Assembly (NCBI RefSeq): GCF_014203755.1
Contig: NZ_JACHJS010000001.1
Coordinates: 2,852,001 to 2,916,000 of the forward strand
DNA length: 64,000 nucleotides
Direction: 5' to 3'
From: Saccharothrix violaceirubra
Lineage (GTDB): Bacteria > Actinomycetota > Actinomycetes > Mycobacteriales > Pseudonocardiaceae
Shown here: positions 1-64,000 of the stretch, piece after piece
Layout of the letters: every line of letters starts with the position of its first letter
Position numbering within the stretch: the first letter of the stretch is position 1
The notes under the pieces: model-generated
The model's database searches: none
Seen by the model: only the letters and a program-made list of their open reading frames with translations
What the model was told of the DNA's origin: nothing
Made by a program: the position numbers and the translations under genes

Positions 1-435
1 GCGAGCATGATCACCCAGGTCCTGTTCGCGCCCGACGCCCCGCTGGAGACGACCGTGCGCGGCGTGCTGCGGACGACCGGGACGGACGCCGACCCGAACG
101 ACAACGCCGCCCAGGCCCCGATGCGGGTCCTGCTGCCGCGCATCGTGGCCGTGCCGCCGATCGGCGAACCCGGGTTCGTGACCTCGGTGCGCGGTCTCGA
201 CTTCCCGCCCGGCACGCCCGTGCGGCTCGCGTGGTCGCCGGGCATCACGGCCGCCGCCGCGCCCACGATCCCGCGCCCGGACGGCCGGTTCACCGCGCAG
301 CTGCTGATCCTGCACAAAGACGCGACCGGCCCGCGCACGATCACCGCGACCGGGGTCGGATTCCGGCCCGCGACGACGCCGTTCCTGGTCGTCCCGGGCA
401 CGGTCGGGCCGCCGGACATGGTGCGCCGGCGATGA
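1..435 (+). CDS. Ig-like fold protein of CIS locus, 3' part (5' end outside window)
   Basis: The frame is open to the first base of the window, so the ATG at 7 is probably internal and only the C-terminal 145 residues are seen. They form beta-rich repeats of the type 'V..V.G.DFPPGTPVRLAW..GI' followed by 'G.RTITATG.GF', ending in a proline-rich 'VVPGTVGPPDMVRRR' tail. Proteins with this Ig/TIG-like pattern sit next to DUF4255 genes in actinobacterial contractile injection loci. The DUF4255 gene follows after 13 nt in the same direction. Role unknown; a structural, adhesin-like or cargo role is possible. The domain call rests on pattern recognition only. Confidence 0.6.
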   Translation, partial: ASMITQVLFAPDAPLETTVRGVLRTTGTDADPNDNAAQAPMRVLLPRIVAVPPIGEPGFVTSVRGLDFPPGTPVRLAWSPGITAAAAPTIPRPDGRFTAQLLILHKDATGPRTITATGVGFRPATTPFLVVPGTVGPPDMVRRR

Positions 436-448
436 CAGGGAGGCACCG

Positions 449-1132
449 GTGATCCACGAGGTCGACGAGGGGGTCCGCCGCCTGCTGCACGCGGGCGGCG
501 TGCCCGGCGACCGGGGCGACCTGGCGTTCGAGGCACCGACGAAGGACTGGGCGGCCCGGCGCAACGCACCCGCCGTCAACGTGTTCCTCTACGACATCCG
601 CGAGGACCTGACCCGGCGCACCGCCGGCGAGAGCGAGGTGTACGACGACGACGGCACGCTGTTGGGCCGGCGCGGCGCACCACGCTGGTTCGACCTCTTC
701 TACCTGGTCACGGCCTGGACCAACCGGCCGCAGGACGAACACCGGCTGCTCTCGGAGGCGCTCGCGTGTCTGGTGCGCGCCGAACGCCTTCCCCGTGAGC
801 TGCTGACCGGGTCGCTGGCCGAACTCGACCTCGCGATCGGGATGCAGGTCGCCGGGCCGACCCCGGAAGGGCGCTCGGCTCCGGACGTGTGGTCCGCGCT
901 CGGCGGCGAACTCAAACCCGCCGTCACGCTCCGGGTCACCGCGCCGCTGGCGGGCGAGTGGACGCCGAGCGGGCAGCCGGTCACCGAAGGCATGGTCCTG
1001 CGCAACACCGGCTCCGGCGCCCGCCGGCTGCGGTACGAAGGCCCGACCACCGCCGAGGGCGACGGGCTCGCCGTGACCCGTCCCCGTCCGGCACCCTCGC
1101 CCCGGCGTCGGCGTGGCGAGCCGATCCGATGA
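449..1132 (+). CDS. DUF4255 (Pvc16-like) CIS tail terminator/cap protein
   Basis: A 227-residue protein opening with the DUF4255 pattern: 'MIHEVDEGVRRLL', then 'NAPAVNVFLYDIRED' and 'WFDLFYLVTAW'. In eCIS such as PVC/AFP the homologue (Pvc16/Afp16) caps the end of the tube-sheath stack. The GTG start is set by a GGGAGG ribosome site at 438-443. The last about 70 residues resemble an appended beta domain. The stop overlaps the ATG of the ATPase gene by 4 nt, so the two are translationally coupled, as cap and ATPase genes often are in these loci. Confidence 0.85.
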   Translation: MIHEVDEGVRRLLHAGGVPGDRGDLAFEAPTKDWAARRNAPAVNVFLYDIREDLTRRTAGESEVYDDDGTLLGRRGAPRWFDLFYLVTAWTNRPQDEHRLLSEALACLVRAERLPRELLTGSLAELDLAIGMQVAGPTPEGRSAPDVWSALGGELKPAVTLRVTAPLAGEWTPSGQPVTEGMVLRNTGSGARRLRYEGPTTAEGDGLAVTRPRPAPSPRRRRGEPIR

Positions 1133-3027
1133 CCGACCTGTGGACCAGGCTCGCGGCGGTCGAGGCACGGGTGCGGCAGGCGGTGGAGAAGAAACTGGCC
1201 GGGGACCCGTCGCCCGACGACCCGTTCCGCGGCCTCTACCTGACGCCCGAGGCGGTGCGCCGGGTGCTCGACCCGCGACCCGACCCGGACGTCCTCGTGC
1301 CCGCCGAGCCCGGCTCCCGACTGTCCACTGTGGCCGAACGGTTCCGGCTCGACGCGCTGGACGTCGAACTCCTGCTGGTCGTCCTCATGCCCGACGTCGA
1401 CGCCCGGTTCGAACGCCTCTACGGCTATCTCAACGACGACGTGACCCGGCGCCGTGCGACCGTCGGCCTCGCCCTGGAGCTGTGCGGACTGCCCCAGGCG
1501 GGCACGGGCCGGTTCCGGTTCGACGCCGGGTCGAGGCTGGTCGCGGGCGGTCTGGTCGAGGTGCGGGAACCGGACCTGCCCGCGCTTTCCCGACCTTTGC
1601 GCGTGCCCGACCGCGTGGTCGCGCACCTGCTCGGCCACGACCCGCAGCCGGACCTGGTCCGTGTGGTGACCGGCGAGCCCAAAAGCGGATTCGTCCGCCG
1701 CGTCGGCGACGCGCTGCGGGCCGGCATCGGCCCGATCCACCTGCGCGGCGAGGGCGGCGCCCACGTGGCCACGTCCGCGTTGGCATGTGCCGGTCTGGAC
1801 GCGGTGGTGCTCGACGTGGCCGCGCTTGTCGACCGGGACCACCCCGCGCTCGACGCCGTCGTGCGCGAAGCCCGGTTGCGCGGCGCGGGCCTGGTGGTCG
1901 GCCCGGTCGAACTCCTCGTGCCGGCGAAGACCCGGCTGCTGCGGGAGCTGGCGGCCCACGACGACCTACCGCTCGTGCTGCACGGCCGGCAGCACTGGGA
2001 CCCGCACTGGACCGATCGCCCGGTCGTCCCGGTCACCGTGCCGCCGGACGATCGGGAGCCGCCGGACAGCGCCCTGAACGGTTACCGGCTCGGTGCGGAC
2101 GAGACGCGGCACGTGGTGTCGGTCGCGACCGGGCTGGCGGCGCTGGACGGTCGCCCGGTCGCCGACGAGCACCTGCGGGCCGGTGTGCGGGCGCGCAACG
2201 GCGCGGGCCTGGACCGGCTGGCCCGCCGGATCACCCCGTCGGTCGGTCCGGACGACCTCGTGCTCCCCGACGCGACCCGGCGGCAGCTCGACGAACTCGT
2301 GCTGCGTGCCCGACACCGCGACCGGGTGCTCGGGAGTTGGCGGATGCGTCCCGGCGGCGGCCGGGGGCGGGGCGTGGTGGCGTTGTTCGCGGGCGAGTCC
2401 GGCACGGGCAAGACCATGTCCGCCGAGGTGGTCGCGGCCGAGATCGGCGTGGACCTGTACGTGGTCGACCTGTCCACGGTCGTGGACAAGTACGTGGGCG
2501 AGACCGAGAAGAACCTGGAGCGGATCTTCACCGAGGCGGCGGGCGTGCACGGCGTCCTGTTGTTCGACGAGGCCGACGCCGTGTTCGGCAAACGCTCGGA
2601 GGTCAAGGACGCGCGCGACCGGTACGCCAACGTCGAGTCCGCCTACCTGTTGCAGCGCATGGAGTCCCTCGACGGCATCGCCGTGCTCACCACCAACCTG
2701 CGGTCCAATGTGGACGAAGCGTTCACGCGGCGGATCGACGTGATCGCCGATTTCCCGCTGCCGGACCGCGTCCAGCGGCTCGCGTTGTGGGACCGCTGCC
2801 TGGGCACGGCGATGCCCCGCGGTGACGACCTCGACCTGGAGTTCTGCGCCGAGCGCTTCGAACTGGCCGGCGGCTCGATCCGGTCGTGCGCCGTGACCGC
2901 CGCCTACCTGGCCGCCGCCGCCGACCGTCCACTCGCGATGGCCGACGTGATCTCGGCCGTGCACCAGGAATACCGCAAGCTGGGACGCCTGGTCCTGCCG
3001 AACGAGTTCGGCCCCTACTGCCCCTAA
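1129..3027 (+). CDS. AAA+ ATPase of contractile injection system (Pvc15-like)
   Basis: 632 residues. The C-terminal third is a classical AAA+ module: Walker A GESGTGKT at about residue 422, Walker B LLFDEAD at about 476, then a sensor-like 'LTTNLRSNVDEAFTRRID' and arginines. The N-terminal 300 residues are a family-specific region (winged-helix-like pieces, 'LLLVVLMPDVDARFERLYGYLNDD'). Every eCIS locus carries one such ATPase; a remodelling role in assembly or disassembly has been proposed. The ATG overlaps the stop of the DUF4255 gene (ATGA). A longer open frame extends upstream to 889 but lies over the DUF4255 gene and is not used. Confidence 0.9.
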   Translation: MTDLWTRLAAVEARVRQAVEKKLAGDPSPDDPFRGLYLTPEAVRRVLDPRPDPDVLVPAEPGSRLSTVAERFRLDALDVELLLVVLMPDVDARFERLYGYLNDDVTRRRATVGLALELCGLPQAGTGRFRFDAGSRLVAGGLVEVREPDLPALSRPLRVPDRVVAHLLGHDPQPDLVRVVTGEPKSGFVRRVGDALRAGIGPIHLRGEGGAHVATSALACAGLDAVVLDVAALVDRDHPALDAVVREARLRGAGLVVGPVELLVPAKTRLLRELAAHDDLPLVLHGRQHWDPHWTDRPVVPVTVPPDDREPPDSALNGYRLGADETRHVVSVATGLAALDGRPVADEHLRAGVRARNGAGLDRLARRITPSVGPDDLVLPDATRRQLDELVLRARHRDRVLGSWRMRPGGGRGRGVVALFAGESGTGKTMSAEVVAAEIGVDLYVVDLSTVVDKYVGETEKNLERIFTEAAGVHGVLLFDEADAVFGKRSEVKDARDRYANVESAYLLQRMESLDGIAVLTTNLRSNVDEAFTRRIDVIADFPLPDRVQRLALWDRCLGTAMPRGDDLDLEFCAERFELAGGSIRSCAVTAAYLAAAADRPLAMADVISAVHQEYRKLGRLVLPNEFGPYCP

Positions 3028-3130
3028 GGGCACCGGTCTGCCCCCGCGCGAGGGCTGCCGGGCCTGCCGGTCGATCACCGGAGGCAGCACGCTGGGTGAG
3101 GCGAGAATCGCACACCAGACAGGAGCGACC

Positions 3131-4645
3131 ATGCCGCAGTACCTCTCACCCGGCGTGTACGTGGAGGAGGTCCAGTCCGGGGCACGGCCGATCGAGGGGG
3201 TCGGCACGGCCGTGGCCGCCTTCGTCGGCTTCGCCGAACGCGGACCGTTCCACCGGGCCACCCTCGTCGCGAACTGGAACCAGTACGTGCAGCTCTTCGG
3301 CGGCTTCGTCGAGGACGCCTACCTGCCGCACGCGGTCTACGGCTACTTCGCCAACGGCGGCGGCGCGGCCTACGTCGTGCGCGTCGGCGGCACGCCCGAA
3401 GGCGCGCAGCCACAGCAACCCGCGCGCGAACCCGTGCGGCTGGGCGACCTGCGGATCGCCGCACTGCCCGGCGTGGACGGCGACGTGTCCGTCGAGGTGG
3501 CCGACGCCGACGGCGAGAACCCGCCCGACGACCGGTTCAAGCTGCTCGTCCGCCAGAACGGCAAGGTGGTCGAGACGCACGACGTCACCACCCGCAAGAA
3601 CGCCAAGAACTACGTCGCCACGCAGCTCGCCGAGCGTTCCAAGCTCGTCGGCGTGACCGAACAGCCGACCGGCGCCCTGGCCCGCCCGGACAAGCAGACC
3701 GTGTCGCTGCCCGCCGCCGCCACCGCGCCCACGACCGTCGACGCCCAGGAGTACCTCGGCGACCCCGAGGCCCGGACCGGCTTCGGCGGGCTGGAGAGCG
3801 TGGACGAGATCACGATCGTCGCCGTGCCCGACCTCATGGGCGCCTTCCAGCGCGGCCTGATCGACCTCGAAGGCGTGAAGACCGTGCAGTTGGCCCTGAT
3901 CTCGCACTGCGAGCAGATGGGCGACCGGGTCGCGGTCCTCGACACCCCGCCGGGCTTGAACGCGCAGCGCGTGCGCACGTGGCGGCAGGACGAAGCCGGC
4001 TACGACTCCCGTTACGCCGCCCTGTACTACCCGTGGATCAAGGTCTTCGACCCGGCGGGCGGACGGACCACGCTGGTGCCGCCGTCCGGGCACGTCGCGG
4101 GCGTGTGGGCGCGCAGCGACGTGGAACGCGGCGTGCACAAGGCACCGGCCAACGAGGTCATCCGCGGCGCGGTCGACCTGGAGACCGGACTGAGCAAATC
4201 CGAACAGGACCTGCTCAACCCGGTCGGCGTGAACTGCGTGCGCGCGTTCCCCGGCCGCGGCATCCGGATCTGGGGCGCGCGCACGCTGTCCTCGGACCCG
4301 GCGTGGCGCTACCTCAACGTGCGGCGGCTGTTCAACTTCCTGGAGGAGTCGATCCTGCTCGGCACCCAGTGGGTCGTGTTCGAGCCGAACGACGACCGGC
4401 TGTGGTCCAGCATCCGGCGCAACATCACCGCGTTCCTCACCGAGCAGTGGCGGCAGGGCGCGCTGTTCGGCCGCACGCCCGCCGAGGCGTTCTACGTCAA
4501 GTGCGACCGGGACAACAACCCGCAGGAGTCCATCGACCTCGGCCAGGTCGTGTGCGAGATCGGCGTGGCACCGGTCAAACCGGCGGAGTTCGTGGTGTTC
4601 CGGCTGGCGCAGTTCTCCGACAGCACCAGTCTCGTCAGCGAATGA
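3131..4645 (+). CDS. Contractile tail sheath protein
   Basis: 504 residues with the hallmark sheath N-terminus 'YLSPGVYVEEV' and 'AFVGFAERGP', and the C-terminal sheath core 'WRYLNVRRLFNFLEESI' to 'VFRLAQFSDS'. It polymerises around the inner tube and powers injection by contracting. There is one sheath gene, unlike the three paralogues of AFP/PVC; one is usual in Streptomyces-type CIS. A 103-nt gap before it, with AGGAG 8 nt ahead of the ATG, may hold its own promoter, in keeping with the high copy number needed. Confidence 0.95.
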   Translation: MPQYLSPGVYVEEVQSGARPIEGVGTAVAAFVGFAERGPFHRATLVANWNQYVQLFGGFVEDAYLPHAVYGYFANGGGAAYVVRVGGTPEGAQPQQPAREPVRLGDLRIAALPGVDGDVSVEVADADGENPPDDRFKLLVRQNGKVVETHDVTTRKNAKNYVATQLAERSKLVGVTEQPTGALARPDKQTVSLPAAATAPTTVDAQEYLGDPEARTGFGGLESVDEITIVAVPDLMGAFQRGLIDLEGVKTVQLALISHCEQMGDRVAVLDTPPGLNAQRVRTWRQDEAGYDSRYAALYYPWIKVFDPAGGRTTLVPPSGHVAGVWARSDVERGVHKAPANEVIRGAVDLETGLSKSEQDLLNPVGVNCVRAFPGRGIRIWGARTLSSDPAWRYLNVRRLFNFLEESILLGTQWVVFEPNDDRLWSSIRRNITAFLTEQWRQGALFGRTPAEAFYVKCDRDNNPQESIDLGQVVCEIGVAPVKPAEFVVFRLAQFSDSTSLVSE

Positions 4646-4683
4646 GCCCCTCGCGGGCCTGAACCGGAAAGGGGACCGCAGCC

Positions 4684-5124
4684 GTGGCAGAAGGCGACGC
4701 TCTCTCCACCCACATCTTCGGCGTGCAGCTCGGCGGGTTCATGGTCGAGTCCCTCCAGGAGGTCAGCGGGCTGACCGTGGAGGAGGACGTGGTCGACGTC
4801 TTCCAGGTGACGCCGACCGGCAAACCGATGATCCGCAAGCAGCCCGGCGCGCAGAAGGGCGGCGAGGTCACGCTCACCCGCGGGCTCGACCAGAGTTCGG
4901 AGTTCACCAACTGGCTCAAGGAGACCCTGGAGAAGGGCGCGGTCACCGCGGCCCGGCAGAACATCACCATCGAGGTCAAGGATTCCGAGGGCAACACGGT
5001 CCGGCGCATGCAGCTCACCAACGCCTGGGCCAGCAAGTGGGAGGGACCGTCGCTCAAAGCCGGCGAGTCCTCGGCGGCCACCGAGAAGGTGACCCTGGTG
5101 TTCGAGGAGATCAAGGTCGAATGA
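4684..5124 (+). CDS. Inner tube protein (gp19/Hcp-like), first copy
   Basis: 146 residues with the T4 gp19-like tube pattern: 'FGVQLGGFMVESLQEVSGL' and 'VTLTRGLDQSSEFTNWL', ending in a beta strand '..EKVTLVFEEIKVE'. It stacks as hexameric rings to form the injected tube inside the sheath. GTG start with GGAAAGGGG upstream. A second, diverged tube-fold protein is encoded at 8736-9158; in related particles one builds the tube and the other the tube initiator at the baseplate. Confidence 0.9.
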   Translation: MAEGDALSTHIFGVQLGGFMVESLQEVSGLTVEEDVVDVFQVTPTGKPMIRKQPGAQKGGEVTLTRGLDQSSEFTNWLKETLEKGAVTAARQNITIEVKDSEGNTVRRMQLTNAWASKWEGPSLKAGESSAATEKVTLVFEEIKVE

Positions 5125-5564
5125 GGCGCCGGACGATCGCCCTGGACCAGCTCGACGAACTGGTCGACGAGAGCCCGAAGCGGGAACGGGTCGAGCTGCG
5201 CACGGAGTTCGCGTTCGAACTGCCGCGCGGCTACGTGGACCAGAGCGGCACGGTGCACCGGCACGGCCGCATGCGCCTGGCCACCGCGCGCGACGAACTC
5301 CGGCCGCAGATCGACCTGCGGGTCAAGGAGAACCCGGGCTACCTGGGTGTCGTGCTGCTCAGCCAGGTGATCACCGAACTGGGCACGGTCACCGAGATCC
5401 ACCCCGGCGTGGTGGAGCTGATGTACGCCACCGACATCGCGTTCCTGCAGGACTTCTACCGGCGGATCAACAGCGAGGGGCACACCCGGGCCGGGGTGTC
5501 GTGCCCGGCGTGCGGCACGGCGTTCGAGGTCGACCTCGCCGGTGGTCGCCTGGGGGAATCGTGA
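5121..5564 (+). CDS. CIS/phage tail assembly protein with C-terminal half zinc knuckle
   Basis: 147 residues starting MRRRTIALDQLDEL, with the central pattern 'FELPRGYVDQSG.VHR.G.MRLATARDEL', which is seen in tail-assembly proteins next to tube genes. The end carries CPACG, only one CxxC pair, so zinc binding would need partners. ATG overlaps the tube stop by 4 nt and its own stop overlaps the next GTG by 4 nt. Function is inferred from position; probably a tube/baseplate chaperone or connector. Confidence 0.7.
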   Translation: MRRRTIALDQLDELVDESPKRERVELRTEFAFELPRGYVDQSGTVHRHGRMRLATARDELRPQIDLRVKENPGYLGVVLLSQVITELGTVTEIHPGVVELMYATDIAFLQDFYRRINSEGHTRAGVSCPACGTAFEVDLAGGRLGES

Positions 5565-5719
5565 CGTACGCGGCCGAGAGGCTGCTGGCGGAGGTCGCGT
5601 ACGTGGCCTACCACTTCCACTGGTCGCGCTCGGAGGTGCTCGACCTGGAGCACCACGAGCGGCGGCGGTGGGTGGAGCAGATCGGGCGGATCAACACGCG
5701 GGTGAACGAGGGGAGGTGA
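5561..5719 (+). CDS. DUF6760 small CIS-associated protein
   Basis: 52 residues, mostly helical ('AERLLAEVAYVAYHFHWSRSEVLDL' region split by H-F-H-W). Small proteins of this kind, annotated DUF6760, sit in the same place in actinobacterial and cyanobacterial tail-like loci. It resembles the gpE/gpG-type small proteins that follow tube genes in contractile phages. GTG start coupled to the preceding stop (GTGA). Function not established. Confidence 0.7.
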   Translation: MTYAAERLLAEVAYVAYHFHWSRSEVLDLEHHERRRWVEQIGRINTRVNEGR

Positions 5720-5722
5720 GCC

Positions 5723-8713
5723 ATGTCCTGGTGGGACAGGCTGTTGCGGCGGTCGCGGACGAAAGCGGTCGGCACGGTCGCGCGGTCGCCGTGGGACGGC
5801 GGCTGGCGCACGGTCCGGCCGTTGCGTCCCACGCTCGGGCCCGACGACCCGAGCGTCGCTTCCGGCCTGCGCTTCCGGGACCGGTTGACCTCGTGGCAGA
5901 ACCCGGCTTTCACCACCGCGCCGGGACACGCGGTCGATCCGGCGGCACCGGCGGGGGTGATGCACGGGGTGGCGACGCCGGGGGAGGTCGGCGACTCGCC
6001 GAGCGTGATGCGGCTTCCGGTGGCGGGGTCGGCGGACAGTGGCGCGGAGCCGGCGGGTGGGACTTCGGGGACGGATGCGGTGTTCCGGCCGCCGGTTCCG
6101 GAAGCCGCGGGCACCGGTCCCGACGGTGGTGACGGCCTGGACCGGTCGGACCCGGGTGACGTCGGCAGAGGTCGACCGGGACCGCCGGCCACTCGCCGGG
6201 ACCCGGTCGGTGTCGCTTCGGATCGGCCGGGACCTGTGGTGTCCCGTGCCGCGTCGGGTGGCGACGGCCTGGACCGGTCGGGGTCGGCGGGGGCCGATCC
6301 CGGTGCGGGTGGGGCAGGCGCCGTTCGACTCGGACCGGTCGGGGCCGGATCCGGCGGGAGGGGAACCGGTTCCGACTCTCCAGGGTCGGTGGTGACCCGT
6401 TCCGGCTCGGGTGGCGACGGCTCCACCCGAGCCGGGTCTCCGGAGGGGCTCGGCGCGGGTGGGTCCGAATCGCCCGCGCCTCGCTCCGGTCCGGGTGCGG
6501 TGGGCTCGGGTCGACCGGCGTCGCCGGCCGCCGGGCCCGGTGCCGGCGCGGCTGGGCCGGGATCGGTGGTGCCGCGTTCGGCATCGGGTGCGGTCGGCTC
6601 GGGTCGGATGGGATCGACGGCGGTCGGGTCCGGTGTGGGGCAGGCCGGTGGGGATCGGCCTGGTCCGGGTGCGTTCGGCGCGGGCGGACCCGGACCGGTG
6701 GTCGCGCGCTTCGGTTCGGGCGGTGACGGCGCGGACCGATCGGGCATGGTTGCCGGGTCCGACGCGGGCGGTGCCGGTGCGGACCGGTCGGTTCCGGCGG
6801 GGACTCGCCCCGGTTCAGGCAGTGGTGGCCAGAGCCGGTCGGGTCCGGTGGCGGCCGAGTCCACCGAGCCCGGCGTCGACTCGGGACGGCCGGGCTCGGT
6901 GGACTCGGCCGCCGGCCCGGGGCGAGCGGTCCGACCGGAGGTAGTGGTGTCCCGTTCCGCACTGGACGGGAACGTCTCGGGCCGGCAGGTCCACTCCGGG
7001 GCGGGCCGGACGACGGGTGCGGGCCGGCCCGGGGCGGTGGAGATGCCGGTGGTCGACTCCGGCTCCGGCGAGGTCATGGAGGTCCCGGTGTCCCGAGCGG
7101 TCCTGCCCGGGGCGGCGGGCGTGTCCGCCGTCGAGTCCGGGACGGCCGGCGAAGTCGGCCCCGGGCGCGCGCCGGTGTCGCGGACCGGACCGGTGGACGA
7201 CCCCGGGTGGAGCCGGTCGGGGACGCCGGTCGGGGTACGGCCCGTGTCGGGTTCGAGCTTGTCCGGTCCGGTGGCGACGCCCGTCGTCCACCCCGGATCG
7301 AGCGGCGACGAGGAGGGGCGGGGGGTTCCTCCCCGTCGACCGGCGGAGTCGGCCGATCGTTCCGGGCCGGGTGGGGCGGCGGCCGGCCCCGTGCACCCGT
7401 CGGGTCGGTCCGGATCGGGGAAAGTCGCTGCCGCGCGGCCCGTGGTGGCCGGGGACCCGGGTCCGCGCGGGTCGGCCGTGCCCGGCGCCCCGGACCAGGT
7501 GCCGAGGAAAGCTCCGGGTGCCCCCGGACTGGGGGTCGGTCCGGTGGGCGAGACCGGGGTCGTGGCGAGGGGGCCTGCGGGGGCCGACCTGGTCGCACGA
7601 GGGTCCGGGGATCCCGCGGTGTCCCGTTCGGCGTCCAGGCCGGACGGGGCGACCGGTCGGGGAGCGGGCAGGGCGTCGGCCGCCCGGTCGAGTCCGGTCG
7701 GTGAGCCCGCGCCGGTGGCCGCCCGGTCGTCGGCTCCGCGTCGAGGCGAAGCGTCCCGGCCGGTCGTGGGCAGCGGTCCGACATCGCCCCGGTTCCGGGT
7801 GGGCGAGCCCGTGACTTCGGTGCCGCGATCATCCGTCGACGTGGCAGGCGCGGTCATGCCGATGATCCAGCGAACGGAGTCCGACAGGACCCCTGCCGCG
7901 CAGGGAAGTCCGGAAGGGGAAGCGCGGCGGACCGGAGTGGCGGGTCTGCGGCGGGTCACGCCGTCGCCGACCCGGGCCGCCCGGCAGGACCTGCCCATGC
8001 GCACGTTGCCGGTCGTGGGAACGGCCATGGCAGGTGAGTTGGTACCGCCGGCGGCAAGCCCCGACCGGCCCACCGTGCGACGGCCGTCCTCGGCGCCGGT
8101 ACTGGGCGAGGCGTTGAGCCGCGTCCCCGACACCGCTGCCACCCCGGGACGGGAGTCGGCGCGGCGGACGACCCCGTCGCGCGAACCGGACCGCGGTCGA
8201 CCGCCGACGGAACAACCGTCCCTGGTGGTTCCGTTGACGCGAAGCGAAGCGCGTCTTCCCGGCGGCGAAAGCGGACCGCTCGTCCCGCTGCTGGGAGACC
8301 GTCCCCTGACGCCACTGCTGCGCGTGGAAGGCGGCCCGCCGACGCGACGCCCGGTGGTCCGGCCGCGCTGGACCCCGGCCCCGGACGTCGGCGTCCAGCG
8401 CACGACCCCTCGCCACGCCCCGCCGCCGCGTGGCCCCCTGACGATGCCGGTCGCCGGGTCGACCCAGCGGACGGCCACACCCACGTCGGAAGCCTTGCCG
8501 GACAAGGGGATCCCGAAAGCGCACCCGACGGTCACGACATCGAAGACGACCACCTCCCCGAAGCCCGCCGACTTGGCGAAACCGGCCAAGGACGAGCACG
8601 AGCAGATCGACCCCGACCGCCTGGCACGCCGGCTGATCGAGCCGGTCGCCCGGTTGCTGCGCGCCGAACTGCGCAGTGGCCGCGAGCGGTCCGGACGGCT
8701 GCACGACCGCTGA
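5723..8713 (+). CDS. 996-residue low-complexity CIS-associated protein
   Basis: The ends are ordered and conserved-looking. The N-terminal about 75 residues (MSWWDRLLRR... 'LTSWQNPAFTTAPGHAV') match the usual opening of a protein found beside tube genes in Streptomyces CIS loci. The C-terminal about 40 residues form a basic amphipathic helix ending 'RLARRLIEPVARLLRAEL'. Between them lie about 850 residues of Gly/Ser/Pro/Arg/Val repeats with no predicted fold. Composition alone would give long unrelated frames on both strands, but position, a proper RBS (GAGG at about 5713) and the conserved ends favour this one. It could be a tether, tape-measure-like element or disordered scaffold. Confidence 0.7.
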   Translation: MSWWDRLLRRSRTKAVGTVARSPWDGGWRTVRPLRPTLGPDDPSVASGLRFRDRLTSWQNPAFTTAPGHAVDPAAPAGVMHGVATPGEVGDSPSVMRLPVAGSADSGAEPAGGTSGTDAVFRPPVPEAAGTGPDGGDGLDRSDPGDVGRGRPGPPATRRDPVGVASDRPGPVVSRAASGGDGLDRSGSAGADPGAGGAGAVRLGPVGAGSGGRGTGSDSPGSVVTRSGSGGDGSTRAGSPEGLGAGGSESPAPRSGPGAVGSGRPASPAAGPGAGAAGPGSVVPRSASGAVGSGRMGSTAVGSGVGQAGGDRPGPGAFGAGGPGPVVARFGSGGDGADRSGMVAGSDAGGAGADRSVPAGTRPGSGSGGQSRSGPVAAESTEPGVDSGRPGSVDSAAGPGRAVRPEVVVSRSALDGNVSGRQVHSGAGRTTGAGRPGAVEMPVVDSGSGEVMEVPVSRAVLPGAAGVSAVESGTAGEVGPGRAPVSRTGPVDDPGWSRSGTPVGVRPVSGSSLSGPVATPVVHPGSSGDEEGRGVPPRRPAESADRSGPGGAAAGPVHPSGRSGSGKVAAARPVVAGDPGPRGSAVPGAPDQVPRKAPGAPGLGVGPVGETGVVARGPAGADLVARGSGDPAVSRSASRPDGATGRGAGRASAARSSPVGEPAPVAARSSAPRRGEASRPVVGSGPTSPRFRVGEPVTSVPRSSVDVAGAVMPMIQRTESDRTPAAQGSPEGEARRTGVAGLRRVTPSPTRAARQDLPMRTLPVVGTAMAGELVPPAASPDRPTVRRPSSAPVLGEALSRVPDTAATPGRESARRTTPSREPDRGRPPTEQPSLVVPLTRSEARLPGGESGPLVPLLGDRPLTPLLRVEGGPPTRRPVVRPRWTPAPDVGVQRTTPRHAPPPRGPLTMPVAGSTQRTATPTSEALPDKGIPKAHPTVTTSKTTTSPKPADLAKPAKDEHEQIDPDRLARRLIEPVARLLRAELRSGRERSGRLHDR
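6110..7700 (+). repeat. Degenerate GC-rich coding repeat
   Basis: Within the 996-residue protein, short units encoding variations on 'GSGGDG.DRSG' and 'GA.GSGRP.S' recur many times with period about 20-25 codons and drifting sequence. The repetition is visible in the DNA as recurrent 'ggtgcgggcggcgcgga' and 'cggtcgggtccggtggcg' type strings. Likely to vary in copy number between strains. Confidence 0.6.
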
Positions 8714-8735
8714 GCCCCGACAGGAGCGCACCCGC

Positions 8736-9158
8736 ATGACCGACGTATTCGCCAGCACCGTCTTCTTCCGGCTCTCCGTGGCCGGCAACGACCTCGGCGC
8801 GTTCCACACCTGCCAGGGACTGGGCGCGCAGTTCGAGGTCGAGCAGTACGCGGAGGGCGGCAACAACGGGTTCACGTGGCAACTCCCCTCGCGGATCACG
8901 TGGTCCCCGGTCACCATGACCCGGCCCGTCACCGCCGACTCGGCCAAGGTCCTCAAGTGGTTCGGCGAGGTCGAGCGGCGGGCCGAGCGCAAGGACGGCG
9001 AGATCGTCGCGCTCGCACCGGACCTGACGCCGATCGTGCGGTGGCAGGTGTTGGGTGTGCTGCCGCTGCGCTGGCAGGGACCTTCGTTCGACCCCAGCGG
9101 GTCGCAGGCCGCCGTCGAGACGCTGGAGTTCTCGCACGAGGGCCTCGAAGCGTCCTGA
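8736..9158 (+). CDS. Second inner tube-fold protein (tube initiator-like)
   Basis: 140 residues with the phage tail tube pattern 'FRLSVAGNDLGAFHTCQGLGAQFEVEQYAEGG', then 'VTMTRPVTADSAKVLKWFGEVE' and the closing strand 'AAVETLEFSHEGLE'. It is clearly diverged from the tube protein at 4684. In PVC/AFP-like systems a diverged tube paralogue (Pvc5-like) links the tube to the hub. Position directly before the LysM hub gene agrees. ATG with AGGAG at 8722. Confidence 0.85.
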   Translation: MTDVFASTVFFRLSVAGNDLGAFHTCQGLGAQFEVEQYAEGGNNGFTWQLPSRITWSPVTMTRPVTADSAKVLKWFGEVERRAERKDGEIVALAPDLTPIVRWQVLGVLPLRWQGPSFDPSGSQAAVETLEFSHEGLEAS

Positions 9159-9179
9159 CGCGGGAAGGAGGACCACGTC

Positions 9180-9902
9180 GTGGCACGCCGACCCGGAGCG
9201 AGCCTGGTCAAGGCCCGCCTGGTGATCATGGAGCCGCCCGTCCGGGTGGGCGCGAAGCCGGGCGCCCGGTTGTCCACGGTCGCCTTCCAGTTCAACCCGG
9301 GCACGTTGGCGCTGGAGAAGTCCGTCGAGTGGCGCCGCCAGCCCGCCCGGATGGCCGGTCAGGCGTCGATGCCGGAGTTCGTCGGCAGCGGACCCCGCAC
9401 GCTGAGCGTGGACGTGTTCCTCGACGCCACCGCCACCCACGACAACTCGGTCGAGACCAGTGTGGAGAAGCTGATGGTGGCCTGCGTGCCCACGAGGAAG
9501 AGCATCGGCGCCCGCAAGCCCGCCAGCCCGTGGGTGCGCTTCGAGTGGGGTGCGGCCAAGTCCGTGTCGTTCGACGGCGTGCTGTCCGGTCTGTCGGTCG
9601 CCTACTCGCTGTTCGACGTGGACGGCAAGCCGTTGCGCGCCACGTGCTCGCTGTCGATCGAGGAGGCGGGCGTCGACACGCCCGGCCAGAACCCCACGTC
9701 GGGGTCGCGGGAGGCCCGGCGCGCGCACCGCGTGGTCGCCGGGGACAGCCTGCCGCAGTTGGCGTGGCGGGAGTACGGGGACCCGGCGGCGTGGCGGGTG
9801 ATCGCGCGGGCCAACGGCATCGACGACCCGCTGGCCCTGGTGCCCGGCACGGAACTGCTGCTGCCCGGCGTGGACGAGGTCGAACCCGAGGAGGCCCGAT
9901 GA
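9180..9902 (+). CDS. CIS tube/hub protein with C-terminal LysM (Pvc7-like)
   Basis: 240 residues. The N-terminal part has the 'FQFNPGTLALEKSVEW' motif typical of CIS tube-hub proteins; the C-terminal 50 residues form a LysM fold ('RVVAGDSLPQLAWREYGDPAAWRVIARANGI'). Homologues (gp53-like, Afp7/Pvc7) sit between tube and spike; the LysM is structural rather than a peptidoglycan sensor in most particles. GTG start; stop overlaps the spike gene ATG by 4 nt. Confidence 0.88.
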   Translation: MARRPGASLVKARLVIMEPPVRVGAKPGARLSTVAFQFNPGTLALEKSVEWRRQPARMAGQASMPEFVGSGPRTLSVDVFLDATATHDNSVETSVEKLMVACVPTRKSIGARKPASPWVRFEWGAAKSVSFDGVLSGLSVAYSLFDVDGKPLRATCSLSIEEAGVDTPGQNPTSGSREARRAHRVVAGDSLPQLAWREYGDPAAWRVIARANGIDDPLALVPGTELLLPGVDEVEPEEAR

Positions 9903-11575
9903 GCAACACCGCGCGGGGCGGACGCGCGTTCGCCGCGTCCCCGGTCGTCGTGGCGAACGGCCCGGTCGACGGCCCGTGGGACGACGAGCTGGTGAGCTGT
10001 GTCGTGGACGAGAACGTCGGCCTGCCCGACACGGCCGTGCTGACCTACCACGACGGCACCCGGGAGTTCCTGGCCAAGACCGGGATCACGATCGGCTCGC
10101 CGCTGCGGATCTCGGTGGCCTCCGCGCGCACCGGTCCGCCCGAGCCGCTGTTCGACGGCGAGGTCACGGCCGTGGAGATGGACGTGGACGGCACCGGCGC
10201 GTACACCGTGGTCCGGGCGATGAGCAAGGCGCACCGGCTGTTCCGGGGCCGCCGGGTCGAGGCGTTCCGGAACATGACGGCGTCCGCGATCGTCGCCAAA
10301 GTCGCGAAGAACGCCGGTCTCGCCGTCGGGAAGGTCGAGACCTCGCGGATCACCTACAAACACCTGAGCCAGCCCGGCATCTCGGACTGGGACTTCCTCC
10401 AGTCGTTGGCCCGCGAACACGGCGCGGTCGTGCGCGTGGACGCCCGGGGCCGGCTGGAGTTCACCAAGCTCACGCCCGCCGCCAAGGCCCCGGCGCCGTC
10501 GACCTCGGCCGACAAGAACCCGCTGGTGCTGGAGTTCGGCCGCAACCTGCTGGCGTTGCGGGCCGGGCTCAGCAGCGTCGAGCAGGCCAACGGCGTGGAG
10601 GTGCGCGGCTGGGACGTGGCCCGCAAGAAGCCTTTGGTGGCCGTGCGCAACAACACCAGAAGCAAGACCACCGACCCCGGTCTGTCCGCGTTGACCGCGA
10701 GCCGGGCGTTCCGCACCAAGAACCGGACGCTGGTGACCGACGTCCCGCACGCCACCCAGGCCGAGGCCACCGCCGCCGCCCAGTCGCTGGAGGCGTCGAT
10801 CAGCGCCGGGTTCGCCGAACTGGAGGCCGTCGCCGAGGGCAACCCCAAGCTGCGGGCGGGCGTGCCGATCGCGTTGGGCAACGTCGGCGACGCGTTCACC
10901 GGCCGCTACACGCCGACGGCCGTGACCCACGTGCTGGAACCGGACCGGGGCTACCGGACCACGGTCGTGGTCAGCGCGTCGCACGACCGTTCGCTGGCCG
11001 GACTCGCCGCGGGCGGTGTCCACGACCACCGCATGCCCGGCCTGGCGACGGGCGTCGTCACCGACATCCGCGAGGAAGGCGGCCAACGCGGCTGGGTCCG
11101 GCTCAAGTTCCCCTGGCTGGACGACAAGTACGTCACCGACTGGGTCCGCACGGTCCAGCTCGGCGGCGTGGGCGGCGGCGGGGTGTTCAGCCCGGACGTC
11201 AACGACGAGGTCCTGGTCGGGTTCGAACAGGGCAGCCTCGACCGGCCCTACGTGATCGGCGGCCTCTACAACGGCGTGGACAAGCCCTCGCCGCACGACA
11301 AGCCGCTCGTCGACCGGGCGAGCGGCAAGGTCAACCGGCGCTCTCTGGTGTCCCGCAAGGGACACCGGCTCGAACTGCTCGACGCGCCCGGCGCCTCGGG
11401 CGTGCGGCTGGCCAGCGGTGACGGCCGCCTGGAGGTGAAGGTCGACCAGAGCCGCGGCCGCGTGGAGCTGCGCGGTCCGGGCGGCGGTTCGGTGGTGCTC
11501 GACCGCACCGGCATCACGCTCGACGCGCGCAACGGCGTGGTCCAGGTCAAAGGTCGGCTGATCCGGCTCAACTGA
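9899..11575 (+). CDS. VgrG-like central spike (Pvc8-like)
   Basis: 558 residues. The N-terminal half is gp27-like ('LFDGEVTAVEMDVDGTGAYTVVRAMSKAHRLFRGRR', 'DWDFLQSLAREHGAVVRVD'). The middle is the gp5 OB fold ('LATGVVTDIREEGGQRGWVRLKFPWLDD', 'PDVNDEVLVGFEQGSLDRPYVIGGLYNG'). The end is the start of a beta-helix ('VELRGPGGGSVVLDRTGITLDARNG'). It forms the trimeric puncturing spike. No C-terminal effector extension is present. The ATG is coupled to the LysM gene stop. Confidence 0.92.
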   Translation: MSNTARGGRAFAASPVVVANGPVDGPWDDELVSCVVDENVGLPDTAVLTYHDGTREFLAKTGITIGSPLRISVASARTGPPEPLFDGEVTAVEMDVDGTGAYTVVRAMSKAHRLFRGRRVEAFRNMTASAIVAKVAKNAGLAVGKVETSRITYKHLSQPGISDWDFLQSLAREHGAVVRVDARGRLEFTKLTPAAKAPAPSTSADKNPLVLEFGRNLLALRAGLSSVEQANGVEVRGWDVARKKPLVAVRNNTRSKTTDPGLSALTASRAFRTKNRTLVTDVPHATQAEATAAAQSLEASISAGFAELEAVAEGNPKLRAGVPIALGNVGDAFTGRYTPTAVTHVLEPDRGYRTTVVVSASHDRSLAGLAAGGVHDHRMPGLATGVVTDIREEGGQRGWVRLKFPWLDDKYVTDWVRTVQLGGVGGGGVFSPDVNDEVLVGFEQGSLDRPYVIGGLYNGVDKPSPHDKPLVDRASGKVNRRSLVSRKGHRLELLDAPGASGVRLASGDGRLEVKVDQSRGRVELRGPGGGSVVLDRTGITLDARNGVVQVKGRLIRLN

Positions 11576-11588
11576 CAGGAGGTCCGAC

Positions 11589-11906
11589 ATGCCCAAGGCC
11601 GCCCGGGTGGGCGACAAGACGTCCCACGACGGCACGCTCGCGGTCCCGTCGCAGGCCGCGCTGGCGATGAAGATCGCCACCGTCCTGATCGAGGGCCGAC
11701 CGGCCGCCGTCATGGGCTGCGTGCACGTGTGCACCCAAGGCCCGCACATCCGGCTCGCCACGGCCAACGTGCTGCTGCCCCGGCCCGGACCACCGCCGAC
11801 CGTGTTCGTCGGCGGCGCTCCGGCGGCCGTGGTCGGCGACCGTTCGGTGTGTCAGGCGACCATCCGCTTCGGCGCGACCACGGTGGAGATCGGCGGTGGG
11901 CGGTGA
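11589..11906 (+). CDS. PAAR-like spike tip protein
   Basis: 105 residues with PAAR features: 'AARVGDKTSHDGTL', 'GRPAAVMGCVHVCT', 'GGAPAAVVGDRSVC', and regularly spaced His/Cys that can bind the tip metal. It caps the VgrG-like trimer. AGGAGG six nt before the ATG; stop overlaps the gp25 gene. No toxin domain is fused. Confidence 0.88.
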   Translation: MPKAARVGDKTSHDGTLAVPSQAALAMKIATVLIEGRPAAVMGCVHVCTQGPHIRLATANVLLPRPGPPPTVFVGGAPAAVVGDRSVCQATIRFGATTVEIGGGR

Positions 11907-12310
11907 ACGACTTCATCGGCCGCGGCTGGGGTTTCCCGCTGCGGGTCGACCCGACCGGCGGCATCGGCATGGTCGACCGGGACGTGGAGATCCAGCAGGC
12001 GATCCGGCTGATCCTGGCCACCGCGCCCGGCGAACGCCCGATGCGCCCCGAGTTCGGCTGCGGCATCCACGAGCACGTCTTCGCCACCGCCGACCACGCC
12101 ACGGCCGGCGACATCGCCCGCGAGGTGCGCGTCGCGCTCGACCGGTGGGAGCCGCGCATCGAGGTCGCCGACGTCGTGGTGGCCTTCGACGCGGTCGAGG
12201 TCGGCACGCTCTACATCGACGTGCACTACACCGTCCGCACCACCAACGACCGGCGCAACCTGGTGTTCCCCTTCTACACGATCCCCGCCGAGGAAGGAGG
12301 CGGTACCTGA
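11903..12310 (+). CDS. Baseplate wedge protein, GPW/gp25 family
   Basis: 135 residues with the gp25 hallmark 'IQQAIRLILATAPGERPMRPEFGCGIHEHVF' (shown in parts: the E-R-P...F-G core) and the closing 'TTNDRRNLVFPFY'. It joins the baseplate to the first sheath ring. GTG start within the PAAR stop (GTGA); stop and the next ATG share one base (TGATG). Confidence 0.9.
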   Translation: MNDFIGRGWGFPLRVDPTGGIGMVDRDVEIQQAIRLILATAPGERPMRPEFGCGIHEHVFATADHATAGDIAREVRVALDRWEPRIEVADVVVAFDAVEVGTLYIDVHYTVRTTNDRRNLVFPFYTIPAEEGGGT

Positions 12311-14232
12311 TGGTGCTGCCCGCACCGAACCTGGACGACCGGCGCTTCCAACAGCTCGTCGACGAGGCCAAGCGCTACGTCCAGCAGAGCTGTCCGGAGT
12401 GGACGGACCACAACGTGTCCGACCCCGGCGTCACGCTCATCGAGACGTTCGCGCACATGGTCGACCAGTTGGTCTACCGGCTCAACCGGGTGCCGGAGAA
12501 GAACCACCTGGCGTTCCTCGACCTGCTGGGCGTGCGGCTGTTCCCGCCCACGGCGGCACGCGCGGACGTCACGTTCTGGCTGTCCGCGCCGCAGCCGGAC
12601 ACCGTGCTGCTGCCGGTCGGGACCGAGGTCGCCACCGGCGGCGGCGACGCGGACGAGGCCGTGGTCTTCGCGACCTCGGCCGAGCTGCCGATCGTGCCGT
12701 CGTCGTTGACCAGGCTGGTCACGGTGTCCGCGCGCGGCGACCACGTGGACCGGACCAGGGACCTGGACTCGGGCCGGGACGTGCCGTGCTTCCAGGCCCG
12801 ACCGGAGGCCGGCGACGCCACCCTGTTCGGGCTGTCCGCGCCGGTGCCGCGCTGCGCCGTGGTGCTGCGCCTGGACAGCCGGGTGGAGGGCATCGGCGTC
12901 GACCCGCGGCAGCCGCCGCTGGTGTGGGAGGCGTGGGACGGGCACGACTGGGTCGCGTGCGCGGTCGACTCCGACGCCACCGGCGGTCTGAACCGGCCCG
13001 GCGAGGTGGTGCTGCACGTGCCGGCCGGGCACGCCGCGTCGGTGGTCGCGGGGCACCGGGCGGGCTGGCTGCGGTGCCGGGTCACGTCGCCCCTGGCCGA
13101 CCAGCCCTTCTACAGCGAGTCGCCGACCGTGCGCGAGGCCGAGGCGTTCACCATCGGCGGCACGACGACGGTGGAGCACGCCGAAGTGGAGACCGACGTG
13201 GTGCTGGGTGCTTCGGCGGGCGTGCCGGGGCAGCGGTTCCGCCTGCCGACCGCGCCCGTGCTGGTCGACGGGCCGCCGGTGGTGGTGCAGGTGTCGAACG
13301 GCGCGGGCTGGGACGACTGGACCGCGGTCGAGGACTTCGGCTCGTCCGGGCCCGACGACCGGCACGTGGTGCTGGACGCTGCCCTCGGCGAGATCTGGTT
13401 CCCGCCCGCCGTGCGCGAACCGGACGGGACGCTGCGGCGCTGCGGGGCCGTGCCCGCGAAGGGCGGGATGATCCGCGTGCCCCGATACCGGACCGGTGGC
13501 GGGCGTGCGGGCAACGTGGCGCGTGGCGCGATCTCGGTGCTGCGCAGCTCCGAGCCGTACGTGTCGACCGTGGAGAACCGCGAGGCCGCGTCCGGCGGCG
13601 TGGACGCGGAGACGGTCGACGAGGCGAAGGTGCGGGTACCGCACCAACTGCGGGTGTGGGACCGCGCCGTGACCGCCCGGGACCACGAGTTGATCGCGCA
13701 CCAGGCCGTGCCGTCGTTGGCCAGGGTGCGCTGCCTGCCGGAAGCGGGCGGCGCGCGGGTGCTGGTCGTGCCCGATGCCGTCGCCGACTCGGGCGACCGG
13801 CTGCGGTTCGAACAGCTCCTGCCGTCCGACGAGGTGCTCGCGGCCGTGGCGCGGCGGTTGGACGAGCGTCGCCTGTTGGGCACGCGCCTGGTCGTGGAAC
13901 CGCCGCGCTACCAGGGGATCACGGTGGTGGCCAGGCTGGTGGCGTCGTCGGGCCGCGTGCACGCCGAGGCGCTGGACGCGCTGTACCGGTACCTGAACCC
14001 GTTGCGCGGCGGGCTGGACGGCACCGGCTGGGATTTCGGCCGCGCGGTGGGCTACGGCGAGGTTTTCGCGGTGTTGCAACGGGTTCCGGGCGTGGCGTCG
14101 GTGGCGGAGGTCAGGATGTTCCCGGCCAACCCGCTCACCGGGGAACGGGGCGCGGCGACCGAACGGGTGGAGCTGGCGCCGAACGCGTTGGTGTTCTCGC
14201 AGCAGCACCAGATCGCGGTGGGCGCCCGATGA
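12310..14232 (+). CDS. Baseplate J-like assembly protein (Pvc11-like)
   Basis: 640 residues. The N-terminus has the family signature 'YVQQSCPEWTDHNVSDPGVTLIE' region followed by 'MVDQLVYRLNRVPEKN'. The C-terminal part has the gpJ-like block 'AGNVARGAISVLRSSEPYVSTVENREAASGG' region and 'LDALYRYLNPLRGGLDGTGWDFGRAV'. It forms the wedge arms of the baseplate. Length fits the actinobacterial 'putative baseplate assembly protein' family. Coupled at both ends to gp25 and gpI-like genes. Confidence 0.9.
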   Translation: MVLPAPNLDDRRFQQLVDEAKRYVQQSCPEWTDHNVSDPGVTLIETFAHMVDQLVYRLNRVPEKNHLAFLDLLGVRLFPPTAARADVTFWLSAPQPDTVLLPVGTEVATGGGDADEAVVFATSAELPIVPSSLTRLVTVSARGDHVDRTRDLDSGRDVPCFQARPEAGDATLFGLSAPVPRCAVVLRLDSRVEGIGVDPRQPPLVWEAWDGHDWVACAVDSDATGGLNRPGEVVLHVPAGHAASVVAGHRAGWLRCRVTSPLADQPFYSESPTVREAEAFTIGGTTTVEHAEVETDVVLGASAGVPGQRFRLPTAPVLVDGPPVVVQVSNGAGWDDWTAVEDFGSSGPDDRHVVLDAALGEIWFPPAVREPDGTLRRCGAVPAKGGMIRVPRYRTGGGRAGNVARGAISVLRSSEPYVSTVENREAASGGVDAETVDEAKVRVPHQLRVWDRAVTARDHELIAHQAVPSLARVRCLPEAGGARVLVVPDAVADSGDRLRFEQLLPSDEVLAAVARRLDERRLLGTRLVVEPPRYQGITVVARLVASSGRVHAEALDALYRYLNPLRGGLDGTGWDFGRAVGYGEVFAVLQRVPGVASVAEVRMFPANPLTGERGAATERVELAPNALVFSQQHQIAVGAR

Positions 14233-14744
14233 GGGCCGCGCTGCCGTCGTTGCCGAGCACCCACCCGATCGGTGCGATGCTGCCGTCGCTTTATGCCGCC
14301 GACGACTTCGCGTCGCGGTTCACGTCGGGGTTGGACGCCGTGCTGTCCGCGATATTGTCCACTTTGGACTGCATCGCGGCCTACGTCGACCCGGTGCTGG
14401 CGCCGGAGGACTTCGTGGAGTGGCTGGCGTCCTGGGTGGCGGCCGACCCCGACCCCGCGTGGCCGCTCGACCGGCGTCGTGAGGTGGTGCGCCGGACCGT
14501 GGACCTGCACCGGCGTCGGGGAACCGCGCGGGGGTTGGCCGACCGGTTGGCGCTGGCGCCGGGCGTGCGGGCCGAGGTGGTGGACGGTGCCGGGACGCGG
14601 TGGTCGAGCACCCCGGACACACCGTTGCCGGACGCGGCGGACGTGGTGGTGCGAGTGTACGAGGGGGACCGCGCGGCGGTGGAGGCGCTGGTGGCGCCGG
14701 TGTGCCCCGTGCACGTCCGGTGCGTGGTGGAGACCGCGTCGTGA
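14229..14744 (+). CDS. Phage tail protein I-like baseplate protein (Pvc12-like)
   Basis: 171 residues: 'MLPSLYAADDFASRFTSGLDAVL', 'DFVEWLASWVAADPDPAWPLDRRREVVRRTVDL', 'RRGTARGLADRL', and the closing 'APVCPVHVRCVVE'. This is the gpI-like fold of wedge proteins. The ATG overlaps the gpJ-like stop by 4 nt, and its own stop overlaps the GTG of the zinc-ribbon protein gene, which ties that membrane protein into the CIS operon. Confidence 0.87.
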   Translation: MRAALPSLPSTHPIGAMLPSLYAADDFASRFTSGLDAVLSAILSTLDCIAAYVDPVLAPEDFVEWLASWVAADPDPAWPLDRRREVVRRTVDLHRRRGTARGLADRLALAPGVRAEVVDGAGTRWSSTPDTPLPDAADVVVRVYEGDRAAVEALVAPVCPVHVRCVVETAS

Positions 14745-15988
14745 GCGGGCGGTCGTGCCCGCAGTGCGGTGCGGCGGTCGGGGAGTCGGACGAGTTCTGC
14801 GGGAGCTGCGGCAACTACCTGGGCTGGGACACACCCCGACCCGGCCCGGTGCCGGACACCGGTACGCCGCCCGGATCGGATGTGGCCACGCCGCCGGACC
14901 GCGGGTCGCCACGCGACGACCCACCGCGAGCGGGCTCGACCGGCCGGGGCCCGGTGGGCGCCGCCGCATCGGGTGTGTCGGAGGGACATGTCGTACCAGG
15001 TGTGTCGACGGGCGCCGCCGCGTCGGGCGTCTCGGAAGGTGATGCCACGCCAGGCAGGTCGGTGGGCGCTGCCACGCCGGGTGCGTCGAGGGGGGACGTC
15101 GGGTCGGCGCCCGGTTCGGGTGCCGCGCCCGGTGCGTGGGTCGACGTGCCCGCCGAGTCCGATCGACGAGACCTGTCCCGCTCCGGGGCGGCGGGCGGCG
15201 TCGGCGAACCGCGGTCGGAGCGGGAGGCGGGGTACCTGGGGCCGGTGGCTCCCGGGCGGCCGGACGCGAAGCGGCCCTTGCCGAGCACGCACGTCGACGG
15301 TGCGGTGGACGGGCCGCCCTGTCCGCGTTGCGGCGTGCCCAATCCGCCGGGGCGGCGGTTCTGCCGGCGGTGCGGGGAACCGTTGTACGACCAGGCCGTC
15401 GCCTCGTCCGGGCGTCGGCGCAAGCGGCGGTGGCGCGGAGACCGGTCGCGGTGGCTGCGGCGGTCGGCCGCCGCGGCGGTGGCGGTCGCGTTGGCGGTCA
15501 CCCTGTGGGTGTTCCACCCCGAACTCCTCGCGCTGTGGGAGGACCTGCGTGACCGGCTCGCCACCCCGGCGCCCGTCGCGCCCACGTCCGTGACCGCGAA
15601 CGCCGCCGTCCCCGACCACCCGGCGACCGCGGCGGCCGACGGGTTGTCCAACCGGTACTGGGGTGCGCCGGCCGTCGGCGACGCGGTGGAATTCGGCTTC
15701 GCCGCGCCCTTCCGGCTGTTGTCGGTCGTGGTGCACACGGGGGCGTCGGCCGAGAAGGACGGGTTCGCGGCGCAGGCCCGGCCGTCCGCGCTCGACATGG
15801 TCGTGACCACGGCCGACGGCACCACCCGGACCGTGCCGATCACGCTCGCCGACCAACCCGGCCCGCAGCGCACCGACACCGGCATCGGGAACGTGGTGCG
15901 GGTACGTCTCGTCGTGCGGTCCGCGACCGGTCTCGGCGAAGGCCGGCACATCGCCCTGGGCGAGGTCGAGTTCTTCCGCCGCCCCTGA
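14741..15988 (+). CDS. CisA-like membrane protein: two zinc ribbons, one TM, lectin-like C-terminal domain
   Basis: 415 residues. Zinc ribbon 1 at residues 6-23 (CPQC/CGSC), a Gly/Ala/Ser/Pro linker with repeats of 'GAAASGVSEG', zinc ribbon 2 at about 194-212 (CPRC/CRRC), a basic stretch RRRKRRWR, a membrane helix at about 242-262, then about 150 residues with a discoidin-like pattern ('DGLSNRYWGAPAVGDAVEFGFAAPFRLLSVVVHTG' region) of the kind called NADase-type glycan-binding. Topology: ribbons inside, beta domain outside. Streptomyces CIS particles float in the cytoplasm and need a membrane protein, CisA, for contraction and cell death; this gene is in the right place and has matching architecture. 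The CisA equivalence is inference. Confidence 0.75.
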   Translation: MSGRSCPQCGAAVGESDEFCGSCGNYLGWDTPRPGPVPDTGTPPGSDVATPPDRGSPRDDPPRAGSTGRGPVGAAASGVSEGHVVPGVSTGAAASGVSEGDATPGRSVGAATPGASRGDVGSAPGSGAAPGAWVDVPAESDRRDLSRSGAAGGVGEPRSEREAGYLGPVAPGRPDAKRPLPSTHVDGAVDGPPCPRCGVPNPPGRRFCRRCGEPLYDQAVASSGRRRKRRWRGDRSRWLRRSAAAAVAVALAVTLWVFHPELLALWEDLRDRLATPAPVAPTSVTANAAVPDHPATAAADGLSNRYWGAPAVGDAVEFGFAAPFRLLSVVVHTGASAEKDGFAAQARPSALDMVVTTADGTTRTVPITLADQPGPQRTDTGIGNVVRVRLVVRSATGLGEGRHIALGEVEFFRRP

Positions 15989-16126
15989 GACTCCCGCCGC
16001 CCCGGGGACTTCCGGGCACCGTCCGGGTCGGCGAGGGCAGCGTGCGGCACGGGTCGTGCGCATCGGGCGCATCATCGAGGTGCGTCCCCGAACAGTCGAA
16101 TCCATTGTGGACGGAGAGGGTGGGGT

Positions 16127-17077
16127 ATGGACATCGCGGTGGTCACCGGACCCGGCGGACCGGTCGGGGCGGCGGCCGTGCGGGCGCTGTCGACCAGGTT
16201 CGACCTCGTCGTCGGCCACGACGTCGACCGGGACGACCCGGGCGCGGTCGACCGCGTGCTGCGCGAGTACGGCACGGACGTGCGGCTCGTGGTGCACACG
16301 GCCGCCCACCCCGGTCCGAAACCCGCGCCGGACTCGTTCGACCGGGCGGCGCCGGTCGCCGTCGCCCTGCTCGACGCGGTCCTGGCCCACTGCCCGGACG
16401 CGGTGGTCGTCGTCGAGTCGACGGTCGACGTGCACGGCGACCTCTCCGGGTCGTTACCCCTGGTCGAGTCGACGACCCGGTGGGATCTCGACCCGACCCA
16501 CCCGTGGTACGAGCACGGCGTGGACAGCACGGTGTTCGCCGACCGCGTCGACCGGGACCGACGGGCGGTGGGCGTGCTCGCGGCCGACCTCGCCGCCCAG
16601 CACTACGCCCGACGGCACGGCCTGGCCGTCGGCGTCGTCCGCACGGGCCCGGTGGCCTCGGACCGGTACGGCCTCCCGGCCCGGCTGGTGCGCGCGGCCC
16701 TGACCGGCACGTTCACCATCCGCGGGCACGGCGGCAAGCAGGTGCGGGACGTGCTCGACGTGTCCGACCTGGTGGAGATGTTCTGGCACTACTACCGGGC
16801 GCCCCGGCCCGGCGAGGTCTACCAGGCGGGCGGCGGCCGGGCGCGTGGCCACTCGGTGCTGGAGGTCATCGGGACGTACGAGCACTTGTCCGGCCGTGAA
16901 GTGCGGTTCGAGTACCTCCCGCACACGCCCTTCGCCGAACCGCGCTGGTGGCTCACGGACACCCGCGGGTTCCGCCGCGACTACCCGGGCTGGCGGCCCA
17001 CCCGCGCCCTCGCGGACATCCTGACCTCGGCGGATGCGTTCTGGAGAACCTCGGTAGACGCGTTTGAGAGGACGTGA
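16127..17077 (+). CDS. Extended SDR / nucleotide-sugar epimerase-like protein lacking catalytic Tyr and Lys
   Basis: 316 residues resembling CDP-tyvelose/paratose 2-epimerases: 'STVDVHGDLSGSLPLVE', 'GKQVRDVLDVSDLVEMFW', 'GEVYQAGGGRA', and 'WWLTDTRGFRRDYPGW'. The Rossmann loop is altered (TGPGGPVG), and where the family has Y/F-G-x-S-K-x-A-A-D it has RAVGVLAAD (residues 146-154), so Tyr is Arg146 and Lys is Val150. Catalysis by the usual mechanism looks impossible. A TTA codon lies at 16454-16456. ATG 138 nt after the CisA-like gene, same strand. It may bind NAD or sugar nucleotide as a sensor or structural protein. Confidence 0.75.
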   Translation: MDIAVVTGPGGPVGAAAVRALSTRFDLVVGHDVDRDDPGAVDRVLREYGTDVRLVVHTAAHPGPKPAPDSFDRAAPVAVALLDAVLAHCPDAVVVVESTVDVHGDLSGSLPLVESTTRWDLDPTHPWYEHGVDSTVFADRVDRDRRAVGVLAADLAAQHYARRHGLAVGVVRTGPVASDRYGLPARLVRAALTGTFTIRGHGGKQVRDVLDVSDLVEMFWHYYRAPRPGEVYQAGGGRARGHSVLEVIGTYEHLSGREVRFEYLPHTPFAEPRWWLTDTRGFRRDYPGWRPTRALADILTSADAFWRTSVDAFERT

Positions 17078-17129
17078 AGCCGCGTCTCGCACACTCGGAG
17101 GGGCATTCCGGGGACTGTGGGAGGCAGTG

Positions 17130-17753
17130 GTGGAGAAGCGGATCCGAGTGGTGGTCCAGGCCGCGGACCAGCTCAGCGCGGCCGGTCTGGTCGGTTTCCT
17201 CGAGGCCCGACCCGAGATCGTGGTGCTCGACGCCGACCGGCGGGACGAGGCCGACGTCGCGGTGCTGGCGGTGGGTCGGTTGGACGAGGAGGTGGAGGCG
17301 GGCCTGCGCCGGCTGGCGGCCCGTGCGCCCGTGCCCGTGGTGCTCGTGCTGGACGAGATCGAGGAGACGGACGTGCTGACCGCCGCCGAGTGCCGGGTGG
17401 TGGCCCTGCTGCCCCGGTCCGGCGCGACCGGCGAGCGGGTGGCGCGCGGCGTGCTGGCCGCCGCGTCCGGCGGCGGGGTGATGCCACCGGGCATGGTGGC
17501 CGACCTGCTCGACCACGTGCGCCGACTGCGTCGGCAGCTGACCGCGCCCGCGTCGGAACGGGGCCGGTTGACCACCCGTGAGGTCGAGGTGCTGCGCCTG
17601 ATGGCCGACGGGCTGGACACGGCCGAGATCGCCACGACCCTGTCGTACTCGGAGCGGACGATCAAGAACGTGTTCTACGGGATCACCAGCCGCCTCAACC
17701 TGCGCAACCGGCCCCACGCGGTCGCCTACGCGTTGCGCCGGGGAGTGATCTGA
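17130..17753 (+). CDS. LuxR/NarL-type transcriptional regulator linked to CIS locus
   Basis: 207 residues. The C-terminal HTH is classic: 'LTTREVEVLRLMADGLDTAEIATTLSYSERTIKNV' in pieces, with 'SRLNLRNRPHAVAYALRRG'. The N-terminal about 120 residues look like a receiver fold ('IRVVVQAADQLSAAGLVGFLE', 'PVPVVLVLDEIEE') but the acidic pocket and phosphoacceptor Asp are not evident, so it is probably an atypical, non-phosphorylated receiver. GTG at 17130 fits GGGAGG at 17119-17124; an upstream frame exists but has no RBS. LuxR genes of this form commonly close Streptomyces CIS loci. Confidence 0.85.
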   Translation: MEKRIRVVVQAADQLSAAGLVGFLEARPEIVVLDADRRDEADVAVLAVGRLDEEVEAGLRRLAARAPVPVVLVLDEIEETDVLTAAECRVVALLPRSGATGERVARGVLAAASGGGVMPPGMVADLLDHVRRLRRQLTAPASERGRLTTREVEVLRLMADGLDTAEIATTLSYSERTIKNVFYGITSRLNLRNRPHAVAYALRRGVI

Positions 17754-17754
17754 C

Positions 17755-17925
17755 ATGGCCGGCTCCACGACCGACAAGGCCCGCATGCGCCACGCCGTGG
17801 ACCTGGTCGTCCGCGACCTCAGGGCCCGCGACCCGCGCACCCACACCGACTGGACCCTCTCCGCCGAGGGGGTGATCCAACCCCCACCCCCCGACCCGCG
17901 CGAGTCCTCCGCTCAGACACCCTGA
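17755..17925 (+). CDS. Small 56-residue protein at end of CIS operon
   Basis: ATG one nt after the LuxR stop. The product begins MAGSTTDKARMRHAVDLVVR, has an amphipathic N-terminal helix, a 'DPRTHTDWTLSAEGVI' segment and a proline-rich tail (QPPPPDPRES). No domain recognised. The tight spacing and strong GC bias at third positions support real translation. The stop codon lies in the first unit of a 22-nt repeat. Confidence 0.5.
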   Translation: MAGSTTDKARMRHAVDLVVRDLRARDPRTHTDWTLSAEGVIQPPPPDPRESSAQTP

Positions 17926-17965
17926 AATACGCATTCGGACACCGTGAAACACGCGCTCGGACACC
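17916..17965 (+). repeat. 22-nt imperfect tandem repeat between convergent genes
   Basis: Two full units (17916-17937 and 17938-17959) and the start of a third: each begins gacacc, then tgaaa(t/c)acgc, and ends with tcg. The units differ at about 5 positions. They fill the gap between the convergent small-protein gene and the SARP gene. No hairpin is formed by single units. Confidence 0.6.
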
Positions 17966-17985
17966 AGACCGACCGTGGACCGGCA

Positions 17986-20900
17986 TCAGCCCGACCCGCC
18001 CAGCAGCCGTCGCACATCCCATTCGGCGCCGAAGCCCCGGTAGAGCGCCACGGCCTCCTGCCGCACGTCGGCCGCTCTCGGCGTGCGGCCCAACAGGGTC
18101 GCCGCGTCGTCCAACGTCCGGGCCGCCTCGTAGGCACGACCGACCGAACGATAGTGCGCGGCCACCGCCAACAGCCCGTCCGGATCACGGTCGAACAACG
18201 CACGGCAACGTCGCGCCGCAGCCGCCGCACGGGCCACCGACGTCTCCCGGGCCGCCTCCAGCTCGCACGCCTCGACCGCGCCGAGCGCGGTGTCCCGGTC
18301 CTCGATCCGCGACGCGAGGCGCACCAGCTCGGGCAGCCACTGGTGGCGCAGGGTGGTCTCGACGGCGGTCCGGGGATCGAGCATGGCGGCCAGCAGCTTG
18401 ACCGCGCCCTCGTGGTCGCCGCCGCGCTCGGCCGTCGTCGCCTGCGCCGCCACCAGGAAATCCCGGTTCTCCAGGTACGCCACGGTCACCTGCGGCATGT
18501 CCGCCCCGGCCGCCAGGTGGGTCCGCAGCCCGACCTCGTCGTCGCGGTGCGCGGCGATCAACGCGGCCACGCCGTGCACCAGCACCGGTCCGCCCTCGCG
18601 CAACCCGAACCCGGTCAGGTCCGGGTCGTCGGCGAGCAGGCGGTCCAGCCGCGTCACGGCGTCGTCCCAGTCGCCGAGCCAGAACCGGTGCACGGCGGCG
18701 CCCAGGTGCAGGCTCGCGGCCGGTGTGTGCTCGCCGGCCACGGCGAACGCCGACCGCATCGTCTCGGTCGCCTCGTCCAACCGGTCCAGGCACTGGAGGG
18801 TGAACACCCGGTTGTCCAGCAGTACGAGCCGCAGGTCCGTCGTCGCCGGGTCCGAGCCGACCACCTCCAACGCGTGGTCCAGGTGGCCGACCGCGCTGAG
18901 GTAGTCCCGGCGCACGGCGTCCACCTGCCACAACACCTCCAGCGCCTGGCCGATCGCGAACGGGTCGCCCGCGCGGCGGCCCGCCTCGATGGCCTGGCGC
19001 GCGCTGTCGGCCGCCGCGTCCAGCTCGCCCACGCCCGCCCGTCGCACCAGTCCCAGCAACGACAGCAGCCGGGCCCGCCAGGTGTCGGTCAGGGTGGTGT
19101 CCACGAGCGCCTCGCGCAACGCGTCGAGCGCGGCCCGCGGCCGGGACGAGCGGAACGGCACGTAGGCCAACGTCCACCGCGCCTCGGCGATCCGGTCCGG
19201 GTCGCGCAGCCGGGGGAGCGCACGACGCGTCCACTCCTCGGCTTCGGCGTCGAGCCCGATCCGGAACAGCGCGTTGCCCAGGCAGGCGGCCAGCACCGGC
19301 TGCCGGTCGTCGGACTCGTCGAGCGAACGCAGACAACGCCGCAGCAGGTCCGCGGCCACCAGCGGCGCCCGGTGCACCAACGCCGGCGCACGCGTCGCCA
19401 TCCACTCGACCGCCCACCCGCCGATGCCGTCCGGGACCGCGAGCAGTTGCCCGGCCACGTGCTCCACGGGCGCGTCGGCCGCCGCCAGTGCCTGCGCGGC
19501 CTGGTGGTGCAAAGCCCCGCGCACGGCCGGGGACGTGCCGTCGTGCAGCGCCTGCCGGATCAGCGGGTGTCGGAACGCCATGCGCGGCCCGGCGTCGCGC
19601 AGCACTCCCGCCGCGAGGGCCTCGGTGAACGCCGGCAGCAGCGCGGGCACCGGCCGACCGAGCACCACCGACAGGTCGCCCACGGCGAACTCGCCGCCCA
19701 GCACCGCGGCGAACCGCAACACCTCGCGGGTCGGCGCGGACAGGAACTCCAGGCGGTCGGTCACGGCCGACACCAGCGACGGCGGCGTCCGGTCCAGCAC
19801 GTCCGGCGGCACGTCCGCCAACGGTCCCTCGAACCGCACCGCGTGTTCCCGGACCAACGCGTCGGCGACTTCGCGCGCGTAGAGCGGGTTGCCGCCCGCA
19901 CCGGCGGCGATCCGGCGCAGCCCGGGACCGGGCTCGCCGCCGACGCGGGCGGCCAGGATGTCCGTGACCGCCCCGTCGGTCAGCGGAGCGAGATCGAGCA
20001 CGACGCCACCGGCCGCCACGTCCCGCCGCAGGCGGGTCACGCCCGCCGGGCGCGGCACCGGCCGGGCGGCGCCGATCAGCAGCAGCGGCAGCCGACGGGT
20101 GCTCGCGGCGAGCATCCGCCACAGCTCGACGCTGCCGTCGTCGGCCCACTGGAGATCGTCCAGGGCCAGCACCAGCGGGCGTTCCGCGCACAACCGCTCG
20201 ACCAGGGCGGCCAACCGGTCCACGGCCTGCGCGACCGGATCGCCGGCGAACACCGACCCGGCCGCCGACCGGCGGTCACGCAGCGCCGCCGCGATCTCCG
20301 CGCGCCGGGGGTCGGGGGAGAGCACGTCCACGCCCAGGCAGTCCAACGTGGGCCGCAGCGGGAACCGCGTGCCCAGTTCGTCGGCCACGGCGTGCGCCAC
20401 CTCGTGCCCGGCGGCGGCGGACCCGGCCAACACCACGTCCAACAGCGCGGACTTGCCGATGCCCAGCTCGCCCTCGATCCACAGCGCCCGGCCACGCCCG
20501 CCGGCGAGATCGCCGACCAGCCCGCGCACGACCGCGATCTCGGGGTCGCGTCCGACCAGCACCGGACCGGCCGGACGTGCCACCGGGGCCGGGCGGGGCG
20601 CGGGCCGTGCGGGTCCGCCGCCGAGTACCCGTTCGTGCGCGGCCCGCAGCCCGGGACCGGGCTCGACCCCGAGTTCGTCCCGCAACACCCGCCGGGCCTC
20701 GCGGAACACCTCCAACGCCTCCGCGCCGCGTCCGGCGTGGTGCAACGCCGACATGAGCAGTTCGCGCGCCCGTTCCCGCAGGGGTTCCTCGGTGACCAAC
20801 GCGCCCAGGTCGGCGATCACGTCCGGGTGCGCGCCCGACGCCAGCGCGGCCTCGGCACGAGACTCCCGTGCGGCGGCCCGCACCTCGCCCAGCCGCAGCC

Positions 20901-21381
20901 GCTGCGCGTGGGCGAACGGCCCGTCCAACCCGGCCAGCGGCGTGCCCCGCCACAACGCCGACGCCTCGTCCAGGAGCCGTACGGCGTCCGCCGGCCGGCC
21001 CTCGTCCACCGCCGACCGCGCCCGTCGGCGCAGGTCCTCGAACCCGGCCACGTCGGACGCGTCCGACCCCAGGACCAACCGGTACCCCGGGCCGACCGAC
21101 TCCAGCAGCCGGGACGCCGCACCGCGCGGCCGCTCGGGCTCAAGTGCCTTGCGCAGTGCGGAAACGTAGGTGTAGACGCTGCCTTCCGCGGTGGCCGGCG
21201 GCTCGTCGCCCCACACGGCCCGGACGATCTCGTCCCGGCGCACCACGACCCCCGGCCGCAGGGCGAGCACCGCGAACACGCCGCGTTGGCGTGCCGACCC
21301 GAGCACGACCTCCCGCCCGCCCACCCAGGCCCGCACCGGACCCAGCAGGGCGACTCGGAGGGATCGGTCCGCTGTGGTCAT
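17986..21381 (-). CDS. AfsR/SARP-type regulator with BTAD, AAA-ATPase and TPR-like domains
   Basis: 1131 residues. Order: OmpR-like winged helix (about 1-95: 'LLGPVRAWVGGREVVLGSARQRGVFAVLAL'), bacterial transcriptional activator (BTAD) helical domain (to about 260, 'LGVEPGPGLRAAHERVL'), AAA-16 ATPase with Walker A GELGIGKS at about 304 and Walker B LVLALDDLQWAD, then an ARM/TPR-like region to the end. This is the AfsR/large-SARP layout, usually an activator of specialised metabolism. ATG at 21381. It faces away from its neighbour's promoter region by only 181 nt. Confidence 0.88.
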   Translation of the reverse strand: MTTADRSLRVALLGPVRAWVGGREVVLGSARQRGVFAVLALRPGVVVRRDEIVRAVWGDEPPATAEGSVYTYVSALRKALEPERPRGAASRLLESVGPGYRLVLGSDASDVAGFEDLRRRARSAVDEGRPADAVRLLDEASALWRGTPLAGLDGPFAHAQRLRLGEVRAAARESRAEAALASGAHPDVIADLGALVTEEPLRERARELLMSALHHAGRGAEALEVFREARRVLRDELGVEPGPGLRAAHERVLGGGPARPAPRPAPVARPAGPVLVGRDPEIAVVRGLVGDLAGGRGRALWIEGELGIGKSALLDVVLAGSAAAGHEVAHAVADELGTRFPLRPTLDCLGVDVLSPDPRRAEIAAALRDRRSAAGSVFAGDPVAQAVDRLAALVERLCAERPLVLALDDLQWADDGSVELWRMLAASTRRLPLLLIGAARPVPRPAGVTRLRRDVAAGGVVLDLAPLTDGAVTDILAARVGGEPGPGLRRIAAGAGGNPLYAREVADALVREHAVRFEGPLADVPPDVLDRTPPSLVSAVTDRLEFLSAPTREVLRFAAVLGGEFAVGDLSVVLGRPVPALLPAFTEALAAGVLRDAGPRMAFRHPLIRQALHDGTSPAVRGALHHQAAQALAAADAPVEHVAGQLLAVPDGIGGWAVEWMATRAPALVHRAPLVAADLLRRCLRSLDESDDRQPVLAACLGNALFRIGLDAEAEEWTRRALPRLRDPDRIAEARWTLAYVPFRSSRPRAALDALREALVDTTLTDTWRARLLSLLGLVRRAGVGELDAAADSARQAIEAGRRAGDPFAIGQALEVLWQVDAVRRDYLSAVGHLDHALEVVGSDPATTDLRLVLLDNRVFTLQCLDRLDEATETMRSAFAVAGEHTPAASLHLGAAVHRFWLGDWDDAVTRLDRLLADDPDLTGFGLREGGPVLVHGVAALIAAHRDDEVGLRTHLAAGADMPQVTVAYLENRDFLVAAQATTAERGGDHEGAVKLLAAMLDPRTAVETTLRHQWLPELVRLASRIEDRDTALGAVEACELEAARETSVARAAAAARRCRALFDRDPDGLLAVAAHYRSVGRAYEAARTLDDAATLLGRTPRAADVRQEAVALYRGFGAEWDVRRLLGGSG

Positions 21382-21562
21382 GACGCTCCGGTTTCCTGTG
21401 GTGGTCCTCGTGCGACGACGTCGTCACCCGGCTGTGGAGCAGGACATCGGGAACGGGAAACTCCCCCTTCCCATTGTTCCGCAAAGCCGGGATGCGCTAT
21501 TCGAAAGCCGATTCGAAAGCCCGCCGACTGCGGTCCCCGCGCGGATTCCGGCGCCGAACGGG

Positions 21563-23332
21563 TCATGACGTGCCGTCCGCCAGGTGACGCGCCACGACGT
21601 CCGCCGGGGCACCGGCCTCGGCCAGCACCCGGGCGGCCTGGCCGTGCAGGGCGGTGCGCACCGCGGCGGGCATACCCCGGTACAACGCCCGGCGCAGCAA
21701 CGGGTGGCGGAACGCCAGGCGGGGGCCGGCGTCGGCGAGGACACCCGCCGCGGCGGCCTCGTCGACCGCCGCCACCAGGTCGGACACCAGTTCGCCCGCG
21801 ACGGTCGCGACGTCGCCCGGTGCGAACTCGTCACCGAGCAGGGCCGCCCACCGCAGCACGGTGACCGTCCCGGGCGACAGGAAGTCCAGCCGGGCGGTCA
21901 GCGCGGACGCCACGGCCCGGGACAGGTCCCGTCCGGTCTCCACGACCCCGTCGCGGAACGCGAGCGCCCCGTCCCGCAGCAGCGCGTCCACGAGTTCCGT
22001 GACGTAGCGGGGGTTTCCGCCCGCCTGCTCGCACAGGCCGCGCAGGACGGGACCCGGTGGAGCGCCCACCATGCCGGTCACGAGCGCGACCACGTCGTCG
22101 GCGGGCAGACCGCCCAACCCGACCACCTCGCCGCCTTCGAAGTCCGCCACCGCCCGCCGCGCGCGGGCCACGTCCGCCCGTCGGGGCACGGGCCGTGCCG
22201 TCGCGATCAGGAACAGGGGGCGGCGGGTCGTGTGCGGCAGCAGGTCGGTCCAGAACCGGACGGTGTCCTCGTCGACCCACTGCAGGCCGTCCACCACGAG
22301 GACGAACGGGCCGTCGGCGCACAGGTCCTCCGCGTGGCGGCCGTCCACGGCGTCGAGCAGCACGCGCAGCGGGAGCCGACCGTCCACCTCGTCCCCGGTC
22401 ACCCGTGCCACGCGGCGGTCGGCGAGCCCGGCGGCCAGCAGCGCGGACTTCCCGATCCCGGGCTCGCCGTCCAGCCACAGCGCCCGCCCCGGCGGTCCGC
22501 GCAGCAGGTCGAGTTCACGGTGTCGTCCGACGATGCCGGTGCGCGCGACCTCGACGGACGGCGTGCGTGGCGGGCGCGCGACGTCGCCCACCACGCGCTG
22601 TCGGGCGGTGCGCAGCGCGGGGCCGGGCTCGATGCCCAGTTCGTCGACCAGCACGCGCTGCGTGTCCTCGTAGGCGCGCAACGCCTCGGCCTGCCGACCG
22701 CCCAGGTGCAGGGCGGTGATCAGCAACGCGCGCAGCCCCTCCCGGACGGGGTGTTCGACGACCAGGCCGGACAGCTCGGCGATCACGTCGGCCACCCGGC
22801 CCGCGGCCAGCGCCAGGCCGGCTCGCGCCTCGACGGTCGCCAGCCGCAGGTCGGCCAGTCGGGCGCGCTGGGCCAGCGCGAACGGTCCGGGCACACCCGA
22901 GAACGCCGCACCCCGCCACAACGCCAACGCCCGGTCCAGTTCGGCCAGCGCCCCGGCGTCGGCGAGCGTCCGCGCGTGCGCCCGGTGCCGCTCGAAGCGG
23001 TGCACGTCGAGCGCGTCGGGTGCGACGTCCACCAGGTAACCGCCGCCGGTCGACACGATGATCCCGCCCGCCGAGCGCCGGGACCGCCGGGGTTCGAGGG
23101 CGCGGCGCAGGCCGGACACGTGGTTGTAGAGCCCGGCCTCGGCGGTGGCCGGTGCCGCGTCGCCCCACACGCCCGCGACGAGTTCCTCGCGTGAGACCGC
23201 CCGCCCGGCCTGCGCGGCGAGGACCGCGAAGACGGCCTGCCGCCGTGCGGGTCCGAGATCGACCTCAAGCCCGTCGCGCCGCACGCGGACGGGGCCGAGC
23301 AGTTCGACGGTGAACGTGCCGGGTCCGGTCAC
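21563..23332 (-). CDS. SARP-BTAD-ATPase regulator, short paralogue
   Basis: 589 residues, the same winged helix-BTAD-ATPase order as its downstream neighbour and clearly paralogous ('LRFAAVLGGEFAVGDLSVV' there, 'LRWAALLGDEFAPGDVATV' here). Walker A GEPGIGKS at about 290, Walker B VLVVDGLQWVDED. It stops in 'ARHLADGTS', exactly where the neighbour continues ('VAGQLLAVPDG') into 540 more residues, so the C-terminal repeat domain is missing and no remnant is found in the 181-nt gap. GTG start. The ATPase is complete, so it may work as a shorter regulator rather than being broken. Confidence 0.83.
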   Translation of the reverse strand: MTGPGTFTVELLGPVRVRRDGLEVDLGPARRQAVFAVLAAQAGRAVSREELVAGVWGDAAPATAEAGLYNHVSGLRRALEPRRSRRSAGGIIVSTGGGYLVDVAPDALDVHRFERHRAHARTLADAGALAELDRALALWRGAAFSGVPGPFALAQRARLADLRLATVEARAGLALAAGRVADVIAELSGLVVEHPVREGLRALLITALHLGGRQAEALRAYEDTQRVLVDELGIEPGPALRTARQRVVGDVARPPRTPSVEVARTGIVGRHRELDLLRGPPGRALWLDGEPGIGKSALLAAGLADRRVARVTGDEVDGRLPLRVLLDAVDGRHAEDLCADGPFVLVVDGLQWVDEDTVRFWTDLLPHTTRRPLFLIATARPVPRRADVARARRAVADFEGGEVVGLGGLPADDVVALVTGMVGAPPGPVLRGLCEQAGGNPRYVTELVDALLRDGALAFRDGVVETGRDLSRAVASALTARLDFLSPGTVTVLRWAALLGDEFAPGDVATVAGELVSDLVAAVDEAAAAGVLADAGPRLAFRHPLLRRALYRGMPAAVRTALHGQAARVLAEAGAPADVVARHLADGTS

Positions 23333-23765
23333 GTCGGGTCACCGGGTCGGCGCCGCGTGCCGCGGCTGTTCCACTTCGGCGAACCGCATTCGCCGGTGCC
23401 GGTCACGCGATCGGACATGGCTTCGACGCTAACGACAACGGGATCGTTTGTCATCGTCCGGGAAGATCGATTCCTGTCCGGACAGGGCGTGACCTGGTGA
23501 GAAGTTCCCATCGGATGCGGATGTGTTCCACTGTGGACCGACGGCCTGCGGAAATCGCGCGGCCGGCGCACTCGTGCCGATTGCGACCGCCGTTTTGCGG
23601 AATAATGAATCGGCACCCTATGTACGGAATGTGACGACGCTTACTTCGGGTGCCAGACGGCGCACGGCCGACGGCGACCCCATGAACTCCTGCTGGTCCG
23701 TGTGACACCTAAGATCATCGTGCGGGCCGGTCGGCCCGACATCCCGGTAGTGCTGAGGAGTGAAG
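23333..23765. other. Intergenic region between divergent genes
   Basis: 433 nt between the short SARP gene (minus) and the plus-strand gene at 23766. The middle (about 23580-23650) is unusually AT-rich for this window (ggaataatgaatcgg) and probably holds divergent promoters. No gene with good start and coding bias was seen. Confidence 0.5.
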
Positions 23766-24560
23766 GTGACTGCTGTGCCCGATTCCGAGGCATGGGGACG
23801 AGAGCTGGCCGGTGCCTTCGAGGTGCTGCTGGGCAAGCCGCTCGACGCGTTCCGGGCCGGGCCCGAGTACGCGCTCTACCACTGGAACGACATGTTGCAG
23901 TACGACATCCTGGAGGACTTCCTCGCCGGCACCGCGGATCAGGACGCGACGGCAGCCGCCGAGGCGGACGACCACCCCTTCAGCCCGGACGAGTGGACGT
24001 TCGACCACGGGCGGTCGATCTGGCTGTTCACCGAGGACGCACTCGACGCCGAAGGCCCGTTCGGCGAGACGGTCGGCGCGGCCCTGAAGGCGGTGTCGAC
24101 GGCCGTCGACGACAGTGAGTACGCCGTGTCCGGTGTGGACTTCGCACGCGTTCTGGCCGAGCACCGCGACGCCATCGACGGGATCGACGGCGAGGAGCTG
24201 GTCGGGGAGGTGTCGCTGCTGCTGCGGATCGACACCGACGGCACGCTGTTCGACGCGATGCGCGCCGCCACGTGGACCACCGGCGGCCCGGAGACCCTGG
24301 TCGCGCTGGACGACGACGTCAAGGTGGCGCCCGAGTGGGCCGAGAAGCTGCTCGGCGTGCCGGACGTCCGGCTGCGGGGCCACCTGGGGATGCTGTCCCT
24401 GTGCGCACAGGACGCCCGGTCCGACGGCGCGTACTACCTCGGTCCCGGCGACCACTCCGGCGACTTCGCGTCGATCGCCCGACGGCCCGGTCACCAGCCG
24501 GTGGCCGGCTGGGAGTTCGGCGAGGGCCAGGCGTCCTCGGTGATCTTCCAGGTCGGCTGA
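23766..24560 (+). CDS. Hypothetical acidic cytosolic protein, 264 residues
   Basis: No family recognised. The protein is acidic, with no signal peptide or membrane helix; it contains 'FRAGPEYALYHWNDMLQYDILEDFLAG', split by aromatic residues, and 'WTTGGPETLVALDDDVKVAPEWAEKLLG'. GTG at 23766 is preferred over the one at 23760 because GAGGAG occupies 23755-23760. It stands alone before the TY-Chap-like gene, 119 nt away, and may share transcription with it. Confidence 0.7.
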   Translation: MTAVPDSEAWGRELAGAFEVLLGKPLDAFRAGPEYALYHWNDMLQYDILEDFLAGTADQDATAAAEADDHPFSPDEWTFDHGRSIWLFTEDALDAEGPFGETVGAALKAVSTAVDDSEYAVSGVDFARVLAEHRDAIDGIDGEELVGEVSLLLRIDTDGTLFDAMRAATWTTGGPETLVALDDDVKVAPEWAEKLLGVPDVRLRGHLGMLSLCAQDARSDGAYYLGPGDHSGDFASIARRPGHQPVAGWEFGEGQASSVIFQVG

Positions 24561-24679
24561 CGGATCGCCACCGCGGGAGCGCCGACGGGACACGACGTCG
24601 ATCCGTGTCCACTCGTTAGGCTTGGCACGCGACGGGACTCCGGTCGTGGTGGTCCGAGGTCGATCGGAAGGCGGGCTGG

Positions 24680-25159
24680 ATGTCCGGGTGGGCGGAATTC
24701 GGCGAGCGCTTCGCCGAGACCTTGCGTGAAGTGACCGATCGGGTCTTCCTGGTCGTGTTCCTCCAAACGGACCCGAAGGTGTACGTGCAGTTCGCAGGGG
24801 AGAAGCACGAGCTGCACGCCCAGGCCGCCGGGCCGGAAGTGGTCCCGTGGGCGGACTTCGGCGGCATGGTCGAGGCGGGGTGGGCGGCGCCGTCGGGTTT
24901 CGACCCGCCCAACTGGACGTTCGCGTTGCCGCTGCCCGCGGCCGACGCGGACTACTCCGCGCCGGCGGCGCGCTGTGTCGTGGCACTGCGGGACGCGTTC
25001 GCGCTCTCGGGCCCCGATGGGTTGGTGTACAAGGCTTGGCGTGACGGCGAGTGGCCCTTGGCGGGGGAGACGTGGTCGCCGGAGCGGATCGCGTCACGGG
25101 ACGTCGGCGAGAACCCGCTCGTCCTGTCCCGCCTGGGTTTGCCGTCCGTCCAGGGGTGA
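24680..25159 (+). CDS. TY-Chap (YbjN/T3SS chaperone-like) domain protein
   Basis: 159 residues with the pattern 'WAEFGERFAETLREV.DRVFLVVF...KVYVQFAGE', then a mid-part 'GMVEAGWAAPSGFDPPNWTF' and a C-terminal helix 'CVVALRDAFALSGPDGLVYKA'. This matches small actinobacterial proteins with the TY-Chap fold, related to YbjN and type III secretion chaperones. Substrate unknown. ATG without a strong RBS. Call is by pattern memory and moderately certain. Confidence 0.6.
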   Translation: MSGWAEFGERFAETLREVTDRVFLVVFLQTDPKVYVQFAGEKHELHAQAAGPEVVPWADFGGMVEAGWAAPSGFDPPNWTFALPLPAADADYSAPAARCVVALRDAFALSGPDGLVYKAWRDGEWPLAGETWSPERIASRDVGENPLVLSRLGLPSVQG

Positions 25160-25565
25160 GCCGGGCGGGCCGCCTTGATGGTCGATGTGGCAGTGGAACG
25201 TGCGACCTCCTCGCCGTCGACAGCCTCGGGTGTCGACGGCCCGGGACCCGCCACGTCCGCACCGGCAACGTCGCCGTGCCGGCCCGGCTATCGGCAGGAG
25301 GTCATTCCTGTCAACCCTTTAAGGTCGGGACTAAATCGGCTCGATGGGCGGAAGGTCGACGACCGCGTTGCGGTCCGCCGTCACCGGGCAATCAAGATTT
25401 CATCGTATGTCTTATCGGCGACAGGTCGCGTGTGGGACAATCTGCCGTCTGTTCCGCTGGTGGAAACCGTCCAATCGGGACCTGTGCCGTCGAATCAGGA
25501 CTCCCGTTGTCCGGGCGGTTGCGGGTCGGGTGTCGATCCGGTTGTGGTCAGGTTCCGCGGCGGAG

Positions 25566-25593
25566 TTGACAGCCGAGTCGGCGTCAGTATCGT
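25566..25593 (+). promoter_or_regulatory. Sigma-70-type promoter for the StrR-like regulator
   Basis: TTGACA at 25566-25571 and TATCGT at 25588-25593 with a 16-nt spacer, matching the actinomycete housekeeping consensus (TTGACa / TAnnnT). It lies about 70 nt ahead of the preferred GTG at 25664. The 504-nt gap 25160-25663 that contains it shows no other gene with convincing coding bias. Confidence 0.55.
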
Positions 25594-25663
25594 GGAATGC
25601 GAGTGTCGTGAGAGGTGGGGATCCGGTTCCGGGTGCGGTCTGTATGCGGTGTGGGGGTTCTGC

Positions 25664-26650
25664 GTGGACGTGCGTATTGCCGGTGTGGTCGAACCGGATC
25701 CATCTTCGAATACCTGCCAAGAGTCGGACGATCCGGACAGTCGATTCACACTCGTCACCCTGCCCGTCTGCGACCTGCTGCGCAGCGAATCTCCGCGCAC
25801 AGCCGGCGAGAGCGAGGAGCATGCGAAACTGCTCGCGGAGTCGCACGGAGAGCTGCCGCCTATTCTCGTGCATCGGGAGACGATGACGGTGATCGACGGA
25901 GCGCACCGGTTGCGGGCAGCCGAACTGCGAGGCGAGCGGATGATCCGTGCGCAACTCTTCGACGGCTCCGAGATCGACGCATTCGTGCTCGCGGTCGAGG
26001 CGAACACCACACACGGGTTGCCGCTGTCGCGAGCCGACCGCCTCGCCGCCGCCACGCGGATCATCGAATCGCGTCCCCAGTGGTCGGACCGTGCGGTAGC
26101 GCGGGTCGCGGGCATCTCGGCGCGGACGGTGGGGGTGATCAGGCGCCGGGCAAGTGCGGACCGTGCTCAGTTGCCTGCCCGCGTCGGGCGGGACGGGCGG
26201 ACGCGCCCGCTCAGCACCGCGGCCGGCCGCAGGATCGCCGCTGATCTGCTCAGGTCGAATCCCGGCGACTCGTTGCGGCGGATCGCCGCTGCCGCGGGCA
26301 TCTCGACGGGGACCGTGCGCGACGTGCGTGATCGGATCGACCGAGGTGAGGACCCGGTGCCGCCGAAGTCGCGACGGGCGGAGGAGCACGCGGTCGAGGT
26401 CATCGCGCCAAGGGTGGGCGATTCGCTGTCGATCGCGCGGAACTTGAGGATGGACCCGGCGTTGCGGTTCAGCGAGACCGGTAGGTCGCTGATCAGGCTC
26501 CTCGACGCGCACGTGCCGATCCTGGAGGACAGGGAAAGGCTCGCCACCAATGTGCCGCCACACGCTGCGGGAATGGTGGCGGAGTTGGCGCGCGGTTATG
26601 CGGAAATTTGGCAGAGATTCGCGCGCGAGGTAGAGCGGGGTGGCCGCTGA
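25664..26650 (+). CDS. StrR/ParB-like pathway regulator of the lasso cluster
   Basis: 328 residues. An N-terminal ParB/Sulfiredoxin-like domain ('FTLVTLPVCDLLRSE', 'HGELPPILVHRETMTVIDGAHRLRAAEL' in parts) is followed by two helix-turn-helix motifs ('DRAVARVAGISARTVGVI' and 'SLRRIAAAAGISTGTVRDV'). StrR-family activators with this build control antibiotic clusters (streptomycin, glycopeptides). It is the first gene of the lasso region, same strand. GTG at 25664 follows GGGGG by 7 nt; GTG codons at 25649 and 25670 are alternatives. The open frame extends to 25175 but lies upstream of the promoter. Confidence 0.75.
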   Translation: MDVRIAGVVEPDPSSNTCQESDDPDSRFTLVTLPVCDLLRSESPRTAGESEEHAKLLAESHGELPPILVHRETMTVIDGAHRLRAAELRGERMIRAQLFDGSEIDAFVLAVEANTTHGLPLSRADRLAAATRIIESRPQWSDRAVARVAGISARTVGVIRRRASADRAQLPARVGRDGRTRPLSTAAGRRIAADLLRSNPGDSLRRIAAAAGISTGTVRDVRDRIDRGEDPVPPKSRRAEEHAVEVIAPRVGDSLSIARNLRMDPALRFSETGRSLIRLLDAHVPILEDRERLATNVPPHAAGMVAELARGYAEIWQRFAREVERGGR

Positions 26651-26683
26651 ACTGCGGTACTCCGGTTACGATACGCTTGGCGG

Positions 26684-27220
26684 ATGTCAGTCGTTCGCAG
26701 GGTGCTGTCCGTGTTTCCAGGTCCGGTACAGGCGCTCGCGCTCAAGCACCGCGAGGTGCTGAAATTCCTGTTCGTCGGTGGTGCGAGTTTCCTCGTCACC
26801 TCGGCTTTGAACTACACGCTGAAGTTCACCGTCCTGAAAGCGAAACCCGTCACCGCGCTGGTCGTCGCCACCATCGTCGCCACGATCGTTTCGTACATCC
26901 TGAATCGGGAATGGTCCTTCAGCACCAGGGGTGGTCGCGAGCGTCATCATGAAGCCGCGTTGTTCTTCCTCATCAGCGGTGTCGGTGTGGCATTGAACTC
27001 GGTCCCCTACGCCCTTTCGCGGTATGTGCTGCAGCTTCAGGTCCCGCACGTGGGCCTGCTGGCGCAGGAAATTGCCGACTTCGTCAGCGGCATGGTCGTG
27101 GGTACGCTGATCGCCTCGATCTTCCGATTTTGGGCGTTCCGCCGCTGGGTATTCCCGGTGGAGGGGGCGCGTGTACCCCGGAAGGAGTACGGGCAGGAAG
27201 GCGTCGATCGGGCCGCGTAA
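26684..27220 (+). CDS. GtrA-like membrane protein
   Basis: 178 residues with four membrane helices: 'EVLKFLFVGGASFLVTSALNY', 'ALVVATIVATIVSYILNR', 'ALFFLISGVGVALNSVPYAL' and a fourth ending 'GTLIASIFRFWAFRRWVF', the last being the typical GtrA end. GtrA proteins usually help move lipid-linked sugars across the membrane. It lies between the regulator and the lasso precursor on the same strand. Whether it serves the lasso pathway (export or immunity) is unknown. A possible -10 (TACGAT, 26667) sits only 12 nt before the ATG. Confidence 0.8.
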   Translation: MSVVRRVLSVFPGPVQALALKHREVLKFLFVGGASFLVTSALNYTLKFTVLKAKPVTALVVATIVATIVSYILNREWSFSTRGGRERHHEAALFFLISGVGVALNSVPYALSRYVLQLQVPHVGLLAQEIADFVSGMVVGTLIASIFRFWAFRRWVFPVEGARVPRKEYGQEGVDRAA

Positions 27221-27249
27221 AATTCGGCGGACAAATTCTGTGCAACACA

Positions 27250-27278
27250 TTGGAGCTTCGCGAGTCTCTCGCTAGATT
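27250..27278 (+). promoter_or_regulatory. Promoter of the lasso peptide operon
   Basis: TTGGAG (27250-27255), 17-nt spacer, TAGATT (27273-27278). The spacer contains the small inverted repeat GCGAG-tct-CTCGC (27260-27272), centred between the two boxes, a fitting place for an operator. The precursor ATG is 58 nt beyond the -10, leaving a 5' leader of about 50 nt. Assigned by eye; no start-site data. Confidence 0.6.
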
Positions 27279-27335
27279 TGTCCGTGCGGGGAGGAAAATC
27301 CCTTCCGGCATGTCGATATCGGTGGGAGAAACGCT

Positions 27336-27458
27336 ATGGAAGAGATCAAGCCGGGTGAGTACGAGCAGCCGTTGATGGTCGAGATCGGTGACTTCGCCGA
27401 GCTGACCAACGGCATCGGCAGCCAGAACCCGTGGGACACCGCCTGGCTGTGGGACTGA
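27336..27458 (+). CDS. Lasso peptide precursor, core GIGSQNPWDTAWLWD
   Basis: 40 residues, too short for routine gene calling. The 25-residue leader has the RRE-binding YxxP motif (YEQP, residues 9-12), the 'L..EIGDF..LT' pattern, and Thr at -2 (LTN before the core). The core (residues 26-40) has Gly1 and Asp9, which fits a nine-residue Gly1-Asp9 macrolactam with six-residue tail TAWLWD. Three of 15 core residues are Trp (8, 12, 14). GGGAG lies 7 nt before the ATG. Computed monoisotopic mass of the cyclised unmodified core: about 1726.77 Da. Confidence 0.93.
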   Translation: MEEIKPGEYEQPLMVEIGDFAELTNGIGSQNPWDTAWLWD

Positions 27459-27468
27459 GAGACAAGTA

Positions 27469-29283
27469 GTGCTCCAGTCCCACGCTGACGGCGGCGAGAG
27501 CGCGTTCATCGTCCTTCCGGACGCTGACGGCGCTCTCGCCGCTCGTCCTCGACGATGCGGGGCGGAGGTGTTGCTCACCCATCCGTCCGGCCGCCCGTTG
27601 CTCGTGGGCGTCCTCCACGATGATGACCTTCGGACCTTCCGCAGCAGACATGGTGTCGTCGCGCTGGTCGGCTTCTGCCCCTTGGCCGGCGCTCGATTGG
27701 AAAGCCTGCTGCGTGACATCACCGATGTTCGACAGTTGGACCGGGTAGTCGGTGCACTGCCCGGCAGCCACCACGTGATCGCCTCGCTCGAAGGCGAGGT
27801 GCGCGCTCAGGGAACGATCTCCAACACGCGGCGGATGTTCGTGGGTGGGGATGTCGCCGCGAACCGGGCAGACCTCGTCGCCGAGCTGGTCGACGCCGGT
27901 GTGGACGAGGAGGCCGTCGCACTGCGGCTGCTGTTCCCGTCGGTTCCCCACCCCCTCACCTCGTCGACGATGTGGCGCGAGGTCGCCGCGGTTCCCCCCG
28001 GCCACTACGCCGCTCCGGGCAGCACGCCGGACGTGGTGCGCTGGTGGACGCCACCGACTCCCCACCTTGCGCTCGCCGAGGGGGCGGAGCGGTTGCGGGA
28101 CGCACTGACCTCGGCCGTCGCCGACAACGCCAGGTCCAGGCCGTCGATCAGTTGCGACCTGTCCGGCGGCATGGACTCCACTCCCGTCGGGTATCTCGCC
28201 TGGCAGCACAACCCCGACCTGCTCGCGGTCACCATGACGGAACTGACCAGCGATGACGACGACACCGGGATCGCCGTCGACGCCGCGGCGCGGATGCCGG
28301 GCGTCGAGCACCTCCTGATGCCCGCGAGCGGACTGCCGTTGCCGTTCGAGGGGCTGTTCGACCCCGACCAGCCTCACGACGAACCGTTCCTGGGCCTGCA
28401 GGGGGCACGGTTTCGGGAAGTCGCCCGCCGGGTGCGGGCACACGGTTCGACTTTGCACTTCACCGGCCACGGTGGAGACGAGGTCCTGTCCGCGCCACCG
28501 AATTACCTGCATGGCCTCGCGCGGCGCGATCCGTGGCTCGCGCTCGACCACGTACGTGGTCATCGCGGGCTCAAGCGCTGGACGGTGAGTCAGACCTGGC
28601 ACGCGCTGCGGGACAACCAGTCCTATCGGGACTGGCTCGAGCGGAGCGCACGGGAGATCACCTCACCATTGCCCGGCGGACGGCTGCCGCCCGCGAGCTG
28701 GAACCACCCCTTGAGGCTGTCACCGTGGCTCACCCAGGACGGCGTCCATCTCGTGTCGGAGGCGCTCGGCACGGCCGCGGTGGGCGCCGAGCCGCTGGCG
28801 GAAGACCGAAGCGGGCATCTCGCGCTCGAACAGATCAGGGCTTCCGGCCGAGTCGCTCGGCTGATCGGGCAGCTCACCGCCACCCAAGGCGTGCGAACGG
28901 TGACACCATTCCTCGACGACCGGGTGGTCGAGGCGTGCCTGTCCGTGCTGCCGCACGAACGCAGTACTCCCTGGGCCTTCAAACCGCTGCTCACCGCGGC
29001 GTTGCGCGACGTCGTGCCCGCGGACATCGTGCGGCGGTCGACCAAGAACGACATGTCGGAGGACGTGCACGCGGGGTTGCGCGCCCAGCGATCGAGGATC
29101 GCGGCGCTGTGTGACGACCTGCTGTTGGCCCGGCTCGGGCTGGTCGACGCCGAGGCGTTGCGGCTGGCAGTTCTCGGCCCGCCACCGCCCGGACCGGCGT
29201 TGCCGATCATGGTGATGACCTTCAACTGCGAGATGTGGCTGCGCGGCGCCACCTCTTTGTCGACGAGGAGTGGGAGCGGATGA
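27469..29283 (+). CDS. Lasso cyclase (asparagine synthetase homologue, C protein)
   Basis: 604 residues. N-terminal degenerate glutaminase-like domain without a Cys2 nucleophile ('LLVGVLHDDDLRTF'), then the ATP-pyrophosphatase domain with PP-loop SGGMDS at residues 232-237, 'HFTGHGGDEVL' and C-terminal 'TPFLDDRVVEACLSVLP..RSTPWAFKPLL'. It adenylates the Asp9 side chain of the core and forms the isopeptide bond to Gly1. GTG start 10 nt after the precursor stop. The stop overlaps the B2 gene ATG (ATGA). Confidence 0.92.
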   Translation: MLQSHADGGESAFIVLPDADGALAARPRRCGAEVLLTHPSGRPLLVGVLHDDDLRTFRSRHGVVALVGFCPLAGARLESLLRDITDVRQLDRVVGALPGSHHVIASLEGEVRAQGTISNTRRMFVGGDVAANRADLVAELVDAGVDEEAVALRLLFPSVPHPLTSSTMWREVAAVPPGHYAAPGSTPDVVRWWTPPTPHLALAEGAERLRDALTSAVADNARSRPSISCDLSGGMDSTPVGYLAWQHNPDLLAVTMTELTSDDDDTGIAVDAAARMPGVEHLLMPASGLPLPFEGLFDPDQPHDEPFLGLQGARFREVARRVRAHGSTLHFTGHGGDEVLSAPPNYLHGLARRDPWLALDHVRGHRGLKRWTVSQTWHALRDNQSYRDWLERSAREITSPLPGGRLPPASWNHPLRLSPWLTQDGVHLVSEALGTAAVGAEPLAEDRSGHLALEQIRASGRVARLIGQLTATQGVRTVTPFLDDRVVEACLSVLPHERSTPWAFKPLLTAALRDVVPADIVRRSTKNDMSEDVHAGLRAQRSRIAALCDDLLLARLGLVDAEALRLAVLGPPPPGPALPIMVMTFNCEMWLRGATSLSTRSGSG

Positions 29284-29705
29284 AAGCCAGGGCGACGGCA
29301 CTCGTCAAGCCGGCGGGAAACACGTTCAGCGGCCTTCCCGCCGCGTTCTCCGTATTGGTGGCCAAAGTGCTCGGCAGGCAGTCTCCGCACCGCATTCGTC
29401 GCGTGCTCACCGCGGTGTCCCGGGGTGCTCGTCCCGCGACACTCGCCGAGGCGGAAGCGGCACACCGGGCGGTGCTCGGCAGCAGCGTGATGATGGCGGG
29501 CGACGGGTGCCTGCCGAGGTCGATCGCCGTCGCCTTGCTGTGCAGGCTGCGCGGCAGGTGGCCGACCTGGCACGTGGGTGCGCAGATCCATCCGTTCCGC
29601 GCGCACTCGTGGGTGGTGGCGGAGGGTGTGGCGGTGGGGGAGACCGGTGACATGAGCCGGTGGAAGTCGTTGATCACGGTCGGCTCGCAGGGAGATCCCC
29701 GATGA
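29280..29705 (+). CDS. Lasso leader peptidase (B2, transglutaminase-like)
   Basis: 141 residues. Cys77 in DGCLPRSIAVALL and His109 in 'FRAHSWVV' are the expected catalytic pair. The position that usually gives Asp ('HAWVEVDG' in homologues) reads VVAEG, so a Glu may stand in. The enzyme cuts the leader after Asn25 once B1 has presented the precursor. ATG chosen at the ATGA overlap with the cyclase; the frame is open further up but inside the cyclase gene. Confidence 0.9.
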   Translation: MKARATALVKPAGNTFSGLPAAFSVLVAKVLGRQSPHRIRRVLTAVSRGARPATLAEAEAAHRAVLGSSVMMAGDGCLPRSIAVALLCRLRGRWPTWHVGAQIHPFRAHSWVVAEGVAVGETGDMSRWKSLITVGSQGDPR

Positions 29706-29959
29706 CGTTGCGCCCACGTGCACAGGTGACGATGACCCGCGCCGACGACGGCATGGTCGTGTTGGACGAGCGGACGGGCCGCTACTGGCAGCTCAACCAC
29801 AGCGCCGCGTACATGCTGGAGCGCTTGGTGGACGGGGACACCGTCGACCAGGTCGCCGAACACGTCGCCGCGAGTGCGGGTGTCGACACGGCCGACGTGC
29901 GGTCCGACGTCGACGCGTTCATCGGCCGCCTGCGCCACGCCGGCCTCATTGCCGAATGA
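29702..29959 (+). CDS. Lasso RiPP recognition element (B1, PqqD-like)
   Basis: 85 residues with the PqqD/RRE winged-helix fold: 'DGMVVLDERTGRYWQLNHSAAYMLERLVDGDTVDQVAEHVA' seen in segments, ending 'FIGRLRHAGLIAE'. It binds the YxxP part of the leader and delivers it to B2 and the cyclase. The gene follows B2, whereas C-B1-B2 is the more usual order in actinobacteria. ATGA overlap at both ends. Confidence 0.92.
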   Translation: MTLRPRAQVTMTRADDGMVVLDERTGRYWQLNHSAAYMLERLVDGDTVDQVAEHVAASAGVDTADVRSDVDAFIGRLRHAGLIAE

Positions 29960-31716
29960 CGACTTCTCAAGGGGGGAACGTGGAGACGAACGCCGGACGG
30001 CGGTCGGAGTTGGATGAACTGGTGTCGACATTCCCGGACGACGAGGCCGCCGCGGTTCGCGGATGGCTCGGCGGCGCTGCGGGCACGTCGCACCTGCCGG
30101 GGATCTCTTTGCGCAGCAATCACGAGCCGCTCGTGGAGAAGCTGCCCAGGCCCGCCGCGTACGACCCGAATGCGATACGTCGCGTCGCCATCGTCGGAGG
30201 CGGCACGGCAGGCTACCTCACCGCGATTGCTCTGCGTACCAAGCGACCGTGGCTCGAGGTGTCGCTGGTCGAGTCACCGTCGATCCCGATCATCGGCGTC
30301 GGTGAGGCGACCGTGCCCGGCATCGTGATCTTCCTGCACCACTACCTCGGCATCGACGTCGAGGACTTCTACCGACAGGTTCGGCCGACCTGGAAACAGG
30401 GCATCCATTTCCGGTGGGGACCTCGGCCGGAGGGGTTCATGGCCCCGTTCGACTGGGACAGCAATTCGATCGGCACGGCAGGGGCGGTCGACTCCGGCAG
30501 CGGTATCGACGGATACACGCTGCAGTCGTTGTTGATGAGGACGGACCGCACGCCGGTGTTCGACGCCGGCGGCGAACAGGTTTCGCTGATGAAGTACCTG
30601 CCGTTCGCCTACCACCTCGACAACGCGCGCTTCGTCGGCTTCCTGACCGACATCGCCAAGCAGCGCGGCGTGCGGCACGTCGAAGCGCGAATCGAGGACG
30701 TGGTCCTCGGCGGTGAGGACTGGGTCGACCACCTGCGCACCACCGACGGGCGCAAACTCGACTACGACTTGTACGTGGACTGCTCGGGTTTTCGGTCGAT
30801 TCTGCTCGGCAAGGCTTTCGGGACGCCGTTTCTGAGCTACGAGAGCAGCCTGTTCACCGACTCGGCCGTCACCGGCAACGTCGGCCACGGCGGGCACCTG
30901 AAGTCCTACACCAGTTCGATCACGATGGACTCCGGCTGGTGTTGGGGCATTCCGACGCCGGAAGATGACCACTTGGGCTACGTGTACTCGTCGAACGCGA
31001 TCTCCGACGACAAGGCTGCCGAGGAACTCGCAGCGCGGTTCCCGGGCGTCGGCGACCCCCGTGTGGTCCGGTTTCGCGTCGGCAGGTACGAGAAGGCGTG
31101 GCGCGGCAACGTGATGGCGATCGGCAATGCCTACGCGTTCGTCGAACCACTCGAGTCGACCGGCATCCTCATGATCACTTCCAGCGTGCAGGCGTTGGTC
31201 GCCTCCTTGCCGGCGTCGTGGTCGGATCCGCAGTGCCGTGACATGATCAACGTTGCTCTCGCGAACAGGTGGGACGCGCTGCGGTGGTTCCTGTCCATCC
31301 ACTACAGGTTCAACACCAGGCTCGACACGCCGTTCTGGCGGGAAGTCCGTTCCACGACCGACATATCCGGTGCGCAACCGATGCTGGACATGTACGCGAC
31401 CGGTGCGCCGCTGCGATATCGCAATCCCTTGCTCAGGACGTTTCTGCAAGGAAACACACCGACGTTCTACGGGCTGGCCGGAGTGGAGACGATCCTGCTC
31501 GGACAGGAGGTGCCGACACGGCTGCTGCACCGTGCGGAGCCGCCCGAACGGTGGCGCGCACGCCGGGACGCCGCCATGGCGATCACCCGGCGCGCATTAC
31601 CCCAGAACGAGGCGTTGGCGCGGTTCCACGACAATCCGGGCTTGAACCGGCAGCTTCTCTTCGACCCGGACAGTTGGGCGAGCCCGTTGCGTGCCGAGCC
31701 GATCGGAATGCTGTGA
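29956..31716 (+). CDS. Flavin-dependent tryptophan halogenase acting on the lasso pathway
   Basis: 586 residues. FADH2-binding GGGTAGYLTA starts at residue 81; 'GVGEATVPGI' follows; Lys147 in TWKQGIHF corresponds to the chloramine-forming lysine; WCWGIP at 328 is the WxWxIP halogenase signature; Glu400 in 'EPLESTGI' corresponds to the active-site Glu. All key residues are present, so it should be active. Substrate is inferred to be one or more Trp of the lasso core or precursor, because the gene is coupled by 4 nt to B1 and the core has three Trp. An N-terminal 60-residue extension precedes the FAD fold. A TTA codon lies at 31597-31599. Confidence 0.92.
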   Translation: MTTSQGGNVETNAGRRSELDELVSTFPDDEAAAVRGWLGGAAGTSHLPGISLRSNHEPLVEKLPRPAAYDPNAIRRVAIVGGGTAGYLTAIALRTKRPWLEVSLVESPSIPIIGVGEATVPGIVIFLHHYLGIDVEDFYRQVRPTWKQGIHFRWGPRPEGFMAPFDWDSNSIGTAGAVDSGSGIDGYTLQSLLMRTDRTPVFDAGGEQVSLMKYLPFAYHLDNARFVGFLTDIAKQRGVRHVEARIEDVVLGGEDWVDHLRTTDGRKLDYDLYVDCSGFRSILLGKAFGTPFLSYESSLFTDSAVTGNVGHGGHLKSYTSSITMDSGWCWGIPTPEDDHLGYVYSSNAISDDKAAEELAARFPGVGDPRVVRFRVGRYEKAWRGNVMAIGNAYAFVEPLESTGILMITSSVQALVASLPASWSDPQCRDMINVALANRWDALRWFLSIHYRFNTRLDTPFWREVRSTTDISGAQPMLDMYATGAPLRYRNPLLRTFLQGNTPTFYGLAGVETILLGQEVPTRLLHRAEPPERWRARRDAAMAITRRALPQNEALARFHDNPGLNRQLLFDPDSWASPLRAEPIGML

Positions 31717-32210
31717 CGGACGAGGCGCTCCGGACGGTGTTCCGTTCGTTCATGGCGGGGTTTCCGACCGGAGTCGCCGTCGTCACCGCCGTCGACGCCG
31801 ACGGGACGCCACATGGGATGACGTGTTCGTCCCTGTGCAGCGTCACACTCCTTCCACCGACGCTGGCGGTGTGCCTGCGCAGAGGCAGCCCGACACTCGC
31901 GGCTATACAGCGCCGCAACTTCTTCGTGGTGAACCTGATGCACGACGAGGCACGGATCACCGCGGAGCTGTTCGCCTCCGGGGAGGCCGACAGGTTCGAC
32001 CGGGTGCGCTGGCAGGCTGGAGCCGCCGGGCCGCACCTGCCCGACGACGCGCACGCGATCGCGGATTGCTCGGTGCGCCGGACCGAGCCGGTGGGAGACC
32101 ACGAGGTGGTGTTCGGAGAGGTACTGGGAGCAGGCGTATCCGAGATGCCCAAACCACTGCTCTATGGCATGCGCCGCTACGCCAGGCTGTGGACGGAAGC
32201 CGGGCGGTGA
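31713..32210 (+). CDS. Flavin reductase partner of the halogenase
   Basis: 165 residues of the flavin reductase-like (split-barrel) family: 'FMAGFPTGVAVVTAVDADGTPHGMTCSSLCSVTLLPPTLAVCL' in parts, 'FFVVNLMHDE', 'HEVVFGEVLG'. It supplies FADH2 to the halogenase from NAD(P)H. The GTG overlaps the halogenase stop (GTGA), so both are made together. This is the last gene of the lasso operon; a weak hairpin (CCACCT/AGGTGG, 32223-32243) follows. Confidence 0.9.
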   Translation: MTDEALRTVFRSFMAGFPTGVAVVTAVDADGTPHGMTCSSLCSVTLLPPTLAVCLRRGSPTLAAIQRRNFFVVNLMHDEARITAELFASGEADRFDRVRWQAGAAGPHLPDDAHAIADCSVRRTEPVGDHEVVFGEVLGAGVSEMPKPLLYGMRRYARLWTEAGR

Positions 32211-32237
32211 ACGGTCTCGAAGCCACCTGCGGGGGCG

Positions 32238-32392
32238 AGGTGGTCAGGGCCGGGAGCACCATGATCTCGCCGTCGTGGTAATCGTGTAACGAACCCTGGC
32301 TCGGCCACGCTGCCGACCACCGCTCGACCTGTTCGGAAGTCGACGGAGGAGGCGTCGATCTGCCACCCACCCGAGTCCTCCTTGTATCCCAT
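32238..32392 (-). pseudogene. Internally deleted, frameshifted copy of the 37061-37978 membrane protein gene
   Basis: Read on the minus strand, the start (ATG at 32392) gives 'GWQIDAS' like 'RWRIDAP' of the intact gene. After one extra base the next frame gives 'PPSTSEQVERWSAAWPSQG', matching 'PPLTSTQAERWSAAWPNQG'. Near 32285-32292 the sequence jumps to 'HDYHDGEIMVLPAL', matching the C-terminal 'HADHDGEITVPPAL' of the intact gene. So about 250 residues, including all membrane helices, are gone. Clear pseudogene. Confidence 0.8.
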
Positions 32393-32896
32393 GCCCACAA
32401 ACCGCCGGCATGCCGGGTCCCTGTTGTCGAACAACGGTTCCCGGCTCGCGGGAACGAGCCGCCGTGCGCCTCCAGGTGCGGCCGGGCCACCGAGGTCTGC
32501 GGCGGGTGGTCGAGGGTCCGGCCGGCCATCCGCCCCCGTGCGATCGACGACAGCAGGGCGTGCCCACGGCTTCGGGCCGCGATCGCGCGATCCTGGTCGC
32601 ATGATCACGAGCGGCGGGGTCCGCTTCGCTTCTCCCGGATCGGCGACGTCCGATTATCCGCGCCCGGTACCGTGAGTCACGGGGCGTGTGCGGGGCGGGG
32701 GTGGCGTGGTGTCCGCCGAGGCAGTGGGGGATCAGCCGGAAGTGGCCGAGTTGCTGCGTGCGGTCCGCGCGGAGATCGACGCGACTCTCGGCGCGGAGAC
32801 CGGGTTCGACAAGGTGGTCCTCACCGAAGGTCGGGTCGTGGGCGGTGGGGGCGACCGGCACGAGTACTCGTTCGCCGCCCGGGGCTGGAAGGACTC
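32286..32896 (+). repeat. Direct repeat copy 1 (divergent promoter region plus helicase 5' end)
   Basis: This stretch is repeated in the same orientation at 37876-38606. Shared blocks include the 5' end of the membrane gene, the intergenic block around 32455-32560 (matching 38242-38345 with about 10% differences), and the first about 190 nt of the helicase gene. Copy 1 has about 85 nt before the helicase start that copy 2 lacks; copy 2 has about 200 nt inserted after its membrane gene start. Confidence 0.85.
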
Positions 32897-35627
32897 GTCC
32901 GCCGCCCGGCCGCTGCTGATTCGTGCCCGCCCGCGTACCGCCTGGGAGTCGGCGGAACTCGTCGTCGCCGAACGCGGTCGGTTGCGCCTGCGCACGTCCG
33001 CCGTGCTGGGTGCGAAGGCCGAACTCCGCGAGGACGACACGTCCGGCCTGGTCGCGTTGGCCGAACAGCTCGACCGGACGATCTCGGGGGCCGGCGGGTT
33101 GAACCTGACCGCGGCCGGGTGGCTGGTCGGCCGCGACCTGCCCGCGGCCGGTCGGTGCCCGCACCCGGAGCGGTACGTGCGCGGGTGGCGGTCCTTGCAG
33201 CTCAACGACCGGCAGCGCGATGCCGTGGCACGGGCCCTGGGCAGCGACCTGACCTTCGTCTGGGGGCCGCCCGGCACCGGCAAGACCGAGGTCGTCGGCC
33301 ACGTCGTGGAGGGCAACCACCGGCAGGGGCACCGGGTGCTGTTCCTCGCGCCCACCAACGTCGCCGTGGACCAGGCGGTGGAACGGCTGTGCGAGCTGTT
33401 GAGCGCCGAGGACGGCTTCGCCGGCGGGCTCGTGCAGCGGGCCGGGGACATCGCACCCGGTTCGCTCAAGGAGAAGTACGGCGACCGGATCGAGCAGCGG
33501 AAGATCGTGGCGCGGCTGAGCGCCGGCCTGACCGCCGAGATCGGGGAGTTGCGCGAGCGCCTCGACGTCGTCGACAGCCGCTTGGCACTGCACCGCGAGC
33601 ACGCGGAACTCCTCGGAAGTCTCGAACAACTGCGTGGCGACGCTCGGCGGGCCACGCGGGACGTCGCCACGGCCGCGGCCGAGTGCGAGCGCGCCAGGCA
33701 GGAGGCAGCCCGGCTGCGTGCCGAACTGATCGCGATCGGAGTCCCGACCGGCCCGTCCGCCGCGCGGAAGGCGCGACAGCAGGAAGAACTCCTCTCCCGA
33801 CTCCAGGTGGTCGACCAGGACGTCGCCGACCTGGTCGCGCGGCACCTGCTCGCCACCGCCGAACAGCGGCGCCACGCGGCGCGAGTACAGGCAGCCGAGC
33901 GCAAGGCGAGCGCACTCCGGACGACACTGGTCGGCAGCGCCGACCAACTCGCCACCACGGCCAAGAATCTGCGGGAACGTCTGGAAGACCGGCAGGACAA
34001 GCTCCGCGCCGTCGAAGTGGAGGTGCGTGGCAACTGCCGTGTCCTGGCGACGACCGTGGCCAAGGCCGTGCAGTCCCGGTACCTGATCGACAGGTTCGAC
34101 ACCGTCGTCCTCGACGAAGCGGGCATGGTCGCCCTTCCCGCGGCCTGGTACGCGGCGGCGTTGGCGAGGAAACGGGTGGTCGTGGCCGGCGACTTCCGGC
34201 AGCTCCCCGCGGTGACCCGGGCGTCCGGCGATCACGACGCGGACCCGGCGACGCGGGCGCACTCCGCGCACTGGATGGACCGCGACGCCTTCCACGCGGC
34301 CGGCCTCGTCGACGGTCGGGGACGCGTGCGACCCCACGGCTGCCTGATCGGTCTGGACACCCAGTACCGCATGCGTCCGGCGATCTGCGCGGTCGTGAAC
34401 ACGATCGCCTACCCCGACGCGCCGTTGACCACCGGCCGGGCGGACGGCAGCCGGTTGCCGCCGTCGCCGCTGCTGGAGTCGCCGCTGGTGCTGGTCGACA
34501 CCGCGACCCGGCGCTCGGCCGCACAAGGCGGTCCCAGATCCAACCCGGTGCACGAGGCCGTGATCCACGAACTCGTCCGGGGACTGCAGTACGACGGTGT
34601 GCTGCCCGCGCGCAAGGAGGACGGCGGGCCGGGCGACCGGATGGCGGTCATCGCCCCCTACCGCGACCAGGTCGGGGCGCTGAAGGGCAGTCTCGCCTAC
34701 CGGTTCGGCGCCGACTACGACGGTGTCGTCGACACCGTGCACCGGTTCCAGGGCAGCCAACGACCCCTCGTGGTGATCGACACCGTCGCCGGTGCCGGTG
34801 ACCGGGTCGGCCGCTTCTACGAGGGAACGGGCCTGTCGTCGGCCACCTGCCGACTGCTCAACGTGGCGGTGAGCCGCGCGCAGGACCACCTCGTGGTGGT
34901 CGCCGACGTCGACTTCCTGAGCCGCAACCTCAAGCCCCACGGCGAAGCCGCCCGCCTGGTCGACCACCTGCGGCGGCACGCGCACCACCTCGACGTCGGC
35001 GACCTCGTCCCGTTCCGCGCGGCGGACGACCTGGCGGGACTCGACCCGCACGAGCTGACCCGACCGGCCTTCTTCCCGGCCGACGAGGTGCCGCGCGCCG
35101 TCGCCTGGGACTTCGCGCACGCCCGACGCGGCATCGACATCTACTGCGCGTTCCTCGACGCCGACCCCGTCGAACGGTGGCTCGCGAAGCTGACACCGCG
35201 GATCGAGGACGGTCTGACCGTCACCGTCCACACCCGACCGGCCCGGCGATCCGACGACGAACGGCAGATCGCGAGGCTCGAGGCGGCCGGGTGCACCGTG
35301 GTCCGACGCGAGCGCATGCACGAGAAGGTCGTGATCGTCGACGACGAGGTGCTCTGGCACGGGTCGCTCAACCTGCTGGCCCGCACCGGGCCCACCGACC
35401 TCATGATGCGCATCACCGATCCCGGTGCCTGCGAACGCGTGCGCCGGATCGTCGAGCGCGCCCGTGCCGAGCCCGGACCGAAAGCCGGCGGCCGGTTGTA
35501 CCTGAACGTGCCGTTCGCGGAGAACGACCTGGCCAGGCAGACCGCGAAAGCCCGATGGGATCCCAAGTCCAGGCGTTGGTACGTGCCGCACGACACGCCT
35601 CGACACCTTGTGGAGCGGTGGTTGTAG
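32709..35627 (+). CDS. SF1 helicase - PLD nuclease - DUF5710 fusion (Mokosh II-like)
   Basis: 972 residues. N-terminal about 150 residues: small beta domain of unknown type. Then a COG1112-type SF1 helicase: Walker A GPPGTGKTE at about 186, a long coiled-coil insertion (about 260-430), 'VVLDEAGMVALP', 'VAGDFRQLPAV', 'DTVHRFQGSQRPLVVIDTV' and 'LLNVAVSRAQDHLVVV'. Next a PLD domain with one HKD motif (HEKVVIVDD at about 871, then 'GSLNLL'), and a C-terminal DUF5710 ('YLNVPFAENDLA.QTAKARWDPKSRRWYVP'). Helicase plus PLD in one chain is the layout of type II Mokosh anti-phage proteins. GTG at 32709 is favoured since the duplicated copy starts at the same codon. Confidence 0.87.
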   Translation: MSAEAVGDQPEVAELLRAVRAEIDATLGAETGFDKVVLTEGRVVGGGGDRHEYSFAARGWKDSSAARPLLIRARPRTAWESAELVVAERGRLRLRTSAVLGAKAELREDDTSGLVALAEQLDRTISGAGGLNLTAAGWLVGRDLPAAGRCPHPERYVRGWRSLQLNDRQRDAVARALGSDLTFVWGPPGTGKTEVVGHVVEGNHRQGHRVLFLAPTNVAVDQAVERLCELLSAEDGFAGGLVQRAGDIAPGSLKEKYGDRIEQRKIVARLSAGLTAEIGELRERLDVVDSRLALHREHAELLGSLEQLRGDARRATRDVATAAAECERARQEAARLRAELIAIGVPTGPSAARKARQQEELLSRLQVVDQDVADLVARHLLATAEQRRHAARVQAAERKASALRTTLVGSADQLATTAKNLRERLEDRQDKLRAVEVEVRGNCRVLATTVAKAVQSRYLIDRFDTVVLDEAGMVALPAAWYAAALARKRVVVAGDFRQLPAVTRASGDHDADPATRAHSAHWMDRDAFHAAGLVDGRGRVRPHGCLIGLDTQYRMRPAICAVVNTIAYPDAPLTTGRADGSRLPPSPLLESPLVLVDTATRRSAAQGGPRSNPVHEAVIHELVRGLQYDGVLPARKEDGGPGDRMAVIAPYRDQVGALKGSLAYRFGADYDGVVDTVHRFQGSQRPLVVIDTVAGAGDRVGRFYEGTGLSSATCRLLNVAVSRAQDHLVVVADVDFLSRNLKPHGEAARLVDHLRRHAHHLDVGDLVPFRAADDLAGLDPHELTRPAFFPADEVPRAVAWDFAHARRGIDIYCAFLDADPVERWLAKLTPRIEDGLTVTVHTRPARRSDDERQIARLEAAGCTVVRRERMHEKVVIVDDEVLWHGSLNLLARTGPTDLMMRITDPGACERVRRIVERARAEPGPKAGGRLYLNVPFAENDLARQTAKARWDPKSRRWYVPHDTPRHLVERWL

Positions 35628-35655
35628 CACGTCCGGGCGTACAGGGGGAGCAAGG

Positions 35656-35817
35656 ATGAGGATCGTCGCGTTGCAGTCGAAGCAGCCGTCCACGGTCGCA
35701 CCGGCCGTGGTGTTCCCGCCCGCCAAGTTCGATCTCGTGGTGTCGACCGGCGGACGTGGTGCCGCGCGAGGGGACCTGCGTGCTGGAGATGGGGGTTTCG
35801 ATGTCGGAAGAACGTGA
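35656..35817 (+). CDS. Possible small 53-residue protein
   Basis: ATG with a strong GGGGGAG site about 7 nt upstream, 28 nt after the helicase stop. Product begins MRIVALQSKQPSTVAPAVVF and ends GGFDVGRT. Its 3' end overlaps the next gene by 17 nt in another frame. No family recognised. It could also be the 5' part of the next gene if a frameshift exists. Weak call. Confidence 0.35.
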   Translation: MRIVALQSKQPSTVAPAVVFPPAKFDLVVSTGGRGAARGDLRAGDGGFDVGRT

Positions 35818-36037
35818 TACCTGGGAAATCAGGATCGGCGTCCACGCCACGGAGGAACAGGTGCGGGAGTTGATCGAGAAGATCAAGCTGCTGTTGTGCC
35901 CCGTGCCCGAGCACGCCGGTCCCTGCCCCGTGCCGTGGGCCACCGGCCTCGTGCCGCGCGACGCGTTCCCCGACGGCTACGGCTATCCGGAGTTGGAGGA
36001 ACAGTTCCGGATCGAACACGGCCACGACGACGCTTGA
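35801..36037 (+). CDS. Hypothetical 78-residue protein
   Basis: Begins MSEERDTWEIRIGVHATEEQ with a short amphipathic helix ('VRELIEKIKLLL'), then 'CPVPEHAGPCPVPWATGLVP' with two Cys, and an acidic tail ending HGHDDA. The N-terminal beta-alpha look is similar to small actinobacterial immunity-like or HEPN-neighbour proteins, but no family is recognised. ATG 35801 follows GGGGG by 5 nt. The next 187 nt hold no gene. Confidence 0.55.
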   Translation: MSEERDTWEIRIGVHATEEQVRELIEKIKLLLCPVPEHAGPCPVPWATGLVPRDAFPDGYGYPELEEQFRIEHGHDDA

Positions 36038-36224
36038 TGGTCCGGCTTCTGCCCCGACGAAATCCGCGCCTCGCGCCTGCACGCCTCGCCGCAGTCTGCG
36101 GAGACCCTTCGACCTGGTCGCGGGCGGCACGCGCGAATGAACGCCCGCGCGCACCGTGCTGTCCCGCAGGCCGGTGTGGGAGCTGCGTAGGCTGGCTCCA
36201 GTCGCCGGTTCAGGGGGAATATCC

Positions 36225-37025
36225 ATGGGGCGGGTCGCGGTCATCGGTGATGTCGGAGGACACGCGGACCAGTTGCGGTGGGCGTTGGAGTGGCTGGGCG
36301 CCGGCGCCGGGCGGTTGCCGTCCGATCTGACGGTGATCCAGGTGGGCGATCTCGTCGACCGCGGTCCGGACAGCACGGGAGCGCTCGACGTCGTCGCGAG
36401 GCTGCTCGACGAACAGCCGGACCGGTGGATTCAACTCGTCGGCAATCACGAGGCGCAGTACCTGCCCGGCGGGACGGTGTTCTGGCCCGATCCGGTGGAG
36501 GTCTGCGATGTCGAGCGGCTGCGGGCTTGGTGGGCGGATGGGCGTCTGCGGGTGGCCACCGCCGTGCGCACTGGGGACGGTGAGGAACTGTTGGTGACCC
36601 ATGTGGGTTTGACCCTGGCCGGCTGGCAGTGGTTGGGGGAGCCCACGTCCGCAGTGCGTGCGGCGGAGTCACTGGACCGGCGTCCGGAGTTGATCTGGCG
36701 CATGGGCGAGCACGCGCGTGACGAGCAGGCGGGTCCCTTGTGGGCCGAGTCGGGGGCGGCGTTGCACGAGCCGTGGATGGGGTATGTCGGTGTGGTGCCG
36801 TTCGGGCAGGTGCACGGGCATTCGACGGTTGTGGCGTTCGGCGAGGAGCGTTGGCGTTGTACGGGTCGGGTCCGTCAACGGGCCTCGGTCGACTGGCAGG
36901 CACGCCACGTGCGTGTGCGTGTCGGGGGACGGGTGTTCACCGGCGTCGATCCCGGGCACGGCCGGACGGGCGCGACCCGTTGGCAGCCTTTGGTCTTCGA
37001 CGCCGCCACAGTGGTCTCGACCTGA
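36225..37025 (+). CDS. Calcineurin-like metallophosphatase
   Basis: 266 residues with PPP-family motifs: GDVGGH (in place of GDxHG), 'VGDLVDRGPDS' and 'LVGNHEAQYL', plus later 'THVGLT' and 'GHSTVV' histidines for the two-metal site. Such proteins hydrolyse phosphoproteins or diadenosine polyphosphates (PrpE/ApaH-like); substrate cannot be told here. ATG 36225 after AGGGGGAAT. Located between the helicase and the convergent membrane protein gene, within the duplicated block. Confidence 0.8.
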   Translation: MGRVAVIGDVGGHADQLRWALEWLGAGAGRLPSDLTVIQVGDLVDRGPDSTGALDVVARLLDEQPDRWIQLVGNHEAQYLPGGTVFWPDPVEVCDVERLRAWWADGRLRVATAVRTGDGEELLVTHVGLTLAGWQWLGEPTSAVRAAESLDRRPELIWRMGEHARDEQAGPLWAESGAALHEPWMGYVGVVPFGQVHGHSTVVAFGEERWRCTGRVRQRASVDWQARHVRVRVGGRVFTGVDPGHGRTGATRWQPLVFDAATVVST

Positions 37026-37060
37026 CCGGGGGCGCCCTGGATCATCGGAAAGTGCCCCGC

Positions 37061-37978
37061 TCAGCCGAGGCCGGACGAGCGGCGGCCGTCGACCAGGGCA
37101 GGAGGCACCGTGATCTCGCCGTCGTGATCGGCGTGGAGCGGGCTGTCGGGAAGCAGTACGAAGTCGTCGGCCACCACGGCGATGTACCCGTTGTGCCGGA
37201 AGTCGCCCACGGCGGTGGCCTCGACCATGGTGCGTGGAGTTCGGGCAGAGGTGCCGAGGAAGTCGGCGGGCAGCGGGTCGTCCGGGCGGTGGACCATCGT
37301 GGCGACGGTGAACCGGCCCACCCGCCGCACGGCGCGGTCGGCGGTGAACAGGATGGCGTGGCCGCCGGGGTCGAGTCGGACCAGCACCCCGACCGCCCGG
37401 TGGGGCTTCGACAACAGCCTCCGGCCATGGATCCTGACCGCGACCGCACGCCCGGCGAGCACGGCCACCAGAAAGGCCGGCACGGCCGCACCGGCCGGTC
37501 CCCACGGCCACCACAGGAGCCCGGCGGCGATCGCGAACAGGCCGAGCATGATCGGCCGAGACCCCGATCCGGGCGTGCTCTTGCCGTCCGCCGGGACACC
37601 CACGACGACCACGGGCAGGTCGCCCAACGCCCGCCGCTGCCGTCGGGCCCACCACGGCCGCAGCGCCGACATCACGAGGCACACCAGGGCGTACACGCCG
37701 AAGCCGATGCGTGACACCGGATCGTCGAACGCCCACACGGCCGCGATCAGGACCGCGACCGCACCGGCGGTCGGCCGCCACACCAGCAGTGCCGGTGCCG
37801 CCCAGACAAGCGGGTTGGTCGAGCCGCCCGCCACGAGCACCGCCACCACCGCCACGACCCACGCGACCAGGGGCGGACAACCCTGGTTCGGCCACGCGGC
37901 GGACCACCGCTCGGCCTGTGTGGAAGTCAACGGAGGCGCGTCGATCCGCCACCGACCCGGTTTCCCCTCGGATCGCAT
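37061..37978 (-). CDS. Hypothetical membrane protein (intact copy of duplicated gene)
   Basis: 305 residues. N-terminal about 30 residues are soluble ('RWRIDAPPLTSTQAERWSAAW'). Hydrophobic segments follow at about 35-75 ('LVAWVVAVVAVLVAGG', 'TAGAVAVLIAAVWAF'), about 85-100 and about 135-170 ('LGLFAIAAGLLWWPWGPAGAAVPAFLVAVL'). A soluble C-terminal domain of about 120 residues ends in 'HADHDGEITVPPAL'. No known family. A decayed copy is at 32238-32392, which shows the gene once stood divergently beside the helicase. Confidence 0.7.
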   Translation of the reverse strand: MRSEGKPGRWRIDAPPLTSTQAERWSAAWPNQGCPPLVAWVVAVVAVLVAGGSTNPLVWAAPALLVWRPTAGAVAVLIAAVWAFDDPVSRIGFGVYALVCLVMSALRPWWARRQRRALGDLPVVVVGVPADGKSTPGSGSRPIMLGLFAIAAGLLWWPWGPAGAAVPAFLVAVLAGRAVAVRIHGRRLLSKPHRAVGVLVRLDPGGHAILFTADRAVRRVGRFTVATMVHRPDDPLPADFLGTSARTPRTMVEATAVGDFRHNGYIAVVADDFVLLPDSPLHADHDGEITVPPALVDGRRSSGLG

Positions 37979-38606
37979 GCCACAAAACTACCGGCGTGCC
38001 GGGCCCCTGTTGTCGCACAACGGGTTCCGGCGCGCGAGGCGGTCGCAGTCCGCGCACGACCTTCCGCCGACGGTGACGATCAGGAACTGGACGTCGCCAC
38101 CGAGCGCTGGGCTTCACGCAGCGTTCGACGCGGTCGGAGCGCTTTTCTCGGACGGCGGGACGAGGCGAGCCGTCGTGCTTCTGCTGGTAGTACTGCCTGG
38201 CGCCCGGACGAAATTCCCGGTCAACTGGAATCGGATCACGGGAACGAGCCGCCGCGCGCCCCCAGGCGCGGCCTGGCCACCGAGGTCCGCAGCGGGTGGT
38301 CGGGGGTCCGACCGGCCACCCGCCCCCGTGCGATCGACGACAGCGGTTCGGACCACGCGGCGTCTATTCCTGCCCGAAATCGGGCGGGTGCCGGTCGCGT
38401 GATCACGAGCGGCGGGGGTGTCCGCCGAGACAGTGGGGGACCGGCCGGAACCGGCCGAGTTGTCGCGTGCGGTCCGCGCGGAGATCGACGCGACCCTCGG
38501 CGTGGAGACCGGGTTCGACAAGGTGGTCCTCACCGAAGGTCGGGTCGTGGGCGGTGGTGGCGACTGGCACGGGTACTTGTTCGCCGCACATGGCTGGAAG
38601 GACTCC
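37876..38606 (+). repeat. Direct repeat copy 2
   Basis: Second copy of the block at 32286-32896, same orientation, about 5.6 kb downstream. It starts in the 5' end of the intact membrane gene and ends in a helicase gene fragment. About 200 nt (roughly 38040-38240) are extra compared with copy 1. The distance and order fit a tandem duplication of a divergent gene pair. Confidence 0.85.
38418..38606 (+). pseudogene. 5' fragment of the helicase gene
   Basis: The first about 63 codons match the intact helicase closely (both contain 'RAVRAEIDATLG', 'ETGFDKVVLTEGRVVGGGGD' and 'GWKDS'), and the GTG start is at the same place. After 38606 similarity ends abruptly and the frame runs into a stop at 38645. 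Truncated copy left by duplication. Confidence 0.85.
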
Positions 38607-39131
38607 GGATCTACACCTCGACGGGCGCCGGCAGCGAGCGCATGATCCGGCTCGGCCAGGCTTCACCGCCGTGCGGACCATGGTCGCGGTCAACCGCGAC
38701 CTTGCCGGGCTGGAGGCCGCTCTCGGCACAGGGTGATCGAGGTGGAGCGGACCGCGACCCGAATTGGACTGTTCAGCTCAATCTCGTTGATGCATAAGGT
38801 CCAATATCGCGGCGAACGTCGGATGCGCCTGCCCTCCGTCGGTCGGTATCGCCGCCGCCGCGCACGTGTCGGGCACGGCGCGCGCCATGTCCGACGACCG
38901 GTTCCTGCCGGGTTCGATACAGCTTGTAGGGGGTCTTGCCGTCGGACGACTTTTGAGGTCAACTTGTCGCCGGCAGCGCCACCGGGGAGGTCAGGGTGTC
39001 CCGCTTCGTCGCCCGCCGCGTGATCGCGGGCCCCATCGGGTGCGAAGTCCCGACCGTCGTCGGTGACCACCGGTGAGACCACCTCCGGCCGTGAACGGGG
39101 CACGGCCGAACCTGACAGTGCGGAGAGCCCC
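38607..39131. other. Intergenic region without convincing gene
   Basis: About 525 nt after the helicase fragment. It contains an AT-richer patch (38758-38810) with the inverted repeat ATTGGAC/GTCCAAT about 30 nt apart, and short frames that lack good starts. Probably non-coding remnant sequence plus the promoter of the secreted protein that follows. Confidence 0.45.
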
Positions 39132-40559
39132 GTGAAGAAGCGTGTGATCGTTCCCCTCGCGGTCGTCGGCCTGGCGGTGGCCGGTGTCGTCGCCTTCTCG
39201 CCGTGGGACAGACCTACGGCGGGTGTCGGTAGTGTCGCCGCCTCCTGCGACCCGGGCCCCGGGTGCGCGAGCGGGACGCTCCCACTCTCGACATCCGCCT
39301 CCCCGTCCTCCGCCTCTGCTTCTTCGTCCGCCTCGGCGACGCCGTCCTCGGTCGCGAGTGCCACGCCGACGCAGGGTCCGGTGCGCAACGCGCTCTCCCT
39401 CCCGCTGGTCCCGTGGGAAGGCGGCCCGAAGTACTACGGCCAGTTCGCCAAGTCCTCGGCGTGGAACGACCCGAACTTCTTCCCCATCGCGGTGTGGGGC
39501 GCGACCGTGGGGTCCCAGAAGGACATCGACCTGGACAAGGCCGTCGGGATCAACACGTACCTGGAGCTGTACGACACGCCCCGGCTGGACCTGATCCGCG
39601 ACGCGGGCATGTTCGCGATCCACGACCAGACCACCAACCCGAACCTGGGGTCCGAGACCGTCGGCTGGCTGCTGGCCGACGAGCCGGAGCAGTTCGGCCA
39701 GGGCGACGCGCTCAACCTGCTCAAGTCGACGTCCGCCAAGCTCCCGAACGACGGGCGGATGCGCTATACCAACTTCACCGCGAACATGATCTGGCCGAAC
39801 TACGCGCCCGAGGACGGCATGGCCGCGCAGTGGCTCGAGGTGAACGGCGCGGTCTCGTTGGACACCTACTGGTACGGCCGGTTCATGGGCTGTGACCGAC
39901 TGTCCCACCCGGACCTCCCGGCGCGGAACCAGAGCCTGCTGACCGAGGACGAGTGCTACCGCCCGTCCAACTACGGCTACGGCGTGACCAAGCAGCGGGA
40001 GATCGCGGCCGAGTCGGGCAAGACCGAGAGCGTGTTCGGGTTCGTCGAGAACGGCCGGCCGTACGCGGAGAACCCGGCGATCAAGCCCGACCACCTCCAG
40101 GCCGCGGTGATGAGCATGATCATCCACGGCGCGCGCGGCATCAACTACTTCAACCACACGTACGGCGACTGGTGCCCGAGCAGCAACAACTTCCGGTACA
40201 CGGCGTTGTTCGGCGGCGACTGCTACGCGGCGATGACCAAGGCCGCGACCAAGGTCAACGGTCAGATCAAGGCGCTGGCCCCGGTGCTCAACTCCCAGAG
40301 CTACGCCTGGACGTTCAACCCGTCGCTGGACACGATGCTCAAGGTCCACAACGGATACGCGTACGTCTTCGCCATGGGCAGCGGGATCCCGGGTGGCACC
40401 GCGACGGGCAGCTTCGCCCTGAACCTGCCGCCGGAGGCCGCCGGCAGCACCTCGGTGGAGGTCGTGGACGAGGGCCGCACCATCCCGGTGGCGGGCGGCA
40501 AGTTCACCGACACGTTCGCCTCCTCGACCGCTTACCACATCTACAAGATCCGCCTCTGA
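39132..40559 (+). CDS. Secreted glycoside hydrolase-like (TIM barrel) protein
   Basis: 475 residues. GTG at 39132, after GGAG at 39122, begins directly with a signal sequence (KKRVIVPLAVVGLAVAGVVAF); a GTG at 39063 in frame would add 23 residues ahead of it. A Ser/Ala-rich linker (residues about 50-80) follows, then a barrel with 'WLLADEPEQFG' (Glu184 as likely acid), 'SVFGFVENGRPYAENP' and 'IHGARGINYFNHTYGDW'. The pattern is that of GH42/GH-A-like proteins without a firm family. C-terminal beta domain. Substrate unknown. Confidence 0.7.
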   Translation: MKKRVIVPLAVVGLAVAGVVAFSPWDRPTAGVGSVAASCDPGPGCASGTLPLSTSASPSSASASSSASATPSSVASATPTQGPVRNALSLPLVPWEGGPKYYGQFAKSSAWNDPNFFPIAVWGATVGSQKDIDLDKAVGINTYLELYDTPRLDLIRDAGMFAIHDQTTNPNLGSETVGWLLADEPEQFGQGDALNLLKSTSAKLPNDGRMRYTNFTANMIWPNYAPEDGMAAQWLEVNGAVSLDTYWYGRFMGCDRLSHPDLPARNQSLLTEDECYRPSNYGYGVTKQREIAAESGKTESVFGFVENGRPYAENPAIKPDHLQAAVMSMIIHGARGINYFNHTYGDWCPSSNNFRYTALFGGDCYAAMTKAATKVNGQIKALAPVLNSQSYAWTFNPSLDTMLKVHNGYAYVFAMGSGIPGGTATGSFALNLPPEAAGSTSVEVVDEGRTIPVAGGKFTDTFASSTAYHIYKIRL

Positions 40560-40573
40560 GTCGCTGATCGGAC

Positions 40574-40602
40574 CCGGCGGGCGCGGACTCCGCGCCCGCC
40601 GG
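40574..40602 (+). terminator. Hairpin terminator after the secreted hydrolase
   Basis: Perfect 13-bp stem (CCGGCGGGCGCGG at 40574-40586, complement at 40590-40602) with loop ACT, 15 nt after the stop. No U-tract, as is common in actinomycetes. Confidence 0.8.
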
Positions 40603-40876
40603 TTCGCTGTCCGCCTCGACGGACGCATGGATTCTTTCCCGATGGAAAATCGACGGCGAGTTCGGGAACGTCGGGAATCAGAAAATGCTCACGGTGAGTT
40701 AGCTGGTTACATCAGTGGGAATGGTTCACTCGATCGTGTGACACTTGGCACAAAGTGTGGTGTCGTCGGGTAAGAATTAGCGCATGGGCCACCCTTTCGA
40801 TAAGGGGTAAGTGCCTGATCGGCTGTCCGATCGACCGGACACCGGCCTGTAGTCCCGAATCGACACGGAGTGACCT
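40603..40876. other. AT-richer intergenic region
   Basis: 274 nt between the terminator and the next gene. Includes AT-richer stretches (cagaaaatgctcacgg, gtaagaattagcg) and TTGGCA at about 40745; probably carries the promoter of the 40877 gene set. No open frame with coding bias. Confidence 0.45.
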
Positions 40877-41626
40877 CTGAGAAGTGATCACCGAACCGCT
40901 TTCGGCGTTCTCGCGCACGCGTTGGCGCAGTGCCGCGAAAGTCGGGTCACCGGCGCGTTGTACATCGCGGGAAATCCGGGCGGCCTGTTCTACCTGCGTG
41001 ACGGCGTGGTGACCGGCGTGCGCAGTCCCGGATCGCCCGGTGCGGACACGCTCGTCGCCCGGGGAAACGTCGGGAACGCGGATACCCGAGCCCTCACCGC
41101 GACCGTGCTGCACGACGGCGCGTTCGCCATGGTCACCGGTGACATCGAGCGTTATGTCATCGGCGGATCCGCCGAGCTGCCGTTCGTCCCGGCGTCCGAC
41201 GGCGTCACCGTGGACCAGTTGCTCGCGGAGACGACCGACCGGCTGGACGTCGTCGCCTCGTTACCCGTCCTCGTTTCACCTCATCGCGACCGGGTGGTGC
41301 CCGCCCGTTCCGCCGGCCCCGCCGAGCTGGGCGCGGAACGGCAGGAGATCGTCGCCCACGCGACCGGGCGGCGTACCGCACGGGACATCGCCTTCGCGAT
41401 CGGCGCGAGCCTTTACCCCGTCACGGCGGAGATCTCGCGGATGCTCGACGAAAAGCTCCTGGAGACCGCCCCGGCGGCGGCGGCGTTCAATTTCGTGCAC
41501 GGTGGACTCGCTTCACTGCGGCCACGGGCGGACACGGTGACCGACCGCCGCGCCGAGGAGGTCGGGGTGCCGCCGCTCCCCACCCGCCGACCGGGTCGGA
41601 CCAGGTCCGGACCCGCGCCGGGGTAG
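40877..41626 (+). CDS. DUF4388-like regulatory protein; likely CTG start
   Basis: 249 residues from the CTG. The N-terminal domain fits the DUF4388-like pattern: 'AFGVLAHALAQCRESRVTGALYIAGNPGGLFYLRDGVVTGV' in segments. A winged-helix-like C-terminal part follows ('GRRTARDIAFAIGASLYPVTAEISRML'). The conserved first helix lies upstream of the only TTG (40922), and no ATG or GTG is available after the in-frame stop at 40871. CTG at 40877 has GGAG at 40867-40870. A TTA codon is at 41261-41263. Followed by two roadblock-type genes. Confidence 0.65.
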   Translation: MRSDHRTAFGVLAHALAQCRESRVTGALYIAGNPGGLFYLRDGVVTGVRSPGSPGADTLVARGNVGNADTRALTATVLHDGAFAMVTGDIERYVIGGSAELPFVPASDGVTVDQLLAETTDRLDVVASLPVLVSPHRDRVVPARSAGPAELGAERQEIVAHATGRRTARDIAFAIGASLYPVTAEISRMLDEKLLETAPAAAAFNFVHGGLASLRPRADTVTDRRAEEVGVPPLPTRRPGRTRSGPAPG

Positions 41627-41689
41627 GCGTGCCGATCGTGGAGTGCCCTGCGTGATCAGGGTGGATCCTCGGAATCAGGAAGGAAATTT

Positions 41690-42058
41690 GTGGACTACGA
41701 CGCCCTGGCCGCGGAATTGCGGAAGCTTCGCGAGAACGTCTCCGGAGTGACCGATACGGTGATCGCCGCGACCGACGGGATACCGATCCTCACCGACGTG
41801 GCGAAGCGGGTCGAACCCGCGCACATCTCCGCACTCGCCGCCGCCGACCTCGGAATCGCCCGCCAGGCGGCGGAGGTGATCGGTCTGGGCAAACTCAGCC
41901 AGACCGTGGTGTTCGGCAGTGCGGGCTACATGGCCGTGTACGCCATCGGTGGCATGTCGCTGATGGTCGTCCTCGGGGACGAGGGGTTGAACCTCGGCCG
42001 CCTCATCTACGAGACCCGGCCGGTGATCGAGCGGGTCAACTCGATCCTGGCCTCTTAG
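41690..42058 (+). CDS. Roadblock/LC7 domain protein
   Basis: 122 residues: 'ELRKLRENVSGVTDTVIAATDGIPIL', 'LAAADLGIARQAAEVIGLG', 'VVFGSAGYMAVYAIGGMSLMVVLGDEGLNLGRL' seen in segments, typical roadblock/LC7 (MglB-like) fold, which works as a GTPase regulator dimer. GTG start with AGGAAGG at 41679. No GTPase gene is nearby, unlike the conservon operons where this family is common. Confidence 0.8.
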   Translation: MDYDALAAELRKLRENVSGVTDTVIAATDGIPILTDVAKRVEPAHISALAAADLGIARQAAEVIGLGKLSQTVVFGSAGYMAVYAIGGMSLMVVLGDEGLNLGRLIYETRPVIERVNSILAS

Positions 42059-42179
42059 CCTGCCGGTCGAGCCGACCTTGATGACCTCGTTCATTCGGAA
42101 ATGTTTCCAGGCGTGGCCGACGCGCAGGCGGCCGGCCGCGTCCTCACCATCGCCGGTCGACACAGGAAAGTGGGATTTG

Positions 42180-42551
42180 ATGAACATCGATACCGCACTG
42201 AAAGAGGCCATGTCCATCGCCGGCGCCGTCGGTGTCGCCCTGGTCGATTACGACAGCGGGATGTCGCTCGGCACGAGCGGCGGCGGCGACTGGCTGGACC
42301 TGGATCTCGCGGCGGCCGGGAACACCGAGGTCGTCCGGTCGAAACTCCGGGTGATGTCGACGCTCGGGCTCAACGACAACATCGAGGACATCCTGATCAC
42401 GCTGCACCGCCAGTACCACCTGATCAGGTTGTTGAGCGGGGTGAAATTCCGGAGTTCGCTCTTCCTCTACCTGGTGTTGGAAAGGGACCACGCGAACCTC
42501 GCCCTGGCCCGGCACCAGCTCAAGCGCATCGAAGTCGACCTCCAGGTGTGA
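42180..42551 (+). CDS. Second roadblock-like small protein
   Basis: 123 residues: 'NIDTALKEAMSIAGAVGVALVDYDSGMSLG', 'LDLAAAGNTEVVRSKLRVMSTLGL', 'IEDILITLHRQYHLIRLL', 'SLFLYLVLERDHANLALARHQLKRIE' in segments. This is the roadblock-like 'effector-binding' fold that pairs with DUF4388-type proteins. ATG 42180. Third gene of the set starting at 40877. Confidence 0.75.
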   Translation: MNIDTALKEAMSIAGAVGVALVDYDSGMSLGTSGGGDWLDLDLAAAGNTEVVRSKLRVMSTLGLNDNIEDILITLHRQYHLIRLLSGVKFRSSLFLYLVLERDHANLALARHQLKRIEVDLQV

Positions 42552-42561
42552 GGGCCGGGAG

Positions 42562-43434
42562 TCATGCGGTGATCTTGGCGGTGATCTTGTCCGCGAAGAT
42601 CCAGCGGTTGGCGGCGAGGGCGTCGTGGGGTTCGGGGCGTGGGCCACGCCCGTGCACGTCGGTGAAGTGGAAAGGCGTGCGGGTGCTGGTGCGCCAGCCG
42701 TAGGAGGTCAGGGCGATCGTGGAGTCGGGGCGCGGGTCGTCGTCGAACAGGCCGAGCAGGTCCACTCCGATCTCCTGCCGGGCCCGGCGGTAGACGGGGC
42801 TGTCGCGGATCCGCGGCACCTCGCGGACGGACTTGATCTCGTAGGCGAGTCGGCTGCCGGGGGCGCTGAGCCGGTCGACCGCGGTGATCAGGGCCTGTTC
42901 GGCGACGGCGGGCAGGTAGAGCAGCAGTCCCTCGGCCAGCCACGTCGTGGGGCGAGCGGGGTCGAAACCGGCCGCGAGCAGCGCCGGTGCCCAGTCCCGC
43001 CGCAGGTCCACGGGGACCGGCACCCGCCCGGCGGCCGGGTCGACCCCCGACCGGTCGAGCACGTGGTGTTTGAAGCCCAGCACCCCGGCCTGGTCCAGTT
43101 CGTACACGGTGGTGCCGCGCGGCCAGGGTAAGCGGTAGGCCCGGGAGTCCAGTCCCGCGCCCAGCAGCACGACCTGGGTCGACTCCGCGACGAAGTCGTC
43201 CAGGACCCTGGTCCGCAGGCCGAAGTAGCGGGCGAGTCTGCCCCACACCGGGTGCGCGTCGCCCTCGGGAACCTCCCGCGGGTGCACCGGCCAGGCCCTG
43301 GACACGGTCGCGGCCCGCACGAAGTGCTCCGCGAACCGGTCGTGGGCCAGCGCGTCGGGGCGGCGGTGCTCGATGGCGCGGGCCGCGGCGACCATCAACG
43401 CCGTCACCCCGACGCCCCGGTCGATCCCGTCCAC
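42562..43434 (-). CDS. Class I SAM-dependent methyltransferase (LCMT/TIGR00027-like)
   Basis: 290 residues: SAM motif 'QVVLLGAGLDSRAYRL', 'TTVYELDQAGVLGFKHHVL', 'TWLAEGLLLYLPA' and C-terminal 'GWRTSTRTPFHF'. This family O-methylates carboxylates or small natural products (the PPM1/LCMT branch). GTG at 43434 with AAGGAA ahead; it overlaps the end of the isochorismatase-like gene by 31 nt. Last gene of a four-gene minus-strand operon. Confidence 0.85.
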   Translation of the reverse strand: MDGIDRGVGVTALMVAAARAIEHRRPDALAHDRFAEHFVRAATVSRAWPVHPREVPEGDAHPVWGRLARYFGLRTRVLDDFVAESTQVVLLGAGLDSRAYRLPWPRGTTVYELDQAGVLGFKHHVLDRSGVDPAAGRVPVPVDLRRDWAPALLAAGFDPARPTTWLAEGLLLYLPAVAEQALITAVDRLSAPGSRLAYEIKSVREVPRIRDSPVYRRARQEIGVDLLGLFDDDPRPDSTIALTSYGWRTSTRTPFHFTDVHGRGPRPEPHDALAANRWIFADKITAKITA

Positions 43435-44015
43435 GCCTGGTTCCTTTCCGTCGCCCACACGTCCAGCGGCAGGGTGCGCGCACCGTAGACGCGGTTCATG
43501 AACCGCAGCACGTCCGGGCAGGGCAGGTGCAGGCTGGTCGTGCAGTCGGACAGCACGGTGACGTGCAGTCCCTTCTGGAACGCGGTGCGCGCGGTGGAGT
43601 CCACGCACACGTCGGCGTAGAGACCGGCAAGCACAAGGTGATCCACGCCGCGTGCGTGCAGGTGTGCCTCGAACCCGTCGGCCAGAAAGGCGTCGAAGCA
43701 CGCCCGTTTGGTGAACACACGCTCGTCGCCCGCGGGCGTCACCGCGTGGAACTCCGCGCCCCACGTGCCCTCCAGGCACTGGGGTCGCTTGTCCAGGACG
43801 GCGTCACGGGCACGCCAACTCGCGCCCTGGTGGACGAAGTCGCCCAGGAAGCGGACGAACACCACCTCGACACCGTCCGCGCGCGCCACGTCCACCGATC
43901 GCACCGCCCGCGCCACCACCCCGCCGAGGTCTTCGGGGACGGCGCCGTGGCGGGCGGCCACGACCTCGGGCGCGCAGAAGTCGTTTTGCAGGTCCATTAC
44001 GACCAATGCCCGCAT
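43404..44015 (-). CDS. Isochorismatase-like cysteine hydrolase
   Basis: 203 residues: catalytic Asp in 'ALVVMDLQNDF', Lys in 'VFTKRACFDAF', and Cys in 'GLYADVCVDSTA' form the family triad. Members hydrolyse isochorismate, nicotinamide or related amides. ATG shares a base with the upstream stop (TAATG). The partner genes suggest small-molecule processing; substrate unknown. Confidence 0.85.
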   Translation of the reverse strand: MRALVVMDLQNDFCAPEVVAARHGAVPEDLGGVVARAVRSVDVARADGVEVVFVRFLGDFVHQGASWRARDAVLDKRPQCLEGTWGAEFHAVTPAGDERVFTKRACFDAFLADGFEAHLHARGVDHLVLAGLYADVCVDSTARTAFQKGLHVTVLSDCTTSLHLPCPDVLRFMNRVYGARTLPLDVWATERNQAWTGSTGASG

Positions 44016-45040
44016 TACGCGTGCAGGAGATCGGGAGAAGCGATGAGCGCGTCGACCACCTCGGTGGTCGTGTGCCGGCCACCCCGGTCCGGGGTCGCGA
44101 TGCCCTCGTCGGCCACGGCCGCCAACGCCCGCTCCACCGCCACGACCGCCCCGGCGCACCCGACCTGTCGCGCGACTGCCGCCGCGGCGCGGACGGTGGC
44201 GGTCGGGTTGACCAGGCCCCGTCCGGCGATGTCGTCGGCGGACCCGTGCACCGTCTGGAACTCCGTCAACCCGGCCACGTCGGGGTGCAGGTAGACGTTC
44301 TCCGTGCAGCTTTCCTCCTGCCGCCGCGACCCGTACCGGTCCAGCAGCAGCACGTGCATGATGTCGCCCCACTCGTTCCCGGCCACGATCACCGTGCGCG
44401 GAACCGGTCCGCGTTCGAGCAGGTCCCGGTTGACGGTGTCCGGCTGGCACAACCGCACCGCGACACCCGCATCCGCCGCGGCCTCGCGTACCCACCGGTC
44501 GAACTCGCCGTCGAGCAGGTGGAACTTGTACGCCAGGACGATCTCCGCGGGGCCCTCCGGCCACAACTCGCGCGCACGTTCCACCGCGTAGGACAACACT
44601 TCCCGGGTGATCTCCCGGCGGAACACCGTGGTCCGCGTGATGATCCCCGGGCCGTGCTCGTTGTCGCCGGTGTAGAAACCCTGGGCCTGGTCCCGCACCA
44701 CCAGCAGTCCGGCGGTGATCTCGTCCACCTTCACCGCCCGCAACCGCTGCCGGACCAGGTAGAGCGACTGGGCGTTGATCGCGGTGCGGAACACGGCGCG
44801 CGCACCCCGTGCCGCCAGGTCCCGGCAGAACCGCTCGTAGTGCCCGGCGTCCGCGAGCGTCCGCTCCCGCATCGCCGGCGTGCCGGAGTCGTTGTCACGT
44901 AACGAGAAATACGAGTCGTACACCCGCGGCGAACGCTCGACCGCCACCCCTGTGGCGAGCACCCCTAGCACCCGCTCGAAGACGTCGGCCAACTCCGCGC
45001 CGGTACCACGCCCCACGGCCAGTCCGACGACCGCGCCCAC
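44015..45040 (-). CDS. Isocitrate/isopropylmalate dehydrogenase family protein
   Basis: 341 residues. Typical sites: 'VGRGTGAELADVF', Lys in 'LAYKFHLLDGEFD', 'NEWGDIMHVLLLD' (usually NLFGDI), and NAD-site 'HGSADDIAGRGLVNPTATVRAA'. The substrate region 'RVYDSYFSLRDNDSG' is unlike leucine or citrate cycle enzymes, so the substrate is likely another 2-hydroxyacid. GTG at 45040, one nt after the EF-hand stop. Confidence 0.8.
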   Translation of the reverse strand: MGAVVGLAVGRGTGAELADVFERVLGVLATGVAVERSPRVYDSYFSLRDNDSGTPAMRERTLADAGHYERFCRDLAARGARAVFRTAINAQSLYLVRQRLRAVKVDEITAGLLVVRDQAQGFYTGDNEHGPGIITRTTVFRREITREVLSYAVERARELWPEGPAEIVLAYKFHLLDGEFDRWVREAAADAGVAVRLCQPDTVNRDLLERGPVPRTVIVAGNEWGDIMHVLLLDRYGSRRQEESCTENVYLHPDVAGLTEFQTVHGSADDIAGRGLVNPTATVRAAAAVARQVGCAGAVVAVERALAAVADEGIATPDRGGRHTTTEVVDALIASPDLLHA

Positions 45041-45041
45041 C

Positions 45042-45575
45042 TCAGCCCACCCCGCCGCCGACCAGCAGGTCACCCGGGATGTCCGCCTTGTCCGGGGCGT
45101 AGAAGTCGACGATGCCCCGACGCCAGGTGTCCACCGCGACCAGGTCGTCCTCGGACGGGCCGAACGCGTCGAACAACGCGTGGACCTTGCCCTCCTCGAA
45201 ACCGATGGCCTTCATCAGAGCCAGAAACCGCGACCGCTCGATCAACCCGTCGCCGTCCGGGTCGCCCAGTTCCGCCAACGCGTCGGCGAACCGCGCCACG
45301 GTGGCGTCGAACCGCTCCGGCGACAGCACACAGGTCCGGAACTCCTCGAACGTGACCTCACCGTCCCCGTCGACGTCCAGCTCGGCGACCAACGTCGCCC
45401 AGTAGGCCCGGAACGCCTCGACCATCTCCCGCAGCGCCGGCTCACCGGACCCGTCGGCGGCCACCACCACCCGCCTGGCCATCAGTTCGAAGTCCTCGCC
45501 GTCCAACTTCCCGCTGTCGTTCGCGTCGAACAACGAGAACACCACCGACACCCGCTCGACCGCCGCGTCCCGCAT
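45042..45575 (-). CDS. EF-hand calcium-binding protein (calerythrin-like)
   Basis: 177 residues with three good EF loops: 'DANDSGKLDGEDF', 'DVDGDGEVTFEEF', 'DPDGDGLIERSRF', and a fourth degenerate one ('GPSEDDLVAVDTW'). The layout matches calerythrin/CSCPs of actinomycetes, cytosolic Ca2+ buffers or sensors. First gene of the minus operon with dehydrogenase, hydrolase and methyltransferase genes. Confidence 0.85.
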   Translation of the reverse strand: MRDAAVERVSVVFSLFDANDSGKLDGEDFELMARRVVVAADGSGEPALREMVEAFRAYWATLVAELDVDGDGEVTFEEFRTCVLSPERFDATVARFADALAELGDPDGDGLIERSRFLALMKAIGFEEGKVHALFDAFGPSEDDLVAVDTWRRGIVDFYAPDKADIPGDLLVGGGVG

Positions 45576-46051
45576 CCCCGACCGACCCCTTTCCGGCCCA
45601 CGCCGTGCGGACCACGGCCGACCGTAGGGGGCTCGCCGAGATCGGGTACACGTCGTTCACCCGAAGTGGTGATGCCCGAGCGGGTCGCGCCGGGTGCCTC
45701 GTCGATCGAGATGAGGATCGGTCGGGTCGAAATTCAACGTCCGGCGGGGAAACTCTTTCCGTCGAAAAAAGATCACGTGCCACCGTCTGTCCGACGTCCC
45801 GATTCAACGGATTCCGATCGGCGGTGGCAGGTTCATACGTTCGGCCGTCGCGTCCCGGGACCGCTCGGGAGAGACTGTGTCTCGGCGTTCGTCGGGTCTG
45901 ATTATACCGGGCCGTGGTCCGGTCCCCCTGTATCGGTCCGCACTATGCCAGTCGACATCGGAATTATTCCGCGGTCCTCGAGAGGGTGACGTCGGCGGCC
46001 GGGGTGACAGTCGATTTCGGTCAGGGTGGTCGGACTCGGCAGGGGGTTCAC
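45576..46051. other. Divergent intergenic region
   Basis: 476 nt between the EF-hand operon (minus) and the secreted protein gene (plus). Contains AT-rich stretches (gtcgaaaaaagatcacg at about 45760; ctgattatacc at about 45898) that are likely promoter parts. A possible Pribnow-like TTATAC is at about 45901. No gene seen. Confidence 0.5.
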
Positions 46052-46642
46052 GTGATTCGGAAGACCGTGCTCACGGTCGTGGTCGCCATGCTGCTGATCA
46101 CAATCGTCGCCGTACCCGCCGAAGGTGCTGCCCGGGGCGTACTGGTCGACAACGGCTGCGTCGGGGTGTCCGGAATTTTCGATCCCCGCTGGAAAATGCA
46201 CCCGCACACGTACGGATGTGCCATATCGCCGTTGTGGGTGACCTATGACGGCCGCTATCAGAACTTTGAGCGTGGCCAGATGGTCTGGTCACCCGGAAAG
46301 GGTGACTACATGGTCATATCGGGATGGTGGTCCAGTTTCGCATACGGTGGGACGACTTCGTTCAAGCTCGACCTGGAATGGGGCACGAGCGCTCCCTTCG
46401 CGTATGAACGTTGGCATATCCGACTCGACCGGGACAATCAACTGGGCCTGGCCGAGGGGACCTGCTTCGTCGTGGCCGGGTCCCGATGCCATCCGACGAG
46501 CGGAAGCGCGAGCTTCACGGACACCGTCCTGTGGCCGGGTGCCATTGCCCCGGGGCACAGCTATCAGCTCAAGGTGCGAGGTTGCCACTCGCACTACGAC
46601 TGTCCGGAAGGGTGGACGATTCCGGTGTGGCTCTGGTTCTGA
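46052..46642 (+). CDS. Secreted hypothetical protein, 196 residues
   Basis: Signal peptide: 'IRKTVLTVVVAMLLITIVAVPAEGA', cleaved near residue 27. The mature part is rich in Trp/Tyr/Gly with six Cys (e.g. 'NGCVGVSGIF', 'TYGCAISPLW', 'VRGCHSHYDCPEGWTIPVWLWF'). It looks like a small disulphide-linked beta-sandwich. GTG at 46052 with AGGGGG ahead. Family not recognised. Confidence 0.65.
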   Translation: MIRKTVLTVVVAMLLITIVAVPAEGAARGVLVDNGCVGVSGIFDPRWKMHPHTYGCAISPLWVTYDGRYQNFERGQMVWSPGKGDYMVISGWWSSFAYGGTTSFKLDLEWGTSAPFAYERWHIRLDRDNQLGLAEGTCFVVAGSRCHPTSGSASFTDTVLWPGAIAPGHSYQLKVRGCHSHYDCPEGWTIPVWLWF

Positions 46643-46734
46643 AAGCGGCCGGTCTCCCGTGCGCGGCTGACGGGACGAGGCGGGTTCCGTGCCGGGTCCG
46701 ACGTACGACCTGACCTGGAAAGGGGTTGAGATTC

Positions 46735-47514
46735 ATGAAGACGACCCGCGGTCGCGAGACCGTCGACAGCAAGCCCGGGTGGCGGTTACCACGGTCGGTG
46801 GTCAGGTGGTCGGCCGCGGCGCTGCCGGCGATCCTGGGTGTTTTCGTCGGAGCCGGACCGGTTCCCGCGATGGCGTACGCGCCGGAGACCGCGTCGGCAG
46901 TCCGTGACGCGGCGGCGATCCACCACGTTCCGACGGTGCCCCTGTCGATCAACGGCAGACCCGTGCCCGGCGAGACGATTCTCGCCTACAACGGTTACGT
47001 CCTGCACATGGCCTACTTCCCGGGCAGCGACGGCGCACCGGGCCGGCTGCACACGTTCACCACTCCCGACGCGTTGGAGAAGTTCGTGCACTCGCGGGGC
47101 GGCCCGGAGCACGCGCTGGCCAAACCGTCGAAGCACGCCAACCCGGACACCCCCGGTGTCGGCTGGCGGGTTGTCGGTCCCGGCGCACGGGGCGGTGACG
47201 GAGTCTCCTCCTACGGCTGGGACACGACCGGAAGCATCATCTTCGAGCACATGGAATTCAGTGGCTGCGGGCTCTTCCTGGAGAAGAACTACGGCTACCA
47301 GCGGCTGACCCACGTGTACGGGTGCATGTGGCCCAACGACTGGAATGACGAGACGTCCTCGGTCAAGAACTCGCCGTACGGCTCCACCGCCACGGTCCTT
47401 TACGAACACACCTACTACAACGGCTCTACGCTGTACATTCCGTACAGCGGATTCAACCACTACCTCGAAGGCGTCGGGTGGAACGACCGCACCTCGTCGT
47501 TCGCCTCGATATAG
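46735..47514 (+). CDS. Secreted beta/gamma-crystallin-like protein
   Basis: 259 residues. A long signal region (about 1-45, ending 'VPAMAYA') is followed by about 110 residues of unknown fold, then two crystallin-type Greek keys: 'IIFEHMEFSGCGLFLEKNYGYQRL', 'WNDETSSVKN', and 'VLYEHTYYNGSTLYIPYSGFNHYL', 'WNDRTSSFAS'. The W-N-D-x-(T)-S-S loops are the calcium-binding signature. TTA codon at 46786-46788 within the signal sequence. 92 nt after the previous secreted gene. Confidence 0.78.
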   Translation: MKTTRGRETVDSKPGWRLPRSVVRWSAAALPAILGVFVGAGPVPAMAYAPETASAVRDAAAIHHVPTVPLSINGRPVPGETILAYNGYVLHMAYFPGSDGAPGRLHTFTTPDALEKFVHSRGGPEHALAKPSKHANPDTPGVGWRVVGPGARGGDGVSSYGWDTTGSIIFEHMEFSGCGLFLEKNYGYQRLTHVYGCMWPNDWNDETSSVKNSPYGSTATVLYEHTYYNGSTLYIPYSGFNHYLEGVGWNDRTSSFASI

Positions 47515-47725
47515 GCGGAGAACGCGAAGTGCGACCGGCCGCGATTCCCGCCACCGATGCCGCGTCGGTGCCGGGCGCGACGGAGCCGCGACCAGCGGCC
47601 TGACCGACGCCCCGGTCGCCGTGCCCGGGTTTCGACGGGGGCCGGCCCCACCGGTGGACGAGTGGAGCCCCCGGCCTGCCGGTGTGCCTTCCCGGGTCGT
47701 CCGGATACCCGTTCTCGGGTGGCGG

Positions 47726-48949
47726 TCACCACCACGCACCCGCGGTGTCCGCGTCGGACAGGACACCGGTCACGACGGTCTTCTCGTCGTGGAGCGCGCC
47801 GGCGAGGTCCGCGCCGCGCAGGTCCGCGCCGAGGAGGTTCGCGCTTCGGAGGTTCGCGCCGGTGAGGTCCGCTCCGCGCAGGATCGCCTTGCGGAGGTCC
47901 GCGGCACCGAGGTCCACGCGGCGGAGGTCCGCGTCGGTGAGGTTCGCGCCGCCGAGGTTCGCGTCGGCGAGACTCGCGTCGGCGAGGTCGGCGTCCGTGA
48001 GGTCGGCGGTGCCGAGGTCGGCCGCGTGGAAGTCCGCGCCGGTGAGGTCGGTGTCGGCGAGGCGCGCGCCGGTGAGATTCGCACCGGTGAGATCGGCGTT
48101 GGCGAGGCTCGCTTCGGTGAGGTCCGCGCCGCTGAGGTGTCCGTCGCGCAGGTCGGCGCCGGTCAGTTGTGCGCGGGTGAGGTTCGCGCCGCGGAGGTTC
48201 GCGGTCCGCAGGTCCGCCCTGGTGAGGTCGGCGTCGGCGAGGTGGGCGCCGGTCAGGTCCACCTCGGTGAGGTCGGCTCCGCCGAGGTCCGCGTCGGCGA
48301 GCGTCGCGTTCGACAGGTGCGCGTCGCGGAGCTTCGCGCCGGTGAGGTCCCCGCGGGTGAGATCGGTGCCGGCGAGATCCGTGCCGACGAGGTTCGCGCC
48401 CGTGAGGTCGGTGCCGGTGAGGCAGGTGTCGCGCAGGTCGATCCGGGTGGTCTGGTCGTGGCTCTGGTCGCGGCGGCCCAGGACGGTGAGCGCCGCCTGG
48501 ACGTCGGGGCTGACGGTCTGGTCCGGGCACGTCGTGGCGCCCGTGCGGGTGGGGCGGGGTGTGGTGGTGCGGACGAACGCGGAGAGGACCTCGACGATGG
48601 TGGGGTGGTCGCGGGGTGAGTCGCGGGCGAGGCGTTCGAGGGCGTAGACGGCGCCGAGACGGCCCTGGAGGTGTTCCGGGCCGGTGCGGTCGAGCTGGTC
48701 GACGGCCTTGCCGTACCGGTCGGTGAGCTGGCCCTGTTCGGTCAGGGCGTTCTGCGCGCGGCTGGTCCGCAACGCCAGGCCGGTGAACACCACACCGGCG
48801 ACCGCGGCCAGTGCGGCGAGCAGCGAGGCGACCGCCGTCCAGTTCACCGGTCGACGGGGACGTGGTCGCGGCCGGTGCAGCCCGGCCGGGCGGGCGACCG
48901 GTCCGGACGGGCGGGGTGGGACGCGGCGGCGCGGGGGATGTCCGTTCAT
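47726..48949 (-). CDS. Membrane-anchored pentapeptide-repeat protein
   Basis: 407 residues. Arg/Pro-rich N-terminus, one membrane helix at about 37-60 ('VASLLAALAAVAGVVFTGLAL'), a linker with 'YALERLARDSPRDHPTIVEVLSAFVR', then about 240 residues of A(D/N)Lxx pentapeptide repeats forming a right-handed beta-helix, ending 'TAGAWW'. Such proteins are common in Pseudonocardiales; some protect DNA gyrase, but membrane-anchored forms are of unknown use. ATG at 48949; the frame is open much further (to 49960) but overlaps the hydrolase on the other strand. Confidence 0.85.
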   Translation of the reverse strand: MNGHPPRRRVPPRPSGPVARPAGLHRPRPRPRRPVNWTAVASLLAALAAVAGVVFTGLALRTSRAQNALTEQGQLTDRYGKAVDQLDRTGPEHLQGRLGAVYALERLARDSPRDHPTIVEVLSAFVRTTTPRPTRTGATTCPDQTVSPDVQAALTVLGRRDQSHDQTTRIDLRDTCLTGTDLTGANLVGTDLAGTDLTRGDLTGAKLRDAHLSNATLADADLGGADLTEVDLTGAHLADADLTRADLRTANLRGANLTRAQLTGADLRDGHLSGADLTEASLANADLTGANLTGARLADTDLTGADFHAADLGTADLTDADLADASLADANLGGANLTDADLRRVDLGAADLRKAILRGADLTGANLRSANLLGADLRGADLAGALHDEKTVVTGVLSDADTAGAWW

Positions 48950-49051
48950 CGGCCCAAGCTTGTCCCTGCCGACTGACGGTTCGGACACGCCCGAGGACGA
49001 CGGTCGGACAAGGAGGCGGCGGGGAGGTGGCCGCCGCGCGATCATGCCCCC

Positions 49052-50029
49052 ATGACGAACACTTCCGACGACGGGCGCCATCCGTCGAGCGAGCCGTACG
49101 AGTCGGGCATGCTGGAGGTCGGCGACGGGCATTCGCTGTACTGGGAGGTGTCGGGCAACCCCGACGGCAAACCGGCCGTCGCGTTGCACGGGGGACCCGG
49201 ATCGGGGAGCACGCCGCGCATGCGGGGGCTGTTCGACCCGGACCGCTACCGCGTGGTCCTGTTCGACCAGCGCAACGCCGGGCGCAGTACTCCGTCGGCC
49301 GCCGATCCGGTCGTCGACCTGTCGGCCAACACCACCGGGCACCTCGTCGACGACATCGAGGCGCTGCGGGTCCACCTGGGCATCGACCGCTGGCTGGTTC
49401 TGGGTGGTTCGTGGGGCGTCACGCTCGCGCTCGCCTACGCCCAGGCGCATCCGGCGCGGGTGACCGAAATGGTGCTCGCGGCCGTGACCAACGGCGACCG
49501 CCGCGACACCGACTGGATCACCCGTGACATGGGCCGCGTCTTCCCGCGTGAGTGGGAACGGTTCCGTGCCGGTGTGCCCGCCGCCGAGCGCGACGGCGAC
49601 CTGTCCGCCGCCTACAGCCGACTGCTCCACGACCCCGACCCCGAGGTCCGTGCCACGGCCGCACGTCGGTGGTGCGAGTGGGAGGACGCGCACATGTCGT
49701 TGGCCCCCGACGCCACACCCTCGCTGTCGGTCGCCGATCCGGCGTTCCAGCTGGTCTTCGCCCGCATCGTCACCCACTACTGGTCGAATGGCTGCTTCCT
49801 TGACGAGGGACAGCTGCAACGCGGGATCGATCGGCTCCACGGGACTCCCGCCGTGCTGATCCACGGCCGCTACGACGTCAGCGGACCGCTCGGCACGGCC
49901 TGGGCGTTGCACCGGGCCTGGCCCGGCAGCGAACTCGTGGTCCTCGACGACACCGGTCACGGCGGGGGCGGCATGAGGGCGGCGATGATCGCCGCCCTCG
50001 ACCGCTTCGGCCGCGGTCAGGACGGGTGA
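49052..50029 (+). CDS. pip: Proline iminopeptidase-like alpha/beta hydrolase
   Basis: 325 residues with the S33 family marks: HGGPGSGST oxyanion loop, 'DQRNAGRSTPSA', nucleophile Ser120 in GGSWG, and a C-terminal catalytic His in 'DTGHGGG'. It removes N-terminal proline from peptides. ATG at 49052. Cap region 'WCEWEDAHMSLAPDA' is as in Pip proteins ('W..WE'). Divergent from the pentapeptide protein gene with about 100 nt between. Confidence 0.88.
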   Translation: MTNTSDDGRHPSSEPYESGMLEVGDGHSLYWEVSGNPDGKPAVALHGGPGSGSTPRMRGLFDPDRYRVVLFDQRNAGRSTPSAADPVVDLSANTTGHLVDDIEALRVHLGIDRWLVLGGSWGVTLALAYAQAHPARVTEMVLAAVTNGDRRDTDWITRDMGRVFPREWERFRAGVPAAERDGDLSAAYSRLLHDPDPEVRATAARRWCEWEDAHMSLAPDATPSLSVADPAFQLVFARIVTHYWSNGCFLDEGQLQRGIDRLHGTPAVLIHGRYDVSGPLGTAWALHRAWPGSELVVLDDTGHGGGGMRAAMIAALDRFGRGQDG

Positions 50030-50039
50030 TCCCCCGCCG

Positions 50040-50837
50040 TCACCGGGCGTGCCGCAGTGCCCAGTCCAGGACGTGGTCGGCGATCTCCTGCCACCCCGGC
50101 TGCGCCGGCAGCAGGTGGGCGAAGCCGGGTCGTTCCTCGATCTCGGTGACCGTGTCCGACCTGTAGTGCCCGGCGTTGGACCGTTGCACGGCCGGCGGCA
50201 TGATGTGGTCCTCGCCGCCGGCCACGAACAGCAGCGGAGCGCGGGCGTCGTTGTGGTAGTCGACCCACGTGTCCTGGTGCCCCGGCTGGAAGTTGGCCAG
50301 CACGCCGCCCCACACGATGCCGCCGTTGACCGGGATCGCGTACCGCTCGTAGAGCGCGCGGGACTCGTCCTCGGTGAACGTGTTGGTGAACGCGTAGTTC
50401 CACTGCGCGAAGCTGATCGGGACCGCGCGGTGCCGGTTGGCCGGGTTCTTGAACACCGCGAACGTCGACTTGACCTGGCTGAACGGCACCACCCGGACGC
50501 CTTCGGTCGGCGCGGAGTTCAAGGCCACGCCGACCGCGCCGCGACCCCGGTCGAGCAGGATCTGGGTGAACGCCCCGCCCGCCGAGTGGCCGATCAGGAT
50601 CGGTGGGGCGTCGAGCGCGTCGATCACCGACGACAGGTGGTCGATGATCCTCGGGACGGTCAGTTCGGCGATGGGCGTCGGGTCGGCCCGCAGCGCCTCG
50701 ACCTCGACCTCCAACCCGGGGTAGGCCGGGGCGAGTACGCGGAAGCCCTTGCTCTCGTAGTGCGCGATCCAGTGCTCCCAGCTGCGCGGGGTCACCCAGA
50801 AGCCGTGGATCAGGACGATGGTGTCGGGCGCGGTCAT
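50040..50837 (-). CDS. Alpha/beta hydrolase
   Basis: 265 residues: 'IVLIHGFWVTPRSWEHWI', nucleophile in 'IGHSAGGAF', Asp in 'VAGGEDHIM', His in the 'RPGFAHLL' stretch. Esterase-like, substrate unknown. ATG shares one base with the stop of the upstream hydrolase gene (TGATG), so both are made from one transcript. Converges on the pip gene with a 10-nt gap. Confidence 0.83.
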   Translation of the reverse strand: MTAPDTIVLIHGFWVTPRSWEHWIAHYESKGFRVLAPAYPGLEVEVEALRADPTPIAELTVPRIIDHLSSVIDALDAPPILIGHSAGGAFTQILLDRGRGAVGVALNSAPTEGVRVVPFSQVKSTFAVFKNPANRHRAVPISFAQWNYAFTNTFTEDESRALYERYAIPVNGGIVWGGVLANFQPGHQDTWVDYHNDARAPLLFVAGGEDHIMPPAVQRSNAGHYRSDTVTEIEERPGFAHLLPAQPGWQEIADHVLDWALRHAR

Positions 50838-51664
50838 CACAGGCTCCTGAGGAAGGCGAGGAGGTCGTCGGACAGGCGCTGCTTGTGGGTGTCGGTGATG
50901 CCGTGCGGCGCGTCGGGATAGACGATCAGCTCGGCGTGCGCGATCCGGGCGGCGGACGCGCGACCGCCGACGTCGATCGGCACGACCTGGTCGTCGTCGC
51001 CGTGGATGACCAGCGTGGGCACGTCGAACGCGTCCAGGTCCGCGCGGAAGTCCGTGGCGGAGAAGGCGGCCACGCACTCGTAGGCGTTGTGGTGCCCGGC
51101 CTCCAGGCCCTGTCGCCAGAACGCGTCGCGAATCCCCTGGGACACGGCCGCGCCGGGGCGGTCGTTCCCGAAGAACGGGCCGTCGGCCAGGTCCCGGTAC
51201 AGCTGCGACCGGTCGGCGAGGGATCCGGCGCGCAGGTCGTCGAACACCTCGCCCGGCACGCCGTCGGGGTTGTCGTCGGTCCGGAGCATGAACGGCGGCA
51301 CGGCGGACACGAGCACCACCTGCGCGACCCGGGACGTGCCGTGCCGGCCGACGTAGCGCGCCACCTCGCCGCCGCCGGTGGAGAAGCCGACCAGGGTGAC
51401 CTCGCGCAGGTCGAGGGCGTCGACGAGGGCGGCGAGGTCGTCGGCGTAGGTGTCCATCGCGTTGCCGTGCCACGTCTGGTCGGAGCGCCCGTGGCCGCGC
51501 CGGTCGTGGGCGATCGCGCGGAAACCGTTGTGGGCCAGGAAGAGCTGCTGCGCCTCCCAGCTGTCGGCGTTCAGCGGCCACCCGTGGCTGAGCACCACGG
51601 GGCGGCCCTCGCCCCAGTCCTTGTAGAAGATCCGCGCACCGTCGGCGGTCGTCACGTGGGGCAT
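50837..51664 (-). CDS. Non-heme chloroperoxidase/arylesterase-type alpha/beta hydrolase
   Basis: 275 residues: '[15 protein letters not shown]', '[14 protein letters not shown]', nucleophile in '[17 protein letters not shown]', Asp in '[12 protein letters not shown]', His in '[10 protein letters not shown]'. This is the cofactor-free haloperoxidase/esterase family that makes peracids in vitro. Start ATG at 51664. Divergent from the AraC gene 141 nt away, which may control it. Confidence 0.88.
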
Positions 51665-51805
51665 CGTCGACACTCCTGTTCGTCGCCCGGGACTCCCTGG
51701 ACCGTAGGCACCGGGTAGATCTTGTCCGGCAGCCTCGTGTGCACGGTCCGCTGCCCACTGTGCACACTGGCCGCCGGCATGGGAACGCCCGGAGGCAGGG
51801 GAGCG

Positions 51806-52759
51806 ATGGCCTACATCCTCGACACCGCGGAGTTGCCGTCCCGTGACCGGGTCGAGGCGTTCCGGACCGCCATGGCCCAGGCGTCCGCGCCGTGCCAGGT
51901 GATCCACGAGGACCCGGACGGCGACGTGCGCGCCCGCATCGGCCTGTGGGACCTGGGCGGCGGCAACATCTTCACCACCCACGCCACCGGGGTCCGGTTG
52001 TTGCGCACCACGAAACAGGCCCGCCAGGACGTGATGCCGGTCGTCGCCCTGTCCGTCCAGCAACGGGCGCATGCCAGGCACGAGCAGTTCGGCCACCGCC
52101 GCGTCGTCGCGCCGGGTGAACTGATGGCCGTCGACCTGTCCGCACCGTACGACTTCTCGTGGTCCGGTCCGGGCGGCGCGGGCTGCGTCCAGGTGCCCCT
52201 GGACCACCTGGCCCTCCCGGTCGACCTGGTCCGCCGCGCCGTGACCGACCTGACCCGGAGCCCGCTGCACCGCCTGGTCACCGAGCACGTCGCCCACCTG
52301 GTGGCGAACGCCGACGACCTGGCCGCCGGTCCCGGCGCGGCGGCCCTGGGTGCCGCGAACGTCGAACTGACCAGGGCGCTGCTGCTGTCCGCCGGTCACT
52401 CCGACGCGCACACCAGAGCCGCCCTGGCCGACACCCTCCTGACCCGCGTCCGGGCCCACGTCCGCCGCCACCTGGGGGACGCCGACCTGACACCGGCCAC
52501 CATCGCCGCCGCCCACCACATCTCCGTGCGCCACCTGTACAAGCTCTGTTCCGGGGCGGGGTTCAGCCTGGAACAGTGGATCATCGAGGAACGCCTGGCC
52601 CGCGCCCGTGACGACCTGGCCACCACCGACGACACGATCGCCACGACCGCCCACCGCTGGGGATTTCGGAACGCGACCCACTTCGCCCGCAGGTTCCACG
52701 CGCGCTACGGCCGGAACCCGAGCGAGTGGCGCCGTGACCCCACCGGCTCTTCCGACTGA
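51806..52759 (+). CDS. AraC-family transcriptional regulator
   Basis: 317 residues. N-terminal cupin-like domain ('[23 protein letters not shown]', 'ALSVQQRA'), C-terminal AraC double HTH ('[20 protein letters not shown]', '[34 protein letters not shown]' in parts). GGGGAG 4 nt ahead of ATG 51806. Divergent from the two-hydrolase operon, the usual arrangement for a local regulator. Confidence 0.9.
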
Positions 52760-52858
52760 TCCTCGGCGCTGTGCGAGCTGCCTCGATCAGGCCGGATGTG
52801 CCGCCCGATCCGGTGGGCGCGACTGAATGGCCTGCGTGCGACCACTACGTTGCCGCAC

Positions 52859-52990
52859 GTGTGGAAATACGTCGTTGCCACCACCGGCGCGGCATTCCTC
52901 GGCGCCACGCCCGCGTCGGCCGACGACCACCAGTCCACCGAAGGCGGCATCCGTATCACGGTGTCGTCACGGTCGTCTGCACAGCGCTGA
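52859..52990 (+). CDS. Possible small secreted peptide (43 residues)
   Basis: GTG at 52859 begins a signal-like stretch (WKYVVATTGAAFLGATPASA) followed by a 23-residue hydrophilic tail (DDHQSTEGGIRITV...). A longer frame from 52796 exists. RBS poor. The 312-nt region 52760-53071 has no other candidate. Confidence 0.3.
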   Translation: MWKYVVATTGAAFLGATPASADDHQSTEGGIRITVSSRSSAQR

Positions 52991-53071
52991 TCGCCTTCCG
53001 CCGGACGGCGATACGGCATCAGGGCGGCACTGCGAGGTGGGGTGCCGTAAGCGGATCGCCGAGGATCGCCG

Positions 53072-53341
53072 ATGTCGTGTCCGGACTGCGGGCGGTGGGG
53101 CAACCTGTGCTCGTACCACGAGCAGGAAAGTGAAGGGTGGCTGCGCATACGGGATCAGGAGCGCCACGGGGATCCTCATGTCCGGCAGCGGGGCGACCGC
53201 GCGGATGAGGAGTTCGGTCGCCGGGGACGGCTGATGGTCCGGGTGCTGACGAAGATCGTCCAGCTCGTCGCGGTCGTCCTGGTCTTCCTGTTGATCGTGT
53301 GGCTGCCGCACGGTTTCGACGGCACGCCCGCCGTCCCGTGA
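53072..53341 (+). CDS. Small protein with zinc-knuckle start and C-terminal membrane helix
   Basis: 89 residues. Starts MSCPDCGRWGNLCSYHEQE (CxxC...C...H, possible zinc site) and ends with one helix ('KIVQLVAVVLVFLLIVWL'). GAGG 8 nt upstream. No family recognised; tail-anchored topology likely. Confidence 0.5.
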   Translation: MSCPDCGRWGNLCSYHEQESEGWLRIRDQERHGDPHVRQRGDRADEEFGRRGRLMVRVLTKIVQLVAVVLVFLLIVWLPHGFDGTPAVP

Positions 53342-53378
53342 TCCGGGGCGGAACCGCGTTCGAGGTACCGTCGCGGTC

Positions 53379-53711
53379 GTGGATACCGGGAGGCAGAGCC
53401 GGCCGTGGTCGACCAAGGACTTCGTCGTCGAGCACCGGGTGCCGGTCGGGTCGGTCGGCGGTGCGGTCGCGGCGGGTGTCGCGGTCGTGTACCTGGTGGT
53501 CGTCCCGGCCGAGGGTGGGACGACGGCGGGACTTGTCGGTGCGATCCTCGAGTACGGGCACCCGGCCTGTTGGCTCCTGCTTGCCGTCGCCTGTGCCCTC
53601 TTCGCGTCCGACCGCGCGAAGCGGACTCGTCGTGTGCTCGCGCGGTCGGCGTTGGCGGTCTACCTGGTGTTCATCCTGACGTTGGTGCTCACGCAGTCGG
53701 GAGCGTTCTGA
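53379..53711 (+). CDS. Small membrane protein, 110 residues
   Basis: Three hydrophobic segments: 'VGGAVAAGVAVVYLVVV', 'PACWLLLAVACALFA', 'ALAVYLVFILTLVL', with short basic loops (RAKRTRR). GTG at 53379, 37 nt after the previous gene and on the same strand. Function unknown. Confidence 0.55.
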   Translation: MDTGRQSRPWSTKDFVVEHRVPVGSVGGAVAAGVAVVYLVVVPAEGGTTAGLVGAILEYGHPACWLLLAVACALFASDRAKRTRRVLARSALAVYLVFILTLVLTQSGAF

Positions 53712-54038
53712 GACGACTGCCGAACGCGTCACGGTCGGGCCGGCCCGTGCGCCGCACACCGCGAACCCGGACGCGCCGGTGGAGCGAGCCCACCTCACGG
53801 GACAAGTGGCAGTACGAGGTCCGGAGGGCTCGTCGACTCTCGTCCGACCGGGTGACGACCGCACTCCGCTGAACCGGTGGTTGCCGTGGGACGTTCCTGC
53901 TGAGACCGACGCGTCGGATCGGGCGCACCCACCGAACGGCACACGATCCGGTGCGGCGCGGGGACGGTGACAGCTGTCGGCTTGGCCGTTGCGCATTGTG
54001 GCGTGCGCCGGGACGAGTGGCGATTCGGGGGGATGGTC
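53712..54038. other. Intergenic region
   Basis: 327 nt before the HTH-glycosidase gene. No frame shows convincing start and coding bias; probably promoter region of the next gene. Confidence 0.45.
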
Positions 54039-55697
54039 ATGACCGACGGCACGCACGTCCGAGAGCTCGGGAACCACCTCGAGCGGCTCAAGGTGGCCAG
54101 CGGTCTCAGCTACGACGGCATCGGGCGGAAGATCCACCTGAGCAAGTCGGCGGTGCACCGGTACTGCACGGGATCGAGCGTGCCGCGCGAGTTCGCCACC
54201 GTCGAGCGGATCGCCTCGACGTGCGGTGCCGGCCGGGGCGAAATGGTCCGGCTGCACCGCCTGTGGCTGCGTGCCACGGCACCGTCGGACGATTTCGCCG
54301 ACGGGGAAACGGTTTCCCTCCCCAGCCCTGTCGAGCACTCCGCCGCGGCGCCCTCCCGTCCGCCCCGGTTCGACCGGTTCCGGCGCCGGCTCGTGATGGG
54401 CGTGGTGGCCGCGACAGCGGCGGCGTTCCTGGTCGCCAGCTCTCCCGGCAGCCCGGCCGACATCACCGACAACCTGGCGCAGCAGCAGCGGGCCTCCGGC
54501 CCGGCGTGGACGCTGCCGGCGGCGCCGGTGTCGGACAGGTTGTTCGGCGTCACGATCAACAGCGGCACCGGGGCGATGCCCTCGTTCCGCGTCGGTGCCG
54601 TCCGGTTCTGGGACAGCGGGACGCGGTGGTCGGAGATCCAGCGCCGGCGAGGCGAGTTCGACTGGTCCGCGTCGGATCGGCTGGTGGACGGTGCGGAGAA
54701 GGCGGGCATGCCGCCGCTGTTCGTGTTCGGCAGCACGCCGAGGTGGGCCAATCCCGACGCTTCGGCCGGTCCGTATTCGGACGGTACTCCCGCGCCGCCG
54801 GTCGACCAGGCCGACTGGGAGTTGTTCGTCCGCACCGTGGTGGATCGCTACCGGGGCCGGATCGAAGCGTACGAACTGTGGGTGCTGGCCAACGACCCGA
54901 GGTTCTACGTGGGCAGCGTGGAGACCCTCGTCGAGATGGTCCGTCGCGCCGGCGCCGTGATCCGGTCGGGCGACCCGAAGGCGACGGTCGTGTGCCCCGG
55001 AATGGGGCAGTTGTGGACGGCCGAGGGCGTGTCCTTCTACCGGCGGTTCGCCGAGCTGGGGGGATACGACCACTGCGACGTCGCGAGCGTCAAACTGTTC
55101 CAGCGCCAGGCGTCGGACCCGCCGGAGACGATGCTGGAACTCACCGCCTCGATCGACCGCGTCATGCACGAGGTCGGGACGCACCCCAAGGTGTGGAACA
55201 CCGGGACCACGTACTCGGTCGTGTCGCAGCCCCGGCTCGACGAGACCACCGCCCGGAACCACGCCGTGCGGTTCTTCCTGGTGGGGATCTACGCCCGGAA
55301 GAGCAACCTGGAGCGCATGTACTTCTACAACTGGGGCGGCACGAACATCCCGCTCGTGCTGCAGCCGGTCGGCGGGGTACCGACCGACGCCGCGCTCGCC
55401 GTCGAGCGGCTACAGCACTGGCTCCGCCACGCGTACAGCCGTTCTTGTGGCCACGGCAGCGCCGCGCGGTTGCCGGAGAACGTCTTCCAATGCGAGTTCA
55501 CGGTCCGGGAACCCGGCCGGACCTACGAAGCGACGATCAGGTGGACCGACAAGGGCACCGCGGCGGTCGTCGCGGACAGGAACGCGGAGGCGATCCACTA
55601 CCTCGACGGGAACGTCAAAGCGGTGCGGCCCGGCGACACCGTCACCGTCACGGAGGAGCCCGTGCTGATCGCCGCGAAAGCGGCGGTGAGCGGTTGA
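54039..55697 (+). CDS. Membrane-bound HTH protein with inactive glycosidase-like outer domain
   Basis: 552 residues. XRE-type HTH at about 8-65 ('LSYDGIGRKIHLSKSAVHRY'), linker, one membrane helix at about 118-136, then an outer (beta/alpha)8 barrel resembling GH39/GH5 ('LFGVTIN', 'VRFWDSGTRWSEIQ..RGEFDW..SDRLVDGAEKAGM'). Where clan-A enzymes have W-N-E-P (acid/base) it has W-V-L-A (Val282-Leu283), and where they have W-x-T-E (nucleophile) it has WNTG (Gly389). Both catalytic Glu are gone. A C-terminal beta domain follows. ATG 54039 is 6 nt after GGGGGG. Likely a one-component sensor of an outside sugar. Confidence 0.78.
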   Translation: MTDGTHVRELGNHLERLKVASGLSYDGIGRKIHLSKSAVHRYCTGSSVPREFATVERIASTCGAGRGEMVRLHRLWLRATAPSDDFADGETVSLPSPVEHSAAAPSRPPRFDRFRRRLVMGVVAATAAAFLVASSPGSPADITDNLAQQQRASGPAWTLPAAPVSDRLFGVTINSGTGAMPSFRVGAVRFWDSGTRWSEIQRRRGEFDWSASDRLVDGAEKAGMPPLFVFGSTPRWANPDASAGPYSDGTPAPPVDQADWELFVRTVVDRYRGRIEAYELWVLANDPRFYVGSVETLVEMVRRAGAVIRSGDPKATVVCPGMGQLWTAEGVSFYRRFAELGGYDHCDVASVKLFQRQASDPPETMLELTASIDRVMHEVGTHPKVWNTGTTYSVVSQPRLDETTARNHAVRFFLVGIYARKSNLERMYFYNWGGTNIPLVLQPVGGVPTDAALAVERLQHWLRHAYSRSCGHGSAARLPENVFQCEFTVREPGRTYEATIRWTDKGTAAVVADRNAEAIHYLDGNVKAVRPGDTVTVTEEPVLIAAKAAVSG

Positions 55698-55949
55698 GCG
55701 CTGTCCGGTGACGGCAGCCGACCGGCCGTTCCCGTGCCCGATCCGGTCGCCGGAAGTCGGTGCCGTGCGGCTGTCACGACGCCTGTCCCGGAAGTCCCGT
55801 CGTCGACAGGGGACCCAGGTCATCGCCATGGTGCCGTCCCGGTGACGGCAGGGGACGTCTCAGCCGATGCACGGGTTCGTCCGCCGATACACGGTTGTAG
55901 GGCGCAGGTTCGCCTTCCGACCCTGTGGCGCGAATCCTGAGGAGCATCG

Positions 55950-56156
55950 ATGAAAAACCTCCTGAAGACCGCCGCATTCCTTTCGGCCATGATGATGGTC
56001 CTGCCGATGGTGCACCCGGGCACGACGAACGCGACTTCATCCGAGAGGTCGTCACCCGCGTCGGCGAAACTCCGCCGCTGCCCGACCGATGGGTTGGTGT
56101 CCCTGGATCTTCGCCGTTCCGTGCGGGTCGTACTCCCTGCCGCGAAACGACCTTGA
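55950..56156 (+). CDS. Small secreted protein, 68 residues
   Basis: Strong GAGGAG site 7 nt before the ATG and a clear signal peptide ('KNLLKTAAFLSAMMMVLPMVHPGTTNA'). The mature part is about 40 basic residues with one Cys ('KLRRCPTDGLVSLDLRRSV'). The other frames stay open past the stop, so a frameshift from a longer ancestor is possible. The next gene has a similar start (KLLLKT...). Confidence 0.5.
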   Translation: MKNLLKTAAFLSAMMMVLPMVHPGTTNATSSERSSPASAKLRRCPTDGLVSLDLRRSVRVVLPAAKRP

Positions 56157-56342
56157 GTCATTCTCGTCGTGCTGTCGCGGAGTGTGAAACGGACTGGGCA
56201 GTCGTCCCCGAGTGGCGCGTCGTCGCAGCTCAGAGTGTCTATGGCGTCCCATCCGTCCCCGGTTCGCCGGCCGGTCTTGTCGGGCCCGCGGAGTCCGCCG
56301 GAGACTGATGTGGCTCAGGTCTCTCGAACGAAAGGTCGGCTT

Positions 56343-56774
56343 GTGAAACTGTTACTGAAAACCATTCGGCGGCGTGTCGCCGCCATGGCATGCGTGCTCG
56401 GGGTGTCGGTACCGCTGCTCCAGGCGACAACGGCCGTGCCCGCGCACGCCGACGACCGCTGCACCGCCGGAGTCATCTGCTCGGCCACGACGAACCTGTC
56501 CGCCTTCCGAGTCCTTGCCGTCGAGAAATGGAATTGCAAGGAGCCGTGCAAAGGTCGTCAGGAGTGGCTCGCCCCCGGGAAGTCGACCCCGCTGCTGGAG
56601 GACTGGGACGGGTTCCGCGTCGACTCCGGCTGGTGCTACTCGTACGTCATGTCGCCGCCCAATCTTCTCGTCCGCACCTACGGCAGGAAGAACGGGACGT
56701 GGATCCGGGTCCACAACGGCGTCCGGGCGACCATCGTCGGGCAGGCGCGGGTGCCGTCCTTCCTCTGCTTGTAA
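56343..56774 (+). CDS. Small secreted cysteine-containing protein, 143 residues
   Basis: Signal peptide with MKLLLKTIRRRVAAMACVLG start and cleavage after 'AVPAHA' (about residue 36). Mature part about 105 residues with six Cys ('DRCTAGVICSA', 'WNCKEPCKGRQEWL', 'GWCYSY', terminal 'SFLCL'). Codon 4 is TTA (56352-56354). GTG start after AAAGG. Family not recognised. Confidence 0.65.
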   Translation: MKLLLKTIRRRVAAMACVLGVSVPLLQATTAVPAHADDRCTAGVICSATTNLSAFRVLAVEKWNCKEPCKGRQEWLAPGKSTPLLEDWDGFRVDSGWCYSYVMSPPNLLVRTYGRKNGTWIRVHNGVRATIVGQARVPSFLCL

Positions 56775-57010
56775 CGGGGATTCGTCATCCGTCGGTTGCC
56801 CGTTGGGGAAGGTCCGGTGACCGAAGGTGCCGCGGTGGTCGGCCGGTCGTGGACGGGGGTTGTGAGTCATGGTCGGATTCCCTCCGTTCACGGGCTGGTC
56901 GACCATCCGGCCGGGGGAGTCCGCCGTCTTCGGGATCAGCCCTGAGCCGGACTCCTGAATGCTCGGCTCGACCGCCCGCCACACCGGACAATGGGGGATG
57001 GTGTTGTCGG

Positions 57011-60000
57011 ATGAACAGGGAAAGAAGGCCCCGCGGAACAGGCACGTTCGTCGCGGCCGTGGTCGTCGCGAGTGCGCTGGTGGCGCCGGAGGCGACGGCC
57101 CGACCGGCTGAGGCGGACGTTTCACAGCCGTCGGGGGAGCGGCACACGATCACGTTGGTCACCGGGGACCGGGTCGACCTGTACAGCTCGGACGACGGAC
57201 AGCACAACGCGGTGTTCACGGCCGCACCGGGACGTGAGCACGTCGGGTACACGACGCGCACGGTCGACGGGCGGTTCCACCTGGTCCCCGGCGACGCGGC
57301 GGCGTTGATCGACGCGGACCGGCTGGACGCGGCGCTGTTCGACCTGACCGGACTGGTCGCCGCCGGGTACGACGACGTCGGCAGCCCGCTGTTGCCGTTG
57401 ATCGTGCAGTACGACCCCGACGCGGCGGGGGTCCAGTCGACGGCGCTGCCGCCGGGCGTGACCGAGCGGTTCGTGTTGGAGAGCATCAACGCGCGGGCGG
57501 TGTGGCAGCCACGTGACCGGGCCGCCGCGTTCTGGCCCTCGGTGGCGGCGACGGCCGCGGTGCGGAAGGTGTGGCTCAGCCGCAGGTTCCAGGCCGTCCT
57601 GGACCGGAGCGTGCCGCAGGTGGGCGCGCTGTCGGCGTGGGCGGGCGGTTTCGACGGGACGGGCGTCAAGGTCGCGGTCGTCGACTCCGGCATCGACACC
57701 GCGCACCCGGACCTCGACGACGGGAAGGTCGTGGCGGCGGCGAACTTCTCCACCGACCCGGACGCCGCGGACCGCAACGGGCACGGCACGCACGTGGCGT
57801 CGACCGTCGCGGGCACCGGTGAGGCGTCCGCGGTGGTGCGCAAGGGTGTCGCACCCGGCGCGAAGCTGTTGAACGCCAAGGCCCTCAACGCGAGAGGACT
57901 CGGTTCCGACGCCGCGGTGATCGAGGCGTTGGAGTGGGCCGCCGCCCAGGGCGCGGACGTGGTCAACATGAGCCTCGGTTCCCTGGACCCGGCGCGGGGG
58001 CCGGACCCCCTGACGATGGCGGTGGACGCGGTCAGCCGGACCAGTGGCACCTTGGTCGTGGTGGCCGCGGGCAACCAGGGCGAACGGGGCACGAGCACCA
58101 TCACCAGTCCGGGATGGGCGGACGAGGCGCTCACCGTGGGCGCGGTGGACCGCGAGGACGCGGTGGCCGACTTCTCCAGCCGTGGCCCGCGTCTCGGCGA
58201 CCACGCGATCAAACCGGATCTGGTCGCACCCGGCGTGGACATCGTCGCGGCCCGTGCGGAGGGTACTCGGGGCGGTCCCGTGGTGGACGAGCGTTACCAG
58301 CAGCTGTCCGGCACTTCGATGGCCACCCCGCACGTGGCCGGCGCGGCGGCGATCCTGGCGCAACAGCACCCGACGTACACCAACAGCGAACTCAAGGGCG
58401 CGCTGATCTCCACCGCGCGCACGGCCACCGGGGTGGGTGTGCACGACCAGGGCGGCGGTCGGCTCGACGTCGCACGGGCGTTCGCCCAACGGGTGCACGC
58501 GGTCCCGGGAACGCTGGACCTGGGCTACCTCCGGTGGCCGCATCCGACGCCGGTGACCAGGAACGTGACCTACACCAACACGACCACGTCCGAGGTGGCG
58601 TCACGCCTGTCCCTGGACGTGTCCAAAGAGGACGGTACGGCGCCGCCCGCGGGAATGTTCACCCTCGGCAGCCCGCAGGTCACCGTGCCGGCCGGGGGTA
58701 CCGCCTCGGTGGCCGTGTCGGTCGACCCGACCGCCGGCCCGGCGGGTCGTTACGAGGGCTACCTGGTCGGGACCGCCGGTGACGTCACCGTGCACACTTC
58801 CGTAGGGGTGTACGTCGAACCCGAGGTGTACGACGTGACCGTCACCGCCGTTCCTCGCGACGGCGAGCTGGACGAGGTCAGTCAGGTGGTGCTGTGGAGT
58901 CCCGGCAGCGGTACCGCCGTGCGGTCGGTGTCCGCCGACAAGTCGACGGTGACGTTCCGGCTGCCGCCCGGCACCTACATCGCGGCCGGGTTCCTGATCA
59001 AGACCGAGGCCGGCCCCGGCCGGAGGTTCGAGGAGGTGACGTTCGTCGGCGACCCGCGGTTCGAGGTGTCCGGCGACACCGCGCTCACCCTCGACGGCCG
59101 GACGGCGAACGAGATCGTGGTGGACACGGAGCTGCCCGCCGTGACGGTGGCGGCGACGTTGGGCGTCCACCGGGCCGCGGGCGGTCGGGAGATGAGCTTC
59201 CACCAGGTGGCGCCGTACCGGGTCCGGGCCTACGCGGCACCCACGGAGACCGTCACGGACGGCGAGTTCGAGTTCCTGAGCAGGTGGGACCTGATGGCAC
59301 CGTCGGACGAAGGAGGAGCACCCCCGTCCTACGAGTACGACCTGCTGCTGCCGGAGAAGCAACGCGTGCCGTCGTCGTTGGCGTACACCATCGATCGCTC
59401 CAACACCGCGATCGTGGACACGTTCTACAGGGCCGACGTCGAAGGCGAGGCGGGCTCCGACATCCGGATGCCCAGGCGTCCGTACGAGGCCGACTTCGGG
59501 GAGCATCCGCGTACCGTTCCCCGGCCGTCGCACCGGACGTACTTCGTGTCGGCCGACGACACCCAGTGGCAGCACGCCGTCCAGCCGACGAGGTCCGGTG
59601 CGGAGGAATTCCTGGGCCCGTTCACGGCCTACAAACCCGGGGAGGTGATTCGGGAGGAGGCGCTGGGTCGTCCGGCGCTGCCGGGCACGACCCCGTCGAT
59701 GACCCCGTCCGAGCGCACCGGCGACACGTTCACGTTCAACGTGTCCCCGCTGGTGGACTCGGGCGGACACCGGCGGCTGCTCCCCGACTCGGGCGAGGCG
59801 CACCGCACCGGGCTGTGGGCGAACGGCGAACTGCTGGACGAGGGGCCGGTACCCCCGCACCGCGGCTGGCCCATGACCGTTCTGCCCGACCCCGCCGTCT
59901 ACCGGCTGCTCTACACGAGTGAGCAGTCGGCACCGTGGGCGCCGTACTCGACACGCATCCGCACCGAGTGGACCATCCCGTCCGGCCGTCCGGCGGACGG

Positions 60001-60337
60001 GACCACCGATCGGGTGCCGTTGATGCGGCTCGACTACCGGCCGGCGCTCGACGACCACAACCGCGCTCCGGGTGGGGCATTCGGGTTCCCGCTGCACGTG
60101 GGCCACGTGCCCGGCGTGCACGGTGCGCCGGTGGCGACGGTCCAGGGCTGGGCGTCGTCGGACGACGGCTCGACGTGGGAGCCGATGTCGTTGCTCGACC
60201 TCGGCGACGGCGACTACGTGGCCCGGCTTCGCCACCCGTCGTCGGGGGCGGTGTCGTTGCGCGTCGTCGCGGCGGACACGGCGGGCAACGGCATCGACCA
60301 GACTGTGATCAGGGCGTACGGGGTGAGCGGGCCGTAG
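57011..60337 (+). CDS. Secreted subtilisin-like serine protease (S8), 1108 residues
   Basis: Signal peptide 1-33, prodomain to about 215, S8 catalytic domain with Asp225 (VVDSGID), His258 (NGHGTHVAS), oxyanion Asn in 'AAGNQG' and Ser436 (GTSMATPH), then about 600 residues of beta-rich domains (Fn3-like 'VTYTNTTTSEVASRLSL', several others). This long C-terminal build is common in actinomycete extracellular proteases. ATG 57011; no upstream start in frame with RBS. A strong terminator lies just after the stop. Confidence 0.92.
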   Translation: MNRERRPRGTGTFVAAVVVASALVAPEATARPAEADVSQPSGERHTITLVTGDRVDLYSSDDGQHNAVFTAAPGREHVGYTTRTVDGRFHLVPGDAAALIDADRLDAALFDLTGLVAAGYDDVGSPLLPLIVQYDPDAAGVQSTALPPGVTERFVLESINARAVWQPRDRAAAFWPSVAATAAVRKVWLSRRFQAVLDRSVPQVGALSAWAGGFDGTGVKVAVVDSGIDTAHPDLDDGKVVAAANFSTDPDAADRNGHGTHVASTVAGTGEASAVVRKGVAPGAKLLNAKALNARGLGSDAAVIEALEWAAAQGADVVNMSLGSLDPARGPDPLTMAVDAVSRTSGTLVVVAAGNQGERGTSTITSPGWADEALTVGAVDREDAVADFSSRGPRLGDHAIKPDLVAPGVDIVAARAEGTRGGPVVDERYQQLSGTSMATPHVAGAAAILAQQHPTYTNSELKGALISTARTATGVGVHDQGGGRLDVARAFAQRVHAVPGTLDLGYLRWPHPTPVTRNVTYTNTTTSEVASRLSLDVSKEDGTAPPAGMFTLGSPQVTVPAGGTASVAVSVDPTAGPAGRYEGYLVGTAGDVTVHTSVGVYVEPEVYDVTVTAVPRDGELDEVSQVVLWSPGSGTAVRSVSADKSTVTFRLPPGTYIAAGFLIKTEAGPGRRFEEVTFVGDPRFEVSGDTALTLDGRTANEIVVDTELPAVTVAATLGVHRAAGGREMSFHQVAPYRVRAYAAPTETVTDGEFEFLSRWDLMAPSDEGGAPPSYEYDLLLPEKQRVPSSLAYTIDRSNTAIVDTFYRADVEGEAGSDIRMPRRPYEADFGEHPRTVPRPSHRTYFVSADDTQWQHAVQPTRSGAEEFLGPFTAYKPGEVIREEALGRPALPGTTPSMTPSERTGDTFTFNVSPLVDSGGHRRLLPDSGEAHRTGLWANGELLDEGPVPPHRGWPMTVLPDPAVYRLLYTSEQSAPWAPYSTRIRTEWTIPSGRPADGTTDRVPLMRLDYRPALDDHNRAPGGAFGFPLHVGHVPGVHGAPVATVQGWASSDDGSTWEPMSLLDLGDGDYVARLRHPSSGAVSLRVVAADTAGNGIDQTVIRAYGVSGP

Positions 60338-60343
60338 GGGATC

Positions 60344-60375
60344 GCGGTGCGGGACCATGGTCCCGCACCGCTTTT
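60344..60375 (+). terminator. Rho-independent terminator of the S8 protease gene
   Basis: Perfect 13-bp stem: GCGGTGCGGGACC (60344-60356), 2-nt loop AT, complement at 60359-60371, followed by TTTT. Begins 7 nt after the stop codon. Confidence 0.88.
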
Positions 60376-60463
60376 CCCCGGTGTCGCCGTTCCCTGCTGT
60401 CGACCGGGCAGGGTCGACCGGCGAACCGGGATCGGTGGTCGACTCGCTGACCGGGAGGGAACG

Positions 60464-60997
60464 ATGCGTGGCCTGTCGCGCAAGAGGGTGACCTGGGTGG
60501 TGCTCGGATTCGTGGTGGTGGCCGTGATCGTCGGGTTGTGGGCGTTCCAACCGTGGCGGGTGTGGACGCGCAGCGAGGTGGACGAGGCCCTGCCCACCGA
60601 TTTCGCCGTCACCACGACCACCGGACCCGTGACCGGCGCATCGATACCCACGGCCGCCCCGGCCGTGCTGGCCACGGGTGAGTTCGTCACCCAGGAACAC
60701 GAGACGCACGGCACCGCCAGCGTGCTGCGCAACGGGGACACGCGCATCCTGCGTCTGGAGGGATTCTCCACTTCCGACGGTCCCGACGTGCACATCTGGC
60801 TGTCCGACGCGACCGCGGGTGGCGACTGGGGCAAGTACGACGACGGCCGCTACCTGCCACTGGGCCCGATGAAGGCCACCGACGGCAACCAGAACTACAC
60901 CATCCCCGCGGACGCCGACCTCACCGGCCTGCACAGCGTCGTGGTCTGGTGCGACCGGTTCAACGTCGCCTTCGGTTCCGCCCCGCTGGCCCTCTGA
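60464..60997 (+). CDS. DM13-domain membrane-anchored protein
   Basis: 177 residues. N-terminal membrane anchor at about 8-28 ('VTWVVLGFVVVAVIVGLWAF'), then an extracytoplasmic DM13 domain: 'GTASVLRNGDTRILRLEGFSTSDGPDVHIWLSD' in parts, 'YLPLGPMKATDGNQNYTIPADAD', 'HSVVVWCDRFNVAFGSAPL', including the conserved Cys. DM13 domains are thought to take part in redox. GGGAGGGA before the ATG. Confidence 0.85.
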   Translation: MRGLSRKRVTWVVLGFVVVAVIVGLWAFQPWRVWTRSEVDEALPTDFAVTTTTGPVTGASIPTAAPAVLATGEFVTQEHETHGTASVLRNGDTRILRLEGFSTSDGPDVHIWLSDATAGGDWGKYDDGRYLPLGPMKATDGNQNYTIPADADLTGLHSVVVWCDRFNVAFGSAPLAL

Positions 60998-61064
60998 ACC
61001 GGGTCCGCCACCATCGCCGCCCTGATTCGTTTCCGGTGGGCACGGCCCTGGTGTCCGGTGGGCA

Positions 61065-61108
61065 GCCGACGGTCCGCCCGGACGAGGTCGTCCGGGCGGA
61101 CCGTCGGC
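61065..61108. terminator. Bidirectional 21-bp hairpin terminator
   Basis: Perfect 21-bp inverted repeat (arms 61065-61085 and 61088-61108, loop GG), between the convergent DM13 gene (ends 60997) and hydrolase gene (ends 61122). Serves both transcripts. No poly-T. Confidence 0.9.
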
Positions 61109-61121
61109 ACCGCGGGTGGGC

Positions 61122-62345
61122 TCAGCGCACGAACCGCGTCGCCGGGTACCGCGGGTCGTCCCGGTCGAACAGGCCCCGGTCGCGGTGCTTGAGGTGCAGG
61201 TCGAAGAACGCGGACAGGTACTCGTGCTGCGCGGCGGCGGACTTGGCCGGGTCGATGGTGCCGATCACCGACTCGGCCACACCGGGCTTGAGTACCCGGG
61301 CCAATCGGGGAATCGCCACCTGGTAGTCGGTGAAGCCGAGGTGCGCGGCGCCGCTGAAGTGCAGGTCCCGCTTCCACCCGCGCTGGTTGGCCCAGAACAG
61401 CGCCCACGACGGGTCGCTCGGGTCGAGGTGGGTGTGCGCGGACCGCTGCCCGGTGGCCGGGTCCGTCGAGTCGGCGCCCACGAGCATGAACGGTCGGTCC
61501 AAGCCGTGCTTCGCGGCGTCACCGGGCTCGCCGTCGCCACCGATCGCGATGCCGCCGTCGAGGTTCACGCCCGCGTCGAAACGCCTGTCCCGGTACATCG
61601 TCTCGGCCGCGGTGAACCCGCCGTAGGAGTGCCCGAGCACCCCGACCGAGGTCAGGTCCAGCGCTCCGGACAGCCCGCGTGGCAACGGGTCCCGCTCGGC
61701 GTCCGGGTTGGCGCCCCGGGCGAGCCGGGTCAGCTCGTCCAGGGTGAACCGGGTGTCGGCGACGCGGACGTCGAGTGCGGTGCCGAACGTCCCCGCATCG
61801 CCGGCGACGGTGCCCTCCACCATCCGTCCGCCCGGGAACTCCACCCACCGCGACTCGTGCGTGTGCGACATCGAGACGACCACGTAGCCGTGACTCGCCA
61901 GGTCGTCCGTGATCGTGGCGTTCACCTCCCTGGCCATTCCGAAACCGGGCGAGAACAGCACGACCGGCCACCGACCGCGCTCGACCGGTGCGTTCGTGCG
62001 CGCCTGCCGCCGCGTCCCGGCCCAGTCGACCGGGCCGGTGACGGCGTCTGCCACGTCGGCCTCCTGCACGCGGGCGGCACCGGGCGACAGCCACGGCGCC
62101 CGCTCACCACCGCGCTGTGCCGGGTAGGTCACGGTGACCATGACCTCGCGCCGGTCGGCCGGGTGCCACGGGTCGGCGCGGTCGCCGTCGACCAGGTGCA
62201 GATCGGTCGTGCCGATCAGGTGGTGCCCGCTGGTGCCGGGCAACGTGACGCGGACGGGTGGGGCGGCTTGAGCGGGAACGGCGAGCAGTGCGGTCGTCAC
62301 GACTCCGGCCACCAGTGCCGCCGTTCGTCTGTAGGGAGTGGACAC
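61122..62345 (-). CDS. Secreted PAF-acetylhydrolase/lipase-like alpha/beta hydrolase
   Basis: 407 residues: signal peptide ('TAALVAGVVTTALLAVPAQA'), 'WPVVLFSPGFGM', nucleophile Ser in 'VGVLGHSYGGFTAAE', 'AGVNLDGGI', Asp in 'VGADSTDP', and His near 'GAAHLGFTDYQ'. The pattern is that of PAF-AH/cutinase-like esterases. GTG at 62345 (GAGGGGAA ahead) puts the signal peptide at the start; ATG at 62384 in frame would add 13 residues. Confidence 0.82.
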   Translation of the reverse strand: MSTPYRRTAALVAGVVTTALLAVPAQAAPPVRVTLPGTSGHHLIGTTDLHLVDGDRADPWHPADRREVMVTVTYPAQRGGERAPWLSPGAARVQEADVADAVTGPVDWAGTRRQARTNAPVERGRWPVVLFSPGFGMAREVNATITDDLASHGYVVVSMSHTHESRWVEFPGGRMVEGTVAGDAGTFGTALDVRVADTRFTLDELTRLARGANPDAERDPLPRGLSGALDLTSVGVLGHSYGGFTAAETMYRDRRFDAGVNLDGGIAIGGDGEPGDAAKHGLDRPFMLVGADSTDPATGQRSAHTHLDPSDPSWALFWANQRGWKRDLHFSGAAHLGFTDYQVAIPRLARVLKPGVAESVIGTIDPAKSAAAQHEYLSAFFDLHLKHRDRGLFDRDDPRYPATRFVR

Positions 62346-62686
62346 TCCGGGGTTCCCCTCGGTCGTCGGGTGGTTCCGCGTCATCGTGGCAAGGCAACCG
62401 GGTCGGACGCGTCCAGCCGTGGAACCAGTTCCGAGTCGCGAAAGCATGATGGCGCCTACCACCTTGGTCTCGTCGAACCCCGAGTCGGGCCCTGAGTCGT
62501 CCCGCGGACGGTCAGGGGCCAGTCGGCGAGGGCTACGGCCACGCGCTGTCGTTCGCGTCCGATCCTCCGGTCCGGTACCGCGAGCCGGTCGGGGAATAGG
62601 GTGGCGACGACGGCCCCGGGACACGTCGGAACCGACCGCGGCCCGCTGCCGGACGGCCCTGGAGAACCGGAAAGGAACCGCGCCCG
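62346..62686. other. Divergent intergenic region
   Basis: 341 nt between the hydrolase (minus) and the lipoprotein gene (plus). No gene of its own was recognised; presumably promoters for both. Confidence 0.45.
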
Positions 62687-63157
62687 GTGACCCGAACCAC
62701 CCGCCACTTCGCCGTGGCCCTTCTGCTGCTGATCGCGACCGCCTGTGGCACGACCCGGCCGGAGCGGGGACGCCCTGCCTCGCCCGTCAAGTCGGGTACC
62801 GGCGAACTCCGCACGGATCTCGACCCGCTCACCGCCCGCTTTCCTCTTCTCGCCGCGGCGGTGAAGGCGGAATGGATGTCCGGCACTCTCGGTGACGACC
62901 GGGTCCCCGGTCCGTCCACCTACTGGATCGACGCCGTCGTCACCCTGCCCGAGGCCACGCTCGCGGAGATCGACAGGGGAACGCGGGAAGACACCACTCC
63001 GCCCGCTGTCGTCGAAGGTCTGCGGGACCGCCTTCCCGGCGGCCCCTACCTCACCGGTCGATCCCTCGACGACGCCTTCACCACCGCGACCTGGTCCGCG
63101 TCCGCCTACCGGGCCAAGGGCACCGACGTCCTGGTCCTGGTGGCCAGGGGGCAGTAG
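62687..63157 (+). CDS. Hypothetical lipoprotein
   Basis: 156 residues. Signal with lipobox-like 'LIATACG' (Cys20) then a short linker and a small alpha/beta domain ('FPLLAAAVKAEWMSG', 'YWIDAVVTLPEATLAEI', 'AYRAKGTDVLVLVARG'). GTG 62687 after GGAAAGGAA. Outer face of the membrane. No family recognised. Confidence 0.65.
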   Translation: MTRTTRHFAVALLLLIATACGTTRPERGRPASPVKSGTGELRTDLDPLTARFPLLAAAVKAEWMSGTLGDDRVPGPSTYWIDAVVTLPEATLAEIDRGTREDTTPPAVVEGLRDRLPGGPYLTGRSLDDAFTTATWSASAYRAKGTDVLVLVARGQ

Positions 63158-63295
63158 GCGGCACGGGGTTTGCCGGTGGGGCGGTGGAAGAACACCGGTG
63201 AATGTGCCGAAAAGAGTGCACAGGATCGGATGTTCCTGCTGCCACGCCGGCTGGGCGGTGCCGGGTTCGCGGCATGGTCCGGGTCGGGGGATCGG

Positions 63296-63326
63296 GCGGC
63301 GGCCGGTCGTGCTCGCCGGCCGCCGC
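63296..63326. terminator. Hairpin between convergent genes
   Basis: 11-bp perfect stem GCGGCGGCCGG (63296-63306) with complement at 63316-63326 and a 9-nt loop, 6 nt from the stop of the minus-strand PfpI-like gene. Confidence 0.75.
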
Positions 63327-63331
63327 GGTGG

Positions 63332-64000
63332 TCAGGCGAGGTGGTCGACGAGCGCCTTGGCGATCACCGGGGCGCTCGCCGGGTTCTGGCCGGTGAGCAG
63401 CGGGCCGTCCTCGACGACGTGCGGCTGCCAGTTCGCCGTCGACCTGGTGAAGTCCGCGCCTCGCAGGACGAGGTCGTCCTCGAGCGAGAACAGCAGGTGG
63501 CGGGACAGGTCGAGTTCGTCGTCCTCGGTGTTGGAGAAGCCGGTGACGGTGCGCCCGGCCACGTAGGGGGTGCCGTCGGGGGACTTCACGTCGCGCAGGA
63601 TGCCGGGCGCGTGGCACACCATCGCGACCGGCGTCCCGGTGGCCAGGGCGTGTTCGACCATGCGGATCACCCGCGAATCGGCGGCCAGGTCCCACAGCAG
63701 GCCGTAGCCGCCGGGGAAGAACAGCGCGTCGAAGTCGCGGTGGTCGACGTCGGCCAGGACGTTGGTGTGGCGCACGGCCCGCATCCCGGCCGGGTCGTCG
63801 AGGAAGCGGTCGGTGTTCGCGGTGGTGAACGGCGCCTGCAGGCTGAGGTGGTCGATCGGCGCCTCACCGCCCAGGGGCGAGGCGAAGACGACCTCGAACC
63901 CCGCTTCGGTGAACACGTAGTAGGGAGTGGCGACCTCTTCGAACCAGGTGCCGGTCTTCTTCCCGCTGACGCCGAGGTCGGCGTGCGAGGACATGGTGAC
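63332..64000 (-). CDS. DJ-1/PfpI-family protein (HchA-like), 5' end outside window
   Basis: At least 222 residues. Family marks: 'SGKKTGTWFEEVATPYYVFTEAGFEV', 'FDALFFPGGYGLLWDLA', and the nucleophile elbow 'VAMVCHAPG'. These enzymes are glyoxalase III/chaperone or amidase-like. The ATG at 63994 is probably internal: homologues have about 10-15 more residues before 'TSH..LG.SGKKTG', and the codons before it (GTC ACC) remain open to the window edge. Confidence 0.83.
   Translation of the reverse strand, partial: VTMSSHADLGVSGKKTGTWFEEVATPYYVFTEAGFEVVFASPLGGEAPIDHLSLQAPFTTANTDRFLDDPAGMRAVRHTNVLADVDHRDFDALFFPGGYGLLWDLAADSRVIRMVEHALATGTPVAMVCHAPGILRDVKSPDGTPYVAGRTVTGFSNTEDDELDLSRHLLFSLEDDLVLRGADFTRSTANWQPHVVEDGPLLTGQNPASAPVIAKALVDHLA

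What the first reader, a model, noticed from the sequence alone, without database searches (positions are those of the whole stretch)
27336..32210. Lasso peptide cluster with a built-in tryptophan halogenase and flavin reductase
A 40-residue precursor, cyclase, B2, B1, a complete Trp halogenase (GGGTAG, WCWGIP, Lys147, Glu400) and its reductase form one operon. The core has three Trp in 15 residues. From family knowledge, one chlorinated-Trp lasso peptide (reported as chlorolassin) is known, so the chemistry has a precedent, but such clusters are rare. This core and its halogenation pattern may be new.
Basis: partly seen in the sequence, partly recalled or inferred. Interest (0 to 1): 0.93.

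Follow-up and report, generated by a model that had tools for sequence, protein, structure and literature searches.

The report
Second chlorolassin lasso-peptide gene cluster
This is a real gene cluster for a chlorinated, knot-like peptide, but the peptide it encodes is letter for letter that of chlorolassin, already isolated from another bacterium, so it is a second likely producer rather than a new molecule.

Summary
In detail: at 27336-32210 lie a lasso precursor, cyclase, B2, B1, a flavin-dependent Trp halogenase and a flavin reductase, tightly spaced on one strand. The hoped-for novelty is not. The core GIGSQNPWDTAWLWD is identical (15 of 15) to that of Lentzea jiangxiensis, the chlorolassin producer; the precursor is 38 of 40, the halogenase 85%, and DNA 81% identical over 5.8 kb. 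Chlorolassin and its halogenase ChlH are published (PMC12518702: 5-chloro Trp8 and Trp12, Trp14 bare). The likely product is therefore chlorolassin. Two things go beyond the finding. First, the conserved block is larger: a helix-turn-helix regulator and a GtrA-type membrane protein sit directly upstream in the window, L. jiangxiensis and G009. Second, G009, of the same genus, carries regulator-GtrA-A-C-B2-B1 with core GIGSQTWDTAWLWD but no halogenase or reductase in the 19.9 kb fetched, so halogenation looks like an add-on module. GtrA as self-protection or export is a guess worth testing. The halogenase start is better placed at GTG 29980, making the catalytic Lys 139, as in ChlH.

The parts
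25685..26650 (+). DNA-binding regulator (ParB/StrR-like by eye, recalled; no family model names it so; start uncertain, in-frame GTG codons at 25649-25685)
   Evidence: PF13384 HTH_23, 29.1 bits vs cut-off 24.6; homologue in the same place in L. jiangxiensis, 76%, and in G009, 49%; 33 bases from gtrA
26684..27220 (+). GtrA-family membrane protein, a copy additional to the chromosome's tandem gtrA pair
   Evidence: PF04138, 69.4 bits vs 26.1, but NCBIfam gtrA_1 below cut-off, 23 vs 50; 80% and 66% identical genes directly upstream of the precursor in L. jiangxiensis and G009; extra copy; tree
27336..27458 (+). lasso precursor peptide; leader 1-25, core 26-40 = GIGSQNPWDTAWLWD, predicted Gly1-Asp9 macrolactam
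   Evidence: NF033521 leader model; 38 of 40 identical and core 15 of 15 identical to L. jiangxiensis, L002 7355-7474
27469..29283 (+). lasso peptide cyclase, asparagine-synthase type
   Evidence: PF00733; 84% identical to the L. jiangxiensis cyclase
29280..29705 (+). B2 leader peptidase (transglutaminase-like)
   Evidence: NF033537, PF13471, 79% identity
29702..29959 (+). B1 / PqqD-type leader recognition element
   Evidence: NF033530, PF05402, 79% identity
29980..31716 (+).
   Evidence: PF04820, 386 bits; 85% identical to the L. jiangxiensis halogenase; nearest solved structure 5uao, E 1.3e-219
31713..32210 (+). ChlR-type flavin reductase
   Evidence: PF01613, 126 bits; 76% identical to the L. 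jiangxiensis gene

Best explanation
The locus is a second chlorolassin biosynthetic cluster. Inferred path: the reductase supplies FADH2 to the halogenase, which chlorinates the linear precursor at C5 of Trp12 and then Trp8 while Trp14 stays essentially bare; B1 holds the leader, B2 cuts after Asn(-1), and the cyclase joins Gly1 to Asp9 around the tail, giving a dichlorinated lasso peptide of about 1794.70 Da. Shown here: gene content, order, identical core, conserved catalytic motifs. Taken from the published ChlH work: site, order and timing of chlorination. From general knowledge of lasso enzymes: roles of B1, B2 and cyclase. Inferred: that this strain expresses the genes and makes the same product. 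The upstream regulator and GtrA protein are probably part of the locus.
For: Core 15 of 15 identical, precursor 38 of 40, cyclase 84%, B2 79%, B1 79%, halogenase 85%, reductase 76% identical to L. jiangxiensis, same order; one blastn match of 5800 columns at 81.5%. The core positions named in the ChlH paper (Ile2, Pro7, 8-WDTAWLWD-15, Asn-1) and its expected m/z 1920 for the fMet-I2K core peptide agree with this core (1919.84). Ka/Ks against L. jiangxiensis is 0.08-0.37 in the seven genes compared. ChlH chlorinates linear ChlA at Trp8 and Trp12, not the threaded peptide (PMC12518702: abstract, passages and Discussion seen).
Against: No expression or mass data for this strain. The halogenase differs from the L. 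jiangxiensis one at about 15% of residues (for example WCWGIP here, WCWDIP there), so site choice could differ. The curated lasso-cyclase models match only below their cut-offs. Core constancy rests on 15 codons with 1 synonymous and 0 other changes, too few for a strong test of selection on the core alone.
Confidence: 0.93

Rival explanations
1. A new halogenated lasso peptide with its own core and halogenation pattern.
For: The 15-residue core string itself is in none of the held papers, and this halogenase is only 85% identical to the known one, so the pattern could still differ.
Against: The core is identical to that of the chlorolassin producer and the enzymes are 76-85% identical.
Confidence: 0.03
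2. A decayed or silent version: the cluster makes only des-chlorolassin because the halogenase is inactive or not expressed.
For: Des- and monochlorolassin occur beside chlorolassin in the known producer (PMC12518702 Discussion); a relative without halogenase exists.
Against: Halogenase and reductase frames are intact, catalytic Lys and motifs are kept, and Ka/Ks is 0.14 and 0.31.
Confidence: 0.04
3. The regulator and gtrA upstream are chance chromosomal neighbours, not part of the locus (a rival to that part of the reading only).
For: GtrA proteins of the same subgroup occur in 4 other genus genomes (G022, G002, G013, G012) with no match to the window's lasso proteins in the 19 kb fetched around each; the cluster copies are not resolved as a clade of their own. 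The ChlH paper's text does not mention GtrA (figures not held).
Against: Both genes keep order and strand in 3 of 3 loci (window, L. jiangxiensis, G009), while none of the 7 flanking window proteins tried matched in the other two. Of 17 other cyclase matches in the genus, 13 were fetched with about 1.5 kb on each side (12 of them with B1 and B2), and 0 of 13 show gtrA.
Confidence: 0.4

Closest known systems
Chlorolassin cluster of Lentzea jiangxiensis CGMCC 4.6609, NZ_FNIX01000010.1
   Same: Identical 15-residue core, same gene order A-C-B2-B1-H-R, 76-95% protein identity, same upstream regulator and gtrA
   Different: Other genus and other surroundings; two leader substitutions (E8G, E22D); about 15% halogenase divergence
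MibH, NAI-107 (microbisporicin) Trp 5-halogenase, PDB 5uao
   Same: Nearest solved structure; a Microbispora corallina Trp 5-halogenase, P0092, is 59% identical; the paper gives ChlH-MibH as 58%
   Different: Acts on the already cyclised lanthipeptide, not on a linear precursor (PMC12518702 passage)
G009 cluster (its cyclase shares 556 residues with the 557-residue Saccharothrix longispora P0135)
   Same: Regulator, gtrA, precursor with core GIGSQTWDTAWLWD, cyclase 61%, B2, B1 in the same order
   Different: 14-residue core with predicted 8-residue ring; no halogenase or reductase match in 19.9 kb; the genome's only halogenase-family matches are far off and 38% identical or less over the main stretch

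Membership tests
Chlorolassin biosynthetic clusters | Precursor core GIGSQNPWDTAWLWD | tested here: met
   15 of 15 identical to L002
Chlorolassin biosynthetic clusters | Cyclase, B2, B1, ChlH-type halogenase and ChlR-type reductase side by side | tested here: met
Chlorolassin biosynthetic clusters | Product 5-chlorinated at Trp8 and Trp12, threaded | not testable with these tools
   needs LC-MS/MS or NMR; published for L. jiangxiensis
Lasso peptides of the Gly1 / Asp type | Leader with YxxP and Thr(-2), Gly1, acceptor Asp at 8 or 9 (rule recalled) | tested here: met
   YEQP, T-N|G, Asp9 in the sequence; NF033521 above cut-off
Lasso peptides of the Gly1 / Asp type | Cyclase reaches an NCBIfam lasso-cyclase cut-off | tested here: not met
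   NF033561 241.5 vs 300, NF033535 70 vs 525. A limit of these models rather than a defining trait: the cyclase is 84% identical to that of the chlorolassin producer
Flavin-dependent Trp halogenases | GxGxxG FAD motif, WxWxIP, catalytic Lys and Glu (motifs recalled) | tested here: met
   PF04820; motifs and residues

The most novel reading that the evidence does not exclude
The chlorolassin locus is a modular unit of regulator, GtrA, precursor and lasso enzymes, in which the halogenase-reductase pair is an optional insert and the cluster-linked GtrA (family presumed to flip polyprenyl-linked sugars; recalled), an extra copy beside the cell's own pair, protects the producer or exports the peptide, which would point to envelope sugar-lipid transport as the peptide's target.
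Probability: 0.2. Interest if true: 0.55.

Novelty: already known. Interest (0 to 1): 0.25.

Why it matters
It gives a second natural halogenase-reductase pair (85% and 76% identical to the known one) facing an identical core, useful for mapping which halogenase residues matter, and a natural relative (G009) with the same tail WDTAWLWD but no halogenase in the cluster. It also points to two upstream genes that the ChlH paper's text, as far as searched, does not name (GtrA), as candidates for control, export or self-protection. It does not give a new molecule.

Tried and rejected
New core: rejected by direct comparison. Halogenase on plasmids: 96 records match, all under 60% identity; the one place covering at least 80% of the query is 43.7% identical (10 of 96 rows listed). 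Other close halogenases as lasso enzymes: in the family search 6 of 390 genomes match at E<=1e-150 (best 3 candidates per genome scored); around the 4 that are neither G000 nor G240, 16-17 kb each held no match to precursor, B1 or B2, and only weak asparagine-synthase hits in two. Those halogenases beside LanC: LANC_like occurs in 4 of 5 genomes tested, never in the fetched stretches of G218, G243 and G247, and in the genome of L003 on another contig (C56) than the halogenase (C387). Precursor relatives among 5.8 billion proteins: 2 hits at E<=1, itself and P0128; a 40-residue query has little reach. Cyclase in an even class-wide sample: 1 of 394 at E<=1e-130, itself.

Is the window's own cluster in print: not found in paper searches, but the discovery paper (doi 10.1021/acs.biochem.4c00035) is not held and the second ChlH paper (doi 10.1021/acs.jnatprod.4c01199) was seen only as a citation and in a review's sentence.

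Gain or loss of the halogenase: the cyclase tree puts window, L. jiangxiensis, Lentzea sp. DG1S-22 and one metagenome row in one clade (100/100), next to G009, S. longispora and an Actinosynnema (92/97, not starred), but gene context is known for three of them only, so direction is open. By eye, no longest-contig length of the ten 54-61% cyclases P0132-P0141 recurs among the 120 halogenases listed; weak, as only the longest contig is printed. A halogenase acting from elsewhere in G009 is not excluded: it has halogenase-family stretches at 1.26 and 3.79 Mb (E 5.6e-50 and 2.4e-51, 38% identity) and a faint one at 5.09 Mb, none near its cluster at 1.49 Mb. Promoter and terminator scan: nothing usable, counts near shuffles. 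Structure prediction was not run.

Full report
Observation. Six genes lie head to tail at 27336-32210 with gaps of 10, -4, -4, 20 and -4 bases. Their families are a lasso leader peptide, an asparagine-synthase-type cyclase, B2, B1, Trp halogenase and flavin reductase. Two notes: the halogenase most likely begins at GTG 29980, behind AGGGGGG, giving 578 residues and Lys139, the number used for ChlH; and NCBIfam's lasso-cyclase models match only below cut-off.

Identity with a known system. The one scan of genome contigs returned 18 loci that encode a relative of the halogenase; the best, at 85%, is Lentzea jiangxiensis CGMCC 4.6609. There the precursor is 38 of 40 identical and the core 15 of 15; the cyclase is 84%, B2 79%, B1 79%, halogenase 85%, reductase 76% and upstream GtrA 80% identical, and the DNA matches at 81.5% in one block, window 26428-32189 of the 26400-33200 compared. 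L. jiangxiensis is the chlorolassin producer. The ChlH paper (PMC12518702: outline, abstract, passages and Discussion seen) reports 5-chlorination of Trp8 and Trp12, Trp12 first, on the linear precursor, with Trp14 only slowly touched in vitro, and names core positions that fit this core. Its expected m/z of 1920 for the fMet-I2K core fits 1919.84 computed from the window core. A review (PMC12615548, passage seen) says dichlorination raised antibacterial activity.

Constraint. Against L. jiangxiensis, Ka/Ks is 0.08 for the precursor, 0.12 gtrA, 0.17 cyclase, 0.22 B2, 0.37 B1, 0.14 halogenase and 0.31 reductase. The core shows 1 synonymous and no other change in 15 codons, the leader 4 and 2; the numbers are small.

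Frequency. Halogenase matches at E<=1e-150 occur in 6 of 390 family genomes and cyclase matches at E<=1e-140 in 3 of 390; both in 2 of 390, the window's genome and G240 (best 3 candidates per genome scored). G240's contig has the length of the L. jiangxiensis contig, 228180 bases, so it is very probably that species. A class-wide sample gave 1 of 394, the window's own. Among proteins, Lentzea sp. DG1S-22 has a cyclase 589 of 603 identical to that of L. jiangxiensis; its halogenase could not be checked.

Wider locus. A regulator with a helix-turn-helix (PF13384) and a GtrA membrane protein (PF04138; NCBIfam gtrA_1 only below cut-off) precede the precursor in window, L. jiangxiensis and G009, 3 of 3. 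All 25 genus genomes have GtrA matches at E<=1e-10, 22 of them as an adjacent pair elsewhere (G002, G011 and G013 show no pair); in G000 and G009 the cluster copy is additional. In a nine-row tree the three cluster copies and four extra copies from other genus genomes separate from the window genome's own pair (95/96), window and L. jiangxiensis group at 100/100, and the place of G009's copy is unresolved. The four extra copies have no match to the window's lasso proteins in the 19 kb around each, so this GtrA subgroup is not confined to such clusters. Of 17 other cyclase matches in the genus 13 were fetched, and none of the 13 shows gtrA within about 1.5 kb. I read this as probable membership of the locus; the function is a guess. 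No ABC transporter was among the genes of the block.

Halogen-free sister. G009, in the same genus, has regulator 49%, GtrA 66%, precursor 78%, cyclase 61%, B2 62% and B1 49% identical, and no halogenase or reductase match in 19.9 kb. Elsewhere its genome has halogenase-family stretches 38% identical at 1.26 and 3.79 Mb and a faint one at 5.09 Mb, against the cluster at 1.49 Mb, so none is a close ChlH relative or a neighbour, though action at a distance is not excluded. Its core is GIGSQTWDTAWLWD, as in metagenomic P0128. Its cyclase shares 556 residues with the 557-residue S. longispora protein. The scaffold and all three Trp are thus kept without a halogenase pair in the cluster.

Verdict. 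A real, intact cluster, correctly described, whose predicted product is the already characterised chlorolassin.

Noticed in passing
L003 1410-4765 and 9965-12276 (Streptosporangiaceae MAG JASHQL010000540.1): A 59% identical halogenase and 61% reductase lie about 7 kb from a P450 and two tandem small peptides ending MLEWTAIKEW and MLAWTAIKEW, with a regulator like the window's (45%) beside them: possibly a different, P450-type RiPP with peptide Trp halogenation.
   Followed up: partly
L028 1304-1405, L029 1316-1417, L030 1288-1389 (same genus): Trp-rich lasso precursor-like stretches reading ...LTNRGYWLDGPWGAWWF next to cyclase, B1 and B2; no halogenase match in these short loci.
   Followed up: no
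window 3131-14232: Translations resemble tail-sheath and tube-like proteins of a contractile injection system (read by eye; no family search made).
   Followed up: no
window 32688-35627: Large helicase-like protein with AAA_11/AAA_12, a PLD-like stretch just below cut-off and DUF5710, downstream of the cluster and without a match in the L. jiangxiensis and G009 stretches.
   Followed up: no
window 25700-32210: G+C is 67.1% in the locus against 71.4% for the window, and the flanks tried differ between the three genomes, which fits transfer as a unit.
   Followed up: partly
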